Shown here: positions 1 to 64,000 of the stretch, in pieces
Layout: every line of letters begins with the position of its first letter
Position numbering within the stretch: position 1 is the first letter of the stretch
Assembly (NCBI RefSeq): GCF_000149955.1
Contig: NC_030994.1
Span: 2,720,366 to 2,784,365, forward strand
Length of the DNA stretch: 64,000 nucleotides
Reading direction: 5' to 3'
DNA from: Fusarium oxysporum f. sp. lycopersici 4287
Lineage: Eukaryota > Ascomycota > Sordariomycetes > Hypocreales > Nectriaceae
Made by a program: the position numbers and the translations under genes
The notes under the pieces: generated by a model
Database searches by the model: none
What the model saw: only the letters and a program-made list of their open reading frames with translations
Told to the model about the DNA's origin: nothing

Positions 1-282
1 AACCATTTGAGGGTGTTGAACCTGAGCCGGAGCTAGAGGTCGTTGAGCCGTTCGAAGTGACTGAGCCACGTGCGGTGATTGCGGAACTCGTGGTTGTGAA
101 ACTCGGGGTGATTGAGAAGTCTGCAAAGGTTGAACTGCTTTTGAAGCTTCAGCCCCTTCGGATGGTTGAGGAACTGCTGGTTCAGCTTTTGAAGACTCAA
201 CAGCCCCTGAATGAGTCACCTTGGAGGCCTCATCGCCCTCAATTAACTCAACCACCGTATCATTCTTCTCCGAAGCAGCCAT
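1..282 (-). CDS. 5' part of an unidentified gene
   Basis: A minus-strand reading frame starts at an ATG (282-280) and stays open to the window edge, so only about 94 N-terminal residues are visible. It begins MAASEKNDTVVELIEGDEAS and continues as a low-complexity chain rich in Pro, Gln, Ser, Ala and Val. Short repeated units of the type SQP/QSP (for example PRVSQP, PRVPQSP) run through it. No domain can be named and the part seen looks disordered. The overlapping plus-strand frame is a shadow of the same low-complexity sequence. I do not recognise the gene; the start is good but not certain. Confidence 0.55.
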   Translation of the reverse strand, partial: MAASEKNDTVVELIEGDEASKVTHSGAVESSKAEPAVPQPSEGAEASKAVQPLQTSQSPRVSQPRVPQSPHVAQSLRTAQRPLAPAQVQHPQMV

Positions 283-940
283 CACGACTATCACAACCCT
301 TCAATGTAGTAAAGAGAAGCTGAAGGTGATGGTTATCCAGAAGCTATTTGAAGTCTCCACTGATCCGACGGAAACTCAACAAACTCGGTCAAGTTAGCGT
401 CACGCTAATTTCTTGGACCATAAAAACGATCAATTCAGTACTTCACCGCCGGCCAAGTAATGCCCACGCTCTAAGTATCCTTGCTCAAACTATTTTGCTG
501 CCAAAAGATCTACCAATCAACTCTTTGCTTGGTCTTCGCATTGAGCAGGGGTATCCAGTTTTATGTTGTCCGACTTTCAGCTTCGCAATTGTATACTTCG
601 GAAATAGTGCATACGCGTCTTCTTGGATCACAAGGGTTGTGATGAGAGACGCGGCTTAAGAATGAGAATGTTTTGTAAGGAGTTTACATGAGATGGTTGA
701 GTTCAAGTACCGGCTGTTTTAATGTCAGGACTTTCACTCAATTGTTAAATAATGGCCGGAAGAGCCCCTGTATCATGTATCTGGTGATCTTATTTCCGTG
801 AACATCTTCTGTTCAACGAACTGTACCGCAACTCAACGTTCACACTCATAAGCAAGTGTCCATATATGTCAAACAGGCCGATCTTGCAGCCTTCTATTTC
901 GGTCTATGTAACCAGCTCAGCTACAACATAAATAGTACTT
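283..940. other. intergenic, nothing recognised
   Basis: Lies between the start of the partial gene and the 3' end of LYS1. It holds the promoter of the former and the 3' region of the latter. The short frames here lack ATG starts or coding-like codon use. Confidence 0.5.
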
Positions 941-2960
941 TTAAACTGTCTTAGTTCTCAACTCCTCGGGCAACAGAGCAACCTTCTCATTAAAGAGCTT
1001 CTCAGCATCAGCCCACACCCGCGAAGTCTTGCGGTCCTTGAGCGTAAGCAACGACTCCTTGAGACCCTCGCTAAAGGCCTCACTAGCCTCGCGGGGAAGC
1101 ATTGAAGGAAGGTGATCAATGCTGATGACAGACAGGGGGAGGTTGTTCTGGTCGTCCTTGATCTCGACGGGGACAGTGGGATTCTCGAAGGTGGTGTTGA
1201 TGGAGTAGATGGGGATGGGGTTGTGAGGGTTTGTGGTGTCGCACGAGACGTCGATGACAACGGCGAGGTTGCGGCCTTGCTTGGCGAGGAGTTCTTGGTT
1301 GATGAAAGGGGGAATGGGCTTGGAGAGGTAGATGGCGTTGAGGAAGACATCAGCCTTGGCGATCTCCTCATAAGGGCCTTGAAAGGGTTAGTTGCCATCA
1401 TTGAAAGAACACATACAACTTACCATCACGGTCCTTGGTCTCGTTCAAGTCCCAACGGGTGATGTTCTCATCAGGCATGCCAGCCTTGAGGAACAAGTCA
1501 ACGGCACCCTTACCACATCGTCCAAGAGCACCGAGGACGAGAGCAGTAGGCTTACGTCCCAGAGCCTTCTCAGCCTTGGTGAGATCCTCGCGAATCTGGG
1601 TTGACGAGCTCATCCTCGTTCAGGTAGTATCCGCGGCCATCGGTGAATGTCTCGACTGAAGGGAGCTTAGAAGACGAGTCCTGCAGCTGGTGAGCAAGCG
1701 TCTTAATTCCGAGCGCAGCTCCTGCAAAACCAGCGTGGAAACCGAAGCTGAAGAGTCGTTAGCAAGTGAGACAGAGACGATCTGGAGTTTGCTTTGTTGC
1801 GAAGTTCAGTTGTCGATGGTTGAAGCACCCGCAAAACCCGCGTGAACCCCAGCCCAATCCAACACTGGTCAGACTTCGTATTCGGACTGCATGAATCCAA
1901 CTTGGAAGGCCGTAGCAAACCTCTCAACCTTCCCAAGACCTCGCTTGAGGTACAGCACGGATACTGCTTTGGTCTCGATAGTAGGAACCCGGAGTGAAGC
2001 CCCATGAACTACGGGCTTTGGTAGATGAACGGTGTAAGAGCCCATTTACAGAGCTCATACACCCTCGATCAAACACCGGCAAAGCCCACTAACTCCAGGC
2101 GCAGATCGATTTCCCAAGAGATACCTCTTAGCTCTCCATATTTCAAGATCGCGTCGGGAAACTCAAAACTCCAGTGTACAACCGGGGCTTTGTGTATGTA
2201 CGACCCCTTTGAGGTTCTCGGGCAAAGATGACAAGAACAACCCCATTTGAAAGCTTGACTTCTGATCCAGTCAAAGGTCGTATTTACCGACCACGCTCTT
2301 AGAAGCTCGAAGCTCTAGGTGCGTTGGTTGTGGGGTTGGGGCGCGAACCCGCCCTCTCTTCAACTTCGAAATCTTCAAAAAAAGAAAAGGGGCAAAATCG
2401 CCACATTTCAAGCTTCATTTTAGGGAAAAAAAAAAAACTTACGCCGAAACCCGACGACCTTCAGAATCGTGCAAGAACTCCAAGTCATACAAAACTGAGC
2501 CGCCTTGTGCCCAGCGACCGAGTACCTTCTCCCAGCCCCCTTGATTCTAGGACGTGATGCGTCAGTTGATATTTCGTCCGGGTCGTGGGCTAGCAATGTA
2601 CCTTGTAGCAGTGAGCGAATGTCTATGTCAAGTTAGCAGACGTCACTCTCTCGTTCCAGACATCTGACATACGATGTGGTCATTCTTGAGGGGGAAGTCC
2701 TCCTCGGGTATCTCCTTCAGCCCCAGGATGATTGTCCCAGGCTCAGCGTTGGGCCAGACACCCGTATCGACAAGACGAGCGCCAGCAGCCTCATACTCTG
2801 AGTCCTCAAAGATACGCTTAAACTTGGGGTCTGTGGACGATCGCTCGACGGAAATGGGGTATCCAGCATCGACGAGTGTCTTGATAACGGCGGGGGAGAA
2901 AGATCGGTGCTCGAGAGGCTTCTCCTCAGCGCGAAGTAGGATGTGGGGATATTCAGACAT
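941..2960 (-). CDS. lys1: saccharopine dehydrogenase (NAD+, L-lysine-forming), with an apparent frameshift
   Basis: Last step of the alpha-aminoadipate lysine pathway: saccharopine + NAD+ to lysine + 2-oxoglutarate. The start is ATG 2960 ([20 protein letters not shown]). The exons I read are 2960-2673, 2622-2602, 2546-2443, 1747-1424 and 1377-941, with GT/AG ends throughout. The N-terminal half carries [10 protein letters not shown] and GFHAGFAGA. The NAD-binding half carries [16 protein letters not shown], then [14 protein letters not shown] and [15 protein letters not shown]. The product would be about 375 aa, normal for the family. Odd: exon 4 is one nucleotide too long. The frame reading NEDELV continues one base out of step with [12 protein letters not shown], at the CCC run near 1599, and meets a stop soon after. 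Either the gene is broken or one base is wrong in the sequence. Identity is very sure; integrity is not. Confidence 0.93.
1748..2442 (-). other. unusually long LYS1 intron with exon-like copies
   Basis: Intron 3 runs from GTAAGT (2442) to TTCAG (1748), 695 nt against about 46-55 nt for the other introns of the gene. On the minus strand it holds imperfect copies of the start of the next exon, which encodes GFHAGFAGA. Positions 1850-1822 read [10 protein letters not shown]; the segment near 2090-2068 reads VGFAGV; the segment near 2005-1981 reads GLHSGF. Confidence 0.6.
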
Positions 2961-4383
2961 GATTGTGACGGTTCTTAAGCTGTCAATTCTGAAGTTTCGA
3001 AAAGAATTAGCTATTTGCTTTGGATATTGCGATCGAATTGCAAAAGTTGGATGCGAGTGGCGGAGAAGAGTGCAGCGGGTGAAAAGACTCAATGAGGATT
3101 CAATTGACGCGACGGAAAACATAGAAGGGAAGAAACGCACAGTAAGACGCGATTGTTTTATAGAGGGATGATCGAAATAGGAAGGATATCGCGTACCTGG
3201 TGTATTGGATGTTTTTTTTGTATCTGAGTCACAAAAAAGAGTCAAGGTGTGAATATTGGGATGGTCTGCTCCTGGATCGGCCTGAGACTGCGACCCCGGC
3301 GAAAAATGGCCCCGCTCCCGCAGCCGAACAACCCCGCGGTGGGGAGCATTATTTCTCTTTTGGGTTTAGCGAGGGGAATTCGAAGCTGTTTTGATGATTG
3401 CATCATTAATTCAGGTCCTAGCTCTGAAGCTTGAGTGCAATGGAACTGCCGTGAATTCAATGCGGAAGTATTTCACGAGAAGACTGCGGTGAAGCCTGAG
3501 TTTCAAGAGACTGGGATCTATAGCTGTAGAGGCTTCAATTTTGTTACTTGGATTAAACTTCATTACGAGGTTGACTAGCACCGATCGGAGTTTGGTGACC
3601 AGTGCTATTATTCCCTTCCTTCACCTGATGATTCAAATAAAACTTAGGCCAGGCTGTTCCAGCATCGGCATCATGACATATTCATATCATTCAGGGGCAA
3701 TTGTGTGATTTGAACCTTGATAATAGAAATCGAGTATTCGCAATCTCATCATTATACCTGTGGTGACTCGGAATATTGTGAGTCATCAAGATACCTTACG
3801 ATTTGCTTTACTTTGTGACCCGTGCAGCTGTCAACATCAATTGAACAGAAGAACACCCCAAATATTACCAATTTTCAAGCACTCAGCTCTTCAGCTCTTC
3901 AGCTCCCTCCCATCATCATTATTCCCCTTAGTCCCATTAAGCCCTACCAAGCTTGACCAAAATGATCCATCTCACTCCTGTTCCTGGCCCACTTCCTAGC
4001 CAAGCAACCATCGATCGCCGGAAATGATGCGCTCATTCAACAGATCCGATCGCGTTCCTTGGACGACAGCATCAGATCGGTCCAACCTTGTTCAGGTGAG
4101 ACCATGCACGCACTTAAACGTCAGAGTCAATTTACTTCAATTAGGTTGGATCGATCACCGTAAGCTATTAGCGACGCATTGTTTGTACCTTTTTTTCTAT
4201 GACGCTACGATTAAGAGATGGCTGGAATGACGACACGGCTGAGACCAAAAGCAATAACATTGGTTACAAAACCTGGGTGATGGTTTAGACAAATCTTTGT
4301 TTTTCTCATCAATTGATTGCAATTACTCAATTCTCTTGATATCACACATATTTCAATTCAAAGCTGTAAACAAGGCCGCAATC
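2961..4383. other. divergent intergenic region
   Basis: Shared upstream region of LYS1 (minus) and the DUF3140 gene (plus), about 1.4 kb. It has pyrimidine-rich stretches (for example around 3890-3930). Short frames on both strands lack conserved features, so I call no gene. Confidence 0.4.
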
Positions 4384-5451
4384 ATGAAGGGCAACGATGA
4401 AGTTATCCAAGAGTTCAACGAGGTCGTCAACATGACGGCCTCGGAGCTCGAGAAGTGGCTCAAGTCGGATGATTCCAACAGTGCTGGCTGGCCAAAGGAG
4501 GATGAGAACGGCGAGACTGTCGGACATGACAGCGGTCGCAAGATCGTCGAGATCTTGAAGGAGAACCCCAAGAAGGAACCTGAGAAGTACACCGATGAGC
4601 AAGTCCAGCACATGCGCAAGGTTGTTTCCTACTGGTAAGTCTCTCACACTATTTGCGACTGATATCAGATGTTCTACTGGTCAATTAGATGTTAACACCC
4701 CGCAGCAAGCGACATCTTGCTCAAGAGACAAAGGCCAACAACGACAAATCGCCTGAGGAGGTCAAGAAGACAAAGTCCTACGCGTCGCTCAAGAACTGGG
4801 GCCACGATTTCCTCAAGGCTCAAGGCAAGGAGAATGGTAGTGAGAAGAAGGAAGATAGGGAAGATAAGGAAGAAGCGAACGACGACGCTGAAGATGCCGA
4901 AGAAGAAGGCGATGATGATGAGAAGCAAACCGGTGAGAAGAGAAGAGCGACTCGAAGCCAGACTGGTTCCAACAAGAAGCGCGAGACTCGCAAGGGAGAG
5001 TCTACAAAGTCCAATGATGAAGAGGAAGAGGAGGAGGAGGAGGAGGAGGAAGATGATGATGATGATGAGAAGAAGCAGGGACAGAAGAAGCAGTCCAATG
5101 GCCAGTCCAAGAAGTCCAACGGATCCTCAAAGAAGGAGGAAGATGCTGAAGAGGAGCAAGATGATGATGAGGGCGGTGATGACTCTGGCACAAAGAAAGG
5201 ACCAAAGAAGGGTGAGACTGTGAGCTGGAACTGGGGACAGGGACAGCCCAAGGGCAAGGTCTTGGATGTCAAGGCTGAAGAGTGAGTATTCATAATTATT
5301 TATGAGATGGGTTACTAACATTGAGTGCAGTACCACGATTACGACGAAGAATGGCAATGAGGTCTCCAGAAAGGGTGATGAAGAGGACCCTGCTGTTGTA
5401 TTGGACACGGGCAAGAACAAAGCTATTAAGAAGGCCCATGAGCTGAACTAG
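4384..5451 (+). CDS. DUF3140 / Hva1-Tudor-like acidic nuclear protein
   Basis: Three exons (4384-4634, 4706-5281, 5331-5451) give 315 aa. The N-terminal about 95 residues, starting MKGNDEVIQEFNEVVNMTAS and reaching YCKRHLAQE, match my memory of the DUF3140 family. The middle is a highly charged linker with a run of 11 Glu followed by Asp, alternating with Lys/Ser/Asn-rich stretches. The last about 65 residues (VSWNWGQGQPKGKVLDVKAE ... ITTKNGNEVSRKGDEEDPAV) resemble the small Hva1/Tudor-like domain (PF11160). Such proteins are probably nuclear or DNA-associated, but the family's role is not established. The exon phases agree across both introns. Function is inference only. Confidence 0.8.
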
Positions 5452-5719
5452 TCGGTTTCTATATGGGTTTTCATTGAGTGGTAATAGAGGAAGGGAATTG
5501 TTTGTATTTTGCTGGATCTTAACATCGTAATACCATGTTTGCATTTCAACACTGAGCTTCTTTTCACTTCTCTGTGAACATAACCCATTGACAAAAGTAT
5601 TCTCAAGACACACAGTGAGCGCCTACGCGCCATCATCAATTGACACCACCAAGAAAGATATCGACAAAAATTACAAAAAAGAAAGCACATCTCAATCATG
5701 AATATGTATTTATAGGAAC

Positions 5720-5802
5720 AGCCCGATGCGGGGGTCGAACCCGCAACCTTGAGATTGTGAACTCTTAAGAGTCTCACGCTCTACCGATTGAGCTAACCGG
5801 GC
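5720..5802 (-). tRNA. tRNA-Lys(CTT) with a 10-nt intron
   Basis: Read on the minus strand, the acceptor stem GCCCGGT pairs with ATCGGGC (one G-T). The D arm is AGCTCAATCGGTAGAGC. The anticodon stem TGAGA/TCTCA holds a CTCTTAA loop, and the T arm is GCGGGTTCGACCCCCGC. The loop is interrupted after the base 3' of the anticodon by about 10 nt (AGAGTTCACA). Removing these gives a 73-nt tRNA. The last base before CCA addition is U, as in yeast tRNA-Lys(CUU). Confidence 0.95.
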
Positions 5803-6831
5803 GTGCTTCGCCGGGTGATCAAGCCCGTGTGTTGAGATCAGTAGCCAGAAAGTGGTATTATATTGACGAGACGACGTAGTTATCTATTGACGAGATCTTG
5901 GTGTTCTGTTGTTGGGTGCTGGTGAGGTTGTGGATGGGATAAGCTTTTGTAAGAGCCTGGAACATGACTGCTTGAGGTTTAGTGAGTCGGCCAGTAAAAG
6001 CTTGTGTTGTTTGTTGTGGAAGAAGTGGAAATCGCTCTGCTGGGACAAACCTTGGCTCAAATTGGTGGTAGCCCTTGAACTCAAGGATTTGGATGATTGA
6101 ATTGGGAAAGCTTTGTGCAAAGTGAAAGGATTATGAAAATGCCCCTCTGGCTATTCTGACGACATTCTATCGAGAACCAGCATAAGTTCCGTGTAAATAA
6201 ACTGTTTTGATCCAATGCCATGTAAACAAACAGGACTCGCCTCAATCTATAGGGTAAATCTGACGTCGATGAAGCTTCATCGTCACAAGCCAAAGACCAT
6301 GACAGCGCTTAGAACAGTGGGTCTCGATTGAGCTTCAACCGTTTCATGATACCAACAACAAACCATGATGGAGATTACCTGCGGCAAGAAATCAATATAC
6401 TCCTTCACATCTCGATTCCAAGTAAAGCCCAGCTAAAACCACTTATTGCCAGCTGCTTTCACGCACCTCTTCTCGAGTTCTCTTAGGCTCGTGCAACGAA
6501 CAGCGGGTAAGCTAAGTTAGTGGATGTCAGCGCAATGTGGGGTCCGCGCCGCCTGTTTCATGAGGAGCTGCTTGCTGCAAACGGGCGCAGCACTTCCTCG
6601 AGTTAAGCTTTCCTGGAATCTTATCGTCAACGGCAACTCTGTTGCTTGCTTCCATTCCCTTCCCCTCTTTCATTACTTCTACAACGGCCTCATTTAGCGT
6701 TTCCTTTCTCTAACGTGTCATTAACATTATCTATCTTCAGCCTGTAAACTGCCTTTCTTTTCTTTGTTCTATTCGATTCTCGTTTTTTCGCGATTGCGCG
6801 GCATGATTCTTGACCTCCAATCGCAACCGTC
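5803..6831. other. intergenic: 5' region of tRNA and of the ankyrin gene
   Basis: About 1 kb without a convincing gene. The part from 6640 to 6830 is pyrimidine-rich (many CTT/TTCC tracts), as expected of the promoter and 5' leader of the gene starting at 6832. Short frames at 5884-6293 have no recognisable content. Confidence 0.4.
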
Positions 6832-7611
6832 ATGACCAGTCACCCTCCATCATGTGAGAGCACCAACTCGAGATCATTATGCTCAGGACTAACAAACAAC
6901 AGGATTGAACCCTCTATTCGCGTCCGTCGGGCAATTCATGCCAATGATGCGACTCTTCTCCGCCGAATTCTGAAGACACATCCCAATCTTCTCCTCAACC
7001 CCGACTCTTCACCATCCGGCCTCTCCAATTCGAACATGCACCTAGCAGCCTCCCTAGGTCACCGCGAAGTCTGTGAAGTACTCCTGCAACTCGGCCACGA
7101 AGATCCAGTCCCCGCACTCAACGAGACCCATCAAACAGCGCTGATGCTCGCCTCAGCCGGTGGCCATACCGAGGTTGTACAACTCCTCTGCGAACACGAC
7201 AAAACATGCATTCTTCGTCGCGACATTCGAGGTCGTGATGCCGTGATGGAAGCTAGTCTTGGCGGACACGACACTATTGTTCAACTCCTCCTTACCTTTG
7301 TCCCAGGGGGACCTTACGACGCAGTCCGCCGTGCGGACGTGGAAGGAAATACGGCACTACATTTTGCGAGCGGGAACGGAAACTTGTTGGTGCTGCGAAC
7401 GCTGCTGGCGGCGGGCGCGGATATACATAAGCGCAACATTTGGAACTGGACACCGGCTGCGTACAGCGCTACTGTTCAGGCTGAGGTCTATTTGAAGGGT
7501 TTGGTGAATGAGGTTGGAAAGAGACAGCAGCAGCAACAGAAGAGGGAGATTGAGTCGGCTAAGAAGGGAGGCGGAGTTCGAGTTGTTGAAGCCACAAGCG
7601 ATGAAGACTGA
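6832..7611 (+). CDS. ankyrin-repeat protein, possibly Avo2-like (TORC2)
   Basis: Single exon, 259 aa, starting MTSHPPSCESTNSRS. From about residue 30 there are ankyrin repeats: RRAIHANDATLLRRILKTHP, then NMHLAASLGHREVCEVLLQL, TALMLASAGGHTEVVQLLCE, DAVMEASLGGHDTIVQLLLT and TALHFASGNGNLLVLRTLLA, each with the usual helix-turn-helix spacing. A basic, Gln-rich tail (RQQQQQKREIESAKK) follows. The pattern fits the small fungal ankyrin proteins annotated as TORC2 subunit Avo2, but ankyrin repeats alone cannot prove this. It would act by protein-protein contact in the cytosol or at the membrane. No neighbour supports a specific pathway. Confidence 0.8.
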   Translation: MTSHPPSCESTNSRSLCSGLTNNRIEPSIRVRRAIHANDATLLRRILKTHPNLLLNPDSSPSGLSNSNMHLAASLGHREVCEVLLQLGHEDPVPALNETHQTALMLASAGGHTEVVQLLCEHDKTCILRRDIRGRDAVMEASLGGHDTIVQLLLTFVPGGPYDAVRRADVEGNTALHFASGNGNLLVLRTLLAAGADIHKRNIWNWTPAAYSATVQAEVYLKGLVNEVGKRQQQQQKREIESAKKGGGVRVVEATSDED

Positions 7612-8473
7612 TTCAGGCAGAGTTGCCGAATCTGCCAATGCGGCTCTTCCATGCCGCCTGTTTTGCGTTGGATCTCATGACCTGATGTCGACATCGACAC
7701 CAGCAGAACCGGCTTCACACATCCAATCATTTCTTCGACTCTTATCAAATGCCTTTCGCCATCTTTTGTCAATTTGTCAGTCTACAATACTCAGGAAAGC
7801 GTCACGGAGTTAATCTGAATTGAATCGATTCACTATGCATTGTCCATCAACTGTTTTTGACCTGCGCCATTCACAACCAACTGTCGCCCTATCTGAATGG
7901 TGTTGCATGTTCACTCACAGCATGTCCTGTCGATCTAATGCATGATTACAACCATTCCAGCTGCTCTGACGAACCAGATATTCACTGCATTTTCAGGCGG
8001 ACAACCACTACGAACCAAGCCAAGTGATTGGATACCAGGCATCAACCGAGCCGTGTGGCAAGTTCATGTGTGACGCACGACACGCTGACAGGGTTGTACC
8101 ATCACGAGGCTGTGTTCGTTAGCTGCGTATCACATCTGAAGTTGACCTGAATAGCTTTGCCCCGGGAACTTCATCCAATCGTACCCCGCATCGCCGTCGT
8201 TTGAGAATAGCTGCGAGGTTGACGTAATGGCTGGTGAATCACTTTCAGCTCATGAGTCTCGTGACCCCTGTGAGAACATACTCACGAACAACCCGACGTC
8301 TTGCCTACACTACCTCTGCTTTGGAACCTGATTCATCGCCAAGACGTGTAGTTGATCATGTCCAGATCTCTGTCCCTCAGCAGCATAAATAAAAACTTCC
8401 ATCGTCTCACGAACTTGTTCCTGTCAACCAGCCGTCCATCATTCTCCTCAGTTCGTTTTTCAGACTCGTCCTT
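7612..8473. other. intergenic
   Basis: About 860 bp with no convincing gene. It contains the promoter of the small gene starting at 8474, including an AT-rich CATAAATAAAA element near 8384-8394. Confidence 0.4.
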
Positions 8474-8761
8474 ATGTCCAACTCAAGCCCGGTTCACTGT
8501 AGGACTATTGAGGACGTCCCGCTGCCATATCCCGCTTCCAAGCTGATCATCACCCAACGTCTTGAAGCATCACAAGAATCACCTTTCTGGGCGTGGATCA
8601 TTGTTGGTGCATTCTACGACAGACAAGATAACGTCCTTTGGAGCACCGAGATCTTCGCTGGTCGCTTGGACATCGATTCGGACTCTGAAGACGAGTCTAG
8701 TGATACTTCGTCTGTGGCGGAGAGTTACACCGAGGAGACAGGTTCTTCAGGTAAACACTGA
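8474..8761 (+). CDS. small hypothetical protein, 95 aa
   Basis: ATG 8474 opens a frame starting MSNSSPVHCRTIEDVPLPYP. The middle is a compact hydrophobic part (WAWIIVGAFYDRQDNVLW) and the end an acidic Ser/Glu/Asp tail (DSDSEDESSDTSS). Codon use is coding-like, and a TATA-like sequence lies about 85 bp upstream. I do not recognise a family. It could also be one exon of a longer gene, but no good splice partner is evident. Confidence 0.45.
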   Translation: MSNSSPVHCRTIEDVPLPYPASKLIITQRLEASQESPFWAWIIVGAFYDRQDNVLWSTEIFAGRLDIDSDSEDESSDTSSVAESYTEETGSSGKH

Positions 8762-8800
8762 TTCCTTGAAGATTTGCCTCAGACATTCATGCGCAGAATG

Positions 8801-8810
8801 CTCTATATAA
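8801..8810 (+). promoter_or_regulatory. TATA box
   Basis: CTCTATATAA lies about 290 bp before the ATG at 9098 and 40 bp after the previous stop codon. It would give a 5' leader of roughly 250 nt. Confidence 0.45.
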
Positions 8811-9097
8811 GGCATTGTGTCTTCCACAATTCTGACTCTCCTCAGATATCTTCTCTTCCTACCAAGAACGATCTTATCATCACAACGAAGCTTTGAACTA
8901 TCAAGTGCCTCCGGCCCACCGAGTCTTTCCATATTGGAGCCAATCTCCGCCATACGCTATACCACCAACTTGGGATCCAACAACCCAAGGTCAAGTTCCC
9001 GGCTTCTGGCAAGCATCTTTCGATCCGAACGTTCGTCGTTGGGTTCATACCTGGCAACCTCTCTGACTCCCCTCCCCTCCCCTCGCGAACAACCACC

Positions 9098-9826
9098 ATG
9101 TCTGGTTGGAACCCAATCAACGGTCGTGACGCTACAGGCTCACGACCGAACTACTCACCCGTTGGTGCACCGATCCCATCGCAGGGTCAGCCGTACATTC
9201 CTCATCTTGGTGGCCCTGGGTATAACTTTGGTCTAGCTTCCCCCGTGTATGGCTATATGTATCCCGGCACAGCTGCATATGGCCAGCCCGTTTACGGATT
9301 CCCTCCTCAGGGGCCAGTTGCTGGGTTTCAGACTCAGCAGACTTACGCTCATCAGCCCAACGGGACTGGTAACATCCTTCCTCGCCAGGCGCAGCCCATT
9401 CCTCAGATTGATTCAAAGATGCCTGCTGCGCAGATGACGAACTCCTCTGGTGGTGTTGGCTGTGAGCCGGGATACAACTACTTCTTCCCTGCCAACCATA
9501 CCAAGGTGCATGTATTCAAGAGCGATATCCCCCCTTGGCAGCTGCAGGCGAACGCCCAGATTCCCTTTATCGCCTCGCACGTCCCCACCTCGACGAAACT
9601 AGGCGATCTCCTGAAGGGATTCGGCTGCACCAATCCCTCAGCCAAGAAGAACATCTGCTTCGAGCTCTACAGTGGAGGAAATGGCAAGTGGTACAAGGGG
9701 TACTCATTCACGGGCGACGACAAGGATGAGATCGGCAAGACCATGGATGAGGTTGGCTGGGATTCATCCAGGACTGGAAACAAGGGAGAGAAGCCTGTTG
9801 TCTGTCTTTGGTTCTGCAAGAGCTGA
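9098..9826 (+). CDS. conserved fungal protein with Gly/Pro/Tyr-rich N-terminus
   Basis: Single exon, 242 aa, ATG in good context (ACCACCATGTC). The first about 120 residues are Pro/Gly/Tyr/Gln-rich and look disordered (YGYMYPGTAAYGQPVYGFPP). From about residue 125 to the end lies a compact domain: GYNYFFPANHTKVHVFKSD, then PPWQLQANAQIPFIASHVP, STKLGDLLKGFGC, and a closing GEKPVVCLWFCKS. The sheet-like pattern could suggest a ubiquitin-like fold, but this is a guess. I recognise no function. It has no signal peptide or membrane segment. Confidence 0.75.
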   Translation: MSGWNPINGRDATGSRPNYSPVGAPIPSQGQPYIPHLGGPGYNFGLASPVYGYMYPGTAAYGQPVYGFPPQGPVAGFQTQQTYAHQPNGTGNILPRQAQPIPQIDSKMPAAQMTNSSGGVGCEPGYNYFFPANHTKVHVFKSDIPPWQLQANAQIPFIASHVPTSTKLGDLLKGFGCTNPSAKKNICFELYSGGNGKWYKGYSFTGDDKDEIGKTMDEVGWDSSRTGNKGEKPVVCLWFCKS

Positions 9827-10412
9827 ATTGGTTTGATGCTGGAAAAGGTGATTTGGGACAAGGATAGCTGCTGGACGTGGATTTTGTTACTGTTGTTCTT
9901 TGCTGGTGGAACGTCACGTATATTTCACCTTTGAGCATTGGAGTTTGTGATTTATGTCGCTGGCTTTGTTACTAGCTACGCAATCAATTGAGACGTCTGA
10001 ATTCCTCCCATGATGCTTTCTTCAGTGATCTCGAACCGTGATGTTATAGGTCCAAGATAATCTTGGTTACGCCAAGATGTTGATCCGATGTCGTGACGCT
10101 AGGACCCCTGTACTAGAGCTTTTGGTTGCATGATCTGCATGAGGTACCAAGTCTATTTCAACGCCGTGTACGATGTCACACGAGAAGAACTGTCCGGTAA
10201 GAATAGCATGGCGTTACGAAATGGAAACCTTAGCTTTACCCAAAAAGAAAGCTGAGTTACATAACTCCATCCTCGCGCTTAACCCCACGTTCTCAGGTAT
10301 TGCAACACCAACGCTCTCTCTTCAGACTACTATACTACGGCTTCCTCCCGTAAATGGAATAACTAAGATTCGGTTAGTGTTGATACGTGATAGCATGGCC
10401 CGGAAGCTGAAC
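9827..10412. other. intergenic between convergent genes
   Basis: 3' regions of the gene ending at 9826 (plus) and of the methyltransferase ending at 10413 (minus). The frame 10173-10550 mostly overlaps the latter on the wrong strand. Nothing else seen. Confidence 0.4.
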
Positions 10413-11753
10413 TCACATCGGCCAGTAGGCGTGAACCTTCCTATCCCCCATAGTCTTTCTCACATCCATCAGAAACACAGTAGTATCCTCCACACTCCAC
10501 CCATGTCCCCTCGTCAGCGCCGCCATAGTAATTGCCTCCAAACCACTTGAAAAGTTCTCATAGCACCAAGCCCCCAGCTCTTTATACTTCTTATCCTTCG
10601 GCCACGAATTACTCGGCCACCTGAACCTCTCGATCTTGACATCCACGAAGCCAATCTCCGTCATAAGGTCTACTAGCGCTGGGATATCTACATAAGGACG
10701 CCCGAACCGCTCTGATGCCTCTTGTAGGAGCTTGAGACACTTGAGGAGTGCGTTATCGGGCTTTACGGTACCATCGTCGGATTTGATGGTGAGATCTGCT
10801 TCTTGGAGTTCGAGATAGCCGTTGGGGGTTAAGTTTCTGAGATTTGGTTAGATGTTTTATAGCTGGGATGTGAGAGGGGGATGTACTGGAAGCATTGGGT
10901 AAGGTATTTCTTCCAGTCGCTTATGCAGGATGTCATAAAACGGCTGTGGATGTAGTCAAATGGCTTTGAGTAGGTCCACTCGTCTTCGACATCGTCAATC
11001 TCAAAGGTCACGTTAGGGGGGATGCTGTACCACATAGTTAGCACTGTACAGACTAACTGATAACTATTTCATGCAAGTATATAAAACTCACAAGCTTGGT
11101 TGAATAGGGGAGAGGTCGACGCCGATGACCTAGATCGTCAGTTTCTCCAAATCGATGGAAAGGATAGTTCGAATTGCACTTACTTCTGCTTCTGGATGTT
11201 CATCCGCAAAGTCCATTGCCCAAATACCCGTGCCAGTTCCCAGGTCCAAGACATGGTTCACTTTTGCGTCTGGATAACATGGCGGTGCGAGGCCAAGCTT
11301 ATCGCCAAAGGTGAGAAGGAACAGATTATGCTGTAGATCTGACGGTACGCAATTAGACTTAAGCAATAGGAAATAAAGACCCAGGTCATACCTAATCTTT
11401 CATTCTCCCTCTCATCATTCGGCAAGACATACTCTAGAAGTGGAATTAGAAGGCTCTGGACAAGTTGAGACAGTGTAACTTACTGCCGTCTTTGTACGCA
11501 TGATACGTCCTCCCGTTTTCACAGCGGTAATTGAAGATTGACTCAGATACACTTGCTGTAGTAGATGCAGAGTCCTAAAGCCATGCATATTAGCATCTAA
11601 GATATGCCATGGATTGATTGGTTACTATACCTCATCCAATGTGGACTCATTATCCTCCTAGACCAATCTGGTCAGATGTACTCACAGAAGCTCAATGTAC
11701 CTGCTTACCTGCTCATCCGGTATAACAACAGGCTGTTCGTTCGTCTCAGCCAT
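10413..11753 (-). CDS. SAM-dependent methyltransferase, UMTA/LaeA-like
   Basis: ATG 11753 (MAETNEQPVVIPDEQ) is followed by several short exons joined by canonical introns. Exon ends lie near 11709, 11658, 11632, 11485, 11429, 11394, 11334, 11185, 11129 and 11094; the last intron is near 10843-10890. The product is about 340 aa. The N-terminal part has YRCENGRTYHAY and LPNDERENERLDLQHNLFLL, typical of fungal UMTA-type methyltransferases. Motif I is VLDLGTGTGIWAMDFADEHP, followed by EVIGVDLSP and a downstream SRFMTSCISDWKKYL. Members act as methyltransferases or regulators in secondary metabolism. No biosynthetic cluster is visible around it, though the ABC transporter follows it. The substrate cannot be read from sequence. 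Confidence 0.85.
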
Positions 11754-12286
11754 CTTAGCGTGAATTGATTGCTTCTGTTGAGATATTAAACCGCCTCAAC
11801 CATTGGGAGGATGGACTGATTCTTATGGTGAACATGCATGCTTGGCGAGACCTGTGATTGGCGAGAGATGTTGCCTGACATTTTGCATGCTTGTTGGTCA
11901 TACATGCCAGACACGACCAACAACACCAGGTTCCCCGCCTCTGCATCAGGAAATGCCACGTGTTGTTACTTGGAAAAGAAGTGGTCCTTAAGAAAGGAAC
12001 ACATCTTTGTGATTCTCTGTGCTCCGAGTATATAGGGAGTAGTCTAAGGATCATTGAGATAGTTAGTGCCTGTTGGTGCCTGTTGGTGTTTAGGATGATC
12101 GAAGATGGGACACTACCGGGTGACCAGCGCTTTTATCTATCCTAAGTTATGAAAAGCCTCGGGTATATTTCTTTGTAATCTAGGATAGTTTAGGATAACT
12201 TATGATGAGTTGAGATCAACTTGGATGACCTTTTGTCCTTTATTTTCGACTCCTGATTCAGAGTCTTTAATCACTTGTCATCCTCT
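11754..12286. other. intergenic, AT-rich
   Basis: Promoter region of the methyltransferase gene and 3' region of the ABC transporter gene. The piece 12135-12220 is rich in CTAAGTTAT/TAGGATAACTTATG-like words, loosely like the interspersed repeat at 31-34 kb, and may be a worn remnant. Confidence 0.4.
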
Positions 12287-15200
12287 CTATTCCTTCACAC
12301 TCTCATCACTCTTCTTCCTCCCCTTCCAATGCGTCCTAGCAATCTTCAACAACCCCCAAGCCAGTAATCTATACACCACCACACAAGCCGCCAAGCACGC
12401 CACATTAACAACAGGGTCAACATCAAAGTTATACAACTCCAACACCTGCTGCCCCGTCTCAATCGGACACTTCCCATTCTGTAGTCTCTGCTCCTCATTA
12501 CACGTAAACGTAATATCCCGCAGTGAGTACGGCGCTACAGCTCGTGTGCCGTACCGAATAGGGGAGAGGTAGTTGAACGCTTTGAAGAGCTCCGGCATGT
12601 CGATGGAGAGAATACCAGCCATTGTGTTAGCCAGCGCGAGGAACACGCCCATGATGTTGACAGCGAAGCCGGTGTGGCCGAAGAGTGTGTTGAACATGAT
12701 ACCAAGGGATTCACCACATGATACGATTCCAAAGCAAGCAAACACTGAAACAAAGTACAGCGTCGCAGTCCGTGGCAGATCAACAGCAATAACTCCCAAA
12801 ACACCAAAGATCATACAACTGATAATCTCAAACGGCACCTCCAGAATCGTATATGCCGCCAAGAACGCATGCACACTATAAACCCCATCATCATCCTCTC
12901 TATAAAACACATCCCTTTCATTCGGATAGATCGCCGTGTTCTGCAACATGCCCACAAAGTAAAACGCTCCAATTTCCTGCACAAAGCCCATTCTGTTCTG
13001 GACAGAGTAGTAGTCGTTGTCGAAGGGCGCGAAGAATAGGGCGAGGACGAGGGCGAGGCCGATTACTTGCATGAGGCGTGCGACGATGAGCTCGGGTTGG
13101 CGGTAGGTGTTTATGGTGGCGCGGTGGAGGAGGAGGGGGAGGGATGTTGTTATGGGGGCGCGTTTGCGGATGAGGGCGCCGAGTTCCGCGGGGGTTGAGA
13201 GGTTGGCTTTGTTGAAGGAGCGGCGGTGTGTTGTGTTCTGGCTGTTGTGTTGTTCAGGGGTATCTTTGATGTCTTGATCTCGTGTACCACCAGGCTTTTC
13301 GTTCGTAGATGAACTCTCTTCTTTCCAATGATCGATCAGTTTCTGAACTCGCTTTCGAGACTCCAACTCTCTTCCTTCCTGTTGAAGATCGATAGTGATC
13401 ATATCGAGTGCAAAGTCAGCCGGGTTGGTATGTGTTGGACACTCGTATCCATGACGCGCAAGATATCCGAGCATGTCCTTTCCAGGACCAGAGTAGACTT
13501 GCGAACCGCCTCTTGCTAAAAGTAAAACGTTTCCAAACTCCCTGAACAGATCGGATCGAGCTTGATGGATCGTGAGAATAAGAGTTCGACCTTCGTTGGC
13601 AAGACCTTGAAGAACTTCCATGATAGAATTCGCGGTAAAAGCATCCAACCCAGAAGTTGGTTCGTCCAGAAGAAGAATACGAGGATCAGTGAGAACTTGT
13701 ACTGCGATGGAAACTCGACGTTTCTCTCCTCCAGAAATACCCTTGACAAGTTCACCGCCGATGAGATTATCAGCACAATCCTTCAAACCCATCTTCAACA
13801 ATACGTCTTCTGCCCGACGGTTCTTCTCCTCTTTGCTCATGAAAGACGGCAGGCGAAGACCAGCGGCAAAGCGGAGTGTCTCACGAACTGTAAGTGATGG
13901 CAGCAGCGCATCATCATCTTGACAGACATATGAACAAACTGATCGAATAACCGAATCCGAAGGGACAGCGCCGTTGAAAGTGAGCTTTCCAGCTGGTCGA
14001 TACTTCGTCCCCACGGAATTCCGCAGCCTCAGAGCCATTGAGTTGAGAAGTGATGTCTTTCCACTCCCCGAAGGACCCATAATCACATTCAAAACTCCCG
14101 CGCTGAACGTCGCATTTACAGGATTAAGAATCGTCTTTGTTGGTAATTTCTTCCCCAATTGAGTTCTCTTATCCAAAGCAAGCGAGAATTGGTTGAGTTC
14201 CAGGTCAATGGCTCGAACGTCTGCGACTGATCGTGCAGTCATCTTTTCTTTTCCAGCAGAAAGATCGGTATCTGAGACACGAGCACGCGCAATCGTCATT
14301 TCGACTCTGAGAATATGAAGTCCAATGACTGAAAGCACGACGAAGAATATGACGAAGGCGAGGCACACAAGGATTGGCTTAGCAACCCAGGCTTTGGGGA
14401 AACCGAGAGATGCCATTACATATGAGCCCGTGTACTGTTTACATCGCGGGTCGGATTCGTCGCCGAAGGGACAATCGTAGAAGCTCCCTTCAAACTCGTT
14501 TCCGCAGTACGCGCTAAAGACGTAGAACTACGCATGTCAGTATTAGACATATGAGTGAGTGTAGGATCATACCGTGTAAGTAAGCCATTTGAGCCATCGG
14601 ACGTAGACAGGCAGACTGTTCACGTTGATGAACATTCCACAAGCCATACTCTGCAGCGTAAAAACCAAATTTGCTATCACGCTCGCTCCAGCAAAGTGTC
14701 TAACCGTAGCAACACACGTCATGGCACACGTTACAGCAATGTACTGGTTCAACAACGTGACCGCAAAGAAGGTAAAGAACTTCTCAACATCACGATCAAA
14801 TCCAGCCATGAAGTAAAAGATAACCGAGAAGAGAAACGGCGCAGCCACATCTTCTGTAACCATCCGTGCGATTCTTCGTGAGAGTACAAATGGGAGGGCA
14901 TCGACGCATCCTTCAGAGTTCTCGCGGTCGAAGGTGGGAATGTCGAACGTCATGCGGTAGACTTCGAAGATGAGGATGAGGTATCCCTGTAGACCGGCGG
15001 CTGTGTATAGTCCACCCTGACGAGATCGAATGCCGGCTTGGTCGCGACCGAGATCGAAAAATAGGTATCCGCAGACAAGACCCATGAAAATAGCTTCGGT
15101 GAGAGTAGCTGCCATACCGAGGGGATCACGGTATGTAACTTTGAGGGTACGATCGGTAAGAACAGTGAGCTGTCGCACGAAACCCGCATGCTCCTCTGCC

Positions 15201-16300
15201 TTTTTATCCTTCTTCTTCTTCCCATCGCCAACATCAACAGTATCAAGAGGTCGATGCCGCTTTTGCGTCGCTTCGTTCCAAGCACTCTTCAGCCTCTCAA
15301 CCTTGGCAGAAGTTTCTTGTTCCAACTCAGGAGTACGATTATCAACGGCCGCAATGTCAATGATGAACTCAGCAGGATTAACGAAAGGAGGGAGTTGAAA
15401 CCCTAGGTCTGCGAACCAAGGAACAGCATCTTTGATAGCGCCCGAGAACACAGGGCTACCTTTTGTAAGAACAATAAGATTATCGAAAAGATCCCAGATT
15501 TCAGAACGAGGTTGATGAATCGTCGTTATGATCGTGCGCCCCTTTTGCGCAAGGGTCTTGAGCGTTCGTACAAGCTGGTATGCACTCGTCGCATCAAGAC
15601 CGGTCGTAGGCTCGTCGAGGAAGAGGACCGATGGGTTGGCGAGGAGTTGTACACCAATACTCGTTCGTCGTTTCTCACCACCTGAACATCCATGATGCTG
15701 CGAGTTCCCAATCCGTGTATCGGCGCATTCTTTCAGTCCAAGTTCAAGAATGACTTCTTCAACAACTCTATGGCGTTCTTCAGCGGTCGTCGACGGCGGT
15801 AGTCGCAGATCAGCTGAGTATCGCAACGTTTCCCTAACAGTGAGTGTCGGTAGCAGAATATCCTGCTGCATAACATACGCAGCTCGAATATTATGAACTC
15901 CAACTTTCCCGTTAAACGTCACAGCTCCCTCTTGACTTAATCTCGAGCTCAGAACTCTTTCAGCGACTGTGTTGAGCAGCGTTGTCTTTCCCGAGCCACT
16001 GCCTCCAATAATAGCCGTTAACGTTCCAGGTTGAAGATCGGCGTTTACGGCGTTGAGTAACGGCTTCATCTTTGGAGCGGTGCTGAACTTTGAGGAGAAC
16101 AAATCTCCGTATGTCGAGGGAGCAAGCCATGACGGTGCTGTGTCAACTGATACGGCCAAGTTGTGAAGTTGAACATGAACAGCTTGAACATCGTCGAGAG
16201 AAAGATGGCCCCCGGAAAGATGGTGAATACCAGGATCTATCGAAAGATCCGGCGAACTGGTTCTGTCAATCTTCTCAACGTCGGGATCATGATGCGACAT
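12287..16300 (-). CDS. full-size ABCG (PDR/WBC, YOL075C-type) transporter
   Basis: Two exons (16300-14573 and 14527-12287) give 1322 aa with the order NBD-TMD-NBD-TMD. NBD1 has Walker A IGGSGSGKTTLLN, signature CSGGEKRRTSIGVQ and Walker B VLFLDEPTTGLDATSAYQL. NBD2 has Walker A MGPSGSGKTSLLN, signature ISGGEKRRVSIAVQ and Walker B ILLLDEPTSGLDAFTANS. Each is followed by a multi-helix membrane domain. The two similar half-units and the pattern fit the fungal group around yeast YOL075C rather than Pdr5, whose first Walker A is degenerate. It would be an ATP-driven exporter, substrate unknown. The ATG at 16300 (MSHHDPDVEKIDRTSSPDLS) is chosen; the frame extends upstream only through non-ATG codons. 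Confidence 0.93.
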
Positions 16301-17770
16301 GACTGCAGTTTGTCGTAAGCGCGATCGAAGGCCAAATGTTATCTGTTGGTCCAAGCCCGGGACATTATAGCATCAAGAGCAGTTATATCAGTAAGCTCGT
16401 TCTTATTATCCAGAATATTCAGGCTGGTTAAAATCTATGACGCCCAGTATAATAGCCTTAAAAAGAGGAACAAGAAGCGAAATCTGACAATCACCACTCC
16501 ACGAGAGATCCCACTGCATAAGACCCAACGGTCCTCGTCCCAAAGAGGTAATTCATGGTCAAGTCTGTATACATAAACGAGCTTCCAAGGTTAATACCCG
16601 AGAAGAGCGCCTGATTTGCTGGGTTCGTTCTAGAGTCGGGTGAGGTTTTTGATGGGTGTGGAGATCGGGGAATGGAAGCGAGGTTGCGGGGGCAAGGGTC
16701 TAGGCCGAAAGAATTGATCGAGAAGGAGATGGGCTTGTGATGCGTGTGATTTGTGGAATTGCGTTGGTGGAGGGTGCATTGTTGCTGACGTGGAAAGGGT
16801 TGATATTTCGGAGTTGGTCAGTTCCGAGCAAGGATGGATTGAAGAGGAAGATCAATTCACATGCTTCTTTATACTAACAACACCAAACTATATCTCACTG
16901 TCATAGAGGATGACTGTGTAAGACTCCTTCAACAATAAGCACAGTAGTCCCCAATGAACCCCTCAGAAAGTCAATCTCACTTGGTGTCTAACCTTCATGA
17001 TCAATGCCGCTTACACCTCGCTTATCACTCCCATGATCCCTGGAAAGAACTTTCGCTAACATGTCCCAAAGAAAACATGTCTAGCGCTTGGCGTCCACTT
17101 CGGCTGCGAAACGATGCAACCGTCTCTCTCGCCTAAGCCGAGGTTTCTTAAGATTCGATGCGACTTAAGCGAGCTCTTTAACGGTTTTCGCGAGACATGG
17201 TTTATTTCGTATAGCATGATGATACGGTAATCTTTATCCCTTTAAGAGTGTTTTACGGGGTAGCTAATAAGAATCATGAATTGAACAATGCGAATGATGC
17301 TGTGGAATGGAATTGCCTGGGGGCAAATGACTCGAGGTCAAGAAATTGAACGAGGGATGAAGCTAAGAAAGGTAGATCTCAAATTAATACGAATATTGCT
17401 CATCTAGATCGAGGTCTCGATTCTTCTCATCCCGCCAATTGACTAGACTAGAAGCATAAAGAATAGAACAATAATAATAAATAACGACCTTCAATAGATC
17501 GGAGTAGAACCTCCAAATGCCTCACACCAAATCACAAAATGCATCGTCAACCCCACAATTTCTCCAAATCATCTTTCTTCGTGCTACGCTCAAGACACAT
17601 CAAAAGCTCACATGCACATCAAAGACAATCCAATGACGCCACAATCTCATCAATCTCGAATCTCATTACTCATGCTATTCAATAAGAAAAACACAAACCC
17701 AAGACATAGATGATAATAAAATACAATTCTATCCGCCAACGCCCAAAATGCTATCTCGTCATCAATCATT
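16301..17770. other. intergenic, 1.5 kb
   Basis: Promoter of the ABC transporter and 3' region of the allantoinase gene. Short frames only; I see no conserved protein, RNA gene or repeat. Confidence 0.4.
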
Positions 17771-19400
17771 TCAAAATGTTCGCTTCTCAGTGATGCTCTC
17801 GCCCAAAGGCTTGCCAACCACAAACCCAGAGTTGGCCGCTCCAAGCTCAAAAACCTTGTTACCACGCAGCCAAGTCTCCTTCACACGACCAGTGAATTGA
17901 TGGCCTTCCCACGGTGAACAGCGGTTCTTCCATCGCATATCACCCTGTGAAAACGTCCACTCGTCTGCATCGTCGAAGACACAGATATCTGCATCCATAC
18001 CGACTCTGATAGCGCCCTTGCGATGCGAAAGACCGACTTGGGCGGCTGTGGCTTGGCAGCAAAGACGAACAATGTCGGTGATGCTGGGTGTCTTGGAGAA
18101 GGCGCTGCGCTTCTTGGCTGTGGTGTGAAGGATGGGGAGACCAAGACCGACTGAGGAGATGCCGCCCCAGGCTGCGAAGAAATCACCGCGTTCCTTTTCG
18201 GCGTTCTGGGCTTCAGAGTGTGTTACGTCGATGCCTGAGTCATTGTGGGGGATGTTGGGTCGGTCGGTGTCGAGATGCTGAGGGAGGAGCTTGAGTTGGG
18301 GTGTGCAGGGTGAGTGATCCGACACAACAGTCTTGATGCATGAGTCCTCAGCGACGAGCTCTTCCCAAAGACCATCGCGGTTCTTTCCCTCGCGGATAGG
18401 AGGACAGCACTTGTGTCGAGTGTCGCCCTTCTCGATCTCCTCAGCTGTAAGGCCGAGGTAGTGGAAGCAAGTCTCAGCTGTAATGTTGATGCCTGCCTTG
18501 CGAGCTGCCTTGAGGAGAGGAATGCACTGGGTAGCAGACAGGTGAACGATGTGAAGGTGTAGCGAGGGGGCAATGTGTGCTTGGCTGAGAATCTCCTCTA
18601 TGGCATATGTTTCGAAAGCAGGGGGTCGAGATTCGAGGAAGGTCTTGTATGCGGTGAGTTCACCGGTGGGAGCGAGCGGAGCTTCTGAGGTCTGAACGTC
18701 ATCGCCGACGGATTGAGTAATGGGAGGGATCATTTCGGCGTGGAACATGAGAGTGGTAGGGCTGTCCTTGAGAGTCTCCATGGCGAGGGCGATATCTTTG
18801 GAAGAGACAGCAGGGAACTCATCAACCTATGAATGTCAGCTTGCGACTCAACTTACAAAACAGGAAACTTACACCAGACTCGATCAAGAACCCTTTAAAT
18901 CCTCGAACACCAGCTTCAACAAGAGGTCTCAGCTCATCAGCATTACCAGGAATAACACCGCCATAAAATCCAACATCAACCCAGCACTGTCCCCGACTCG
19001 CCCTCAACTTCTCCTCAAACCCACTAAGAGTGGTCGTAGGAGGAATAGCATTCAGCGGCATATCAACAACGGTAGTGACACCACCGCTAGCAGCAGCACG
19101 GGTACCAGTCCAGAAGCCCTCCCACTCCGTACGACCAGGCTCGTTCAAGTGAACATGAGCGTCGACGAGACCGGGCAGGAGAAGCTTAGGAGTATGGTCG
19201 ACGTACTCTGTACCAGCAGGGAAGCTTGTTGAGGGGAGGACTTCGGGGATGACAGAGATGATCTTTCCGGTGATGGGGCTGACGACGATGGAAGCAGGAG
19301 TGATGGCGAGAGAGTCATCGGGGAGAGTGACGACTACTCGAGAGGATACGAGGACGGAGAGAGGACCCTCAGGGTATTGCTCAGCGTTTGAAGTTGTCAT
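17771..19400 (-). CDS. DAL1: allantoinase
   Basis: Opens the ring of allantoin to allantoate in purine degradation. Two exons (19400-18873 and 18826-17771) join TCTGGT to GTTGATGAG and give 527 aa. It is an amidohydrolase of the dihydroorotase type. The metal-binding start is LVDAHVHLNEPGRTEWEGFW. A conserved lysine sits in RGFKGFLIESGV (likely the carbamylated metal bridge). Metal-binding histidines are in LHIVHLSATQCIPL, and the catalytic aspartate is in KTVVSDHSPCTPQLK. It ends with the usual ADICVFDDADEWTF strand. The ATG at 19400 (MTTSNAEQYPEGPLSVLVSS) is the first in frame. The upstream region is dense in GATA sites, as expected of a gene under nitrogen control by an AreA-type factor. 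Confidence 0.95.
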
Positions 19401-19486
19401 GGTGGGCAAAAACAGCGTTGCTGAACCAAACAGGGGAGGAATAAAGAAAAGAAAAAAAGAGAACGAAACTCAATCTCAAACAAAAA

Positions 19487-19955
19487 AGATAAAGCTACAG
19501 CTTATCAAAAAATCCGGGGAATCCTAGTTTCTATCCCTTTTCGTCCTCGTGCTTCTCGCCGAGGTCTTCTCTTATCCCTTATCTCTAAACCTCTTGGAGG
19601 GGCTGACCACGGGATTGGTGGGGTTGTGTTGGCTTCAAAGATAAGACCAAACGTCAGATGAGGACGGCGCAGATAAAGATAAGAGCGCAGGCTAAGATCG
19701 AGTGATCGGAGAATTTCCTTATCAAAGAGGACAAGACAATTGGTTCAACGAGTGTTGCTCTACAGAAAAGAAGGGGAAGAGGGAAGAAAAAGCCACCCCC
19801 AGAATCCGGGAATGGCCTCGCTCTTATCGAGGTTTCTCGGCTCGGGGAAATATCGTACATATTTCATTATTCGATCAAAACCTCAAGTTCCAGTTTGCTG
19901 TTCCTGATCCCCGTTCCGGCTTTCAGGTCCCACTTACAGAAAAGCTTAGCTTATC
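19487..19955. promoter_or_regulatory. cluster of GATA-factor sites upstream of allantoinase
   Basis: AGATAA/GATAAG words or their complements occur at about 19487, 19501, 19571, 19578, 19639, 19671, 19677, 19718, 19823 and 19950. That is ten in under 500 bp, directly upstream of the allantoinase start. HGATAR is the target of fungal AreA/Nit2 nitrogen regulators, and paired sites are typical of strongly controlled genes. Confidence 0.6.
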
Positions 19956-20400
19956 GAGCCTCGAAAAATCCAGAATTTCAGGGTCCATCGGACACTGCCG
20001 ACGTCCGCCTGGCCAATCAGACACTGAACCCTTTACGCCGATGGTGATTGAATCGAGTAACCATCGAGTAATGCCATCGCAGGATAGGTAAGTTCCCAAC
20101 GGTGCGGCTTCGGATGAATTCGTTAGTTTTCGGGTTTTTATGGCTTTTCTTGGTGCACTGAGGCTATTCGGGGTCTACGAGAAGAACAGTCAGCAGGTGT
20201 GTTCTCGTGTTGAGGGCCGAATGACTGCAGAACACGTTTTCATTACTCGATCAAAAGCCCATCGTCGTGGTGTTGTTGTTGCCCCCGCGGAGGTGCATTG
20301 ATCATGATCTAACTGAGGATTACTCGATCACCTAATTCGGCAACACTCCATCATCACAGCGAGTATTACATGGGTATTACTCGATCAAAACACCAAGTTC
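19865..20400. repeat. dispersed copies of an ATTACTCGATCAAAA motif
   Basis: Copies are at 19865-19880 (with ATTATTCG), 20241-20256, 20319-20330 and 20375-20390, with reversed partial copies at 20052-20060 and 20063-20072. The first and last share a longer tail (CTCAAGTTC / ACCAAGTTC). Confidence 0.6.
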
Positions 20401-20760
20401 AGCATACACACATCCTCCATACCCGAGGTTACCAAAGTCTAAAGCTCCCTTGCCAAGCTCACGCCCTCTTATGACACGTTGAGTACAGTAAATAGTAAGA
20501 ACAGTATAATCATGCATGCATCACTTTCCTGTCCCGTCTAGACGTTCTCGTTCTGTAACAAAGGGAGTCTAAGCACAATCATACAGTACACCGCCATGCC
20601 CCAGCTGACCAAAAACCCTCCCATGACTTTTTGACCAAAATGTTGCTTTTTCTCTCGTCCTCCGTCATGAAAAAAATAAATGTGATGCGATGTGATGTGA
20701 TAGTCGTACACGGCGTGTATCCCGCCTTTTTCATCTTTCCCTCCCTTGAAGTAATGTCCG
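20401..20760. other. 3' flank of COQ1
   Basis: Intergenic sequence downstream of COQ1 with the GATGCGATGTGATGTGATAG low-complexity stretch near 20683-20702. No gene seen. Confidence 0.35.
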
Positions 20761-22205
20761 TTACTTCTGTCGCTTGAGCGACTTATGCGCCATCTCAATC
20801 AATCCGTCCTTAGCCTCACTCTCGGGGAATTCCGCAATCGAGGCAATAGCTTTATCCACGTATTCTTGCGCGAGAGCCCTCGTCTGCTCAATACCGTCGC
20901 TCTGAAGAACCAACTCACGTGCCTGTGCCGTTGTTAGCATGGATTATCTCCAACAGATGTGATTCGTCGGGTGACAAAGAGTGAATGCAGCCAACTTACC
21001 CTTTGTACGTCACCCTCCTGGGCAAACTTGCGGCCAACGAGGGCTCCGAGTTCCGGCATCTGCTTCCAAGCAAATAGCAGTGGTGCCGTCGCGAGTCCCA
21101 GCTCCAAATCTGCCCCCGCAGGCTTACCCAGATCCGATCCGCTCTGTGTATAATCCAAAAGGTCGTCTACCAACTGGAAAGCCAATCCCAGGTTTCGTCC
21201 ATACGAGTAAGCAGCATCGACTGTCACAGCATCCGTGTTACCCAGCAAAGCGGCAGCTCGGCAAGACTTTGAGATAAGCGATGCAGTCTTGAGGTACGTC
21301 TTTTGCAGGTAGTATGTGACAGTCTCCTCCGACCACTTGGGATTCCTCTCGTCCCGCTCCGTGTTCTTAAGCTGCATGAACTCGCCCTCCACGAGGTTAG
21401 CAATAACAGTAGCCAGCAGCTCGACAACCTCTGGGTTTCGAAGACGAGCCAGCGCAACAGATGCCCTGCCTAGCAAGAAATCACCAGCCAGAACAGCCAT
21501 CTTGTTGCCAAACTCCAAATTTGCCGAGGGCGAGCCACGTCGAGAAATAGAGTGATCGATAACGTCGTCGTGAAGGAGAGAAGCCGTGTGGATCAGCTCC
21601 GTGATTTCGGCAAGCCGTCGCTGGCTGGGAAGAATATCGGAGTTTGCATCGGGGACTTCTTGTTCGAGAGATGATAGAGGCTGAGCAGAGGGGTTCACAT
21701 CGGCGAGGATCTGAGCTGGCGATATCGAAGTGTCGACGCCACGGTAAGTAACTATAGGAGCCGTAGGAGGAGTCTTTGGGCAGAGATATGTAGCTCTGCT
21801 CATGAGGAGAACGATCAATGGTCTGACATGCTTGCCCTCAGCCTGGGTATAATATTTGGCAGCACGGTCAAGCGAAGGATGACCAGATCCGAGGAGTTTT
21901 CGAATGTTGCCCGTGAGGAACTTCATCTCTTTGGCGACAGTCCGTAGAGGATCGACATGCATTGCATCTTTGGAAGCCTTCTTGACGACATTGCTTACGA
22001 CGTTGGAAGCGACTTGAACAGCCGCACCCCAGGCTGAGTCCCTTCGAGGACTAGTATGCAACGAAGCGCTGTGTATCCTCGAGGGAGATCGACTGACGGT
22101 CAATTGTCTGCACAGAGCGCAAGCCGGAGCAGCAGCGCTTGTCCTCGTCCACAAGGCCTGTCTGTTCATAGTGCCGCGCACCACCGAGGCCCCCGGACGG
22201 AGCAT
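20761..22205 (-). CDS. COQ1: mitochondrial polyprenyl diphosphate synthase (ubiquinone side chain)
   Basis: Makes the isoprenoid tail of ubiquinone. Two exons (22205-21000 and 20922-20761) give 455 aa. The N-terminus (MLRPGASVVRGTMNRQALWT, then Arg/Ser/Ala-rich to RIHSASLHTSPRRDSAW) is a mitochondrial targeting sequence. The first aspartate-rich motif is in HTASLLHDDVIDHSISRRG and the second in GLAFQLVDDLLDYT, both complete. GKHVRPLIVLLMSR and GNKMAVLAGDFLLGRA are the other family blocks. There is a low-complexity insertion (about residues 140-195) before the first motif, common in fungal Coq1. It is divergent from the VMA12-like gene, sharing a 484-bp upstream region. Confidence 0.95.
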
Positions 22206-22689
22206 CGTAGCGGACCTTTATAGATAATTCCCAGACGGTGAATAAATCGAGTGTTATAACGGCATTCGTTTAATTATATCGTCTTGTCCGGGACGTTCGT
22301 AGGCGGTGGTAGTTTCGAGATCGTCAATGGCGAGGGAAATTTTGTTCGATGGCTGCTGGATTCTCGATTGATCCGATTCTCTAAACTTTTCCAGCTCTAG
22401 CTGTGTTCTGCTAAGCCGGGGGGTTTGCGGGTCCGTTCGGCGGGCAGCCGATAACAGGCCGTCAAGAGACGGAATGTGATTGGACGAATTGGGTATGGGG
22501 CCGTCAAGCTAAGCGTCAGCGGATGAATCGCTACGGAACTGGCCTGGAAATAGATGCCTGTTGATCAAGCTTTGGCCTTTGATACGTTTCAATTAAGCAT
22601 CAACGACAGCTCACCACGACTTTACCACTATTGAGCTTGTACCGGTTGTTTGAACACGATAACTTGCATAAGAAGTGCTACAGAACAAC
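22206..22689. promoter_or_regulatory. divergent promoter region COQ1 / VMA12-like
   Basis: 484 bp between the two start codons, containing no further gene. It should hold both promoters; no individual element is clear enough to name. Confidence 0.4.
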
Positions 22690-23568
22690 ATGGTGCTACT
22701 CACAATGACGTCCTCTATTCTGGAGGCGTTGTCGATTGTCGAAGCTACAGAAACACCACAAATCGAAGATCATGACGGAACAGAGGAACAAGAATTACAA
22801 CAACCCACCAAAGAACCTACTTTAGATGACCCGGAACTTGGAAATCCCATATCGCATGGCCAAATAGTTGATCTGTGGAAGCAACTGAAAGCTCAAGGCA
22901 ACTCAAACTTCACCCTCGAACAACTTCTTCGCGGCGCATCTGTCTACATCCCTCCTCCACCTCCCAAACCCGAACCCGTAAGTCATCCCAGATCTCCTCT
23001 TCTTCGTTCTTCATACTGACCACTGTAGTCCCCCGAATACAAAGCTCTAATGGCCCGTCTCCGTCGCGAAGAAGAAGCCCGCACCTACGAACGAATGATA
23101 AACCCACCTCCCCAACACGAAACCTTCAAAGACCACTTCCCCTCCAGCGCCGCCGCCTTCGCCGCCGCAAACCGACCAACATCCTCCGCAGACCTCGGCG
23201 ACGACGACATGGCGATGGAAGAAGTGCACAAGCAAGTCACGCTGATCATCAACTTCCTCGTCAGTATCGCCGGCGTCGCAGGAACATTATGGGTTACAGC
23301 TCGGTGGTGGAGTTTGCCGGCACGGATGTTTCTGACGATGGGTGGGAGTATTCTTGTTGCTATTGCGGAGGTTGTGGTGTATAATGCGTATATTTGGAAG
23401 ATGGACCAGGGGAGGAAGAAGCATGGGAAAGTTAAGGAGGTTAGGGAGGTAGTTGAGAGTTGGGTGCTGGGGAAGGATGAGGATGAGAAGAGTGTTTTGA
23501 TCAAGGAGAAGGATAGAACGGAAGATGGAGTGAGGAAACGAAAGACAGAAGCGAAGGTCGAGACATGA
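22690..23568 (+). CDS. V-ATPase assembly factor, Vma12/Vph2-like
   Basis: Two exons (22690-22977 and 23029-23568) give 275 aa. The family block SPEYKALMARLRREEEARTY lies just after the splice junction, followed by ERMI. Two C-terminal hydrophobic segments follow: VTLIINFLVSIAGVAGTLWV and ARMFLTMGGSILVAIAEVVV. After them comes a basic, Lys-rich cytosolic tail. This is the layout of the ER membrane factor that assembles the V0 sector (Vma12 in yeast, TMEM199 in animals). ATG 22690 gives MVLLTMTSS; the second ATG, five codons on, is equally possible. Confidence 0.85.
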
Positions 23569-24101
23569 TCTAAGCATATACCGTAATATCATAATTTAAT
23601 TAGAAGAGAATGAGGACGCCAGCTTCACAACTGGCAATGCGATATTCGCTTTACATCGATATTGAGGCTTCTTTATAGCAATTGAGAAATTCGATATGGC
23701 CATAATCTTACCTGGATAAAATCATGATCATGATTCAAGCAAAAGCACGGGCATTGCGTAGCAGCCATGATGGTGGTGATATCATGGCTGGGACCCATGT
23801 GACTGCGCGCCAGGCGCGTCTTAACGCGTCTTCCCAGTCCAGTGGGGCATCTATCACTTTCACTGTTTTCTCTCCTCGGCAAGCCTCAACTTCGAAGTCA
23901 AGACCGCATCCATTGTTTATTTATTAGTCCCTTTCTTTCGTTCTTTCCCAAGTCGTCTCCATTGTATATAAAATTCCCTTCTCCTGCGGACATTCCATAC
24001 GCATTGGCAGTGCGGCGTGTTTACGTGCACCACGCGACAGCAACACGGATTAAGATTCATGTTGGGCAGCATGACAGTTAATTGAAGGGCAAACCCCCAT
24101 A
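23569..24101. other. intergenic
   Basis: 3' region of the Vma12-like gene and promoter of the zinc-finger gene. GC-rich near 23800-23830 (GCGCGCCAGGCGCGTCTTAA), with a CT-rich stretch before 23970. No gene seen. Confidence 0.4.
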
Positions 24102-24912
24102 ATGTATGATCCTCGAGCTTTGATCGTACCAAGGGAAATGTACTGACTCAATCAGGTGTGCAAGTCCAGCGCCATCGGTACCGCGATCGCGCGTCAAACC
24201 ATTACGAACATATGGCAAACGAAGCATTCGGGACGACTCACCGAAAGAGCCAAACACCAAGAAACGAAGGGTATTAACAGAAGTAACAGCTTCTGAACCA
24301 GCATCCAAAGGCGCAGACACGGCGCCGCTGGAGAAGGTCACAGAAGAGGCGAAGAACACACCTGAATCGACAACAACGAACAAACCCACTACCGAGCCAG
24401 TCAAGAAGGGATCAATCTTGAACTTCTTCAAACTTGTACCTCCATCGTCTACAGTTACCTCCAGCCCAAAGAGCGACGAGTCTCAACCCGGAACCACACC
24501 CCCATCCTCACCACCGCAACCACCAAAGATAGAATTGCGAAAGAAACCACGCCTACTACGCTTCCGCGGCACATCAACACCATTACTAGACGACGAGAAC
24601 AGAGGAGATGATACACAAGGCGAGGACACAGAAGCCGAAGACTCCGGCACCAAATCCGCTCGACCAACTGCTCAGGAGAACTCTTTACAGCGTGAATCGA
24701 GCACAAGCGATATAAAACCAGGAAAGAAGGGGAAAGCAAAGACACCGACTGTACAAACGACACTAAACTTATCGTCACAAGCAGCGTTTTCGGAGTGTAA
24801 GGTGTGTAATACTGTGTGGAATCCGCTGTATCCGGATGATGTGAAGTTTCATACGAAGCAGCACGCGGCTGTTTTGAGGGCGAAGAAAAAAGAGAAGGAG
24901 AGTGAATTATAG
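24102..24912 (+). CDS. ECO1/ESCO-type zinc-finger protein lacking the acetyltransferase domain
   Basis: The long frame (up to 24912) has no internal ATG near its start. A well-formed intron, GTATGA ... TACTGACTC ... AATCAG (24104-24155), joins AT at 24102-24103 to G at 24156 and makes the start codon, giving 252 aa (MCASPAPSVPRSRVKPLRTY). After a Thr/Pro/Lys-rich disordered part with GSILNFFKLVP, a possible PCNA-binding PIP-like motif, comes the zf-C2H2_3 domain. That domain reads QTTLNLSSQAAFSECKVC, then NTVWNPLYPDDVKFHTKQH: Cys2-His2 as in cohesin acetyltransferases. The protein ends 13 residues later, and no acetyltransferase sequence follows. The split start is my reading and needs transcript support. 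Confidence 0.6.
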
Positions 24913-25438
24913 AACTTGATACCCATTTATGAATGATGAATTGCATTAGAATCGAAGCTTTGTGTTAGTGTGATTGGATCTGTTGACAATGAGCGCTGTG
25001 GTTAGTTGGAGATGGTAGATCCCTGCTGCGGACGGGTAGGGCTGAGCCAACATGCGACGTAGATCACCGTCACTTCAAAGAAAACGGGAGAATACTTGGG
25101 ACTATAATATCTAGTGATCAAAACAATCGAGATTTGAGGCTAATTCAGGATAACTTTATCAGCTTAGCAGGCTCCTCAAAACGTCTATTTCCGGTCCTTG
25201 ATGCAAGGATTTCAAGTCTGAAGCGTTATCTTGAAACCTTCACAATGCACTTATGCTTAAAAAGCCACAACATAGCCTTAAATCTGACGACGCATAACGG
25301 TAAGTCAATGTCACAGATCCTGGTTCATAGCCCACATCACGGTGATGCGTGGCTGTGCTGATGATGAAATATATACAAATGCGTCAGCCCAGCCTGTAAT
25401 CTCATTCTCTACAATAACCTGAGCCAGTCACTAAAATC
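24913..25438. other. intergenic; TATA-like element before the C6 regulator
   Basis: No gene seen. ATATATAC near 25370 lies about 70 bp before the ATG at 25439. Confidence 0.4.
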
Positions 25439-27069
25439 ATGCCAAGAAAAGCAGGGAATGGGTGCATTACATGTCGGTAAGTCTTGGTATTTCGTGGTAG
25501 CATGAGGGTTTGACTAATAAGAGCAGCATTCGTCGTGTAAAATGCGACTTGGCGAAACCTTCGTGTCAAAGATGTTTAAATTCTAAACGTCAATGCGATG
25601 GATATCTACCTGAGGACTCAACGGTTACACGACGTCAACTTGCAGAGGCAGCTCGGCAAATGTCAGTGATTGGACCGATCTCACAAGCTTTATCTCAGTA
25701 TCCACGGGATAGAAGTCGTTCAGCGACACCGACAAATCTAACGCTGTTCGATGTATTTCGTACATTAACTGCTCCGTCGACTGCATCGTTTATACCATCG
25801 CAATTCTGGACAAGGGAGTTACTCCAGCTGGCGCATTCTGAACCAGCAGTATGGCACGCTACCCTTGCTCTGGGGGCGCTTCATCAACGACATGAGCTGT
25901 TCTGGCAAGGTCATGGGTATCACAGCGGTGAGAAACTATGGTCGCAGGCAAATGAGAACTATGGCCGTGCGATAACGTGTGCTCGAGATGTGAAGGATCC
26001 AACACAACTGCTTGCATTGAGTCTTGCGCTTTTATCAGTTACAAACATGATGGGTCGATGGTCCGAAAGTCAAGTTCACATCATGGCTGGTCATCGGTTG
26101 CTAAGTCAAGCAGGACATGGTTCCGAGACGTCGGGTGCCGCAGAGATATTGACGAGGTGGACTTGATGGCCATGACATTCTCTGATTCATCAGCGCCGTA
26201 TCCTTATAAGCTGGCGCCGAGAACGGTGTGGATTGATGAGTACATGAAGACCGCGGAGATAGAGAGCTATGGACAAGCTGGTACGGCGTTGTTTGGAATG
26301 ATGAGAAGACTCATGATGTTGTCTGAGACGACGGTAGCAGGAGATGAAGAGGGTGCAGCAAAAGACCTCGCGATGCTGCATCTCACAATGAAGGATCTTA
26401 GCTCTTGGGAGTACAAGATGGCCCAGTTCGAGAAGAAGCATCCGAACCCCCACGACGAAAACAGGCGCCGTGTCCATCAGGTTGTACCACACCATGTTAC
26501 GCATGTTCCTATCAGGGGGCGCTTTCGGCCCAGAAACACGATGGGACAGATTCCTAGGCCACTACGAACGCATCCTCACACTCGCAGAAACACTCTGGTC
26601 CAACACACCACCATCCCAAGTCCAATCCCCCCTCTCCCTAGAATCAGGCTTCATCGTTCCCGCCTTCATGGACGCCCAGCGCTGTCGCCATCCGTGGCTC
26701 CGACGCCGCGCAATTAGTTTTCTCTACAAGATCAAGCGACAAGAAGGGATGTGGCACAGCGACGGTGCAGCAGCAGTGGGCCAACGAATAATGGAAATTG
26801 AAGGACAGAAGTACTTTGATAGCGATTTAGCTTCTCCGTTAGAAGCTATGGAAGATGTTCCTTGGGAGGCGTGGGCGGAGACGGAGGATATTCCTGCGAG
26901 GACGAGCTGGGCGGGTATAGAGAGGGTTCCTGAGATGATGAGAATGAGAGAGACGTTGGTTATGGTGGATGCAGTTGAGAAGAGGGTTGAGTTATCGCTT
27001 ATAATGAGTTCAGGCGATGATATCGGGAGTTTTGGAGAAGTGAAATCCGAGACTGTGGTGTTTGGATAA
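25439..27069 (+). pseudogene. Zn2Cys6 transcription factor with two compensating frameshifts
   Basis: Exon 1 (25439-25476) and exon 2 from 25527 together make MPRKAGNGCITCRIRRVKCD, then KPSCQRCLNSKRQCDGY: six Cys of a fungal zinc cluster. A typical fungal regulator middle region follows (PSQFWTRELLQLAHSEPAVW, LALGALHQRHELFW). At about 26157 the frame slips: EILTR should run into DLMAMTFSDSSAPYPY, but one base is missing next to a GG. At about 26457-26463 it slips back: one extra base in an A run separates HPNPHDEN from GAVSIRLYHTMLRMFL. After that the frame runs cleanly to the stop at 27069. No intron can explain either slip. The gene is either inactive or carries two sequence errors, each in a short base run. 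Its target is unknown; the EBP-like gene lies next to it. Confidence 0.75.
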
Positions 27070-27498
27070 GAAAATGAGCCAGTAGTAATCATAACAGCGT
27101 ACATCGATTTTCGTATTCGAGTGACGCGTTCGTATTCGCATCTGAAATACCCAAGATCACCAAACGGACCCCGAGATTCCCGCTTCCCATTTATTTTTCC
27201 GATATTATTCAAGAGTGGCCAATGGGAGTGTTTGGAGATAATCCTTCTGTCGTGGGGATGGAAATGGTTCGATGGCGGATCTTGAGTTTCCGATGTGCCA
27301 AGCGGGTAAACGGTATAAGATGTTTGGGTGGAGGAAGGAACAAGGCTGTGGTGAATCAGTTTGTGTAAACTGCAGACTTAAGTTGATTGGAGTATTTAAA
27401 AGAGGCGTACTCAGCTTCGTCTTACAAACAACAATAAACATTTCAGCTGCTCTCGCTTCCACTTTGACTTCACTTCTTGCGCAGCAGACACAGACACA
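27070..27498. other. intergenic; TATA-like element before EBP-like gene
   Basis: TATTTAAAAG at 27394-27403 lies about 100 bp before the ATG at 27499, a plausible core promoter. Nothing else recognised. Confidence 0.4.
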
Positions 27499-28266
27499 AT
27501 GGACACTCTCATCGAAAGCGTCAACGCAACAGCGAAAATTCCCCTTCACCCATTCTGGCCATTGAACACAGCCCTTCCTCAATATGCCGCCAACACGCTA
27601 TCCTCCCGCGCTCTCGTAGCATCCTTCGTCGTCGGCGCAAGTGCCATTCTCGGAGTAACACTGTCCCTGATCCAACAATCTCGTCGAAAACCATCAAAGA
27701 CGGAGATATTCATGACACTGTGGTTTGCTCTCTGCGGATGCATCCATTTATTCTTCGAGGGTATGTACTCCCCCTTCTAATATCGGGTTGTTAGTGGTGC
27801 TAATGGATCAGGTTACTACGTCGTCAACTTCGTCGACATCCCCAACAGACAATTCCTCTTCGCCCAGCTCTGGAAAGAATACTCCCTCTCAGACTCACGC
27901 TACCTCACTCAAGACTCCTTCCTCGTTCCCATGGAAGCCATAACCGCCTTCCTCTGGGGTCCAATGTCGTTCTTTTGCGCATGGAGCATCGTCAAGCAAC
28001 ATCCCCTCCGACACCCTATCCAGCTGATCATCAGCGTTGGACAACTCTACGGCGATTTGTTGTACTTTGGTACTTGCTACTTCAACGAGATCGTTCATAG
28101 CATTGTGTACTGTCGCCCGGAGCAGTTTTACTTTTACATGTATTATGTTTTCTGTAATGCGATTTGGATTGTTGTTCCGACGGTTTGTGTGGTTCATAGT
28201 GTTGTTCAGACGAAGAGGGCTTTTGCAAAGGTTCAGGAGGTTGAGAGGGTGAAGAAGGGAATGTAA
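27499..28266 (+). CDS. EBP/EXPERA-type membrane protein (sterol isomerase-like)
   Basis: Two exons (27499-27760 and 27812-28266) give 238 aa. Membrane segments: ALVASFVVGASAILGVTLSL, then FMTLWFALCGCIHLFFEGYY, a third around AITAFLWGPMSFFCAWSIV, a fourth around LIISVGQLYGDLLYFGTCYF and a fifth around YYVFCNAIWIVVPTVCVVHS. The H-x3-EGYYV motif in the second segment and the E-x3-WGPMSFFCAW motif are those of emopamil-binding protein-like sterol delta8-delta7 isomerases. Fungi normally use the unrelated Erg2 for this step, so its real substrate is open. It would sit in the ER. Confidence 0.8.
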
Positions 28267-28462
28267 ATGGAGGATAGTGATGGAGGAGAAAGGTGACGGA
28301 CAAGTTGATACTGGGCTACGGAGGATGAAGTAGCAATAGTAAAAGTCACTCCTTTTCACTTCAACGTAATTGATTAAATCCCGTTTCTCTTCTCACACCT
28401 TACATACATTAGTCGAAGGTGTCATACCAACAGGTATGATCAAATCGCTTCCGAGACCCTGA

Positions 28463-28906
28463 TTAGAGCAAGTTACCTTCGCTTTTGCCCGGCCCCTTCT
28501 CAATCTCCTTCTCCCAACCGCCACTTTCACCTTCACCCTCATCATCCCCTTTCTGCTCCAGCTTATCCGCATCTACAATCCCCCTCTTATTCTGGGTTTG
28601 ATTTCTCGCATCATCAAGATCCCTATTCCTCTTTATCTCTTCCTCAACATGCCTATGAGACCTCTCAACATCCTGCCAGTTACCCACAAGCTACTCCTCC
28701 TCTGCCCTGCCAATCTAGCTCCTTCTTCCCCAGCCCCGAGAGCTTCAGTCATTGAGCCTGGCAATCTGAACCTTCTGCCCATATGCGTTTTTCGTAATGC
28801 TGTAGCATTTCTTAGCCCATTCTACGGGCTTCTCTGTGCTACCCTTGAGAAAGGTTCCCTCGAAAATCACAGTAGACTGCCTACCAGAGAAAAGTAAACA
28901 AGCCAT
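28463..28906 (-). CDS. hypothetical small protein, structure uncertain
   Basis: From ATG 28906 a coding-like frame reads MACLLFSGRQSTVIFEGTFL and on to WAKKCYSITKNAYGQKVQ. It then meets in-frame stops between about 28765 and 28710. The same frame resumes as GNWQDVERSHRHVEEEIKRN and ends with an acidic Gly/Glu/Lys-rich tail at 28463. A weak intron (GTTCAG ... GAGTAG, about 80 nt) would remove the stops and give about 120 aa. Otherwise the gene is broken. I recognise no family. Confidence 0.35.
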
Positions 28907-29080
28907 GTAGATAATTAGGTGATTAAGTACAACAAAATAGCGTACAAGGAATGATTCTTATTCAGCGATTCCGGGCATCGCTTTCGTCTCAAACACTGGT
29001 TTACCACCATCTTTCCACTCACAATACTGCACACTTAATCACTACAGCAACAACAACACTCACAAGCATTCTGAACTGCA

Positions 29081-29656
29081 ATGGCACCTGTTGCGCAGCT
29101 TGCCAGCAGCTTTACCGACCGGATAATCCTATCCTTGTCCCCTTCTGTCTTCTTCGTAGAGGGAGAGTCCAAGCCCAAACCCGAGAAGGACAGTGGTGCC
29201 GGTGATTACTCTGGCCATCAAGCTTGTAGGAATGCCCATCGTCCAAGGCCTCACTTTCACCTTCGGGTTCGAAAGCCAGACTCGCGATGCGTTCAACAAG
29301 GAGTTCACCGGCTGCCAGAAGAGCCGTGGCGGGCTGTCCACCAGCATTAACTTTAGTCCCAACTCCAGCACCAAGCATAGTGAGACACTCACACAACTCA
29401 TGAGCGAGGTGTTTTGGCTGTTGCCCCTGTGGCGAAGCCTGCTTTTGCTACACCTTTTGCTCTTATTGGTGACAATGGTGCTTATCCTTGGAGGCGGAAA
29501 CACTTTCTTGGTTTAGTGGTGCCTGAAGTTGAGGACGTCTTTTCGATCTTGTCACTGATTAGAAGTAATTCCTTTAGTCATGTTATGGGATTGAAAGAGT
29601 ACAGTATTGGTGTTGGCCTTCTCCCGCTTGTATGTTCGAGCATGATGCTATCATGA
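29081..29656 (+). pseudogene. frame-shifted hypothetical gene
   Basis: Three segments with coding-like codon use (C/G-rich third positions in the second) lie in different frames with no room for introns. Segment one is 29081-29190, beginning MAPVAQLASSFTDRIILSLS. Segment two is about 29190-29405 (VPVITLAIKLVGMPIVQGLT, then FGFESQTRDAFNKEF). Segment three is about 29410-29656 (AVAPVAKPAFATPFALIGDN, then SLIRSNSFSHVMGLKEY). The slips fall at an AGTGGTG and at a TTTT run. No family recognised. Either a decaying gene or an error-prone stretch of assembly. Confidence 0.35.
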
Positions 29657-29787
29657 CCAGCACCACTCATAAAGATCAATTGTAAAATGTCAATACCATT
29701 CATAATACTCATTTTTATTCCTTTTTGCGACTCATAAATTACCTTCAACCTCAAGCATCCCAGCTATCTCTATATGTACATGAACCG

Positions 29788-31179
29788 TCACATAGTCCTC
29801 CTCTCCATTCTCTTCCAATGTATCCATTTCTGCGTTCCAAACGACTCACAAACTCTCTGCAACTTGTCAGTGAACCCAGTTCACAAAACCCACAAGCACC
29901 AAAACTTACCTCTCTGTTATCCTTGAAGTCCGTATAAAGCCCATTCCAGATCTCCCTCTCCGCACAGGTCGTCTCATTCGTAGCACAATCCGGCTGATTC
30001 TGCAGTCTCACTTCGGGATCATTAATCCACGGCTTGGGAACAGGCCAGTCCGAAAAATGCACAAACTTGGCCTCGTTCAGCACAGCATTCGGATCCCACT
30101 GCTCCCTCTCACTACCAAGATACGCTGAATGGTCTTTGGCTCTAAACTCCGCCGTGAGCATATCGTATTTCCTGTGAGGCAAGACCAGAGCGCTGTCGAG
30201 ATATAGACTGTTAACAATCTCCATGTCGTAGTCGTTTGGCCCTATGCTGTTCATCTTTTGGACGATGCGCTCGAATTCAACCTCGTCGGGTTGGATTAGC
30301 ATTATTTGGGAGGAGAGGATCTTCTTGGGTGGATTGTCGTTGTAGAGCCAGTATGCGCGGGGCATTGCGACGGGACAGGGGGGGAGTTCGAAGAGTTCGT
30401 CCATGTGTTGGAGGACCGTGCTGTCTGAGTCGAGGGAGAGGACGCGCTCATATTGGGTTTGGTTGAAGGCGAGGAGTTTGGTGAAGGAATCTGCCCATGT
30501 TTCTAATAGAGTTAGGGAACAACGTGAAGTTGGACATTGTGATGAACGCACCGTCTTGTCCATCGCGGTGCTGGATCTCAATAGGTTGAAGAGTGACATT
30601 ATACTCATCTCTTGCCCTGATTAGAAGCTTTCCACCATGCGAGCTTGAGTACGCGGCCTCTGGGTCAAGCATCTCCTGCGGATACATCAAGAGTCTATCC
30701 GCCTTGCTTCCCAACCGATGCAACGCCTCAAATATCATGACCGAGTTGCAAAGGTAGTCCTCATTTGTCACATACTGAATGTAAGCGAATCTAGACCAGC
30801 CGCCACCATCATCAACGGTCTCGTTTTCATACTTCCCACCACTCATCTCCTGAAGATCCTCCTCATCTTCAATGTTAACAAAAGGAAGAACCTCATCGTC
30901 ATCAACAAAGTCTCCAATCTCGCCCTTATTTTCAAGATCTTCGATATACGCTACTGAGGTTTGATGAGGCGTTGGGACGGCAGTCGTGTCGAATGTCGAG
31001 GTATAACCTTCTTCTTCTTCAACAACATCCAAGGCGTGATTCTTCCATCTCCCAGGATCGGGTACAACTGCGTTGGAAAAGGGGGAGAGCTTAATGAGGA
31101 AGTAGAAGCATATCGTGACGATGGTGACGGGTGGTAAGATCCTGCAGAATCGCGACATGAGTGTTGACGCTACACCCAT
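29788..31179 (-). CDS. GNT1-like N-acetylglucosaminyltransferase (Golgi, GT8-related)
   Basis: Three exons (31179-30552, 30502-29910, 29856-29788) give 429 aa. A short cytosolic start (MGVASTLMSRFCRIL) and one membrane segment (PPVTIVTICFYFLIKL) make it a type II Golgi protein. An acidic stem follows. The catalytic part begins FAYIQYVTNEDYLCNSVMIF and has the metal/nucleotide-sugar motif VLSLDSDSTVLQHMDELFEL. The rest (PPCPVAMPRAYWLYNDNPPK, then SSQIMLIQPDEVEFERI, then FVHFSDWPVPKPWI) fits the fungal glucose N-acetyltransferase 1/GNT1 family, which modifies protein-linked mannans. Acceptor and linkage in this organism are inferred only. Confidence 0.88.
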
Positions 31180-31619
31180 CTTGTGTACCTGGCTCCGCGA
31201 CAACGCGAGAATTAAATTGTATAAGATTACTTGCAATAGCTAAGAAGGAAGAATAATTGAGGTCAAGGCATTTTTGCCGTCGTGGACAGGAAATAGGGAC
31301 TCGAGGCAAGGGAGGGAAAGAGCCAAGTATCAAGGGATTAGGTTGGATGAATACAACCCTTTGCAAGGCTGATGTGAAACCATGTCTCACAGTCAACTAA
31401 TCAACATCCTTTCTGTAGATCAATGGTATTTAGAGACATGAAATATTTAATTGATGTGGTTTGTCGTATTGGACACCATGCCAGATGTTCGTATGTCTCA
31501 GAACGCCAAAAGAAACGAAAGAAAGGGAGACCCCACAAACGGGACTCGTTAGCGCAATGCTTCATGCCGAATAGAAAGGGGTCCAAGTTCACACTCCTCG
31601 GGGAGCAAGAAGACTGAGG
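31180..31619. other. intergenic
   Basis: Promoter side of the GNT1-like gene. No other gene seen. Confidence 0.35.
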
Positions 31620-31740
31620 ACTTCAAAAAAATAATACCAAAAGAAACTTAGTAAAGACTCCTCTAAACTTAGGCTAGATTTACCTAAATATTTTCGTCGC
31701 TTTAGGGTCAAGGTCCTAAGGTTTTTTGCCTCACCTAGAC
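31620..31740 (-). repeat. AT-rich interspersed repeat, copy 1
   Basis: Read on the minus strand it begins CTAGGTGAGGCAAAAAACCT, then TAGGACC, and continues AT-rich with CCTAAGTTTAG words. It abuts the end of a membrane-protein pseudogene fragment (SGLFRESV). Boundaries on the AT-rich side are unclear. Confidence 0.55.
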
Positions 31741-33503
31741 ACTCTCCCTGAAGAGACCAGAATTACATACGCTAGGAATAAGTTTAGGTGCGTCGCATTT
31801 TGCTTGACCCTCCTTGAAGCCAAAGGAGTTCGGCGCATGGTGTACCAAGAAATTCTCCATGACGATACCTTGAACCAAGTCATAGAAATACAATTTTGAA
31901 CGCATAATTGAATCAGCCACCGCACGTATAAGGTGAACAATATTGAAGAATTGATAGCTGTCAACGCGCAGTTCCAAACCGGTACGAGATGTAGACATTT
32001 CCTGGGATGACTCAAAGGCGCTCAATTGATCTCTGGCATCTGTAATAGATCTTTGTCATTTAATATAACGATTTTTTCTTCCTGCCTTCTTAAATGACAA
32101 ATTATTTTCTTCTACAGTTCTATCTTATGTGTTCTCACGATAACCTCTCTCCTGACCTCGCGCCCACAGTACTCTCACTCACAAGATGGAGTCGTTGACT
32201 TCATCGTGGAACTCTCCGACCATGAATCGGGCTGAGGTATATGCGACTAGCATTCGATATACCATAGCTACAAATGGATTCTCGATTCCTTCAACAGTGA
32301 TGATTGCTTCGGAAAGGTAGCTGAGGGTGCTGCTCATCTCAATACGAAGACGATGATTGGTGATGGGAGTGATGAAAGCTCTATCAACAGTCGATACGTA
32401 CATAGTCGTCTCACCGTTAGAGGCTAAATCGACTGTCGAAGCAAGATGACCTTGAGCTATCGCGAAGGGTCGATATCCGAAACTTTGGTGTCGTTCGTAG
32501 GTACAACAGTGATGTTCTTGTCACGGCCGTTAACAGTGACGTTTAATTGAGTAGGTTCAGCGTCAACTCCGTATTTCGTACTGCCCAAGTACTTCCAAAA
32601 CCCTCCAGATGCGAAACCAGTATACTTCTCTCAGGCGTGACGGAAATACTGGGGTCTTTGAAGTGCGCAACTCCCATCGCCACGATAGCATTCCCGTCAC
32701 TCAAGTCAATGTAGGTCGATAACTTAGAAGCTAGCATCCCATAGTCATGGGGCAAATTCAACTTTTTAGAATTGACCGACGCAGCTGTACCCTGTTCTGC
32801 CCAGCTTTTCGTGAGTGCGAGTGAAGTTATGAATGGGCGACGCTGAAGCCGCTCCAGCAAGAAGGCCTCACATCATTTGAATGCCCTCAAGGGGTAACAA
32901 AACTTCCGACTTAAATCAGAGTGCCAATATTAACTGGTCTAAGTGCCTGCTAAATTATACTAAGTTATACTTAAATTTTCCCAAGCATTTTCATCACTCA
33001 GTATAAAGGTCCTAAGTTTTCTTGCCTCCCCTAGAATGCCCACCGAGTAGGTAAACGGTCCAACGACAGTGTACTTGATAGGCCATGTTGGTCGAAGTTC
33101 TAAAAGATAATCGTCAATGTATGTGATATTGTTCCAAGTCAGAATCTGAACACGACCTTGAATGTACTCGCATTTCTCAATAGGAGTCATAACCGCAGTC
33201 CAAACAGCACTCAGAACCAGTGACACCTACAAAAAGAGATTCAACCGAACTATATACCCAGCTATTAGATCTCAATCAATGTGTGGAATTGCCGTATACT
33301 CGCACGCTCTCATCTGATCAAGACTCATGCTCTTTGTTCAGACGTCTTCTTACACCAAGACTAATAAGTCGACAAATAGTAGCAATTTGAAACTCGGACA
33401 GTAATCTAGCGATGATTTGAAGGGCAAATTGAACAAACAGGCGATTGTCTTCAACAGATTTGATGAATGTGCCTGTGGAAGGGTGTTCCATTGATGGAGG
33501 CAT
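31735..33503 (-). pseudogene. decayed multi-pass membrane protein gene, interrupted by repeats
   Basis: Fragments on the minus strand fit a large family of fungal membrane proteins of unknown function. From 33503: SVEDNRLFVQFALQIIARLL, then LLSEFQIATICRLISL. At 33226-33040: VLSAVWTAVMTPIEKCEY, then VGPFTYSVGILG. At 32860-32545: STYIDLSDGNAIVAMGVAHF. Then VNVTVNGRDKNITVVPTND, a stop, and in another frame LASNGETTMYVSTVDRAF, TVEGIENPFVAMVYRMLVAY and ARFMVGEFHDEV. At 32025-31735: GLELRVDSYQFFNIVHLIRA, then FLVHHAPNSFGFKEGQAKCD. Stops, frame changes and missing parts show it is dead. Copies of an AT-rich repeat adjoin the breaks at 33040 and 31740. The order of the last piece may reflect a rearrangement or a second copy. 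Confidence 0.65.
32930..33040 (-). repeat. AT-rich interspersed repeat, copy 2
   Basis: On the minus strand it reads CTAGGGGAGGCAAGAAAACT, then TAGGACC, then an AT-rich part with TAAGTATAACTTAG. It resembles copy 1 over about 70 nt and interrupts the pseudogene after FTYSVGI. Confidence 0.55.
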
Positions 33504-34285
33504 AACAGAGGTGGCTGGGTGAAGTCAGAATGAAAGACATGAAAGTATTATAATCAGAAGATAAGAAACTATGGATTCAATAATCTGGCCATGATATTGG
33601 TAGATACAAGTGATCTGCAGCACAGACTGTGAATTCAAGATTCGCGATATAAGGCCACACCAGTGAGAGGAGCGAGAGATCATCCTGAAGAAGGCTTCAG
33701 CCTCCCCCTCAAATTCACTATGTTCGTTCTCCGTACCGTGAAACCTCTGCCTTACAGCGTCATGTGCAGGGGTGGATTTATGGCTAGATGCAACCGCCAT
33801 AATTGACATGCTTAGCGAATCACGGTGCGTTGAGAAGCATGTATGATGCTGAGATTTTTCTGCAGCGGGACAGTGCGGGCGCTTATTTCATGTGGGAGGG
33901 ACGGGAAGGATTGACAAGCAGAATGTTTAGTGAGGATGCTGGAAGTGGGTGAAGATTGATAATCCAGCATTGAAGAAACGGCTGGGCAGAACTGTTTAGA
34001 GTAAATTGAGTTCAAAGTCAACGTTGAAGTCGATTGCCGAAAATGATTAGCAGCGGGGAGGATGTGAACAGTGGGCAAATTACACTCTATTTGACTAGAC
34101 ACTTACACTCTGCTCATATCTCCCAATTCTACCTCGTCTTCTTTGTCTTATTCTCAATCTCCATGTCTGATTTTGGTTATCGTAGTCGGCTCGGAAGTCA
34201 GTTAGACCCGAACCTGGAGTAATCCACTTGATGCCCCAACCTCGACATCACGGGATGAGAGGTTGTAGTTTCACTTGACCTGTGG
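33504..34285. other. gene-poor stretch, possible relic sequence
   Basis: Short frames on the minus strand at 33525-33809 and 33812-34102 have no recognisable domain. The first might be the worn N-terminal end of the neighbouring pseudogene, but I cannot show it. Confidence 0.3.
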
Positions 34286-34400
34286 ACCTAAACGAGGTAA
34301 GAAACCTAAACTTATGACCTCTATACTAAGTGGCGAAAGGCTTTAGATTAATTTAGGACAGATTTAGTGAGCGTTTATATTAGTTATTTTTGGCACCTTA
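34286..34400 (+). repeat. AT-rich interspersed repeat, copy 3
   Basis: On the plus strand: CCTAAACGAGGTAAGAAACC, then TAAACTTATGACC, then GTGGCGAAAGGCTTTAGATT and TTTAGGACAG. It aligns with copies 1 and 2 over about 70 nt but lies in the opposite orientation. Confidence 0.5.
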
Positions 34401-34741
34401 AGAAGCCTTGTTGCTCTCCATGGCGTACATATATGAGAATTTCCTCGCTTACGTTCCTGGTCTTGACTTGAACTATCTTATCTTCCTTGATCAGGGTCTT
34501 GTGATGTCTCAGACCTTGATTGAAGAAGAGCTCCTGTTTGATTTCGGTACGATCAAGTCCATGATATTTCCCATTCCCAAAGGGGTGATCAGGCTTTTAA
34601 GTTAAGTTTAATATCTCTTCTTATAAGGTCTCCCAGCCTCCATCGATGACTTTATCAGTGGCTGGACTGGTGGCCTTTAATTCCTCCAGTCAATTCAAGA
34701 TCAGTTCTAGTCCATAGTACGGAAACAGCAGAAGGCCGGTC

Positions 34742-34885
34742 GGATCTCAAGGTTACACGCTTCTTTAGAGAACTGCCCTTATCTGGGATCAGAAGAGTCG
34801 TCTCCAAGGACCCGGCTACCCTCGAAAGTTACAACGCGATCAGCATCCACGCCAACCATAGCAACATGGCCAAGTTTGGCCTTGT
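34742..34885 (+). pseudogene. remnant of an NLR-associated alpha/beta-hydrolase domain
   Basis: One frame reads KVTRFFRELPLSGIRRVV, then SKDPATLESYNAISIHANHS, then NMAKFG. This matches the block seen at the end of the DUF676/lipase-like N-terminal domain of many fungal NACHT and ankyrin proteins (RVV-K-SATLPGY-N-IHANH-MTKF). Nothing before or after it continues the domain, so it is a fragment. It lies 280 bp upstream of the intact NLR and may be the relic of another NLR gene. Confidence 0.5.
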
Positions 34886-35166
34886 GGACGCCAACTATCT
34901 CCGTGCAGCACTGTGGGGGTGGGGTTGTCGGGGGGCTCAGGGGTTTGGCCGAACCAACAAGCGAATCACGATGGTTGCCTAAGCGCCTTGGTGAGCCGTG
35001 TAACCTACATTGCAACTCTGAAACGGTTTATTATAAATGTGTCAAACAGCCTTGCGGCAGCTCTAATGTTGCGATGGAGCCGTTATCTTACCGTCCTGCG
35101 CTTCAGTCTTTGTCGATAATGAATTGGCGGCTTTCATACACGCCTCCATAAACCAGCAAACTAGCA

Positions 35167-38100
35167 ATGGCATCACGAGACGACTATATCGTCGGGTGGG
35201 TCTGTGCCCTGCCCTTGGTAGCAACTGCTGCCGAGGCGATGCTAGACTCCGTTCACCCCGATGGGCCCTTGGACCTGGATATAACTGGCGATATCAAGTT
35301 TATCTTTGGCAGACTTAATGGCTACGACATCGTGCTCGCACATCCATCCCCCGGGAATCAAGGAACTGGCTCAGCTGTGGAAACCGTTGAGCAAGTCCGT
35401 GTGACCTTCAGGTCCATCCGGTTCATTCTCCTGATCGGATTAGGAGGAGGCGTCCCGCACACGAAGGAGAACATTTCCCTTGGGGATGTAGTTGTGGGAA
35501 GACCAGAGCCAGGTCGCTCTGGTCTGGTGCTGTACGAGGGAGGCAAGGTGCACTGGAACGATGACGACGCGGGCAATGGCCGCTCTGAAGGCTCGTTTGA
35601 AAAGCCATCCTCTAGTCTGTTGACCGCGACGCGGAAAGTGGAGATGAACTCGATTCTTGGCAACAGTCACATGCGGACTTACATGAACACCATCATGAAT
35701 AAACATTCTACAATATTCGCCCCGCCCGAGCTGGAGAAAGACGGTACGGTCGGTGCACAAGACGGGGATGGGGACGTAAAGAGCTTGGATGGCAGAGGTG
35801 AACGGAATGGATGTCATACTTATACCGGGCAAGCAAGCGCAGACCGGTTGCCCAAGGTCCATTACGGGCTTGTTGCAACCAGTCGTCATCCATTGAGAGA
35901 CTGCGAGACTCGGGATAGCCTGGCAGCGGACCACGGCATTCTCTGCTTCGAGACCGAAGCGTTTGGTCTACCCGACAGCGGTCGTATCCAAGTCATTAGA
36001 GGAATATGCGGTTATTCCGATTCGTTCTTTACTGACGAATGGCAAGGCTATGCCGCCGCTGCGGCGGCGGCGTACGCAAGAGAGCTCTTAATGTCAATGC
36101 CCACCACCACAAAGCCCATGGCGCGGGAGATCGAAACCCGAGCAACAACATCCACCGTGCTTAAGGCTCTACTATTAACCAGGCCTGAGGTGGACCGCAG
36201 CTCTTTGATCGCCCTGAAAGGACGGAGAGCTGATGGCACATGCGAGTGGCTCACACGACACGCAAACTACCAAAGATGGGCTGCTGGCGACAGTCCGCCC
36301 CTGCTCTGGGTCTCGGGTGGTCCTGGAAAGGGGAAGACAATGCTGGCCATCTATGTAACCGAGCTGCTGCAACCAGAACAAGATTCGACAGAGGGGGTCC
36401 TTCTCTACTATTTCTGCAGTAACCGTGACAAGAACCGGAACTCAGCTATTACCATCATGAGAGGAATTATACACCAGTGGATCACCGCCGAGCCTCATTT
36501 GGCGCAGCACGTCAAGAGCTATTTCGACGGCTCTGAAACGATTAAATACACAATATCCAATTTTGTGACCCTATGGAGGGTCTTTCTCTCCCTGCTTCGC
36601 GAGACCGCATCAAGCACCATCACCTGTGTGCTGGACGGCCTGGATGAGTGCGAAAAGGGGTCGCTCCAACAGCTCCTGGATGCTTTAAGGAACTATTTAT
36701 CTCAAAATGCGAAAGATACAAGGTCGAACCTAAGACTGATTCTTCTCTCGCGCTCCCAACCAGCAATACTGGAGAGCAAACTTGGTCATTTTCCCCGGGT
36801 CAGGTTGGACGAATCAGACATGGAGGTAGCCAAGGATGTCGAGAGATACATCGCATCCAAGGTTTCAGAGCTCGCCTTGGATCAAACCCTGTCAGAGGAC
36901 CAACTATCGCAAGTGCGGCAGGCCTTGATGGACGGCGCCGATGGCACCTTTCTCTGGGTTGGTTTCGTTGCGGACGAGCTCAAGGGACGAAGTTGGCAAA
37001 AGATCCAGGATATTCTCCACCGAATGCCCAAAGGCCTAGGTGGCGTTTACCAGCGGCTACTGCAGCAGGTTGAGGACAAGGAACAGCTGATTCCCATCTT
37101 GCGGTGGCTTGTGCTTGCTGCAAGGCCTCTGACAATCGACGAACTCTGTGTGGCAGCCAAGATTGCTCCGTCTATCGACCGTACTGCCGCTGAGGCTACA
37201 CGGGATCGGCTCAACTCCTGCGGGCTTCTGGTGAAGGTCGACGGGGACGTAGCCAACCTCGTGCACGAGTCCGCCAAAGAGTTTTTCCAAAGCGATCAAG
37301 TTGATGATCTCGAAGAGATCAGCATGTTCCGCATGGGTCCGGCCACTCACCGTACACTTATGGACGCCTGTCTGTCACTGATCGAGAACAGCCATGTTTC
37401 CTCAGCGAGCATCAGCGAGCAGTCCCTCACCAAACACCTCCTGACCTATGCCTGTCTTTACTGGCCCTACCACTTGCAGCGCGCACACGAACTGGTTAGT
37501 GACCGTTCTATGTTCACGCGTTCATTCTTCAAGCCCGAGACTCCGATCAGGGAGGACTGGTGGAAGTTCTACTGGGACAAAGAGCAGTATGGTGGAGCAC
37601 CGCCCTCTTTTTCACTGCTACATCTCGCCTCATACCTGGATATTCCAGCTTGGACCAGGGTGCTGCTAGAGCAAGACGCCACGAAGCATAGCTCCCGCCA
37701 CAGACTTGTTGCACGGAAAGATAACTATGGTCGGACGCCACTATTCTGGGCCGCGACCCGGGGTCACAAAGACATCGTCGAGCTGTTACTCAAGCACGGT
37801 GCCCCCGTAAGCTCCAAAGACCGGAGCAATATGACACCGCTGCATATAGCGGTCACGGGAGGACACAAGGATGTTGTATCTCTTCTCCTTGAACATTCCG
37901 CCCCGATCGAAGCCAAGGCGAGCTATGGCGACACACCACTGATACGAGCCATCCAGGCCAACTCTAAAGAAATCGTCCAGCTCCTTCTGGAGCATGGAGC
38001 GAGCGTTGCTGATTTGCCTATCATTGGCACGGATCAGCGGAGCCAGCGGACGATGACCACGGAAGAGAGGGCAGAACAGCTGCTCGGGTTGCAGGAGCAG

Positions 38101-39189
38101 CTCTTCGCGGCCAGGTACGAGGAATCTTCGCGCCTCGTCGGGCTCACGATCAAGACGCTCACCTTATCGTTCCAATTTCAGCCCATCGTCAAACTTTTCA
38201 AGTTCTATCTCGAGCACTCCTCCATCGGTCGTTGGGAAGTGATGCACGTGCTCCAGGACCTGGTCAGGAACAACAAGATTGCGAGGCTGCGGAACTGGGC
38301 TCAAGCCTATATCGATTTTGGCACCCAACTGGTCCAGGCAGAGGACGCAAAGAACCTCGCCATCATGACGGATCTTTCGGTCCAGGTATTCCGCGTAGTC
38401 TCCACCGGCGACCTCGAGGCTCTGCTGGTGATCGGCGTCCTCGTCGGCTCGAGCGTCATACTCGCCGCGGCCGAAAAGGGATGGTGGCCGGGCGTCGACA
38501 TCTCGGCACGCACGTTCGCCCAGTTTGCTGCTCTGGCGTATCACAGAGACCGGGGCAAGTTCTTGCACTACGGCGTCCGGGAGTTCCTTGTCGAGTTCGA
38601 CGGCTGCATCCGTGGTGGAAGAAGGTCTGAGAGCGCGGCTCGGACCGTCGTGCTCTTCAGCACCCACTTCGCCATCATCGACACCAAGGAGCCTCGCCCG
38701 ATCGATTACTTTGCGACAATCATCGCAGAGTACTATGAAGGTTACGTCGGTACCGCTGACGAGGAGCGGCTCTTTAGTGACGCGACTCATGCGTGCGCTG
38801 ATGAGCTTGAGATCATTGGCAAAACGCGCGATTCTCACAAACTGCTGTTGTTCGTCACCGCCATCCTGCAGTTCATAGAGCGCTGCTCTAAGGACATAGC
38901 CAAGGACCACTTCTTAAGCATGATACCCGCGTCGTGCCTGATACTCTGTCAACGAGGCCATGCGCTTCATGAATGGCTTATTGCCCAAGCAATTCCTGAG
39001 ACCATGAGTGTTTCGATATCGCAGCAGCCGGAGATGGCCCAAAGGCGTGCCTTCAAGGCTGTTGTTGAGTGTATCATCATTGGCAAGCAATACGGGCTGT
39101 TAGATCCCGTGATTCTGCAACAGAGGCTCAGGAAAACTCTTAATATCAGTAACTATGTCAGTAAAACGCTGGAGGAAATTCTGCTTTGA
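35167..39189 (+). CDS. NLR-type receptor: nucleoside phosphorylase-like, NACHT, ankyrin repeats, novel C-terminus
   Basis: Single 4-kb exon, 1340 aa, ATG 35167 (MASRDDYIVGWVCALPLVAT). Residues about 5-310: nucleoside phosphorylase-like domain (FILLIGLGGGVPHTKENISL, then LGDVVVGRPEPGR, later FETEAFGLPDSGRIQVIRGI). Residues about 355-560: NACHT with P-loop LLWVSGGPGKGKTMLAIYV (about 382) and Walker B TCVLDGLDECEKGSLQQLLD (about 487), followed by a sensor-like LRLILLSRSQP. A helical region (QRLLQQVEDKEQLIPILRWL, then LAARPLTIDELCVAAKI) follows. Residues about 845-950: three ankyrin repeats (TPLFWAATRGHKDIVELLLK, TPLHIAVTGGHKDVVSLLLE, TPLIRAIQANSKEIVQLLLE). The last about 380 residues are mostly helical and unknown to me. 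Fungal NLRs of this layout sense non-self and can trigger regulated cell death. It faces the ankyrin gene and lies near the gasdermin-protease pair. Confidence 0.92.
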   Translation: MASRDDYIVGWVCALPLVATAAEAMLDSVHPDGPLDLDITGDIKFIFGRLNGYDIVLAHPSPGNQGTGSAVETVEQVRVTFRSIRFILLIGLGGGVPHTKENISLGDVVVGRPEPGRSGLVLYEGGKVHWNDDDAGNGRSEGSFEKPSSSLLTATRKVEMNSILGNSHMRTYMNTIMNKHSTIFAPPELEKDGTVGAQDGDGDVKSLDGRGERNGCHTYTGQASADRLPKVHYGLVATSRHPLRDCETRDSLAADHGILCFETEAFGLPDSGRIQVIRGICGYSDSFFTDEWQGYAAAAAAAYARELLMSMPTTTKPMAREIETRATTSTVLKALLLTRPEVDRSSLIALKGRRADGTCEWLTRHANYQRWAAGDSPPLLWVSGGPGKGKTMLAIYVTELLQPEQDSTEGVLLYYFCSNRDKNRNSAITIMRGIIHQWITAEPHLAQHVKSYFDGSETIKYTISNFVTLWRVFLSLLRETASSTITCVLDGLDECEKGSLQQLLDALRNYLSQNAKDTRSNLRLILLSRSQPAILESKLGHFPRVRLDESDMEVAKDVERYIASKVSELALDQTLSEDQLSQVRQALMDGADGTFLWVGFVADELKGRSWQKIQDILHRMPKGLGGVYQRLLQQVEDKEQLIPILRWLVLAARPLTIDELCVAAKIAPSIDRTAAEATRDRLNSCGLLVKVDGDVANLVHESAKEFFQSDQVDDLEEISMFRMGPATHRTLMDACLSLIENSHVSSASISEQSLTKHLLTYACLYWPYHLQRAHELVSDRSMFTRSFFKPETPIREDWWKFYWDKEQYGGAPPSFSLLHLASYLDIPAWTRVLLEQDATKHSSRHRLVARKDNYGRTPLFWAATRGHKDIVELLLKHGAPVSSKDRSNMTPLHIAVTGGHKDVVSLLLEHSAPIEAKASYGDTPLIRAIQANSKEIVQLLLEHGASVADLPIIGTDQRSQRTMTTEERAEQLLGLQEQLFAARYEESSRLVGLTIKTLTLSFQFQPIVKLFKFYLEHSSIGRWEVMHVLQDLVRNNKIARLRNWAQAYIDFGTQLVQAEDAKNLAIMTDLSVQVFRVVSTGDLEALLVIGVLVGSSVILAAAEKGWWPGVDISARTFAQFAALAYHRDRGKFLHYGVREFLVEFDGCIRGGRRSESAARTVVLFSTHFAIIDTKEPRPIDYFATIIAEYYEGYVGTADEERLFSDATHACADELEIIGKTRDSHKLLLFVTAILQFIERCSKDIAKDHFLSMIPASCLILCQRGHALHEWLIAQAIPETMSVSISQQPEMAQRRAFKAVVECIIIGKQYGLLDPVILQQRLRKTLNISNYVSKTLEEILL

Positions 39190-39469
39190 ACTGGTCTCGC
39201 ACATCTGTGCGATCCTGCAAGCTGCCAGAACAGAAGGAGTTGGTCGACAGTTGACGCTTGTACCATCAGACCCTAATTTAGCTTTTTAATTGATTTATGT
39301 ACATATCTAGCCGTGGTCGATGTTCAAGCTACACTGCTTCACGTTGAAACTAAAGCAGTATTTCCTTGTCTGTCAGGGCTCCAAGTTGCAATCACGTTAT
39401 CTCATCTAATCGTTATTGTATGGCACCCCGGCGGCTAAACTAACACTCGCTGGGTCGACCCATGTGCTT

Positions 39470-42400
39470 TCAAGACATACCTTGGCCTCTGAGTCGCTTC
39501 CAGAAGCTTGAAATCCTAGATCGAGGTTGTTCGCTTCTTGATTCTGCCTTGGCTTGGCTGTGAGTATCAGACGGAGCAGACGTGTTCTGGGTCTGTGGAT
39601 CAGGCTTCATCGGCCACACCGAAGCATCAGGCGGGTAAAGCGAGTTCATAGAATCGGCTTGGTGCAATATCAATCTGATCTGCTCGTCTTTCTCAGTGTC
39701 GTGAACTGGCTTGCTGTACCCGTACCGCCGAAGTTGTTGCAGTATTTCAGAGTTATGGACAAATAGTTCCCACATCTGCCGCCCCGCTGGAAGGATGTTC
39801 GGATCCGCACCCTTGCTTAACAGCAATTCTACGATTCGCAGGTGGCCTTTACTCGCAGCATAATACAGTGCGGTTCTCCTTCCAGCATCGGTGCCATTGA
39901 TATCATGACCCTGGTCCAAGAGGAGTTCGGCCAGGTCTATATTGTTCTCCCGTGCCGCTTTTCGTAGTCCGGTGACTGGCCTGCAACATCGAGACTTGGA
40001 GTATGCCAAATTGCTGAGTTTCGCATAAGTATGACTCCCGAGCTCAATGTCGAGCCAATCTTCTGCTGTGCGGCCGGTGTCATCTCGCTCGACGAGGAGC
40101 CGGTCTCCAAGAGGTAGGCGGAGGAGTTCTCTGACCGTATCCAGATGCCTCCCAAGAACGGCAAGATGTAGTGTAGACCAGCCGTGATTGTCCTGCGAAA
40201 GAATGAGTCGATCTGTCCCTTCACTTGGACCGCAGTCGGTGTAGATCTGCGATATGATAGCATGGTTCCCTAGGTAGGCAACGTGATGCATCATTGTCCA
40301 GCCATGACATGTTGCGCTATTCAGATCTGCCCCGTAACTGAGAAGCTGACGGATTCGATGTACACCACTGCCTGCAACACAGTGCAATGGTGAAGTTCCA
40401 TATAAGCTCACCGCATTCACATCGGCCTCATAATCCAGGATCAATTCTATGACAGGCCTTCTAATGTCAACCGCGGACTCGGCATCTCGGCCCTCGGTAT
40501 GTGATGCTGGTCCCTCAACAGCCCAGTGTATAGCGGACCACCCGTCGTGATCTCGCTCGTTTGGAGAGGCACCCTCTGAAAGGAGGAGGCTTACTACATC
40601 CACCATGCCCTGAGCAGCCGCCTGGTTCATCAGGAGAGCCTCGGAGACTCTTGGTAGTGATGGCCTTGACTTGATGAAAAGCATAGCCAGGTGGTGCTGG
40701 CCAAGACTGATTGCCCATCCCGCAGCAGAAGTACCCCGTGAATTGTCGTACTTGTCCGCCGGGTCAGCCCCAAGTGATTCCAGCTTGTAGATTATGCCTG
40801 AGTGTTCGCTGACAGCAGCCCATAGTAGTGGCGTGAATCCATAATCGTCGAGAATATCGATTGAGGCCCCAGCTTGTACCAGCAAGCCAATGCCTTCCAC
40901 AAAGCCTCCTCTTGCCGCGTAGTGCAGTGGCGTCAGGCCGTTCTCGTCTTTGGCGCAAATCGCCTCGTGATCAGAAGATTCTAGCAAAAGCCTCATTGTA
41001 TCTTCCTTGCGGTAAAGAGCAGCGTAATGAAGAGGCTTCTTGCTGCGAGACCTGTCGCTTCCAGTGACAAGATGCATCAAAGCCCGAACTCGTTCCACGT
41101 CGTCGCATTGAATCGCAAGATATAGTGCATCGAGATCTGGTGGCTGACGAGTGTCTTCAAGATCGAGCTTTTTAATCGACGAAGTAATGGTTTCCTTGAG
41201 ATCGCCAGTCCGGTCGTCTCCGGCAGTATCTGAGAAGTTCAATTCGTCATCGTCCATGATGCTGCACATAGACCCACGTAACTTTGCACCGCCTTCTTCT
41301 CCAATTAATATGTCACTGGCTAAGTCGCTGGCCTCTGTCTCGCCGTCAGTAGGGAGCTTCTGCAGCGCCAGCAGCGCAAGCTCCTTCATGTGTGCGGCAA
41401 CGTGAGAATGCAGATTGTCATAGGAGAAAATTCCATAACGGTCGGTCTCTTCAGATGGGACAAAGTCGTCACCAAAAGGACACTCGTGTATCTTGTCCTG
41501 GAATGGCCTCCGCGCTGCTTCACTCAATGTCCGGACGTAAGCCTCGGGAACACCGTGTTCATCGCAAGAATGCTTCTGGAATTGGATCTCGTCTCTGAAG
41601 ATCATAGGCTTGTGAGAAGGAGCTCTGCATTCCCACGCGATTCCGTGCGAGTTCTGCATATGGCTCATCCACGCTTTGGATGATTCGAAAGTCAATGGAT
41701 CGTGACCCTGTCGACATGAATCCGTACATGCAGTGAAGAGACAAATGAATGGCTCTAGATCCCTAATGACATGGGTTCTGTTGGCAGTCAGTCTTCACAC
41801 CGCAATATAAGAGGAGAAGATTTGCGCACCTCCAGATGTTGTATTTGTTAGGGCCCTTGAATTCGATGATCACGCCACAGTAAGGACATTCATTCTGTTG
41901 CGGAATGGGTGGGAAAGACAGCTCGTTGTTCACCAACACGGACTTTGCTCGGGGAACCTCCGTTGTGGACTTTGCGTACAGCGCCCCGATCTCGGTCTGC
42001 CGAGCGGTGGTAGCATAAGTTAACGGAGCGGGTGGGTAGTCCTGCCGACTAGGATCCTCGTTGGTGACTTTGATTTTTGGGGTTGCCTCTGGAGCAAACC
42101 GCACAGTCCTTGGCTTCTCCGGAATCTTGGGCAGTGGCATTTTTATTTGATCTGCCTGCGGGTGTTCAATGCTCAACGCAACACGTCTCCGATGCAGCCT
42201 CTGATAAGACAGCCGCCGAAGCCGCAGTGCATTTGCTTCAATAAGGGCGCCGCGAAGCGATTCTGGGGCCTCAGGGAATCGGAAGCGAATATAACAGTCG
42301 GTGTACAAGCGCAGCTCATCAATAGCACGTTGTGTGTCATCATCCAGCTGATAGTCCTTTAGCTTTTGTGCTCTCGAGGTCTTTGCGGACTTTCTAATCG

Positions 42401-42974
42401 CATTAGACAATCGAAATAACCGCGTCACAGTGCCACTGATGGTGTACGTGAGGAGGGAAGTGTTTTTTTCGGATTGGTCTTCGTCACTGTCTATGTCGCT
42501 GGCGTTGTCCTCACTCTCGACCACGCGCACTTGGTCTGAAATAGATATGCGCCGCTTCTTCCTGCTCGGGGTCGGTGGTGGCTCGACTATCGGTTTCACT
42601 ATAGCAGAAATGACTGTTAAAAACCACCATTTGGAACACATTGAGTAGCGTTTGATCTACTCACACTCCATGAGAGAGCTGTAGATCACGTCTAGGAGCT
42701 GGTGAAGAATATCGACAATGTTCGGACTGTACCTGAGCCTGAAATCCAGAGAGATGTTCGGCGGCCCAAAGACGTCCATGTTGGAAGCCCATAACGTAAA
42801 CCTCGCTAGCTGGTCATCCATTATTGTTGGATCAGGGATAATGTTGGGCATAGTCATATTCTTCTGGAAGAGCTCGGTGCATTTCAGCGCATGCTCGGCA
42901 ATCGTAGGTCCGGAGATATCTTTGAGAAAGATGTCCTCTGGCTTATCCAGATCCATGGGGGCAGATTGTGCCAT
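39470..42974 (-). CDS. C2H2-like zinc-finger and ankyrin-repeat protein
   Basis: Three exons (42974-42665, 42598-41830, 41777-39470) give 1128 aa. The N-terminal about 100 residues (MAQSAPMDLDKPEDIFLKDI) and a polar region follow no family I can name. Around residues 340-440 lies a run of Cys/His: NECPYCGVIIEFKGPNKYNI, then HVIRDLEPFICLFTACTDSC, then HMQNSHGIAWECRAPSH and HSCDEHGVPEAY. It resembles the degenerate zinc-finger block that precedes ankyrin arrays in fungal STAND-like proteins. Residues about 575-1040 carry ankyrin repeats (KPLHYAALYRKEDTMRLLLE, TPLHYAARGGFVEGIGLLVQ, TALYYAASKGHLRIVELLLS). There is no NACHT. It converges on the NLR (280 bp between stops) and diverges from the gasdermin-like gene (578 bp). 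The second intron's acceptor could also be 18 nt upstream. Confidence 0.85.
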
Positions 42975-43552
42975 GATGGTCAAGACGGACAGGCAGCGAG
43001 GGCTTTCCCGTGTGCTGGAGGCTCACGATTTCGGGTTATGGAATATCCCTTGTGTGGCTTGCGACGGTCAAAGTTGCCAGACTTCTTTCTGCCTTGAAGC
43101 CTACGAGGCGGTGTCGCTGTATGGTCATCCAGCACCAAGAGCCAACTGCATCGGTGGTGTCCATCGAGCGGCAGCAACCAACGGCTTACATCCAGGCCGC
43201 GCTGTCATTGGCTGATCCCAGCGGGAAGACCCGTGCAAGGCGCTCGGCAGGAGAAGCGGGGCGACTGAAGGTCTGAAATTACCTTGGGCACTGCCGCCAG
43301 CAGACCCTGCTTCCAAGCGCGCGCTAATGGAACCCATCTTCATCACAAGCCTGGCAGCTGGGAGGTTGAGGTTGACTTGCAAACCTCCAGGGCTTATATA
43401 TATAATGGCTGGCTTTCGCCGCAGTCCAGCAGCTAGACGTGGCAAATACTCTCGGGGCTTCCATTGAAATAAGCAAGTCTTCCCCCAAAGCCCAAAAACA
43501 AACGAAAGGAGTGAGATTATCTACGGCCGGGCTCACAATCTCAATTGAAGCC
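42975..43552. promoter_or_regulatory. divergent promoter region with TATA element
   Basis: 578 bp between the starts of the zinc-finger/ankyrin gene and the gasdermin-like gene. TATATATATAA at 43395-43405 lies about 150 bp before the gasdermin-like ATG. Confidence 0.5.
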
Positions 43553-44383
43553 ATGGCAACTTTCACAAAGACTTACTTCCTCTGTCCAACCACCGAGTTC
43601 ATTCAGGCGCCTCCCACTGGTCCATTACGACTGGGCTCCCTACTCCGGTCCACAGCGACGCCCCAGTATCCTCTCAATGCCACGCACAATATCCCTCTGG
43701 CACAGGACCCTTCTCCTATTGTAGAGACCGCTTGGAAGAAAACAGTCTCGGCCGAAACGGGTCTGGGCCTCGGCGTCTATGCACAGTTCCTACGACTCGG
43801 TCTTGGTCCTGAAGCCAGTGCCGATCATTCCAGTCAAGCGTCGAGCGTCTTTGCTTTTGATTCCATGACAACGTTATCATTCGATCCAGAGCCACAGTAT
43901 GTTAAGGAAGCAATTAAAGCGCCCACTGTGCAGGCCTACTTGAAAGAGCCGAAGCAGCGCTTCGCCCCCATCGTCTCGCTCTACCTGGTGACCGGCTTGA
44001 AGCTCGTCAAAGGCGCAAACATCAAGTACTCGACGTCGAGCAGCACGGACGTCAAAGCAAATATCGGCATCAACGTGGCGCCTCTCGGCCTGACCATCGG
44101 CCCGAAAGGCCACTGGACGAGGAAGAGTGATGACGATACCGAGTTCAACAGGGAGTCTGAATTCGTTTTCGCGTTTCGCGTGAAGCGGCTCAAGATCGGA
44201 CTTGGAAGAAAGCTGGAGGCAGAAGGTTATACAAAAGGTGCATTCTTGACCACTGGGGAGGAGGCAGATGACAGCGAACAAGAAGCTTGTCTGATGGACG
44301 ACGTAGATGGCTCCTCCTGCGCAAACGCTAGTTTTGTTGGTGATGCCACTGAGGGCGAGTGCGTGTACTGCATTCCTGCATGA
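43553..44383 (+). CDS. fungal gasdermin-like pore-forming cell-death protein (HET-Q1/RCD-1 type)
   Basis: Single exon, 276 aa, ATG 43553 in a strong context (GAAGCCATGGCA); the frame runs further upstream but without ATG. Length and pattern fit the fungal gasdermins RCD-1 (Neurospora) and HET-Q1 (Podospora). The N-terminal block is TFTKTYFLCPTTEFIQAPPT, then GPLRLGSLL. Amphipathic strands follow, with the conserved middle IVSLYLVTGLKLVKGANIKY and the later ESEFVFAFRVKRLKIGLG. The tail after about residue 218 is acidic and Cys-containing (TTGEEADDSEQEACLMDD) and is the part expected to be inhibitory and removable. No signal peptide. Proteolytic release of the N-terminal part lets gasdermins form membrane pores and kill the cell. 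The subtilase gene 108 bp away, tail to tail, is the likely activator. Assignment is from pattern, not alignment. Confidence 0.8.
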   Translation: MATFTKTYFLCPTTEFIQAPPTGPLRLGSLLRSTATPQYPLNATHNIPLAQDPSPIVETAWKKTVSAETGLGLGVYAQFLRLGLGPEASADHSSQASSVFAFDSMTTLSFDPEPQYVKEAIKAPTVQAYLKEPKQRFAPIVSLYLVTGLKLVKGANIKYSTSSSTDVKANIGINVAPLGLTIGPKGHWTRKSDDDTEFNRESEFVFAFRVKRLKIGLGRKLEAEGYTKGAFLTTGEEADDSEQEACLMDDVDGSSCANASFVGDATEGECVYCIPA

Positions 44384-44491
44384 TCCGGGCTGGTTTGGCT
44401 GGATATCTTGACGGACACATCACAACAGGCTTTCTCTTTGTCAACATATTTTTGGGGTATCTATTCGAGTGACCATTTTCCTTCTTGGTGT

Positions 44492-47400
44492 TTACTGTAA
44501 CATGATGTCCCTGATGTGCTTGATTCTGGTGTATATCTCCTCCCTTGATGATCCCATGTTCGACAGAAACTGTGGTAGGATGTAGTCGTAATCATCGCGT
44601 CTCTTGCCTTTCGTTATGCTCTTGAGCACAACTTTCATATGGTCAAAATCCTTCAGCCACTTGCCTAGTCGGTCGGTATCGGTAGGCGAATTCTGCTCTT
44701 GCTGCCTCACAAAAGAGAGGAGCGAAGCAGCAATCCCGGCGGCGATAGGCGTCGCTACCGATGTCCCGGACATGACACGAATGTTACTGTTGTGACCATT
44801 CGTACCGACAGGCCAGTGCGACTCAACATTCTCCCCGAGGAGAGAGAAGTTCACATCATCTTCTTCAGCCATCGGATTAAAGCCGGAAGGGACCCCGTTC
44901 CCATTGGATGAGTGTATGCAAAAGACCCCGCTATCTTTGGCTGGGAAAGCTCGACCGTGGTTTAGCCCGTCGTTTGACGCTGCTGCGAACATCAGTGTTT
45001 GCTTCTTTCCTGCATTCCGTATTGCTTCTTTCATATCCTCATGGAATTCCCGGATTCCAAAGGACATAGAGATAACATCCACCTCCCACACAGATACGGC
45101 GTGGTTGATGGCCTTACACAGTGTTAGTCAAAGGGCCCAAGAAAGTTGCACATCCTCAAGCTCGATCCGTGCCATAAGATATGCGCAAAGCTGCTGTCAG
45201 ACTTACCTTTGAGATGGCACTATAGCTGTCGCGACCTAGCGTTGCTTGGTTTGCGATTCTGGCTATATAAATCTCAGCGCACGTGGCAACCTTAAGCAAG
45301 AGACCAAGAGCATGGGTGCCGTGTCCAATTTCATCCTGATACTCCCCCTCATTCCGTCCGGCAACAAAGTTCTGGAATCCCTTTATCCGCGAATCAATGT
45401 TTCCTTCGTTGTTCCTCAAGAGCGGATGGGTAGGGTCGAAACCAGAGTCCAAAATTGCTATGCGCACCGGACCATCAACGCCAGACGCAGTGCGTGGCGT
45501 CCCTCCATGCGACATAAAGTCCTCATAGGGATCAACATACTGATAGATCGGCATCATCATTTTATCCATCCAACGATCTGATAATGGTTTTCTTCAGGGT
45601 TTGTCAGTTCGCACAACACGAAAACGCCTTGGAAGACAGCTTACTCTTGCACAGAGGCCATTTGATGGTTCGCATCAAAGAATTGTAAGCTCTGAGAAGC
45701 TTCAACAGGTATGTAGTGGCGAGGCAAGCCGGGAGTCTGCACTGTGCTGTACCGTCTTGCTGTGGTTTGCAGATCTGGAGACGGTAGGATCACGGGGGGT
45801 TCTGAAGTAGCTTTTGTGACTGACTCGCGCCTAGCTGTATGCTGTCGGATGACCTCGCAGCCATTCTTGCCCCAACAACGCTGGTTTTCGTAAGCACTCA
45901 AGCTCTGCAAGTTTTCTAAGTCTTTCAGCCACGTTTTGGGGAACTCGGATTCGAGTCTCTTCACCACGTTCTGGTAGAACAGCTTTTGAACGCTGGCGGA
46001 TTCAAATGTTGTATGCTCTCCAGCGGGTAGGTATTCCCATTGAAGGCATGCCTTTGTGGCAAGGTAATAGTCCATCCCGGCATCGACTTCGAGGTCTTTA
46101 AGGACTTCTAAACTGGTATAGTAAGCACTGTTGACAGTCTGACTAGCGTCTGGGTCGTCTTGCCAAGCTTCTATAGGTTTGCAATAATGAAGCTCGCACA
46201 ACAGGATACCAAGCGCGAGCACGCTGGCGTTAGGATGGACCATATGCTTAGCAGTGTCAATCTCGGCTTCATTTTCCCTGGCCACTGCTCTATTGGGCAT
46301 AGCAATGGGAACTCGCTTCATGTCCAGAAAGGGTTTCGTAATATCGGGAAGACTGTCTTCCCCCAACGGCTGAAAGAACTGTATGTTTGAATGGTTGAAG
46401 GTCGGTTGCACCCAAGGTGTTTCGAGGAAGGGAAGCAGCGCCGTTGCAAGGACGACAGCAAGTATTCGCTTTCCCATATGTGGCAAAACCGAGGTCCCAC
46501 CAGTCAGCTCCTGCTGGCGTTTGAAAAGAGCAGATAATGACACCATCTGTGGGTGGTGAGAGTCCCCAAAAGCTTTAGGCTGTGGACGAAGCCTCCTAAA
46601 CATTCCATTCTCAAACTTAAGATGCAGGCAAGTTTGTTGATCTAACGACTCTTTGATAGTCTGGCAGATATGCACAAAATCGGACAGCACACTAGGCGCG
46701 ATCTCTGATTTGTGTCCATACAGGTCGACTGCCTCGTCCCTAGACAAGTCATATTAGTCAATGGATTATCTTCGCGAGTAAGGCATTTACTTGATGGTGA
46801 TCTTTGCCTCCTGCAGCGAGACCTGCAGCAGTGATTGCACGCCAAAAAAGACTTCGAATGACGTCTCCAACGGCGAGCTTTTTCCCGGCGGAGGCAACGA
46901 GAGCCTGACGGTCAAGCGCGAGCATTTCTGACATACACACGTCCAGTGTGTCCGCAGCCCCTGATATAGCAACATGGACTGTTTTCTCGCCCGGATTGCA
47001 AAGTCTGCTTCAGGCGCATTCGCATCATCAACCGCGTCTGGGTTGTCTCGAACAATTACCCGGCGTTTCTTCGTGAGGGTTTCCATGCACTGGAACTCTT
47101 CGAGGACGGCGTCCTGGTCTCGCTTTCGTTTGCTCAAACGGATTGCTGCGTCGGACGGTCGACCTCCCTGTCCATCTGCCCGTTGAAGGATGTGATTGAC
47201 CGCTTCGAGGTTCGGGTACGGCGCCTCCTGGTTAAAGTTCTATCTCATTCTGCATCAGTGGTGGAAATCGTTGGCTGGGATCAGGCAGCTGACAAAGTCT
47301 ACATCCTGGTTCTTTTTGAGCTGTACGAGATTATTGAGCGCACGCAATGCGTTCGCTTGGTGCTGTGGGTCGAGACTCTCGAAGTCTTGGGTCTCGTACT

Positions 47401-47536
47401 GTAAAAAAGCATCCGTCCGTACCCAAGCGTTGCGCGCCTGCGATTCCACAGTCTGAGGAGTTGATCGTTCTGGCGACCACCCGGCTACATAACCCAGTAT
47501 CCTCCTGAACAAGCTGGCTTGTCCGTTCTGGTTCAT
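44492..47536 (-). CDS. DUF7580-subtilase (S8) protease, HET-Q2-like
   Basis: Five exons (47536-47303, 47239-46791, 46739-45645, 45591-45207, 45112-44492), phases consistent, 927 aa. Residues 1 to about 590 form a helical region of the DUF7580 type. It starts MNQNGQASLFRRILGYVAGW; later blocks are THWTCVCQKCSRLTVRLSLP, MGKRILAVVLATALLPFLET and LALGILLCELHYCKPIEAW. Residues about 635-900 are a subtilisin-like protease with a full triad. Asp (about 641) is in VRIAILDSGFDPTHPLL, His (about 683) in QDEIGHGTHALGLLL, Ser (about 839) in IRVMSGTSVATPIAAGIAAS. The oxyanion Asn is in LMFAAASNDGLNHGRAFP. There is no signal peptide, so it should act in the cytosol. Gene order and content match fungal gasdermin-protease pairs; the likely substrate is the neighbouring gasdermin-like protein. 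The first intron could use a nearby alternative donor. Confidence 0.9.
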
Positions 47537-48048
47537 AGTCGGCGCAATGTAGTCGCGGTCGTTGGACTCCGATGAGTTGTGACGGACGTCCCTCTAACCA
47601 AGCTGGATTGGAAACATGAAATCGAGGCGATCAAACCGTTCTGCGCCAGGCGCCTTATGTCGCTAGGGGACGGGGTCTTCCCGAACCGTCTCGTCTACCG
47701 CTGGCTGGGAAGTGTGCCGGTCGTTACCTCAGGACCCATCTTCTGCTTACACACGACTGTTTCTGAAACGATCCTCACCTTAAACATGTCTTGGCCAATC
47801 AGAGACGTCCACACCCCCGCTAGACTTCAGTAGGTGGTATCGGCTAACCGCCGAGGCGCTCAGGCACCCACAACGGGATCGAGCCGCTCCTAGCTGCCTT
47901 CTGTCCCTACTCCCCTTGGCCAATGCTCAAGGCCTCAAGCCTCCTCCTCATCCCCCTCCTCTTCCTGCAACATCAATGTCTGTCATCGAACCACTCCTTC
48001 GATCATACGAGGATTCGGTACAACCTGGAACAACTTCGCGCACTCATT
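47537..48048. other. divergent intergenic region, protease / PAQR gene
   Basis: About 510 bp. An ATG at 47923 is in frame with the PAQR gene and would add 42 residues with a hydrophobic stretch, but I read this as the 5' leader. Confidence 0.4.
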
Positions 48049-49168
48049 ATGACCGGGCCAGATACTATTAAGCAACGCCGCGCGCAGCCTGAGAACCTAA
48101 ACGGCGTAAAGCAGCCCATGGCCAATCCATCACCCACAACACGGACCATCACGTGGCACGATATTCCCGAGTGGCGGCGAGACAACAAATACATCCTCGC
48201 CGGCTATCGCCCGTTGGAAGCAGACTATTTGCAAGTCATCAAAAGTCTCACTTTCTTGCACAATGAGACCTGCAACGTGTATACCCATTTGATCGGCGCT
48301 GTGCTGCTGCCACTCTTTGCGGCCGCCATTCTCCGAACTATCTATGGGCCACAGTACATTGACGTCACAAGAACCGATTTTATCATGTTCAGTGTCTTCT
48401 TCTGTTCCGCCGAGAGCTGCCTGATTTTCAGCGCTATATACCATCTCATCGGAAGTCACTCACACGAGGTGGAACAATTCTGGCACCGGATGGATTTGCT
48501 AGGGATTGTCATCGTCACCGTTGGCACCTTTATCCCTGGGATCTACTATATCTTCAACTGCGAACCATTTCTGCAGAAGATTCATTGGACTATTGTTTGC
48601 CACCCGGGCCACTTAGATACACCCTCGGCTGTGAGAGGTGACAAGTCTTCGAAGCATGCTAACCAGGTCGTTAGGTTATACTTTGCGGATCTGCCACAGC
48701 GGCTCTCATCTCCATACCCAAGTTCAGGACGTTGCGATGGCGTAAGGTGAGGGTCGGCGCCTATGTGGCGCTCGGTGCGTCCGCTTTTATCCCCTTGTTG
48801 CACGGCGTACAGGTCTATGGGCTAGACTATATGCTCGAGTATTCGGGCATGAAATGGTACCTTGTCGAGCTCCTTCTATACGGAGGGGGCTGCGGCCTTT
48901 ATGCAGTACGAACATCTTGCTTTCCCTTCCCCGGCCTTTCCATGTTGAGAGAGCCATCTCTGACCTAGGAGTGCAGTTCCGAATCCCTGAGCGCTTTGCA
49001 CCAGGCCATTTTGACATCTGGTTCAGCTCACATCAGATCTTCCATGTATCGATTTTATGCGCCATGTACGTGCATACGGTTGCGTTAACGCAGGCTTTCA
49101 CAGCGTGTCATACCTTAGACATATGCCACATTCAGTCTGTTCATCAAGCTAGGGGCACAAAGTTGTAA
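48049..49168 (+). CDS. PAQR / hemolysin III-family membrane protein (Izh-like)
   Basis: Three exons (48049-48594, 48675-48905, 48977-49168) give 322 aa. Family blocks: TITWHDIPEWRRDNKYILAG, then GYRPLEADYLQVIKSL, LHNETCNVYTHLIGAVLLPL, CLIFSAIYHLIGSHSHEVEQ and the C-terminal PERFAPGHFDIWFSSHQIFH. The conserved Asp and His residues of the PAQR fold (E-x2-N-x3-H, S-x3-H, H-x3-H) are visible. Seven membrane segments are expected. Yeast relatives (Izh1-4) act in zinc and lipid homeostasis; adiponectin receptors are animal relatives with ceramidase activity. The ATG at 48049 fits the family start better than 47923. The first intron's donor (GTTTGC) is unusual. Confidence 0.85.
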
Positions 49169-49634
49169 GGGCCGGGGATCAGGATCAAGAAGATGCGAGT
49201 GGCATGCTTTCGTTCCAATATTTTCTATCGCAATCACGGGGCCGAGCCGGTCAGATGGGAATTACAAATTAGGAATTAGGAATTTAGTTGCCAGTCAACT
49301 AACGGGATCTAAAGGAACACTTCAATCTCTCATAAGATTCTACTATATAAACTGGTTAAATTGAGTAGTGCCTGTGGGTCTGACCCAGCGCGTTTATTCG
49401 ACCAATGGTGCTATTCAGCAGATGTTTATGCCTTTAGTAGTTAGTCGGAATTACAGGGCCAAGCACGCCATAACCTCCAGACCTGCAGGGGCCACACTCC
49501 CTAAACCACAGCCACACCGACGTCACTCCTCATTCCACCAAACCATCTTACACGATACCCAACGATAAGAAACCCAAATAAACAGAACAAACTTTGTCAA
49601 CAAAAAAGACTCGCCCATCGGGGTTGGAGCAACC
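49169..49634. other. intergenic
   Basis: 3' region of the PAQR gene and promoter of the MFS gene. Contains AATTAGGAATTAGGAATTTAG near 49267-49287. No gene seen. Confidence 0.35.
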
Positions 49635-51564
49635 ATGTTGTCAAGGTTTTTCGACCGCTCGTATGCCGCAGCCATGTCGTCCCGCGGAGAGTACCAACCC
49701 CTCCCAAACAATGATGAACCGGAAAGCAACACCATGGAGGGACGAGATGTCAGAGCTGAGAATTATCGCGATGCAGCGGCTATGCTGCTCATCAAAATGG
49801 GACGTTCGCCAGATGAGCAGATCACCATTTCGCCAGCTGATGATGCCCGGATTCTACGGCGTATTGACATTGCGTTACTGCCCCTCATGCTCTCAGTGTA
49901 CTTCCTCCAAGCTTTAGACAAAGCAACATTATCATACGCCTCAATATTCGGCCTTATCGAAGACACCAACCTCGAAGGCGATCAATACTCATGGCTCGGA
50001 AGTATTGTGTATCTCGCGCAATTAATAATGCAACCACCGCTCGCCCTCGCGCTAGTCAAGTTACCCATCGGAAAACTCACGAGCGCTATGGTGTTGGCGT
50101 GGGGAGTCACGCTTGTTCTGATGACTTGGGCGAGCAATTTCAAGACATTGATGGTTGCGAGGTTCTTTCTGGGTGCGTTTGAAGCTAGTATTGGACCGAG
50201 CTTTATTGCGATTACGCAGATGTGGTGGAGGAGAAGGTATGTCTGGTGGGTTGATGGTGTGAGATGTTACTAATGTTTTGAAGAGAGCAGACGTTGAGAA
50301 TTGGATCGTGGTATTGTATGAATGGGTTGACGTGGGTGGTGAGTGTGATGTTCTTTATTGATAGCCCGAGCTAATGCTTCACAGCTCGGGAGTCTCATTA
50401 CTTATGGACTCGCACATATTGATTCCAAGATGAAGCCCTATCAGGTATACCAAACTCACTCTTTTCCATGTCGCTGTACTTACACCAATAGATCATATTT
50501 CTCTTCTTCGGCGCAATCACAGTAGGAGTGTCCTTCGTCATGTTCTTCTGGATGCCCGATTCACCCACCGAAGCCAAGTTTCTCACCGACGAAGACAAGA
50601 TCATTGCAATCGAGCGTCTTCGCAATAACCAAATGGGTGTCATGTCTCGCGAGTGGAGGATTTCTCATGTTGTTGAGACTTTGAAGGACCTCAAGACATG
50701 GTGCTGGGTTGCCATGATCTTTTGCATCTCCGTACCTTCAAATGGCATCTCGACTTTCGGGCCTTTGATCATCAAGTCATTTGTGTCGGATCCCTTTGAG
50801 ACGATGTTATTCAACGTCCCTGTTGGTGTTTCGCACATCATCGCTGTGTCGGCGAGTGCTTATGTCGCCATGAAGTGGAAGCTCAAGGGCCCGGTCATCG
50901 TTATGCTGTGTATCCCTCCCATCGTTGGATGCGCCATTCTCTTACACTTTGCGCATAATCTTGAGAACAAGGGGGTTTTGCTGGCTGGCTATTTCTGCTT
51001 GTGCACATACACTGGTATCAGTGAGTATCTCCTCATCTCTTGTCACGCTTCACCTAACAGCATTCAGCACCCTTGATTTACTCATGGTCATCACAAAACA
51101 CAGCCGGCGACACAAAGCGCAAGTCCACATCAGCACTCATCTTCATCAGCGCCTCAGCCGGCAACATTATCGGTCCTCTACTCTACTCTCCCGATGAAGC
51201 ACCAGCTTACACCCGCGGTCTTCGCGCGAACCTCGCACTCTACATCATCGTTATCGCTCTCGTGGTACTCACTTCTCTGCACCTCACTCGACTGAACCGC
51301 CTTCACAGCCAGCGCAGAGTCGCGCTTGGAAAGAGTGCCGTGCTTGTCGATCGAAGTCTGGAGACGGCGGAAGAGGTGGAGAGGATAGAGCATATGGAGA
51401 GATCATTGCGTGGAGGGGTACTGCGTGAGGCGGAAGAGAATGAGGATGATAGGGTTACTGAGTCGGGAGATTTGGAAAGGGATAGAGCGGATCGGAAGGA
51501 TGAAGATAAAGGCTTTGATGATATCACGGATTTGGAGAATGAGGATTTCTTGTTTGTGTTTTGA
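49635..51564 (+). CDS. MFS transporter, Dal5/allantoate permease (anion:cation symporter) family
   Basis: Five exons (49635-50236, 50284-50338, 50385-50444, 50492-51020, 51068-51564) give 580 aa. A polar N-terminus leads to DDARILRRIDIALLPLMLSV, then YFLQALDKATLSYASIFGL, the usual start of the Dal5-type permeases. Twelve membrane segments can be traced, with PIGKLTSAMVLAWGVTLVLM, ARFFLGAFEASIGPSFIAIT and MPDSPTEAKFLTDEDKIIAI, all family marks. The C-terminal tail after the last segment is long, charged and Glu/Asp-rich. Substrates in the family are organic anions such as allantoate, ureidosuccinate, nicotinate or biotin; which one is unknown here. Confidence 0.9.
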
Positions 51565-52329
51565 TACCCTGGCACAGGAATATTCAATGACGTTGCGACT
51601 GTTCACATAGAGATACAAAGATTCAGTATCAAAATTTACATCTTTCTTCAACAATCCGAAGGCAACGATACTCAAGTATTTGCGCTATTCTCAGACTGAT
51701 CCGCCAAGCTGCCAATGCCGTTCAGTCCCGTCGTCTGGTGCGTTGTCTAGCTCATGCATTTACCCCAGCTGCCTGGGCTTAAGGAGCATAAAAAAGCTTG
51801 GGATCTTGAGCAAAGACGCCAAAAGTAATTCGTCAGGTATTGTCACATATTGCCCTGTAGCTGCCTCAGTATTTTAGTCACTTAGCGTCGATTTCTTACC
51901 CCTCTAGCCAGGGACGCAGCATTGCCACGATTGTAGCACCGCCACTCTTGGCCGCTCAGACCCAAAAGCAAGTCAAGCCGCAGATGACGACGCAAAAACA
52001 TGGATTGGAAGTTGGACATGAAGAGCTGAAACTGGTCAGTGAATTGCTGAGTAAGAGGCTTGGATGCCTCCACGTTTCTTATATCTGACTATTTGTTTGC
52101 TACACCTTCAAGACCTACTCAATTCACTTCGTTATTCACTTGTTCTTTGAAGCTGAAGTGATTCCCCACCTCCAGCCCCTCCAAGTGCCCCTCCATCATC
52201 ACGGATATTCCACAAAGACAACGAGCTGGGCATTGTACCTGGTCAAGTGTCCTTCTTATAACCTCCCTTCTCATTGCATTGATCGCAGTATTTCTATCCA
52301 ATACCTTTACGTCTATTACTTCAGTCAAA
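51565..52329. other. intergenic
   Basis: 3' region of the MFS gene and promoter/5' leader of the chitinase. Pyrimidine-rich before 52330. No gene seen. Confidence 0.35.
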
Positions 52330-53628
52330 ATGGGTGGTGGTCCTGAAGGTTTCCGCACCGTCGCTTACTTTGTCAACTGGTATGAAACTACCCTGTATCG
52401 AGACATTGAACTCAGCTAACGAGAACAGGGCCATTTATGCCCGACAGCATCGTCCTCAAGATCTTCCCGTAGAGAACCTCACACATGTTCTCTACTCATT
52501 CGCCAATGTCCGCAGCGACTCTGGCGAAGTGTAAGTCACAACCAACGCTCATCTCAATGCAGCCCAGCTAACATCATCAGCCATCTCACCGACTCATGGG
52601 CCGATACTGACATTCACTGGGATGGCGACTCCTGGAATGACCAAGGCACCAACTTATACGGCTGTATGAAGCAGCTCAACCTTCTCAAGCGTCGTAACCG
52701 CAACCTTAAGGTTCTTCTCAGTGTTGGAGGATGGACCTACAGCAGTAACTTCAAGGCTCCTGCCAGCACACCCCAAGGACGCGATACCTTCGCCAAGAGC
52801 TGCGTTGACCTTCTCAAGAACCTCGGATTCGACGGTATCGACATTGATTGGGAGTACCCTCAGAACGCAGATGAGGCTAGAGATTACGTTGAGCTGCTTG
52901 CTGCGGTTCGATGTGAGATGGATGCTTATGCCCAGACTTTGAGCCAGCCTTATCATTTCGAACTGACCGTTGCTTGTCCCGCTGGCGCGACAAACTTCCA
53001 GAAGCTCGACATTCGTGGAATGGATCGATATCTTGATTTCTGGAATCTGATGGCCTACGATTATGCTGGGTCTTGGGACTCTGTTGCTGGCCACCAGGCG
53101 AACTTGTACCCATCTCCCGACAACCCCCAATCAACACCCTTCTCTACATCCGCCGCCATCGACTTCTACGTTCGCAGCGGCGTATCCCCTGGGAAAATCG
53201 TTCTCGGCATGCCCCTCTACGGCCGAGCTTTCGAGAACACCGACGGTCCAGGCCGCCCCTACCAAGGCGTAGGTGGAGGAACCTGGGAAGCTGGTGTCCA
53301 CGACTACAAGAAACTTCCCCTCGAGGGTGCTACAGAGTATGGGGACAGAGGATGCTGCGCAAGCTACTGCTACAACCCCCAGACACGAACCATGGTCACA
53401 TACGACACGCCGCGAGTTGCCTGGGACAAGGCGGAGTATGTCAAGAAGTGGAAGCTCGGAGGTGCAATGTGGTGGGAGAGCAGTGCGGACAAGACTGGTG
53501 AACAAAGTCTGATCACGACTGTTGTGAATGGGTTTGGTGGACCGGGTGCACTTATGAGGCAGGATAATTGCATTGAGTATCCTGCGAGTAAGTATGATAA
53601 CTTGCGAAATGGATTCCCAGACAATTGA
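52330..53628 (+). CDS. GH18 chitinase without signal peptide
   Basis: Three exons (52330-52379, 52429-52530, 52581-53628) give 399 aa. A GH18 TIM barrel starting almost at once: [20 protein letters not shown], then [16 protein letters not shown], the substrate-binding [17 protein letters not shown], and the catalytic motif [13 protein letters not shown] (D-x2-D-x-D-x-E complete, Glu the acid). [17 protein letters not shown] and [13 protein letters not shown] are further family blocks; [20 protein letters not shown] closes the barrel. It degrades or remodels chitin. Related fungal endochitinases start with a secretion signal; this start (MGGGPEG) has none, so it may act inside the cell or leave by another route. 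No chitin-binding module is present. Confidence 0.93.
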
Positions 53629-53999
53629 GGCGAAGTGGATTTGGTGGGTCAGGGAGTAAGATGAGCGTTGAGTTAGGTTGACGCTTTCACTCTTGGGAGA
53701 AACATAAGTAAATGAACAGTATGAATAAATCACGGCCTCAACAAGAATGAACCAAGACAAAATATTGAGTTCACGAATACTTTTGCATGCTTCATCTCAT
53801 AAAGTCTCATCGAATCGATGCTGGCTAGATCCATCCACGTGACCATTCACTAGCCACACCAGCCTCAACTGGTCCGTGCGCAAGCTGCCAGAAAATTTCC
53901 ACCTGGAAAAAAAGTGTGAAAATCTTAAGCCTCGAGCCATCACCAAACCCATTCGACGCGGAATCATTCCCAATTGCGGCACCGGCAGGGAACGACAAG
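53629..53999. other. intergenic
   Basis: 3' region of the chitinase and promoter of NOP56. No gene seen. Confidence 0.35.
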
Positions 54000-55654
54000 A
54001 TGTCGCACATCGACTACGCTCTATACGAATCCCCCGTGGGCTATGCCCTCTTCAAGGTGGTGCATCAGCAGGATGCGGTGGGCCTGAAATTGAAGGAGAC
54101 TCAGGCCGCCGTCAACGACCTCGCCAAGTTCGGCAAGATGGTCAAGCTGGCCAACTTCAGCCCTTTCAGGTATTTCCAACTCGGGTGTGCGATGCTGATG
54201 GACGCGCGATAACTGACACTTCAAAAAAGGGGTCACGTCGAGGCTCTTGAGAACATTAACCTCGTTACTGAGGGTATCGTCTCGGACTACCTCAAGTCTG
54301 TCCTCGAACTCAACCTTCCCCAGACAAGCGGCAAGAAGACCAAGGTCGTTCTCGGTGTTTCCGAGAAGAACCTTGCTGGCGCGATCAAGGGCCTCTTCCC
54401 CGGCCTCGAGTGCGAGACTGCCGATACCTCTGACATTGTCGGCGACGTTATTCGCGGTATCCGACTCCACGCCGACAAGCTTCTCGGTGGACTCAAGTAC
54501 GGCGATGTCGAGAAGGCCGGTCTGGGTATGGGTCACGCCTACTCCCGTGCCAAGGTCAAGTTCAGCGTCACCCGCAACGACAATCACATCATCCAGGCCA
54601 GCGCGACCATCGACTTCCAGGACAAGGGCGTCAACCAGTTCTTCATGCGCGTTCGCGAGTGGTACGGATGGCACTTCCCTGAGCTGATCAAGATTGTCTC
54701 CGACAACTACACCTACTGCAAGCTTGTTCTGGCCATTGGCGACAAGAAGAGCTTGAACGATGACAAGCTTCACGACATTGCTGCCCTCGTTGGTGAGGAT
54801 GGTGAGAAGGCTCAGGCCATCATTGACGCCGCCAAGGTCTCCATGGGTCTCGACATCTCTGCTGCTGATCTCGAGATTGTCCACGGCTTCGCTGAGGCTG
54901 TTGTCAAGCAGGCCGACAACCGCAAGTCCACCTCCGCCTACCTCGAGAAGAAGATGTCCGACATCGCCCCCAACCTGCAGACTCTCATTGGCACTCCCGT
55001 TGCCGCCCGCCTCATCTCTCACGCTGGTTCTCTGACCAACCTCTCCAAGTACCCTGCCTCTACTCTCCAGATCCTCGGTGCCGAGAAGGCTCTTTTCCGT
55101 GCTCTCAAGACCAAGAGCAACACCCCCAAGTACGGTCTCATCTACCACAGCAGCTTCATTGGCAAGGCTGGTCCCAAGAACAAGGGTCGCATTTCTCGAT
55201 ACCTCGCCAACAAGTGCAGTATGGCCAGCCGTATCGACAACTTCTCTGAGGAGCCCTCAACCCGCTTCGGTGAGGCTCTCAAGCAGCAGGTCGAGGACCG
55301 ATTAGAGTTCTACGCCACTGGCAAGAAGCCCGCCAAGAACACCGATGTCATGGTATGTGTATTCTGAAGCGCAATCACTGATCAATGCTAACTATTCTAC
55401 AGAAGGGTGTTATGGACCTCCTCGACGACGGTGATAATGCTGGCTCCGACGAGGAGATGGCTGACGCTCCTGAGCCCGAGACCAAGAAGTCCAAGAAGGA
55501 GAAGAAGGACAAGAAGGAGAAGAAAGAGAAGAAAGAGAAGAAGGAGAAGAAGGAGAAGCGCAAGAGGGATGAGGAGGAAGCCGACGCCGTGAAGGAAGAC
55601 GGCGAGAAGAAAAAGAAGAAGAAGAGAAAGTCCAAGGCTGCGGATGACGAGTAG
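54000..55654 (+). CDS. NOP56: nucleolar protein Nop56, box C/D snoRNP core
   Basis: Three exons (54000-54169, 54230-55352, 55403-55654) give 514 aa. Core protein of box C/D snoRNPs, which guide 2'-O-methylation of rRNA. The N-terminal NOP5NT domain starts MSHIDYALYESPVGYALFKV. A coiled-coil region and then the Nop domain follow (DIAPNLQTLIGTPVAARLIS, then GSLTNLSKYPASTLQILGAE, then SNTPKYGLIYHSSFIGKAG). The N-terminal YESPVGYALF separates it from Nop58. The tail is Lys/Glu-rich with KKEKK repeats, as usual for this protein. High use of C-ending codons fits strong expression. The long frames on the opposite strand are shadows of this. Confidence 0.96.
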
Positions 55655-55756
55655 AGCTCTTCCTATTGTTTGAGAGCGTCTGGTTTATGCTGTCGCCTCG
55701 GCAGAGCGTTCCAGGAACACGGATAATGGGAGATGCATCTTCAGTCATGATAGACG

Positions 55757-55915
55757 TTGCGCAAGGGTAGTCGGACTCTGGTCAACGTCTCCCGCCCAGC
55801 AAAATCTCCTCGCGCGGAGTCTCACACGACTCGCTCCAACAGAAGCACCGCCCTGTCTCAGGGCGGCGAAAGCGATGGATGGCGCGGGAGACTTGCTTCC
55901 AGGGCCCTTGCGCAA
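55757..55915. ncRNA. nested inverted repeats: candidate structured RNA or small mobile element
   Basis: Three nested perfect pairings: TTGCGCAAGGG (55757) with CCCTTGCGCAA (55905-55915), GTCTCCCGC (55787) with GCGGGAGAC (55884), and CCGCCCTG (55848) with CAGGGCGG (55859-55866) closing a three-base loop. GAGTC/GACTC can add a small hairpin. It lies about 100 bp after the NOP56 stop codon. A run of five T follows about 15 bp after the outer stem. No known RNA class fits and the strand is unknown. Confidence 0.4.
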
Positions 55916-57897
<1,982 letters not shown>

Positions 57898-58629
57898 ATG
57901 GTCAAGAAGAGAAAGAACAAGTACGACTTCCCCCCCATCCGCCTGCAATCGCATCGCATACCATCATCGCCGACGGAGACGAACAACACCAACGTCGCGA
58001 TGATGTTCGACAACGATTGAACGGCACATCTCTTCACACTTTGAACCGAGTTACTAACAAGCCTTCTCCAGCGGCCGAAACAAGAAGGGCCGCGGCCACG
58101 TCAAGCCCATCCGATGCAGCAACTGCTCGCGATGCACCCCCAAGGACAAGGCGATCAAGAGATTCACCATCCGCAACATGGTTGAGTCTGCTGCTATTCG
58201 TACGTCCCCTCCCACTCCTCGCTTCTCTCGATCACTCGCTTACAATTATTTACAGGTGACATCTCGGATGCCTCCGTCTTCGCGGAGTACACCGTGCCCA
58301 AGATGTACCTGAAGCTGCAGTACTGCGTCTCTTGCGCCATTCACGGCAAGATTGTCCGGTACGTTGTCCTCCCCGGGAGTGTGACAACTGCGCCCTGGTT
58401 GCGTATGTGCTTCAGATGAGCCTTGGAGTACTCTTATGAAACCATACACACTCCCAGCCTGTTGCGCAGTTGATGCCACACTCCCAGTACGTTCTCCCCA
58501 CCGAATTTGAGCTGACCAGATTATCACAGTGTCCGATCCGTCGTTGGCCGACGCAACCGTGCCCCTCCCCCTCGCGTCCGCTACAACAAGGACGGCAAGA
58601 AGATCGTCCCTACTGCCCCTAAGGCTTAA
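57898..58629 (+). CDS. RPS26: 40S ribosomal protein eS26
   Basis: Four exons (57898-57920, 58072-58199, 58256-58358, 58530-58629) give 117 aa, normal for eS26. Sequence: [20 protein letters not shown], then the zinc-binding [19 protein letters not shown], a second Cys pair in [15 protein letters not shown], and the basic tail [20 protein letters not shown]. Late-assembling protein at the mRNA exit channel of the 40S subunit. Intron phases agree at all three junctions. The first and third introns (151 and 171 nt) are long for this region, common in fungal ribosomal protein genes. Confidence 0.97.
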
Positions 58630-59301
58630 ATGGGTTGATATGGCTTGTCTTGGGATGGAGTCCGGTTATGATAGCATCATTCAAAAAATAACGGATGGGA
58701 TGAATACCTTTGGGATTATGAGTCTAAGAGATTCCAAAATTCAATCGGACGACGTTTGATGTCCACACGTCATTGACAAATATCTTGCTGTTCCTCCCTT
58801 CGCTTTGTGTGATTGATGTGACTGTTTTTGGCTTAAATGTTGATTGTATGCGACCGAGTGTCACGTCGCATCCAATGACCTACTGTAGATGAAGGCGTCG
58901 ATATGATCCCATTAAGCAAGCTGTTGCCAGGCTCATATTGCCGGTCGGCGGACACCCAATTGCTGTACTTTGGATGTTTTCAGTTGCTGTAGGAGCATTT
59001 GAAGATCATGTAGAAGTCGGCCATTCTTTTTCTGTGCGCAATTGCATGGTTATGTCCTACAATTTGAGTGTTCATAGTTTATTCTGGTGAACTCCATGGG
59101 CCAACATGAGGTTATACACAAATTCGAAATGACATTTCTGCGACAGCCAATCCATCGCGCACCATGACTAGATATTGAAAGCCAATCAACACATAAAGCA
59201 AAATCCTCAAACAAGACGACGACGTCTAGATAAAATTATTCAACGAATTACTCTTCCTTGCGTTGCTGATTGTTCTCTCAATATTATACACCCAATCTAC
59301 C
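58630..59301. other. intergenic between convergent genes
   Basis: 3' regions of eS26 and of the surface protein gene. No gene seen. Confidence 0.35.
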
Positions 59302-62300
59302 CTAAAACCCTCCATCAAACTGCTGCACCAAATCCGTCCCATTCTCCGAACAAGCAAACGCATCAACACAAACACCCCCACCACAACAGCTTCCCGTCAA
59401 GCACAAATACCCATCCCCACAATCCCCATCAGCTTCACAACTTCCCTTGTAATTCGTACACTCTGTCCACTCAAATGCAATGCCTACACCCGTAGCACTC
59501 TTACCGCAGACACAGCCCGTGCCTGGGATGATAGCGTCGCGGGGATATGAACATGTAGCGCCTTCTCCTTCTGCGACAGCGCTGTTGGGACAGCAGGCGA
59601 TGCGTGATGAGTCCTGAACTGTGATGTTGTAGGGTTTTGTTGTTTCGGGGGCCCAGTTGAGGGTTGTTATGGCGGGGATGCGTGTTGCGCCGGCGATGAG
59701 GGTTAGGTTGAGGGGGATTTCGCCTTCGTGGAGGGATTGGCAGATGTCGTTTTCGAAGCTTCGACGGGTGTTGTATACGTCGATGTAATCTTCCAAAGCA
59801 CCCTGTGAAGTCTCTGTGCTCTTGGTGAAAAGTGCTCCGAGAGCTTGCCAGAGTTGAGTGTACGCCACGACAGCTGCATCGGCCTCTTGCTTTGCTCTGT
59901 CGCTGGACAGACCTTGGTTGGCAAGGTCTTTGCGAAGCTGTTCAGGGTCTACGATGTCTTGTCCTGATTCTTCAAGCGTGGTGACGACAGTGGACAAGTC
60001 AGGACATGCACCGCCGAACGGATCTGTGGAGATGAAGTCGACGACCCTGTTCTTGATCGCCAACTGACATCTCAAGGAGCCAGACTCAGATCCCGGAAAC
60101 GTACACTCAAAGTCCCAACGCCCAGTATCATCGTCAACAGCGACATCTGCACAGACTGTATTGCCTACAAGAAGCTGAGGATACTGTCTGACCGACCTGT
60201 CAACGGGATTCCCGCATTGGTCATGTAGGTACAGAACCTGACTGAAGTCCAAGTCCTCGGCGCGCTTGTGCTTGAGTGCAGCACATTGTACACCCGCCAA
60301 GTCGGCAATCTGCTGGTACATATCGTCAATCGAGATTGATATGCCGTACGTGCAGTTACTCCCCGAGAAGTGAATCCCCTCAGCATCAAGCGTGACCAAA
60401 TACCCGTTAGGATCAACGACCGAAAGCCTTCCACGATGAGAAATGTCGACATAGCAAATCCCGCCTTGTTCATCGCGGACAGTGAGATACAGCGGATTAA
60501 CGCCATCCTTCTCAAACTCAACAGACTCGATGTAAGGAATGGGGATTGAGACGTTGCCTTCTCGGAGTCTGGCGTTGTATAGCAACGCTCGACGGGTCGA
60601 ATCACCGTCTGGGTTGGGGAGAGTGTAGCATGTTTCTTGTGAGATGGCTGTGGTGCGTGTAACGTGGGTGAAGTTGACGGCAGGGAACTCGGGAACGCCA
60701 GTTGCTGTTGCGTTACTACCTGGTGACGCGGGGCCGTTGGAGGTGCCGGACGTTGAAGTTGCAGCCACAGGACTCGAGACGGATGTAACGGTTCCAGTAC
60801 TTCCTGGTGCAGAGCCCGTAGTGTCACCGCTCGGAACAGCACTTTCACTGGCAGCAGTGCTGGGCACCTCTGAAGAGCCTGTTGGAAAAGGCGGAGTTGG
60901 AATTTCAGAGATTGGTACACTGATGGTTGGGAGGGAGATGACGCCTGAGATGGACGACGTGATGTTCCAGCCAACACCGCCGCTTTGAGAACTGGTAAGA
61001 ATCTCTGACTCTGTTGAAAGAGCCACGATTGAACCAGACTCAGAAGAGCCGGCGGTCGCAACAGAACCAGAGCCCTCAGATTGCCCAGTTGTTGTGTTCC
61101 AACCAGTCACCAAAGTCTCACTTCGGCCCATGCCTGACGTTGCTTGAGAAAAGGTCGGCAAAGATACACTTGGTAACGGAACCAGCGATGACGTCCCAGT
61201 CTGCGATACACTGGTCGTCGGGACGGAGACATTACCTCCAGGCGCAGAAGTGGTGCCATTCCAGCTCGGAACTGCGCTGCTTTCGGGCACCGAGCTTGTT
61301 CCACTCCCAGGCTCAGTCGTGATCGACTCACCCGGCAGCGGCAGTGTTGGAAACGGTAACGTCCCACCCCGAGTTATACTGATTGACGGTATAGTGAAGT
61401 TAACCCCTGGTGGGGCAGTGCTGTTCCAACTGGGGAATTGATTACCACTAGTCTCTGGGTTTGTCGTCAGACTGTCGCTTGGGAAAGGCTGAGTTGGAAA
61501 CGGGACAAAGGTTTGGGATGGGGATATACTGATGGTCGGTATAGTCACGTTGCCACCGGATGGTCGAGCAGTGTTGTTCCAGCTTGGCGAGAGACTGCTT
61601 CCCGATGTTGCTTCAGCTGACGAGAATGGACTCGGCAGTGATACCGTCGGGAACGGTATGAAAGATTCGCTGGCTGTACTGATGGTTGGTACTGAGGAAT
61701 TCCCGCCAGGAGGTAGAGAAGTGGTGTTCCAGCTCGGAGACAAACTGCTCCCTGTCGTCGCCTCTACTGAGGATGATGAAGCTGGGAGTGATACCGTTGG
61801 GAATGGCACAAATGAACCAGTGGTGCTTACAGTTGGTACTGACAAGTTACCACCTGATGGGAGGGAAGTGCTGTTCCAACTTGGGCCCAAGCTACTGCCC
61901 GAAGTGATTTCTGTTGAAGAGAGTTGAGCCGAAGCTGATGGCAGCAAGGTACCAGTCGAAGCGCTGATAGTTGGTAGCGACATGTTACTCCCAAAGGGGA
62001 TGGAAGTACTGTTCCAGGGGGGATTGAAGCTGGTCCCTGAAGTAAACCCCCCTGAAGACGTTTGAACCGAAGCTGACGACGTTGGGAAAGGGTCCAAGCT
62101 CCCGCTGGAAGCACTAGTTACGGTTGCAGATGTGTTTCCTCCAGAAGGAAGAGACGTGCTATTCCAGCTGGGTCCGAAGCTACTCCCCGAGCTTGTGACC
62201 ACCGAAGATGCTTGGCTTGATAGAGACAACGTTGGAAACGGAACGAATGTGCCACTCGAGATGCTGATTGTCGGTACCGAGCCATTACCTCTCGGCGTGG

Positions 62301-63699
62301 TACCATTCCAGCTTGGACCTACACTCCCGCTTGATGAACCACCAGAGCTTGCGGGAACCGAGGCCGTTGGGAACGGCACGAACGTCCCACTGGAGCTACT
62401 GACTGTTGGTACTGAGCCATTACCCATCGAAACAGAGGTAGTTCCATTCCAACTTGGCCCTATAGTACTACTAGATGAGGCCCCAGTGATGGTAGAAGCC
62501 GAGGCTGTAGGGAAGGGTACGAAGCTTCCACCGGAGATGTCGGTAGTCGGAGCCGATCCATTGCCTCTCGACGCTGACGTGGTGTTCCAACTTGGAGCCA
62601 CACTACCACTCGACGAGCTCCCAGAACTAGTGAAGTCCGAGCCTGTAGGAAATGATACAAAACTCCCACTTGAGAGACTGACAGTTGGAATCGAACCATT
62701 CGCTGTTGAGGCTGAAGTCGTATTCCAACTTGGTCCTACACTCTCACCCGTTGTCCTAGACCCAGTGGTTACAGACACACTTAGAACCGACTCTGTAGGG
62801 ATAGTCACAAAAGGCCCTGTCCCCGAAATACCACCGCTCGGGGCAGTCATACTCGAGTTCCACCCTGTCAATGTCCCAATCGGACGTGTCCCACTCTCCA
62901 CAGGACTCGACGACGAGTTACCAGGAAAAGACCACGGTGGCGAATCGGTTGTAGCGCCAGATCGTGTCGTTCGGGTATCTGATAGTTGGGATGTTACACC
63001 CGTGTTGGACTGGAGAGTTTGGGTCCGGTTGCCAGATTGGGAGTGAGATGAAGTAGGTGCTCGGTCTTGGCTTGAGAAGGATGCTGAGGAGGGACCTTCG
63101 GTATCTGCTAGTGACTCTGTGGTGGTGTTCCATGAAGCTGCTGAACCTGATCTTGTAAGGCTTTCGCTGGCTGATCCTGTAGTTGGACTGCTGCTGTTGG
63201 CGTATGTCGTCCTGGGAACATCTCCAGTCATCTCTCGTGCTGTCGTCTCTCCACCAGACGCTGCAGTCTGATTCCACGACGCTTCAGTCGTCGAATACGC
63301 TCCCCCAATCGTCGTCTCAGCATACGTTCCCGACCCAGGCTGTCCCACCGACACCTCCGTCGAATCCGAATACCCCCTCGTCCTAGACTCATCTGCATTT
63401 GTAGTGCTGAAACTCGCACTCGTCACAATACACTCGCACTGAAACTCATAAGCAATCATCCAAACTTATCACGAGCCACTCACATATGAAGCTATCCTTG
63501 TCTGATTATACCTCACATACTCCGCAGGCGTACTATATCCCGCACCGCAATGATTCCCCTCAAGAACACTAGAACAAAACTCGCCATCATCTTGAATGAG
63601 CGATGAGTAAAGATCATCATGTGGACAAGCGATCGATTCGTTCCAGTTTGCAGGAAAGGCAGTGACCAAGTGAACGACGAGGGGGAGTAGCATCAACAT
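59302..63699 (-). CDS. large secreted Ser/Thr-rich repeat protein with Cys-rich C-terminal end
   Basis: Two exons (63699-63484 and 63438-59302) give 1450 aa. The signal peptide is MLMLLPLVVHLVTAFPANWN with cleavage likely after TAF or nearby. A short Cys-containing domain follows (IACPHDDLYSSLIQDDGEFC, then SSVLEGNHCGAGYSTPAEYV), spliced into CECIVTSASFSTT. Residues about 95-930 are almost only Ser, Thr, Gly, Pro and Val, with many N-glycosylation sites of the form WNSTS. They contain a tandem repeat of about 40-45 residues. The last about 500 residues are a globular region (ESVEFEKDGVNPLYLTVRDE, FECTFPGSESGSLRCQLAI) ending in a Cys-rich knot (CTNYKGSCEADGDCGDGYLC). It looks like a cell-surface mucin or adhesin. 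No GPI-anchor signal is evident at the end. The function is not known to me. Confidence 0.85.
61150..62760 (-). repeat. coding minisatellite in the surface protein gene
   Basis: About 12 tandem units of roughly 120-135 bp encode variants of GPSWNSTSLPSGGNSSVPTV, then STSGSFVPFPTVSLPASSS. On the plus strand the recurring words are TTCCAGCTTGG and GGGAACGG. Neighbouring units are more alike than distant ones. Confidence 0.7.
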
Positions 63700-64000
63700 G
63701 ATGCGTAAACGAGTGTATAGCGATGAATGAGAATGGCCAAAGCTTGGCTTGATTGTAGGCGTTACTTATAGGACGTACAGCAACCATATCCCAATATCTT
63801 CAGTCCTCGAGGCCGCCCACGTATAATCTGCCGAGACACAGCATCGTGACATCCAAGACACACATACAGAGCCGAGAAGACCGGCACTTGGTGCGTGGTA
63901 CGGTATCTACATCTGCGAGATCGAGGCGGGTATCTGCAGGGGTTCGCTTGGGGATCCTTAATGTCCCAGGTTCTCAGGTCTAGACGCGCTCGGTGACACG
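63700..64000. other. promoter side of the surface protein gene
   Basis: 300 bp to the window end with no gene seen. Confidence 0.35.

Follow-up and report, generated by a model that had tools for sequence, protein, structure and literature searches.

We propose that three neighbouring genes of Fusarium oxysporum f. sp. lycopersici 4287, encoding a gasdermin, a subtilase and an ankyrin-repeat protein, form a module for regulated cell death. This reading, drawn from the sequences and from their recurrence in other fungi, is probable. A sequence-only reading of the same window (a stretch of 64,000 nucleotides, whose positions are used throughout) had described a two-gene module of gasdermin and protease. 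The linkage of these two genes is indeed conserved, but the unit appears to include the ankyrin gene as a third member. The features are as follows.

39470..42974, minus strand: ankyrin-repeat protein gene, proposed third component; exons 42974-42665, 42598-41830 and 41777-39470; 1128 aa
42975..43552, no strand: divergent intergenic region between ankyrin and gasdermin genes, 578 bp; candidate shared promoter
43553..44383, plus strand: fungal gasdermin gene, single exon of 276 codons plus stop, 276 aa; candidate cell-death executioner
43553..44245, plus strand: putative basic pore-forming core, residues 1-231; RCD-1 fold match to about residue 228, core pI 9.3
44243..44245, plus strand: codon TTC of F231, proposed as the P1 residue for activating cleavage (Phe conservation; HET-Q1 analogue F238)
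44246..44380, plus strand: putative inhibitory tail, acidic and C-terminal (residues 232-276); 45 aa, 4.6 kDa, pI 4.05
44384..44491, no strand: convergent spacer of 108 bp, gasdermin stop to protease stop
44492..47536, minus strand: DUF7580-subtilase gene; exons 47536-47294, 47239-46791, 46739-45645, 45591-45207 and 45112-44492; 930 aa
45938..46993, minus strand: DUF7580 (PF24476) region, residues 164-498, interrupted by intron 46790-46740; E 5.1e-30 in the relative P0121, same numbering
44711..45467, minus strand: Peptidase S8 domain, residues 638-858, interrupted by intron 45206-45113
45449-45447, 45323-45321 and 44761-44759, minus strand: S8 triad codons for Asp644, His686 and Ser842, respectively

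The 276-residue protein is a fungal gasdermin, an assignment supported by both sequence and fold. The three gasdermin motifs quoted in the sequence-only reading start at residues 8, 142 and 202. Sequence search returned 320 relatives at E<=0.01, and a single-sequence search reached a characterised fungal gasdermin at E 5.9e-8. A profile built from the gasdermin alignment (the window protein plus 90 of 120 listed among the 320 matches) matched RCD-1-2 at E 9e-13 and RCD-1-1 at E 4.6e-12. The gasdermin N-terminal fold was also found. The best RCD-1 fold match covers residues 4..228 of a predicted model that is poor overall (mean pLDDT 55.5, pTM 0.58) and too coarse to resolve docking of the tail. 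Pfam (local copy) gave no match for the protein, and four relatives gave one chance match only. Some relatives carry a precomputed PF26164 label, which had no match in the Pfam copy used.

The acidic tail of the original description is borne out and is a property of the family. With the boundary set at F231, the window tail lacks Lys and Arg. In all 91 aligned gasdermins the stretch after this position is 42-49 residues long, has a pI of at most 4.4 and holds 0-4 basic residues, and the cores have a median pI of 9.1 (minimum 7.7). The junction is also strongly conserved: G229 and A230 are invariant (91/91), and position 231 is Phe in 90 sequences and Leu in one. In the predicted model, the last strand of the core spans residues 221-225 and is followed by a low-confidence stretch (227-253) that includes F231. 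Since HET-Q1 is cut at P1 F238, with removal of 40 residues (passages of PMC10989679), F231 is by analogy the candidate cut site.

The gasdermin gene has an intact S8 protease gene as its neighbour, less than 10 kb away and tail to tail at the spacing of 108 bp first described. The protease gene is a split open reading frame whose four short GT-AG introns (54, 51, 53 and 94 nt) splice to 930 codons free of internal stops. Its product shares 915 of its 930 residues with its best relative, the annotated F. oxysporum protein P0121 (98%). The S8 domain matches at E 2e-21 here and 8.7e-22 in P0121. Asp644, His686 and Ser842 are present in the window protease and in 56/56 aligned relatives (56 of 113 matches). 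The sequence-only reading had called the enzyme a cytosolic S8 protease with a full triad. The triad stands; a cytosolic location is tentative, reflecting the lack, by eye, of an evident signal peptide. The protease search, Pfam comparison, alignment, co-variation and trees used a previous intron model of 923 aa, which is 7 residues short of the 930-aa protein.

Pfam revealed no repeats on the protease. DUF7580 may be a pseudokinase, an idea prompted by the wording of a review (‘predicted kinase-like domains’, in a passage of PMC12881547) and by the order of secondary structure in the model. The profile search gave no support. No kinase appeared among PDB matches at E <= 10, with either an 8-sequence profile or the single sequence, nor in Pfam, and the fold lists were filled by the S8 domain. 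A literature search for DUF7580 returned no paper. We give little weight to an inhibitory propeptide of the ISP type before the S8 domain (abstract of PMC6220982), as the model there is of low confidence. In this region F585, D586 and A587 are conserved in 56/56 relatives, and match ranges to intracellular subtilisin precursors begin at about residue 580.

The ankyrin gene is transcribed away from the gasdermin gene, 578 bp apart, and its best relative is an F. oxysporum f. sp. vasinfectum protein (99%). Ankyrin repeats occupy the C-terminal part of both the window protein and its relative P0234. The N-terminal part (about 520 residues) has no significant family in the Pfam copy used, and its best PDB match reaches only E 0.37. 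This part is conserved nonetheless: residues 41-100 show a mean majority frequency of 0.87 over 56 sequences (the window protein plus 55 of the best 66 matches, those of at least 1000 aa; 120 of 131 matches were listed). Within residues 1-560, 19 Cys/His positions, including C341, C344 and H362, reach a conservation of at least 95%; their arrangement resembles that of zinc fingers, and the protein may bind zinc. No NACHT or NB-ARC domain was found in the protease, in the exons and N-terminus of the ankyrin protein, or in four relatives. A gene for a NACHT protein adjoins the module at 35152-39189.

That many fungal gasdermin genes adjoin protease genes, as the sequence-only reading stated, agrees with published figures (about 80% clustered with proteases and about 63% with S8 proteases; passages of PMC10197012). 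The present pair is not a product of chance, because the gasdermin has hundreds of relatives and other genomes show the linkage as well. To score it, we compared the serial locus tags of the matches listed (59/120 gasdermin, 73/113 protease and 63/120 ankyrin rows), with one odd-form tag (ALUC) excluded and JGI ‘DRAFT’ tags not counted. An earlier contig comparison covered 106 of the 113 proteases; the contig of P0179, blank there, was entered for the later one. Linkage elsewhere is read from tags and contigs, not from the DNA of those fungi, which give no direct view of gene order and orientation.

Among these matches, gasdermin and protease genes lie within 4 tags of each other in 7/8 scorable genomes, gasdermin and ankyrin genes are linked in 7/8, and protease and ankyrin genes in 13/17, 11 of which place them exactly two tags apart, with room for one gene. 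The three genes stand in a row or nearly so, with the gasdermin central, in ETB97_000457/458/459, CDD82_3358/3357/3356 and N0V90_001844/1843/1841 (each given as protease/gasdermin/ankyrin). Counting contigs of equal size as one, nine contigs among the matches listed carry all three genes, 26 carry the gasdermin-protease pair, 24 the gasdermin-ankyrin pair (two of them just 12.8 and 14.5 kb long) and 37 the protease-ankyrin pair. The exceptions are of two kinds. In JMJ35 (gasdermin and protease 123 tags apart), FVEG and LZL87 (protease and ankyrin 5437 and 70 tags apart) both genes lie on equal-sized contigs, and tag order may not track position. The contigs of the two genes differ in BHE90 (gasdermin and ankyrin 635 tags apart), FGRMN and THARTR1 (protease and ankyrin 1541 and 6760 tags apart). 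In Emericellopsis, a window-type gasdermin sits on a 759-kb contig with no partner among the matches listed. A second pair of protease and ankyrin genes occurs in F. oxysporum f. sp. vasinfectum (FOVSG1_003280/003282).

These counts bear on the strongest alternative, that gasdermin and protease cooperate alone, beside an ankyrin gene that is co-regulated with them, hitchhikes or serves another process. Reviews do describe two-gene gasdermin-protease clusters, often with repeats on the protease itself (passages of PMC10989679), and tags miss the protease-ankyrin adjacency in 4 of 17 genomes. Yet the ankyrin gene is linked about as regularly as the protease is to the gasdermin (7/8 and 13/17 against 7/8), the ankyrin tree has the same starred branches as the other two, and a hitchhiker would not be expected to remain adjacent across several ascomycete classes. 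We regard this alternative as unlikely.

The three-gene reading is further informed by how the genes vary together. Pairwise identities correlate between gasdermin and protease (r 0.866, n 27) and between protease and ankyrin N-terminus (r 0.894, n 38), each with 0/5000 permutations, although such co-variation is also expected from shared species history; Cladonia (JMJ35) was retained in the pair analyses despite its 123-tag gap. Congruence of the trees is more telling on co-inheritance. The gasdermin and protease trees (27 rows) agree on a 17-row clade and a 7-row clade, both of which mix fungal classes. It thus looks as if the module has been passed down whole in two or more deep lineages. 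Three 10-row trees, one for each gene, have three starred branches in common. One of these joins Ophiocordyceps and Trichoderma with Aspergillus and excludes Fusarium; we take Ophiocordyceps, Trichoderma and Fusarium all to belong to the Hypocreales. The gasdermin tree rejects Sordariomycetes as one clade (p-AU 4e-6) and Hypocreales likewise (p-AU 0.008), for standard taxa in tests chosen after the tree was seen. The 27-row protease tree comes with a long-branch warning (Cordyceps with Fusarium), Cordyceps is also marked as a long branch in the gasdermin tree, and the Pyrenula rows derive from a MAG that is possibly contaminated.

We considered whether horizontal transfer generally accounts for this incongruence with the species and set the idea aside. 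Ancient duplication of the whole module followed by losses explains much of the incongruence, since two types of module occur in both Fusarium mundagurra and Xylaria scruposa, whose protease and ankyrin genes are of two types and lie on separate contigs. Among the matches listed by literature searches on transfer and on Starship elements, we recognised from titles and abstract openings no work on gasdermins moving between fungi, and passages from two of the papers mention none.

Identity of about 60% between fungal classes, together with a third conserved partner, suggests a standing pathway. That distant fungi share these module lineages likewise suggests a role in defence or stress rather than a strain-specific incompatibility gene. 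The latter possibility would be a het locus of the HET-Q type, in which strains carry alternative alleles and fusion brings cleavage and death. In its favour, the relatives that have been characterised, in P. anserina and N. crassa, are het genes (passages of PMC12881547). The protease also varies within F. oxysporum (P0122 and P0121 are 89.6% identical in S8 and 72% at the C-terminus). The sequence-only reading had taken HET-Q1 and HET-Q2 as such a pair and inferred a use in allorecognition or defence. The allorecognition analogy fails because the two are idiomorphs, that is, alternatives at one locus (passages of PMC12881547), and here both genes share one haplotype. Cross-class identity of about 60% is, moreover, in our judgement unlike a young allorecognition locus. 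We consider a het locus improbable.

How, then, might the module work? The gasdermin would be made in an inactive form, in which the acidic tail of 45 residues restrains the basic core that forms pores. Both genes sit in one haplotype, and the protease must therefore, we infer, normally be held inactive. The roughly 540 residues that it has beyond HET-Q2 would be a natural place for such control. The subtilase would be activated by a signal whose sensor is the ankyrin protein, the DUF7580 half of the protease, or both, with the ankyrin protein acting as either activator or restrainer. The subtilase, the likely activator of the gasdermin by analogy, would then cut after F231 or close by, in the stretch that links core and tail. 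Once released, the core would oligomerise in the plasma membrane and kill the hyphal compartment.

A further alternative is a regulated pore for secretion or another non-lethal process, and secretion is named in a passage of a review as a possible other role of such clusters. The characterised fungal gasdermins HET-Q1 and RCD-1, by contrast, kill (passages of PMC12881547), and a non-lethal role seems quite improbable. Least probable of all, and very much so, is a protease that serves as a brake or housekeeper removing the gasdermin, with activation allelic or through the ankyrin protein as in RCD-1, which is activated without cleavage (passages of PMC12881547): RCD-1 matches the core only, and the 42-49-residue acidic tail with its near-invariant Phe resembles the cleaved HET-Q1.

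The three-gene module for cell death may have a wider meaning. Filamentous ascomycetes may possess a conserved pyroptosis pathway inherited as a unit, with an ankyrin/Cys-His sensor or scaffold, a DUF7580-subtilase and a gasdermin pore, inflammasome-like without an NLR and with duplicate lineages in some genomes. We hold this broader view tentatively, at slightly less than an even chance. Which stimuli activate the putative sensors of fungal death pathways was a major open question in a 2025 review (passages of PMC12881547). A third gene, about equally conserved and lying beside gasdermin and protease, is a concrete sensor candidate. In addition, the module could be rebuilt from its three genes in yeast, and the near-invariant F231 provides a point for a single-residue test.

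Comparison with known systems shows both kinship and departure. In HET-Q1/HET-Q2 of Podospora anserina, the gasdermin is of similar size (278 aa, against 276 here) and the protease is of the S8 class. The P1 Phe lies 40 residues from the C-terminus of HET-Q1, and the candidate Phe here 45. HET-Q2, in contrast, has 388 aa (lengths from passages of PMC10989679), whereas the protease here has 930 and a DUF7580 region. Moreover, the Podospora genes are idiomorphs, unlike the two genes of the window, to which an ankyrin gene is also linked. The clusters of fGSDM and Q2-like S8 protease treated in reviews (passages of PMC10197012, PMC10989679 and PMC12881547) share a gasdermin that adjoins a multidomain S8 protease. 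The present module differs in its third conserved gene, in a protease on which no repeats were found and in its identity of about 60% between classes; in the passages and abstracts that we searched, no ankyrin gene is described as a constant third companion of a gasdermin-S8 pair. RCD-1-1 and RCD-1-2 of Neurospora crassa share the gasdermin fold of the core, but they are allele-driven, cleavage-independent and 244-257 aa long (passages of PMC12881547), matching only the core here. Finally, the three-gene unit points to a three-part relative of the animal inflammatory cell-suicide pathway. As in the mammalian inflammasome (NLR-caspase-GSDMD), sensor, protease and pore would be separate proteins, by analogy only: the protease belongs to another class, the putative sensor has no NACHT or NB-ARC domain, and the inhibitory region is unrelated (passages of PMC12881547).

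Where the gasdermins of this family fall does not always follow their hosts. The gasdermin of Emericellopsis atlantica (P0005) sits inside the Fusarium rows of the gasdermin tree (99/93), while that of Fusarium kuroshium shares only 58.5% identity with it. P0005 looks like a recent transfer. Its identity to the F. beomiforme gasdermin is 91%. The 759-kb contig that carries P0005 has no protease or ankyrin match among the matches listed. Gasdermin identity also reaches about 91% across fungal classes, e.g. Metarhizium–Exophiala and Monosporascus–Aspergillus bertholletiae, for which duplication or horizontal transfer may be responsible. Fusarium and Trichoderma gasdermins are about 60% identical, though both belong to one order.

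In F. oxysporum f. sp. vasinfectum, protease and ankyrin matches place genes on contigs 5529485 and 3712977. There is a second protease–ankyrin pair (FOVSG1_003280/003282, about 49–56% identical), and the same annotation holds a window-type ankyrin gene, FOVSG1_002996.

The window's ankyrin gene and an NLR-type frame end 280 bp apart:

35152-39189, plus strand: NLR-type protein, 1345-aa open frame, with weak PNP_UDP_1 and NPHP3_N/NACHT matches and ankyrin repeats

Other frames lie further out:

12290-16372, minus strand
20937-22217, minus strand
52420-53625, plus strand
59305-63465, minus strand

Among them are two ABC-transporter frames (ABC_tran with ABC2_membrane), a polyprenyl synthetase, a GH18-family gene and a 1387-aa open frame that matched no Pfam family.

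Across the whole protease family, DUF7580 and the S8 peptidase domain are conserved about equally (70–71%). We compared P0121, the annotated F. oxysporum protease, with P0123, P0124 and P0127 (F. mexicanum, F. verticillioides and F. proliferatum): identity is 89.5–91% in the DUF7580 region, only 74–78% in S8 and 70.5–72% at the N-terminus. Recombination, selection or gene-model error may underlie these differences.

Immediately N-terminal of S8 lies a short segment:

45682-45662, minus strand: P0121 residues 584–590

Its F585, D586 and A587 are invariant in 56/56 aligned relatives. In bacterial intracellular subtilisins, going by the ranges matched on their precursors, this position would be occupied by the inhibitory propeptide.
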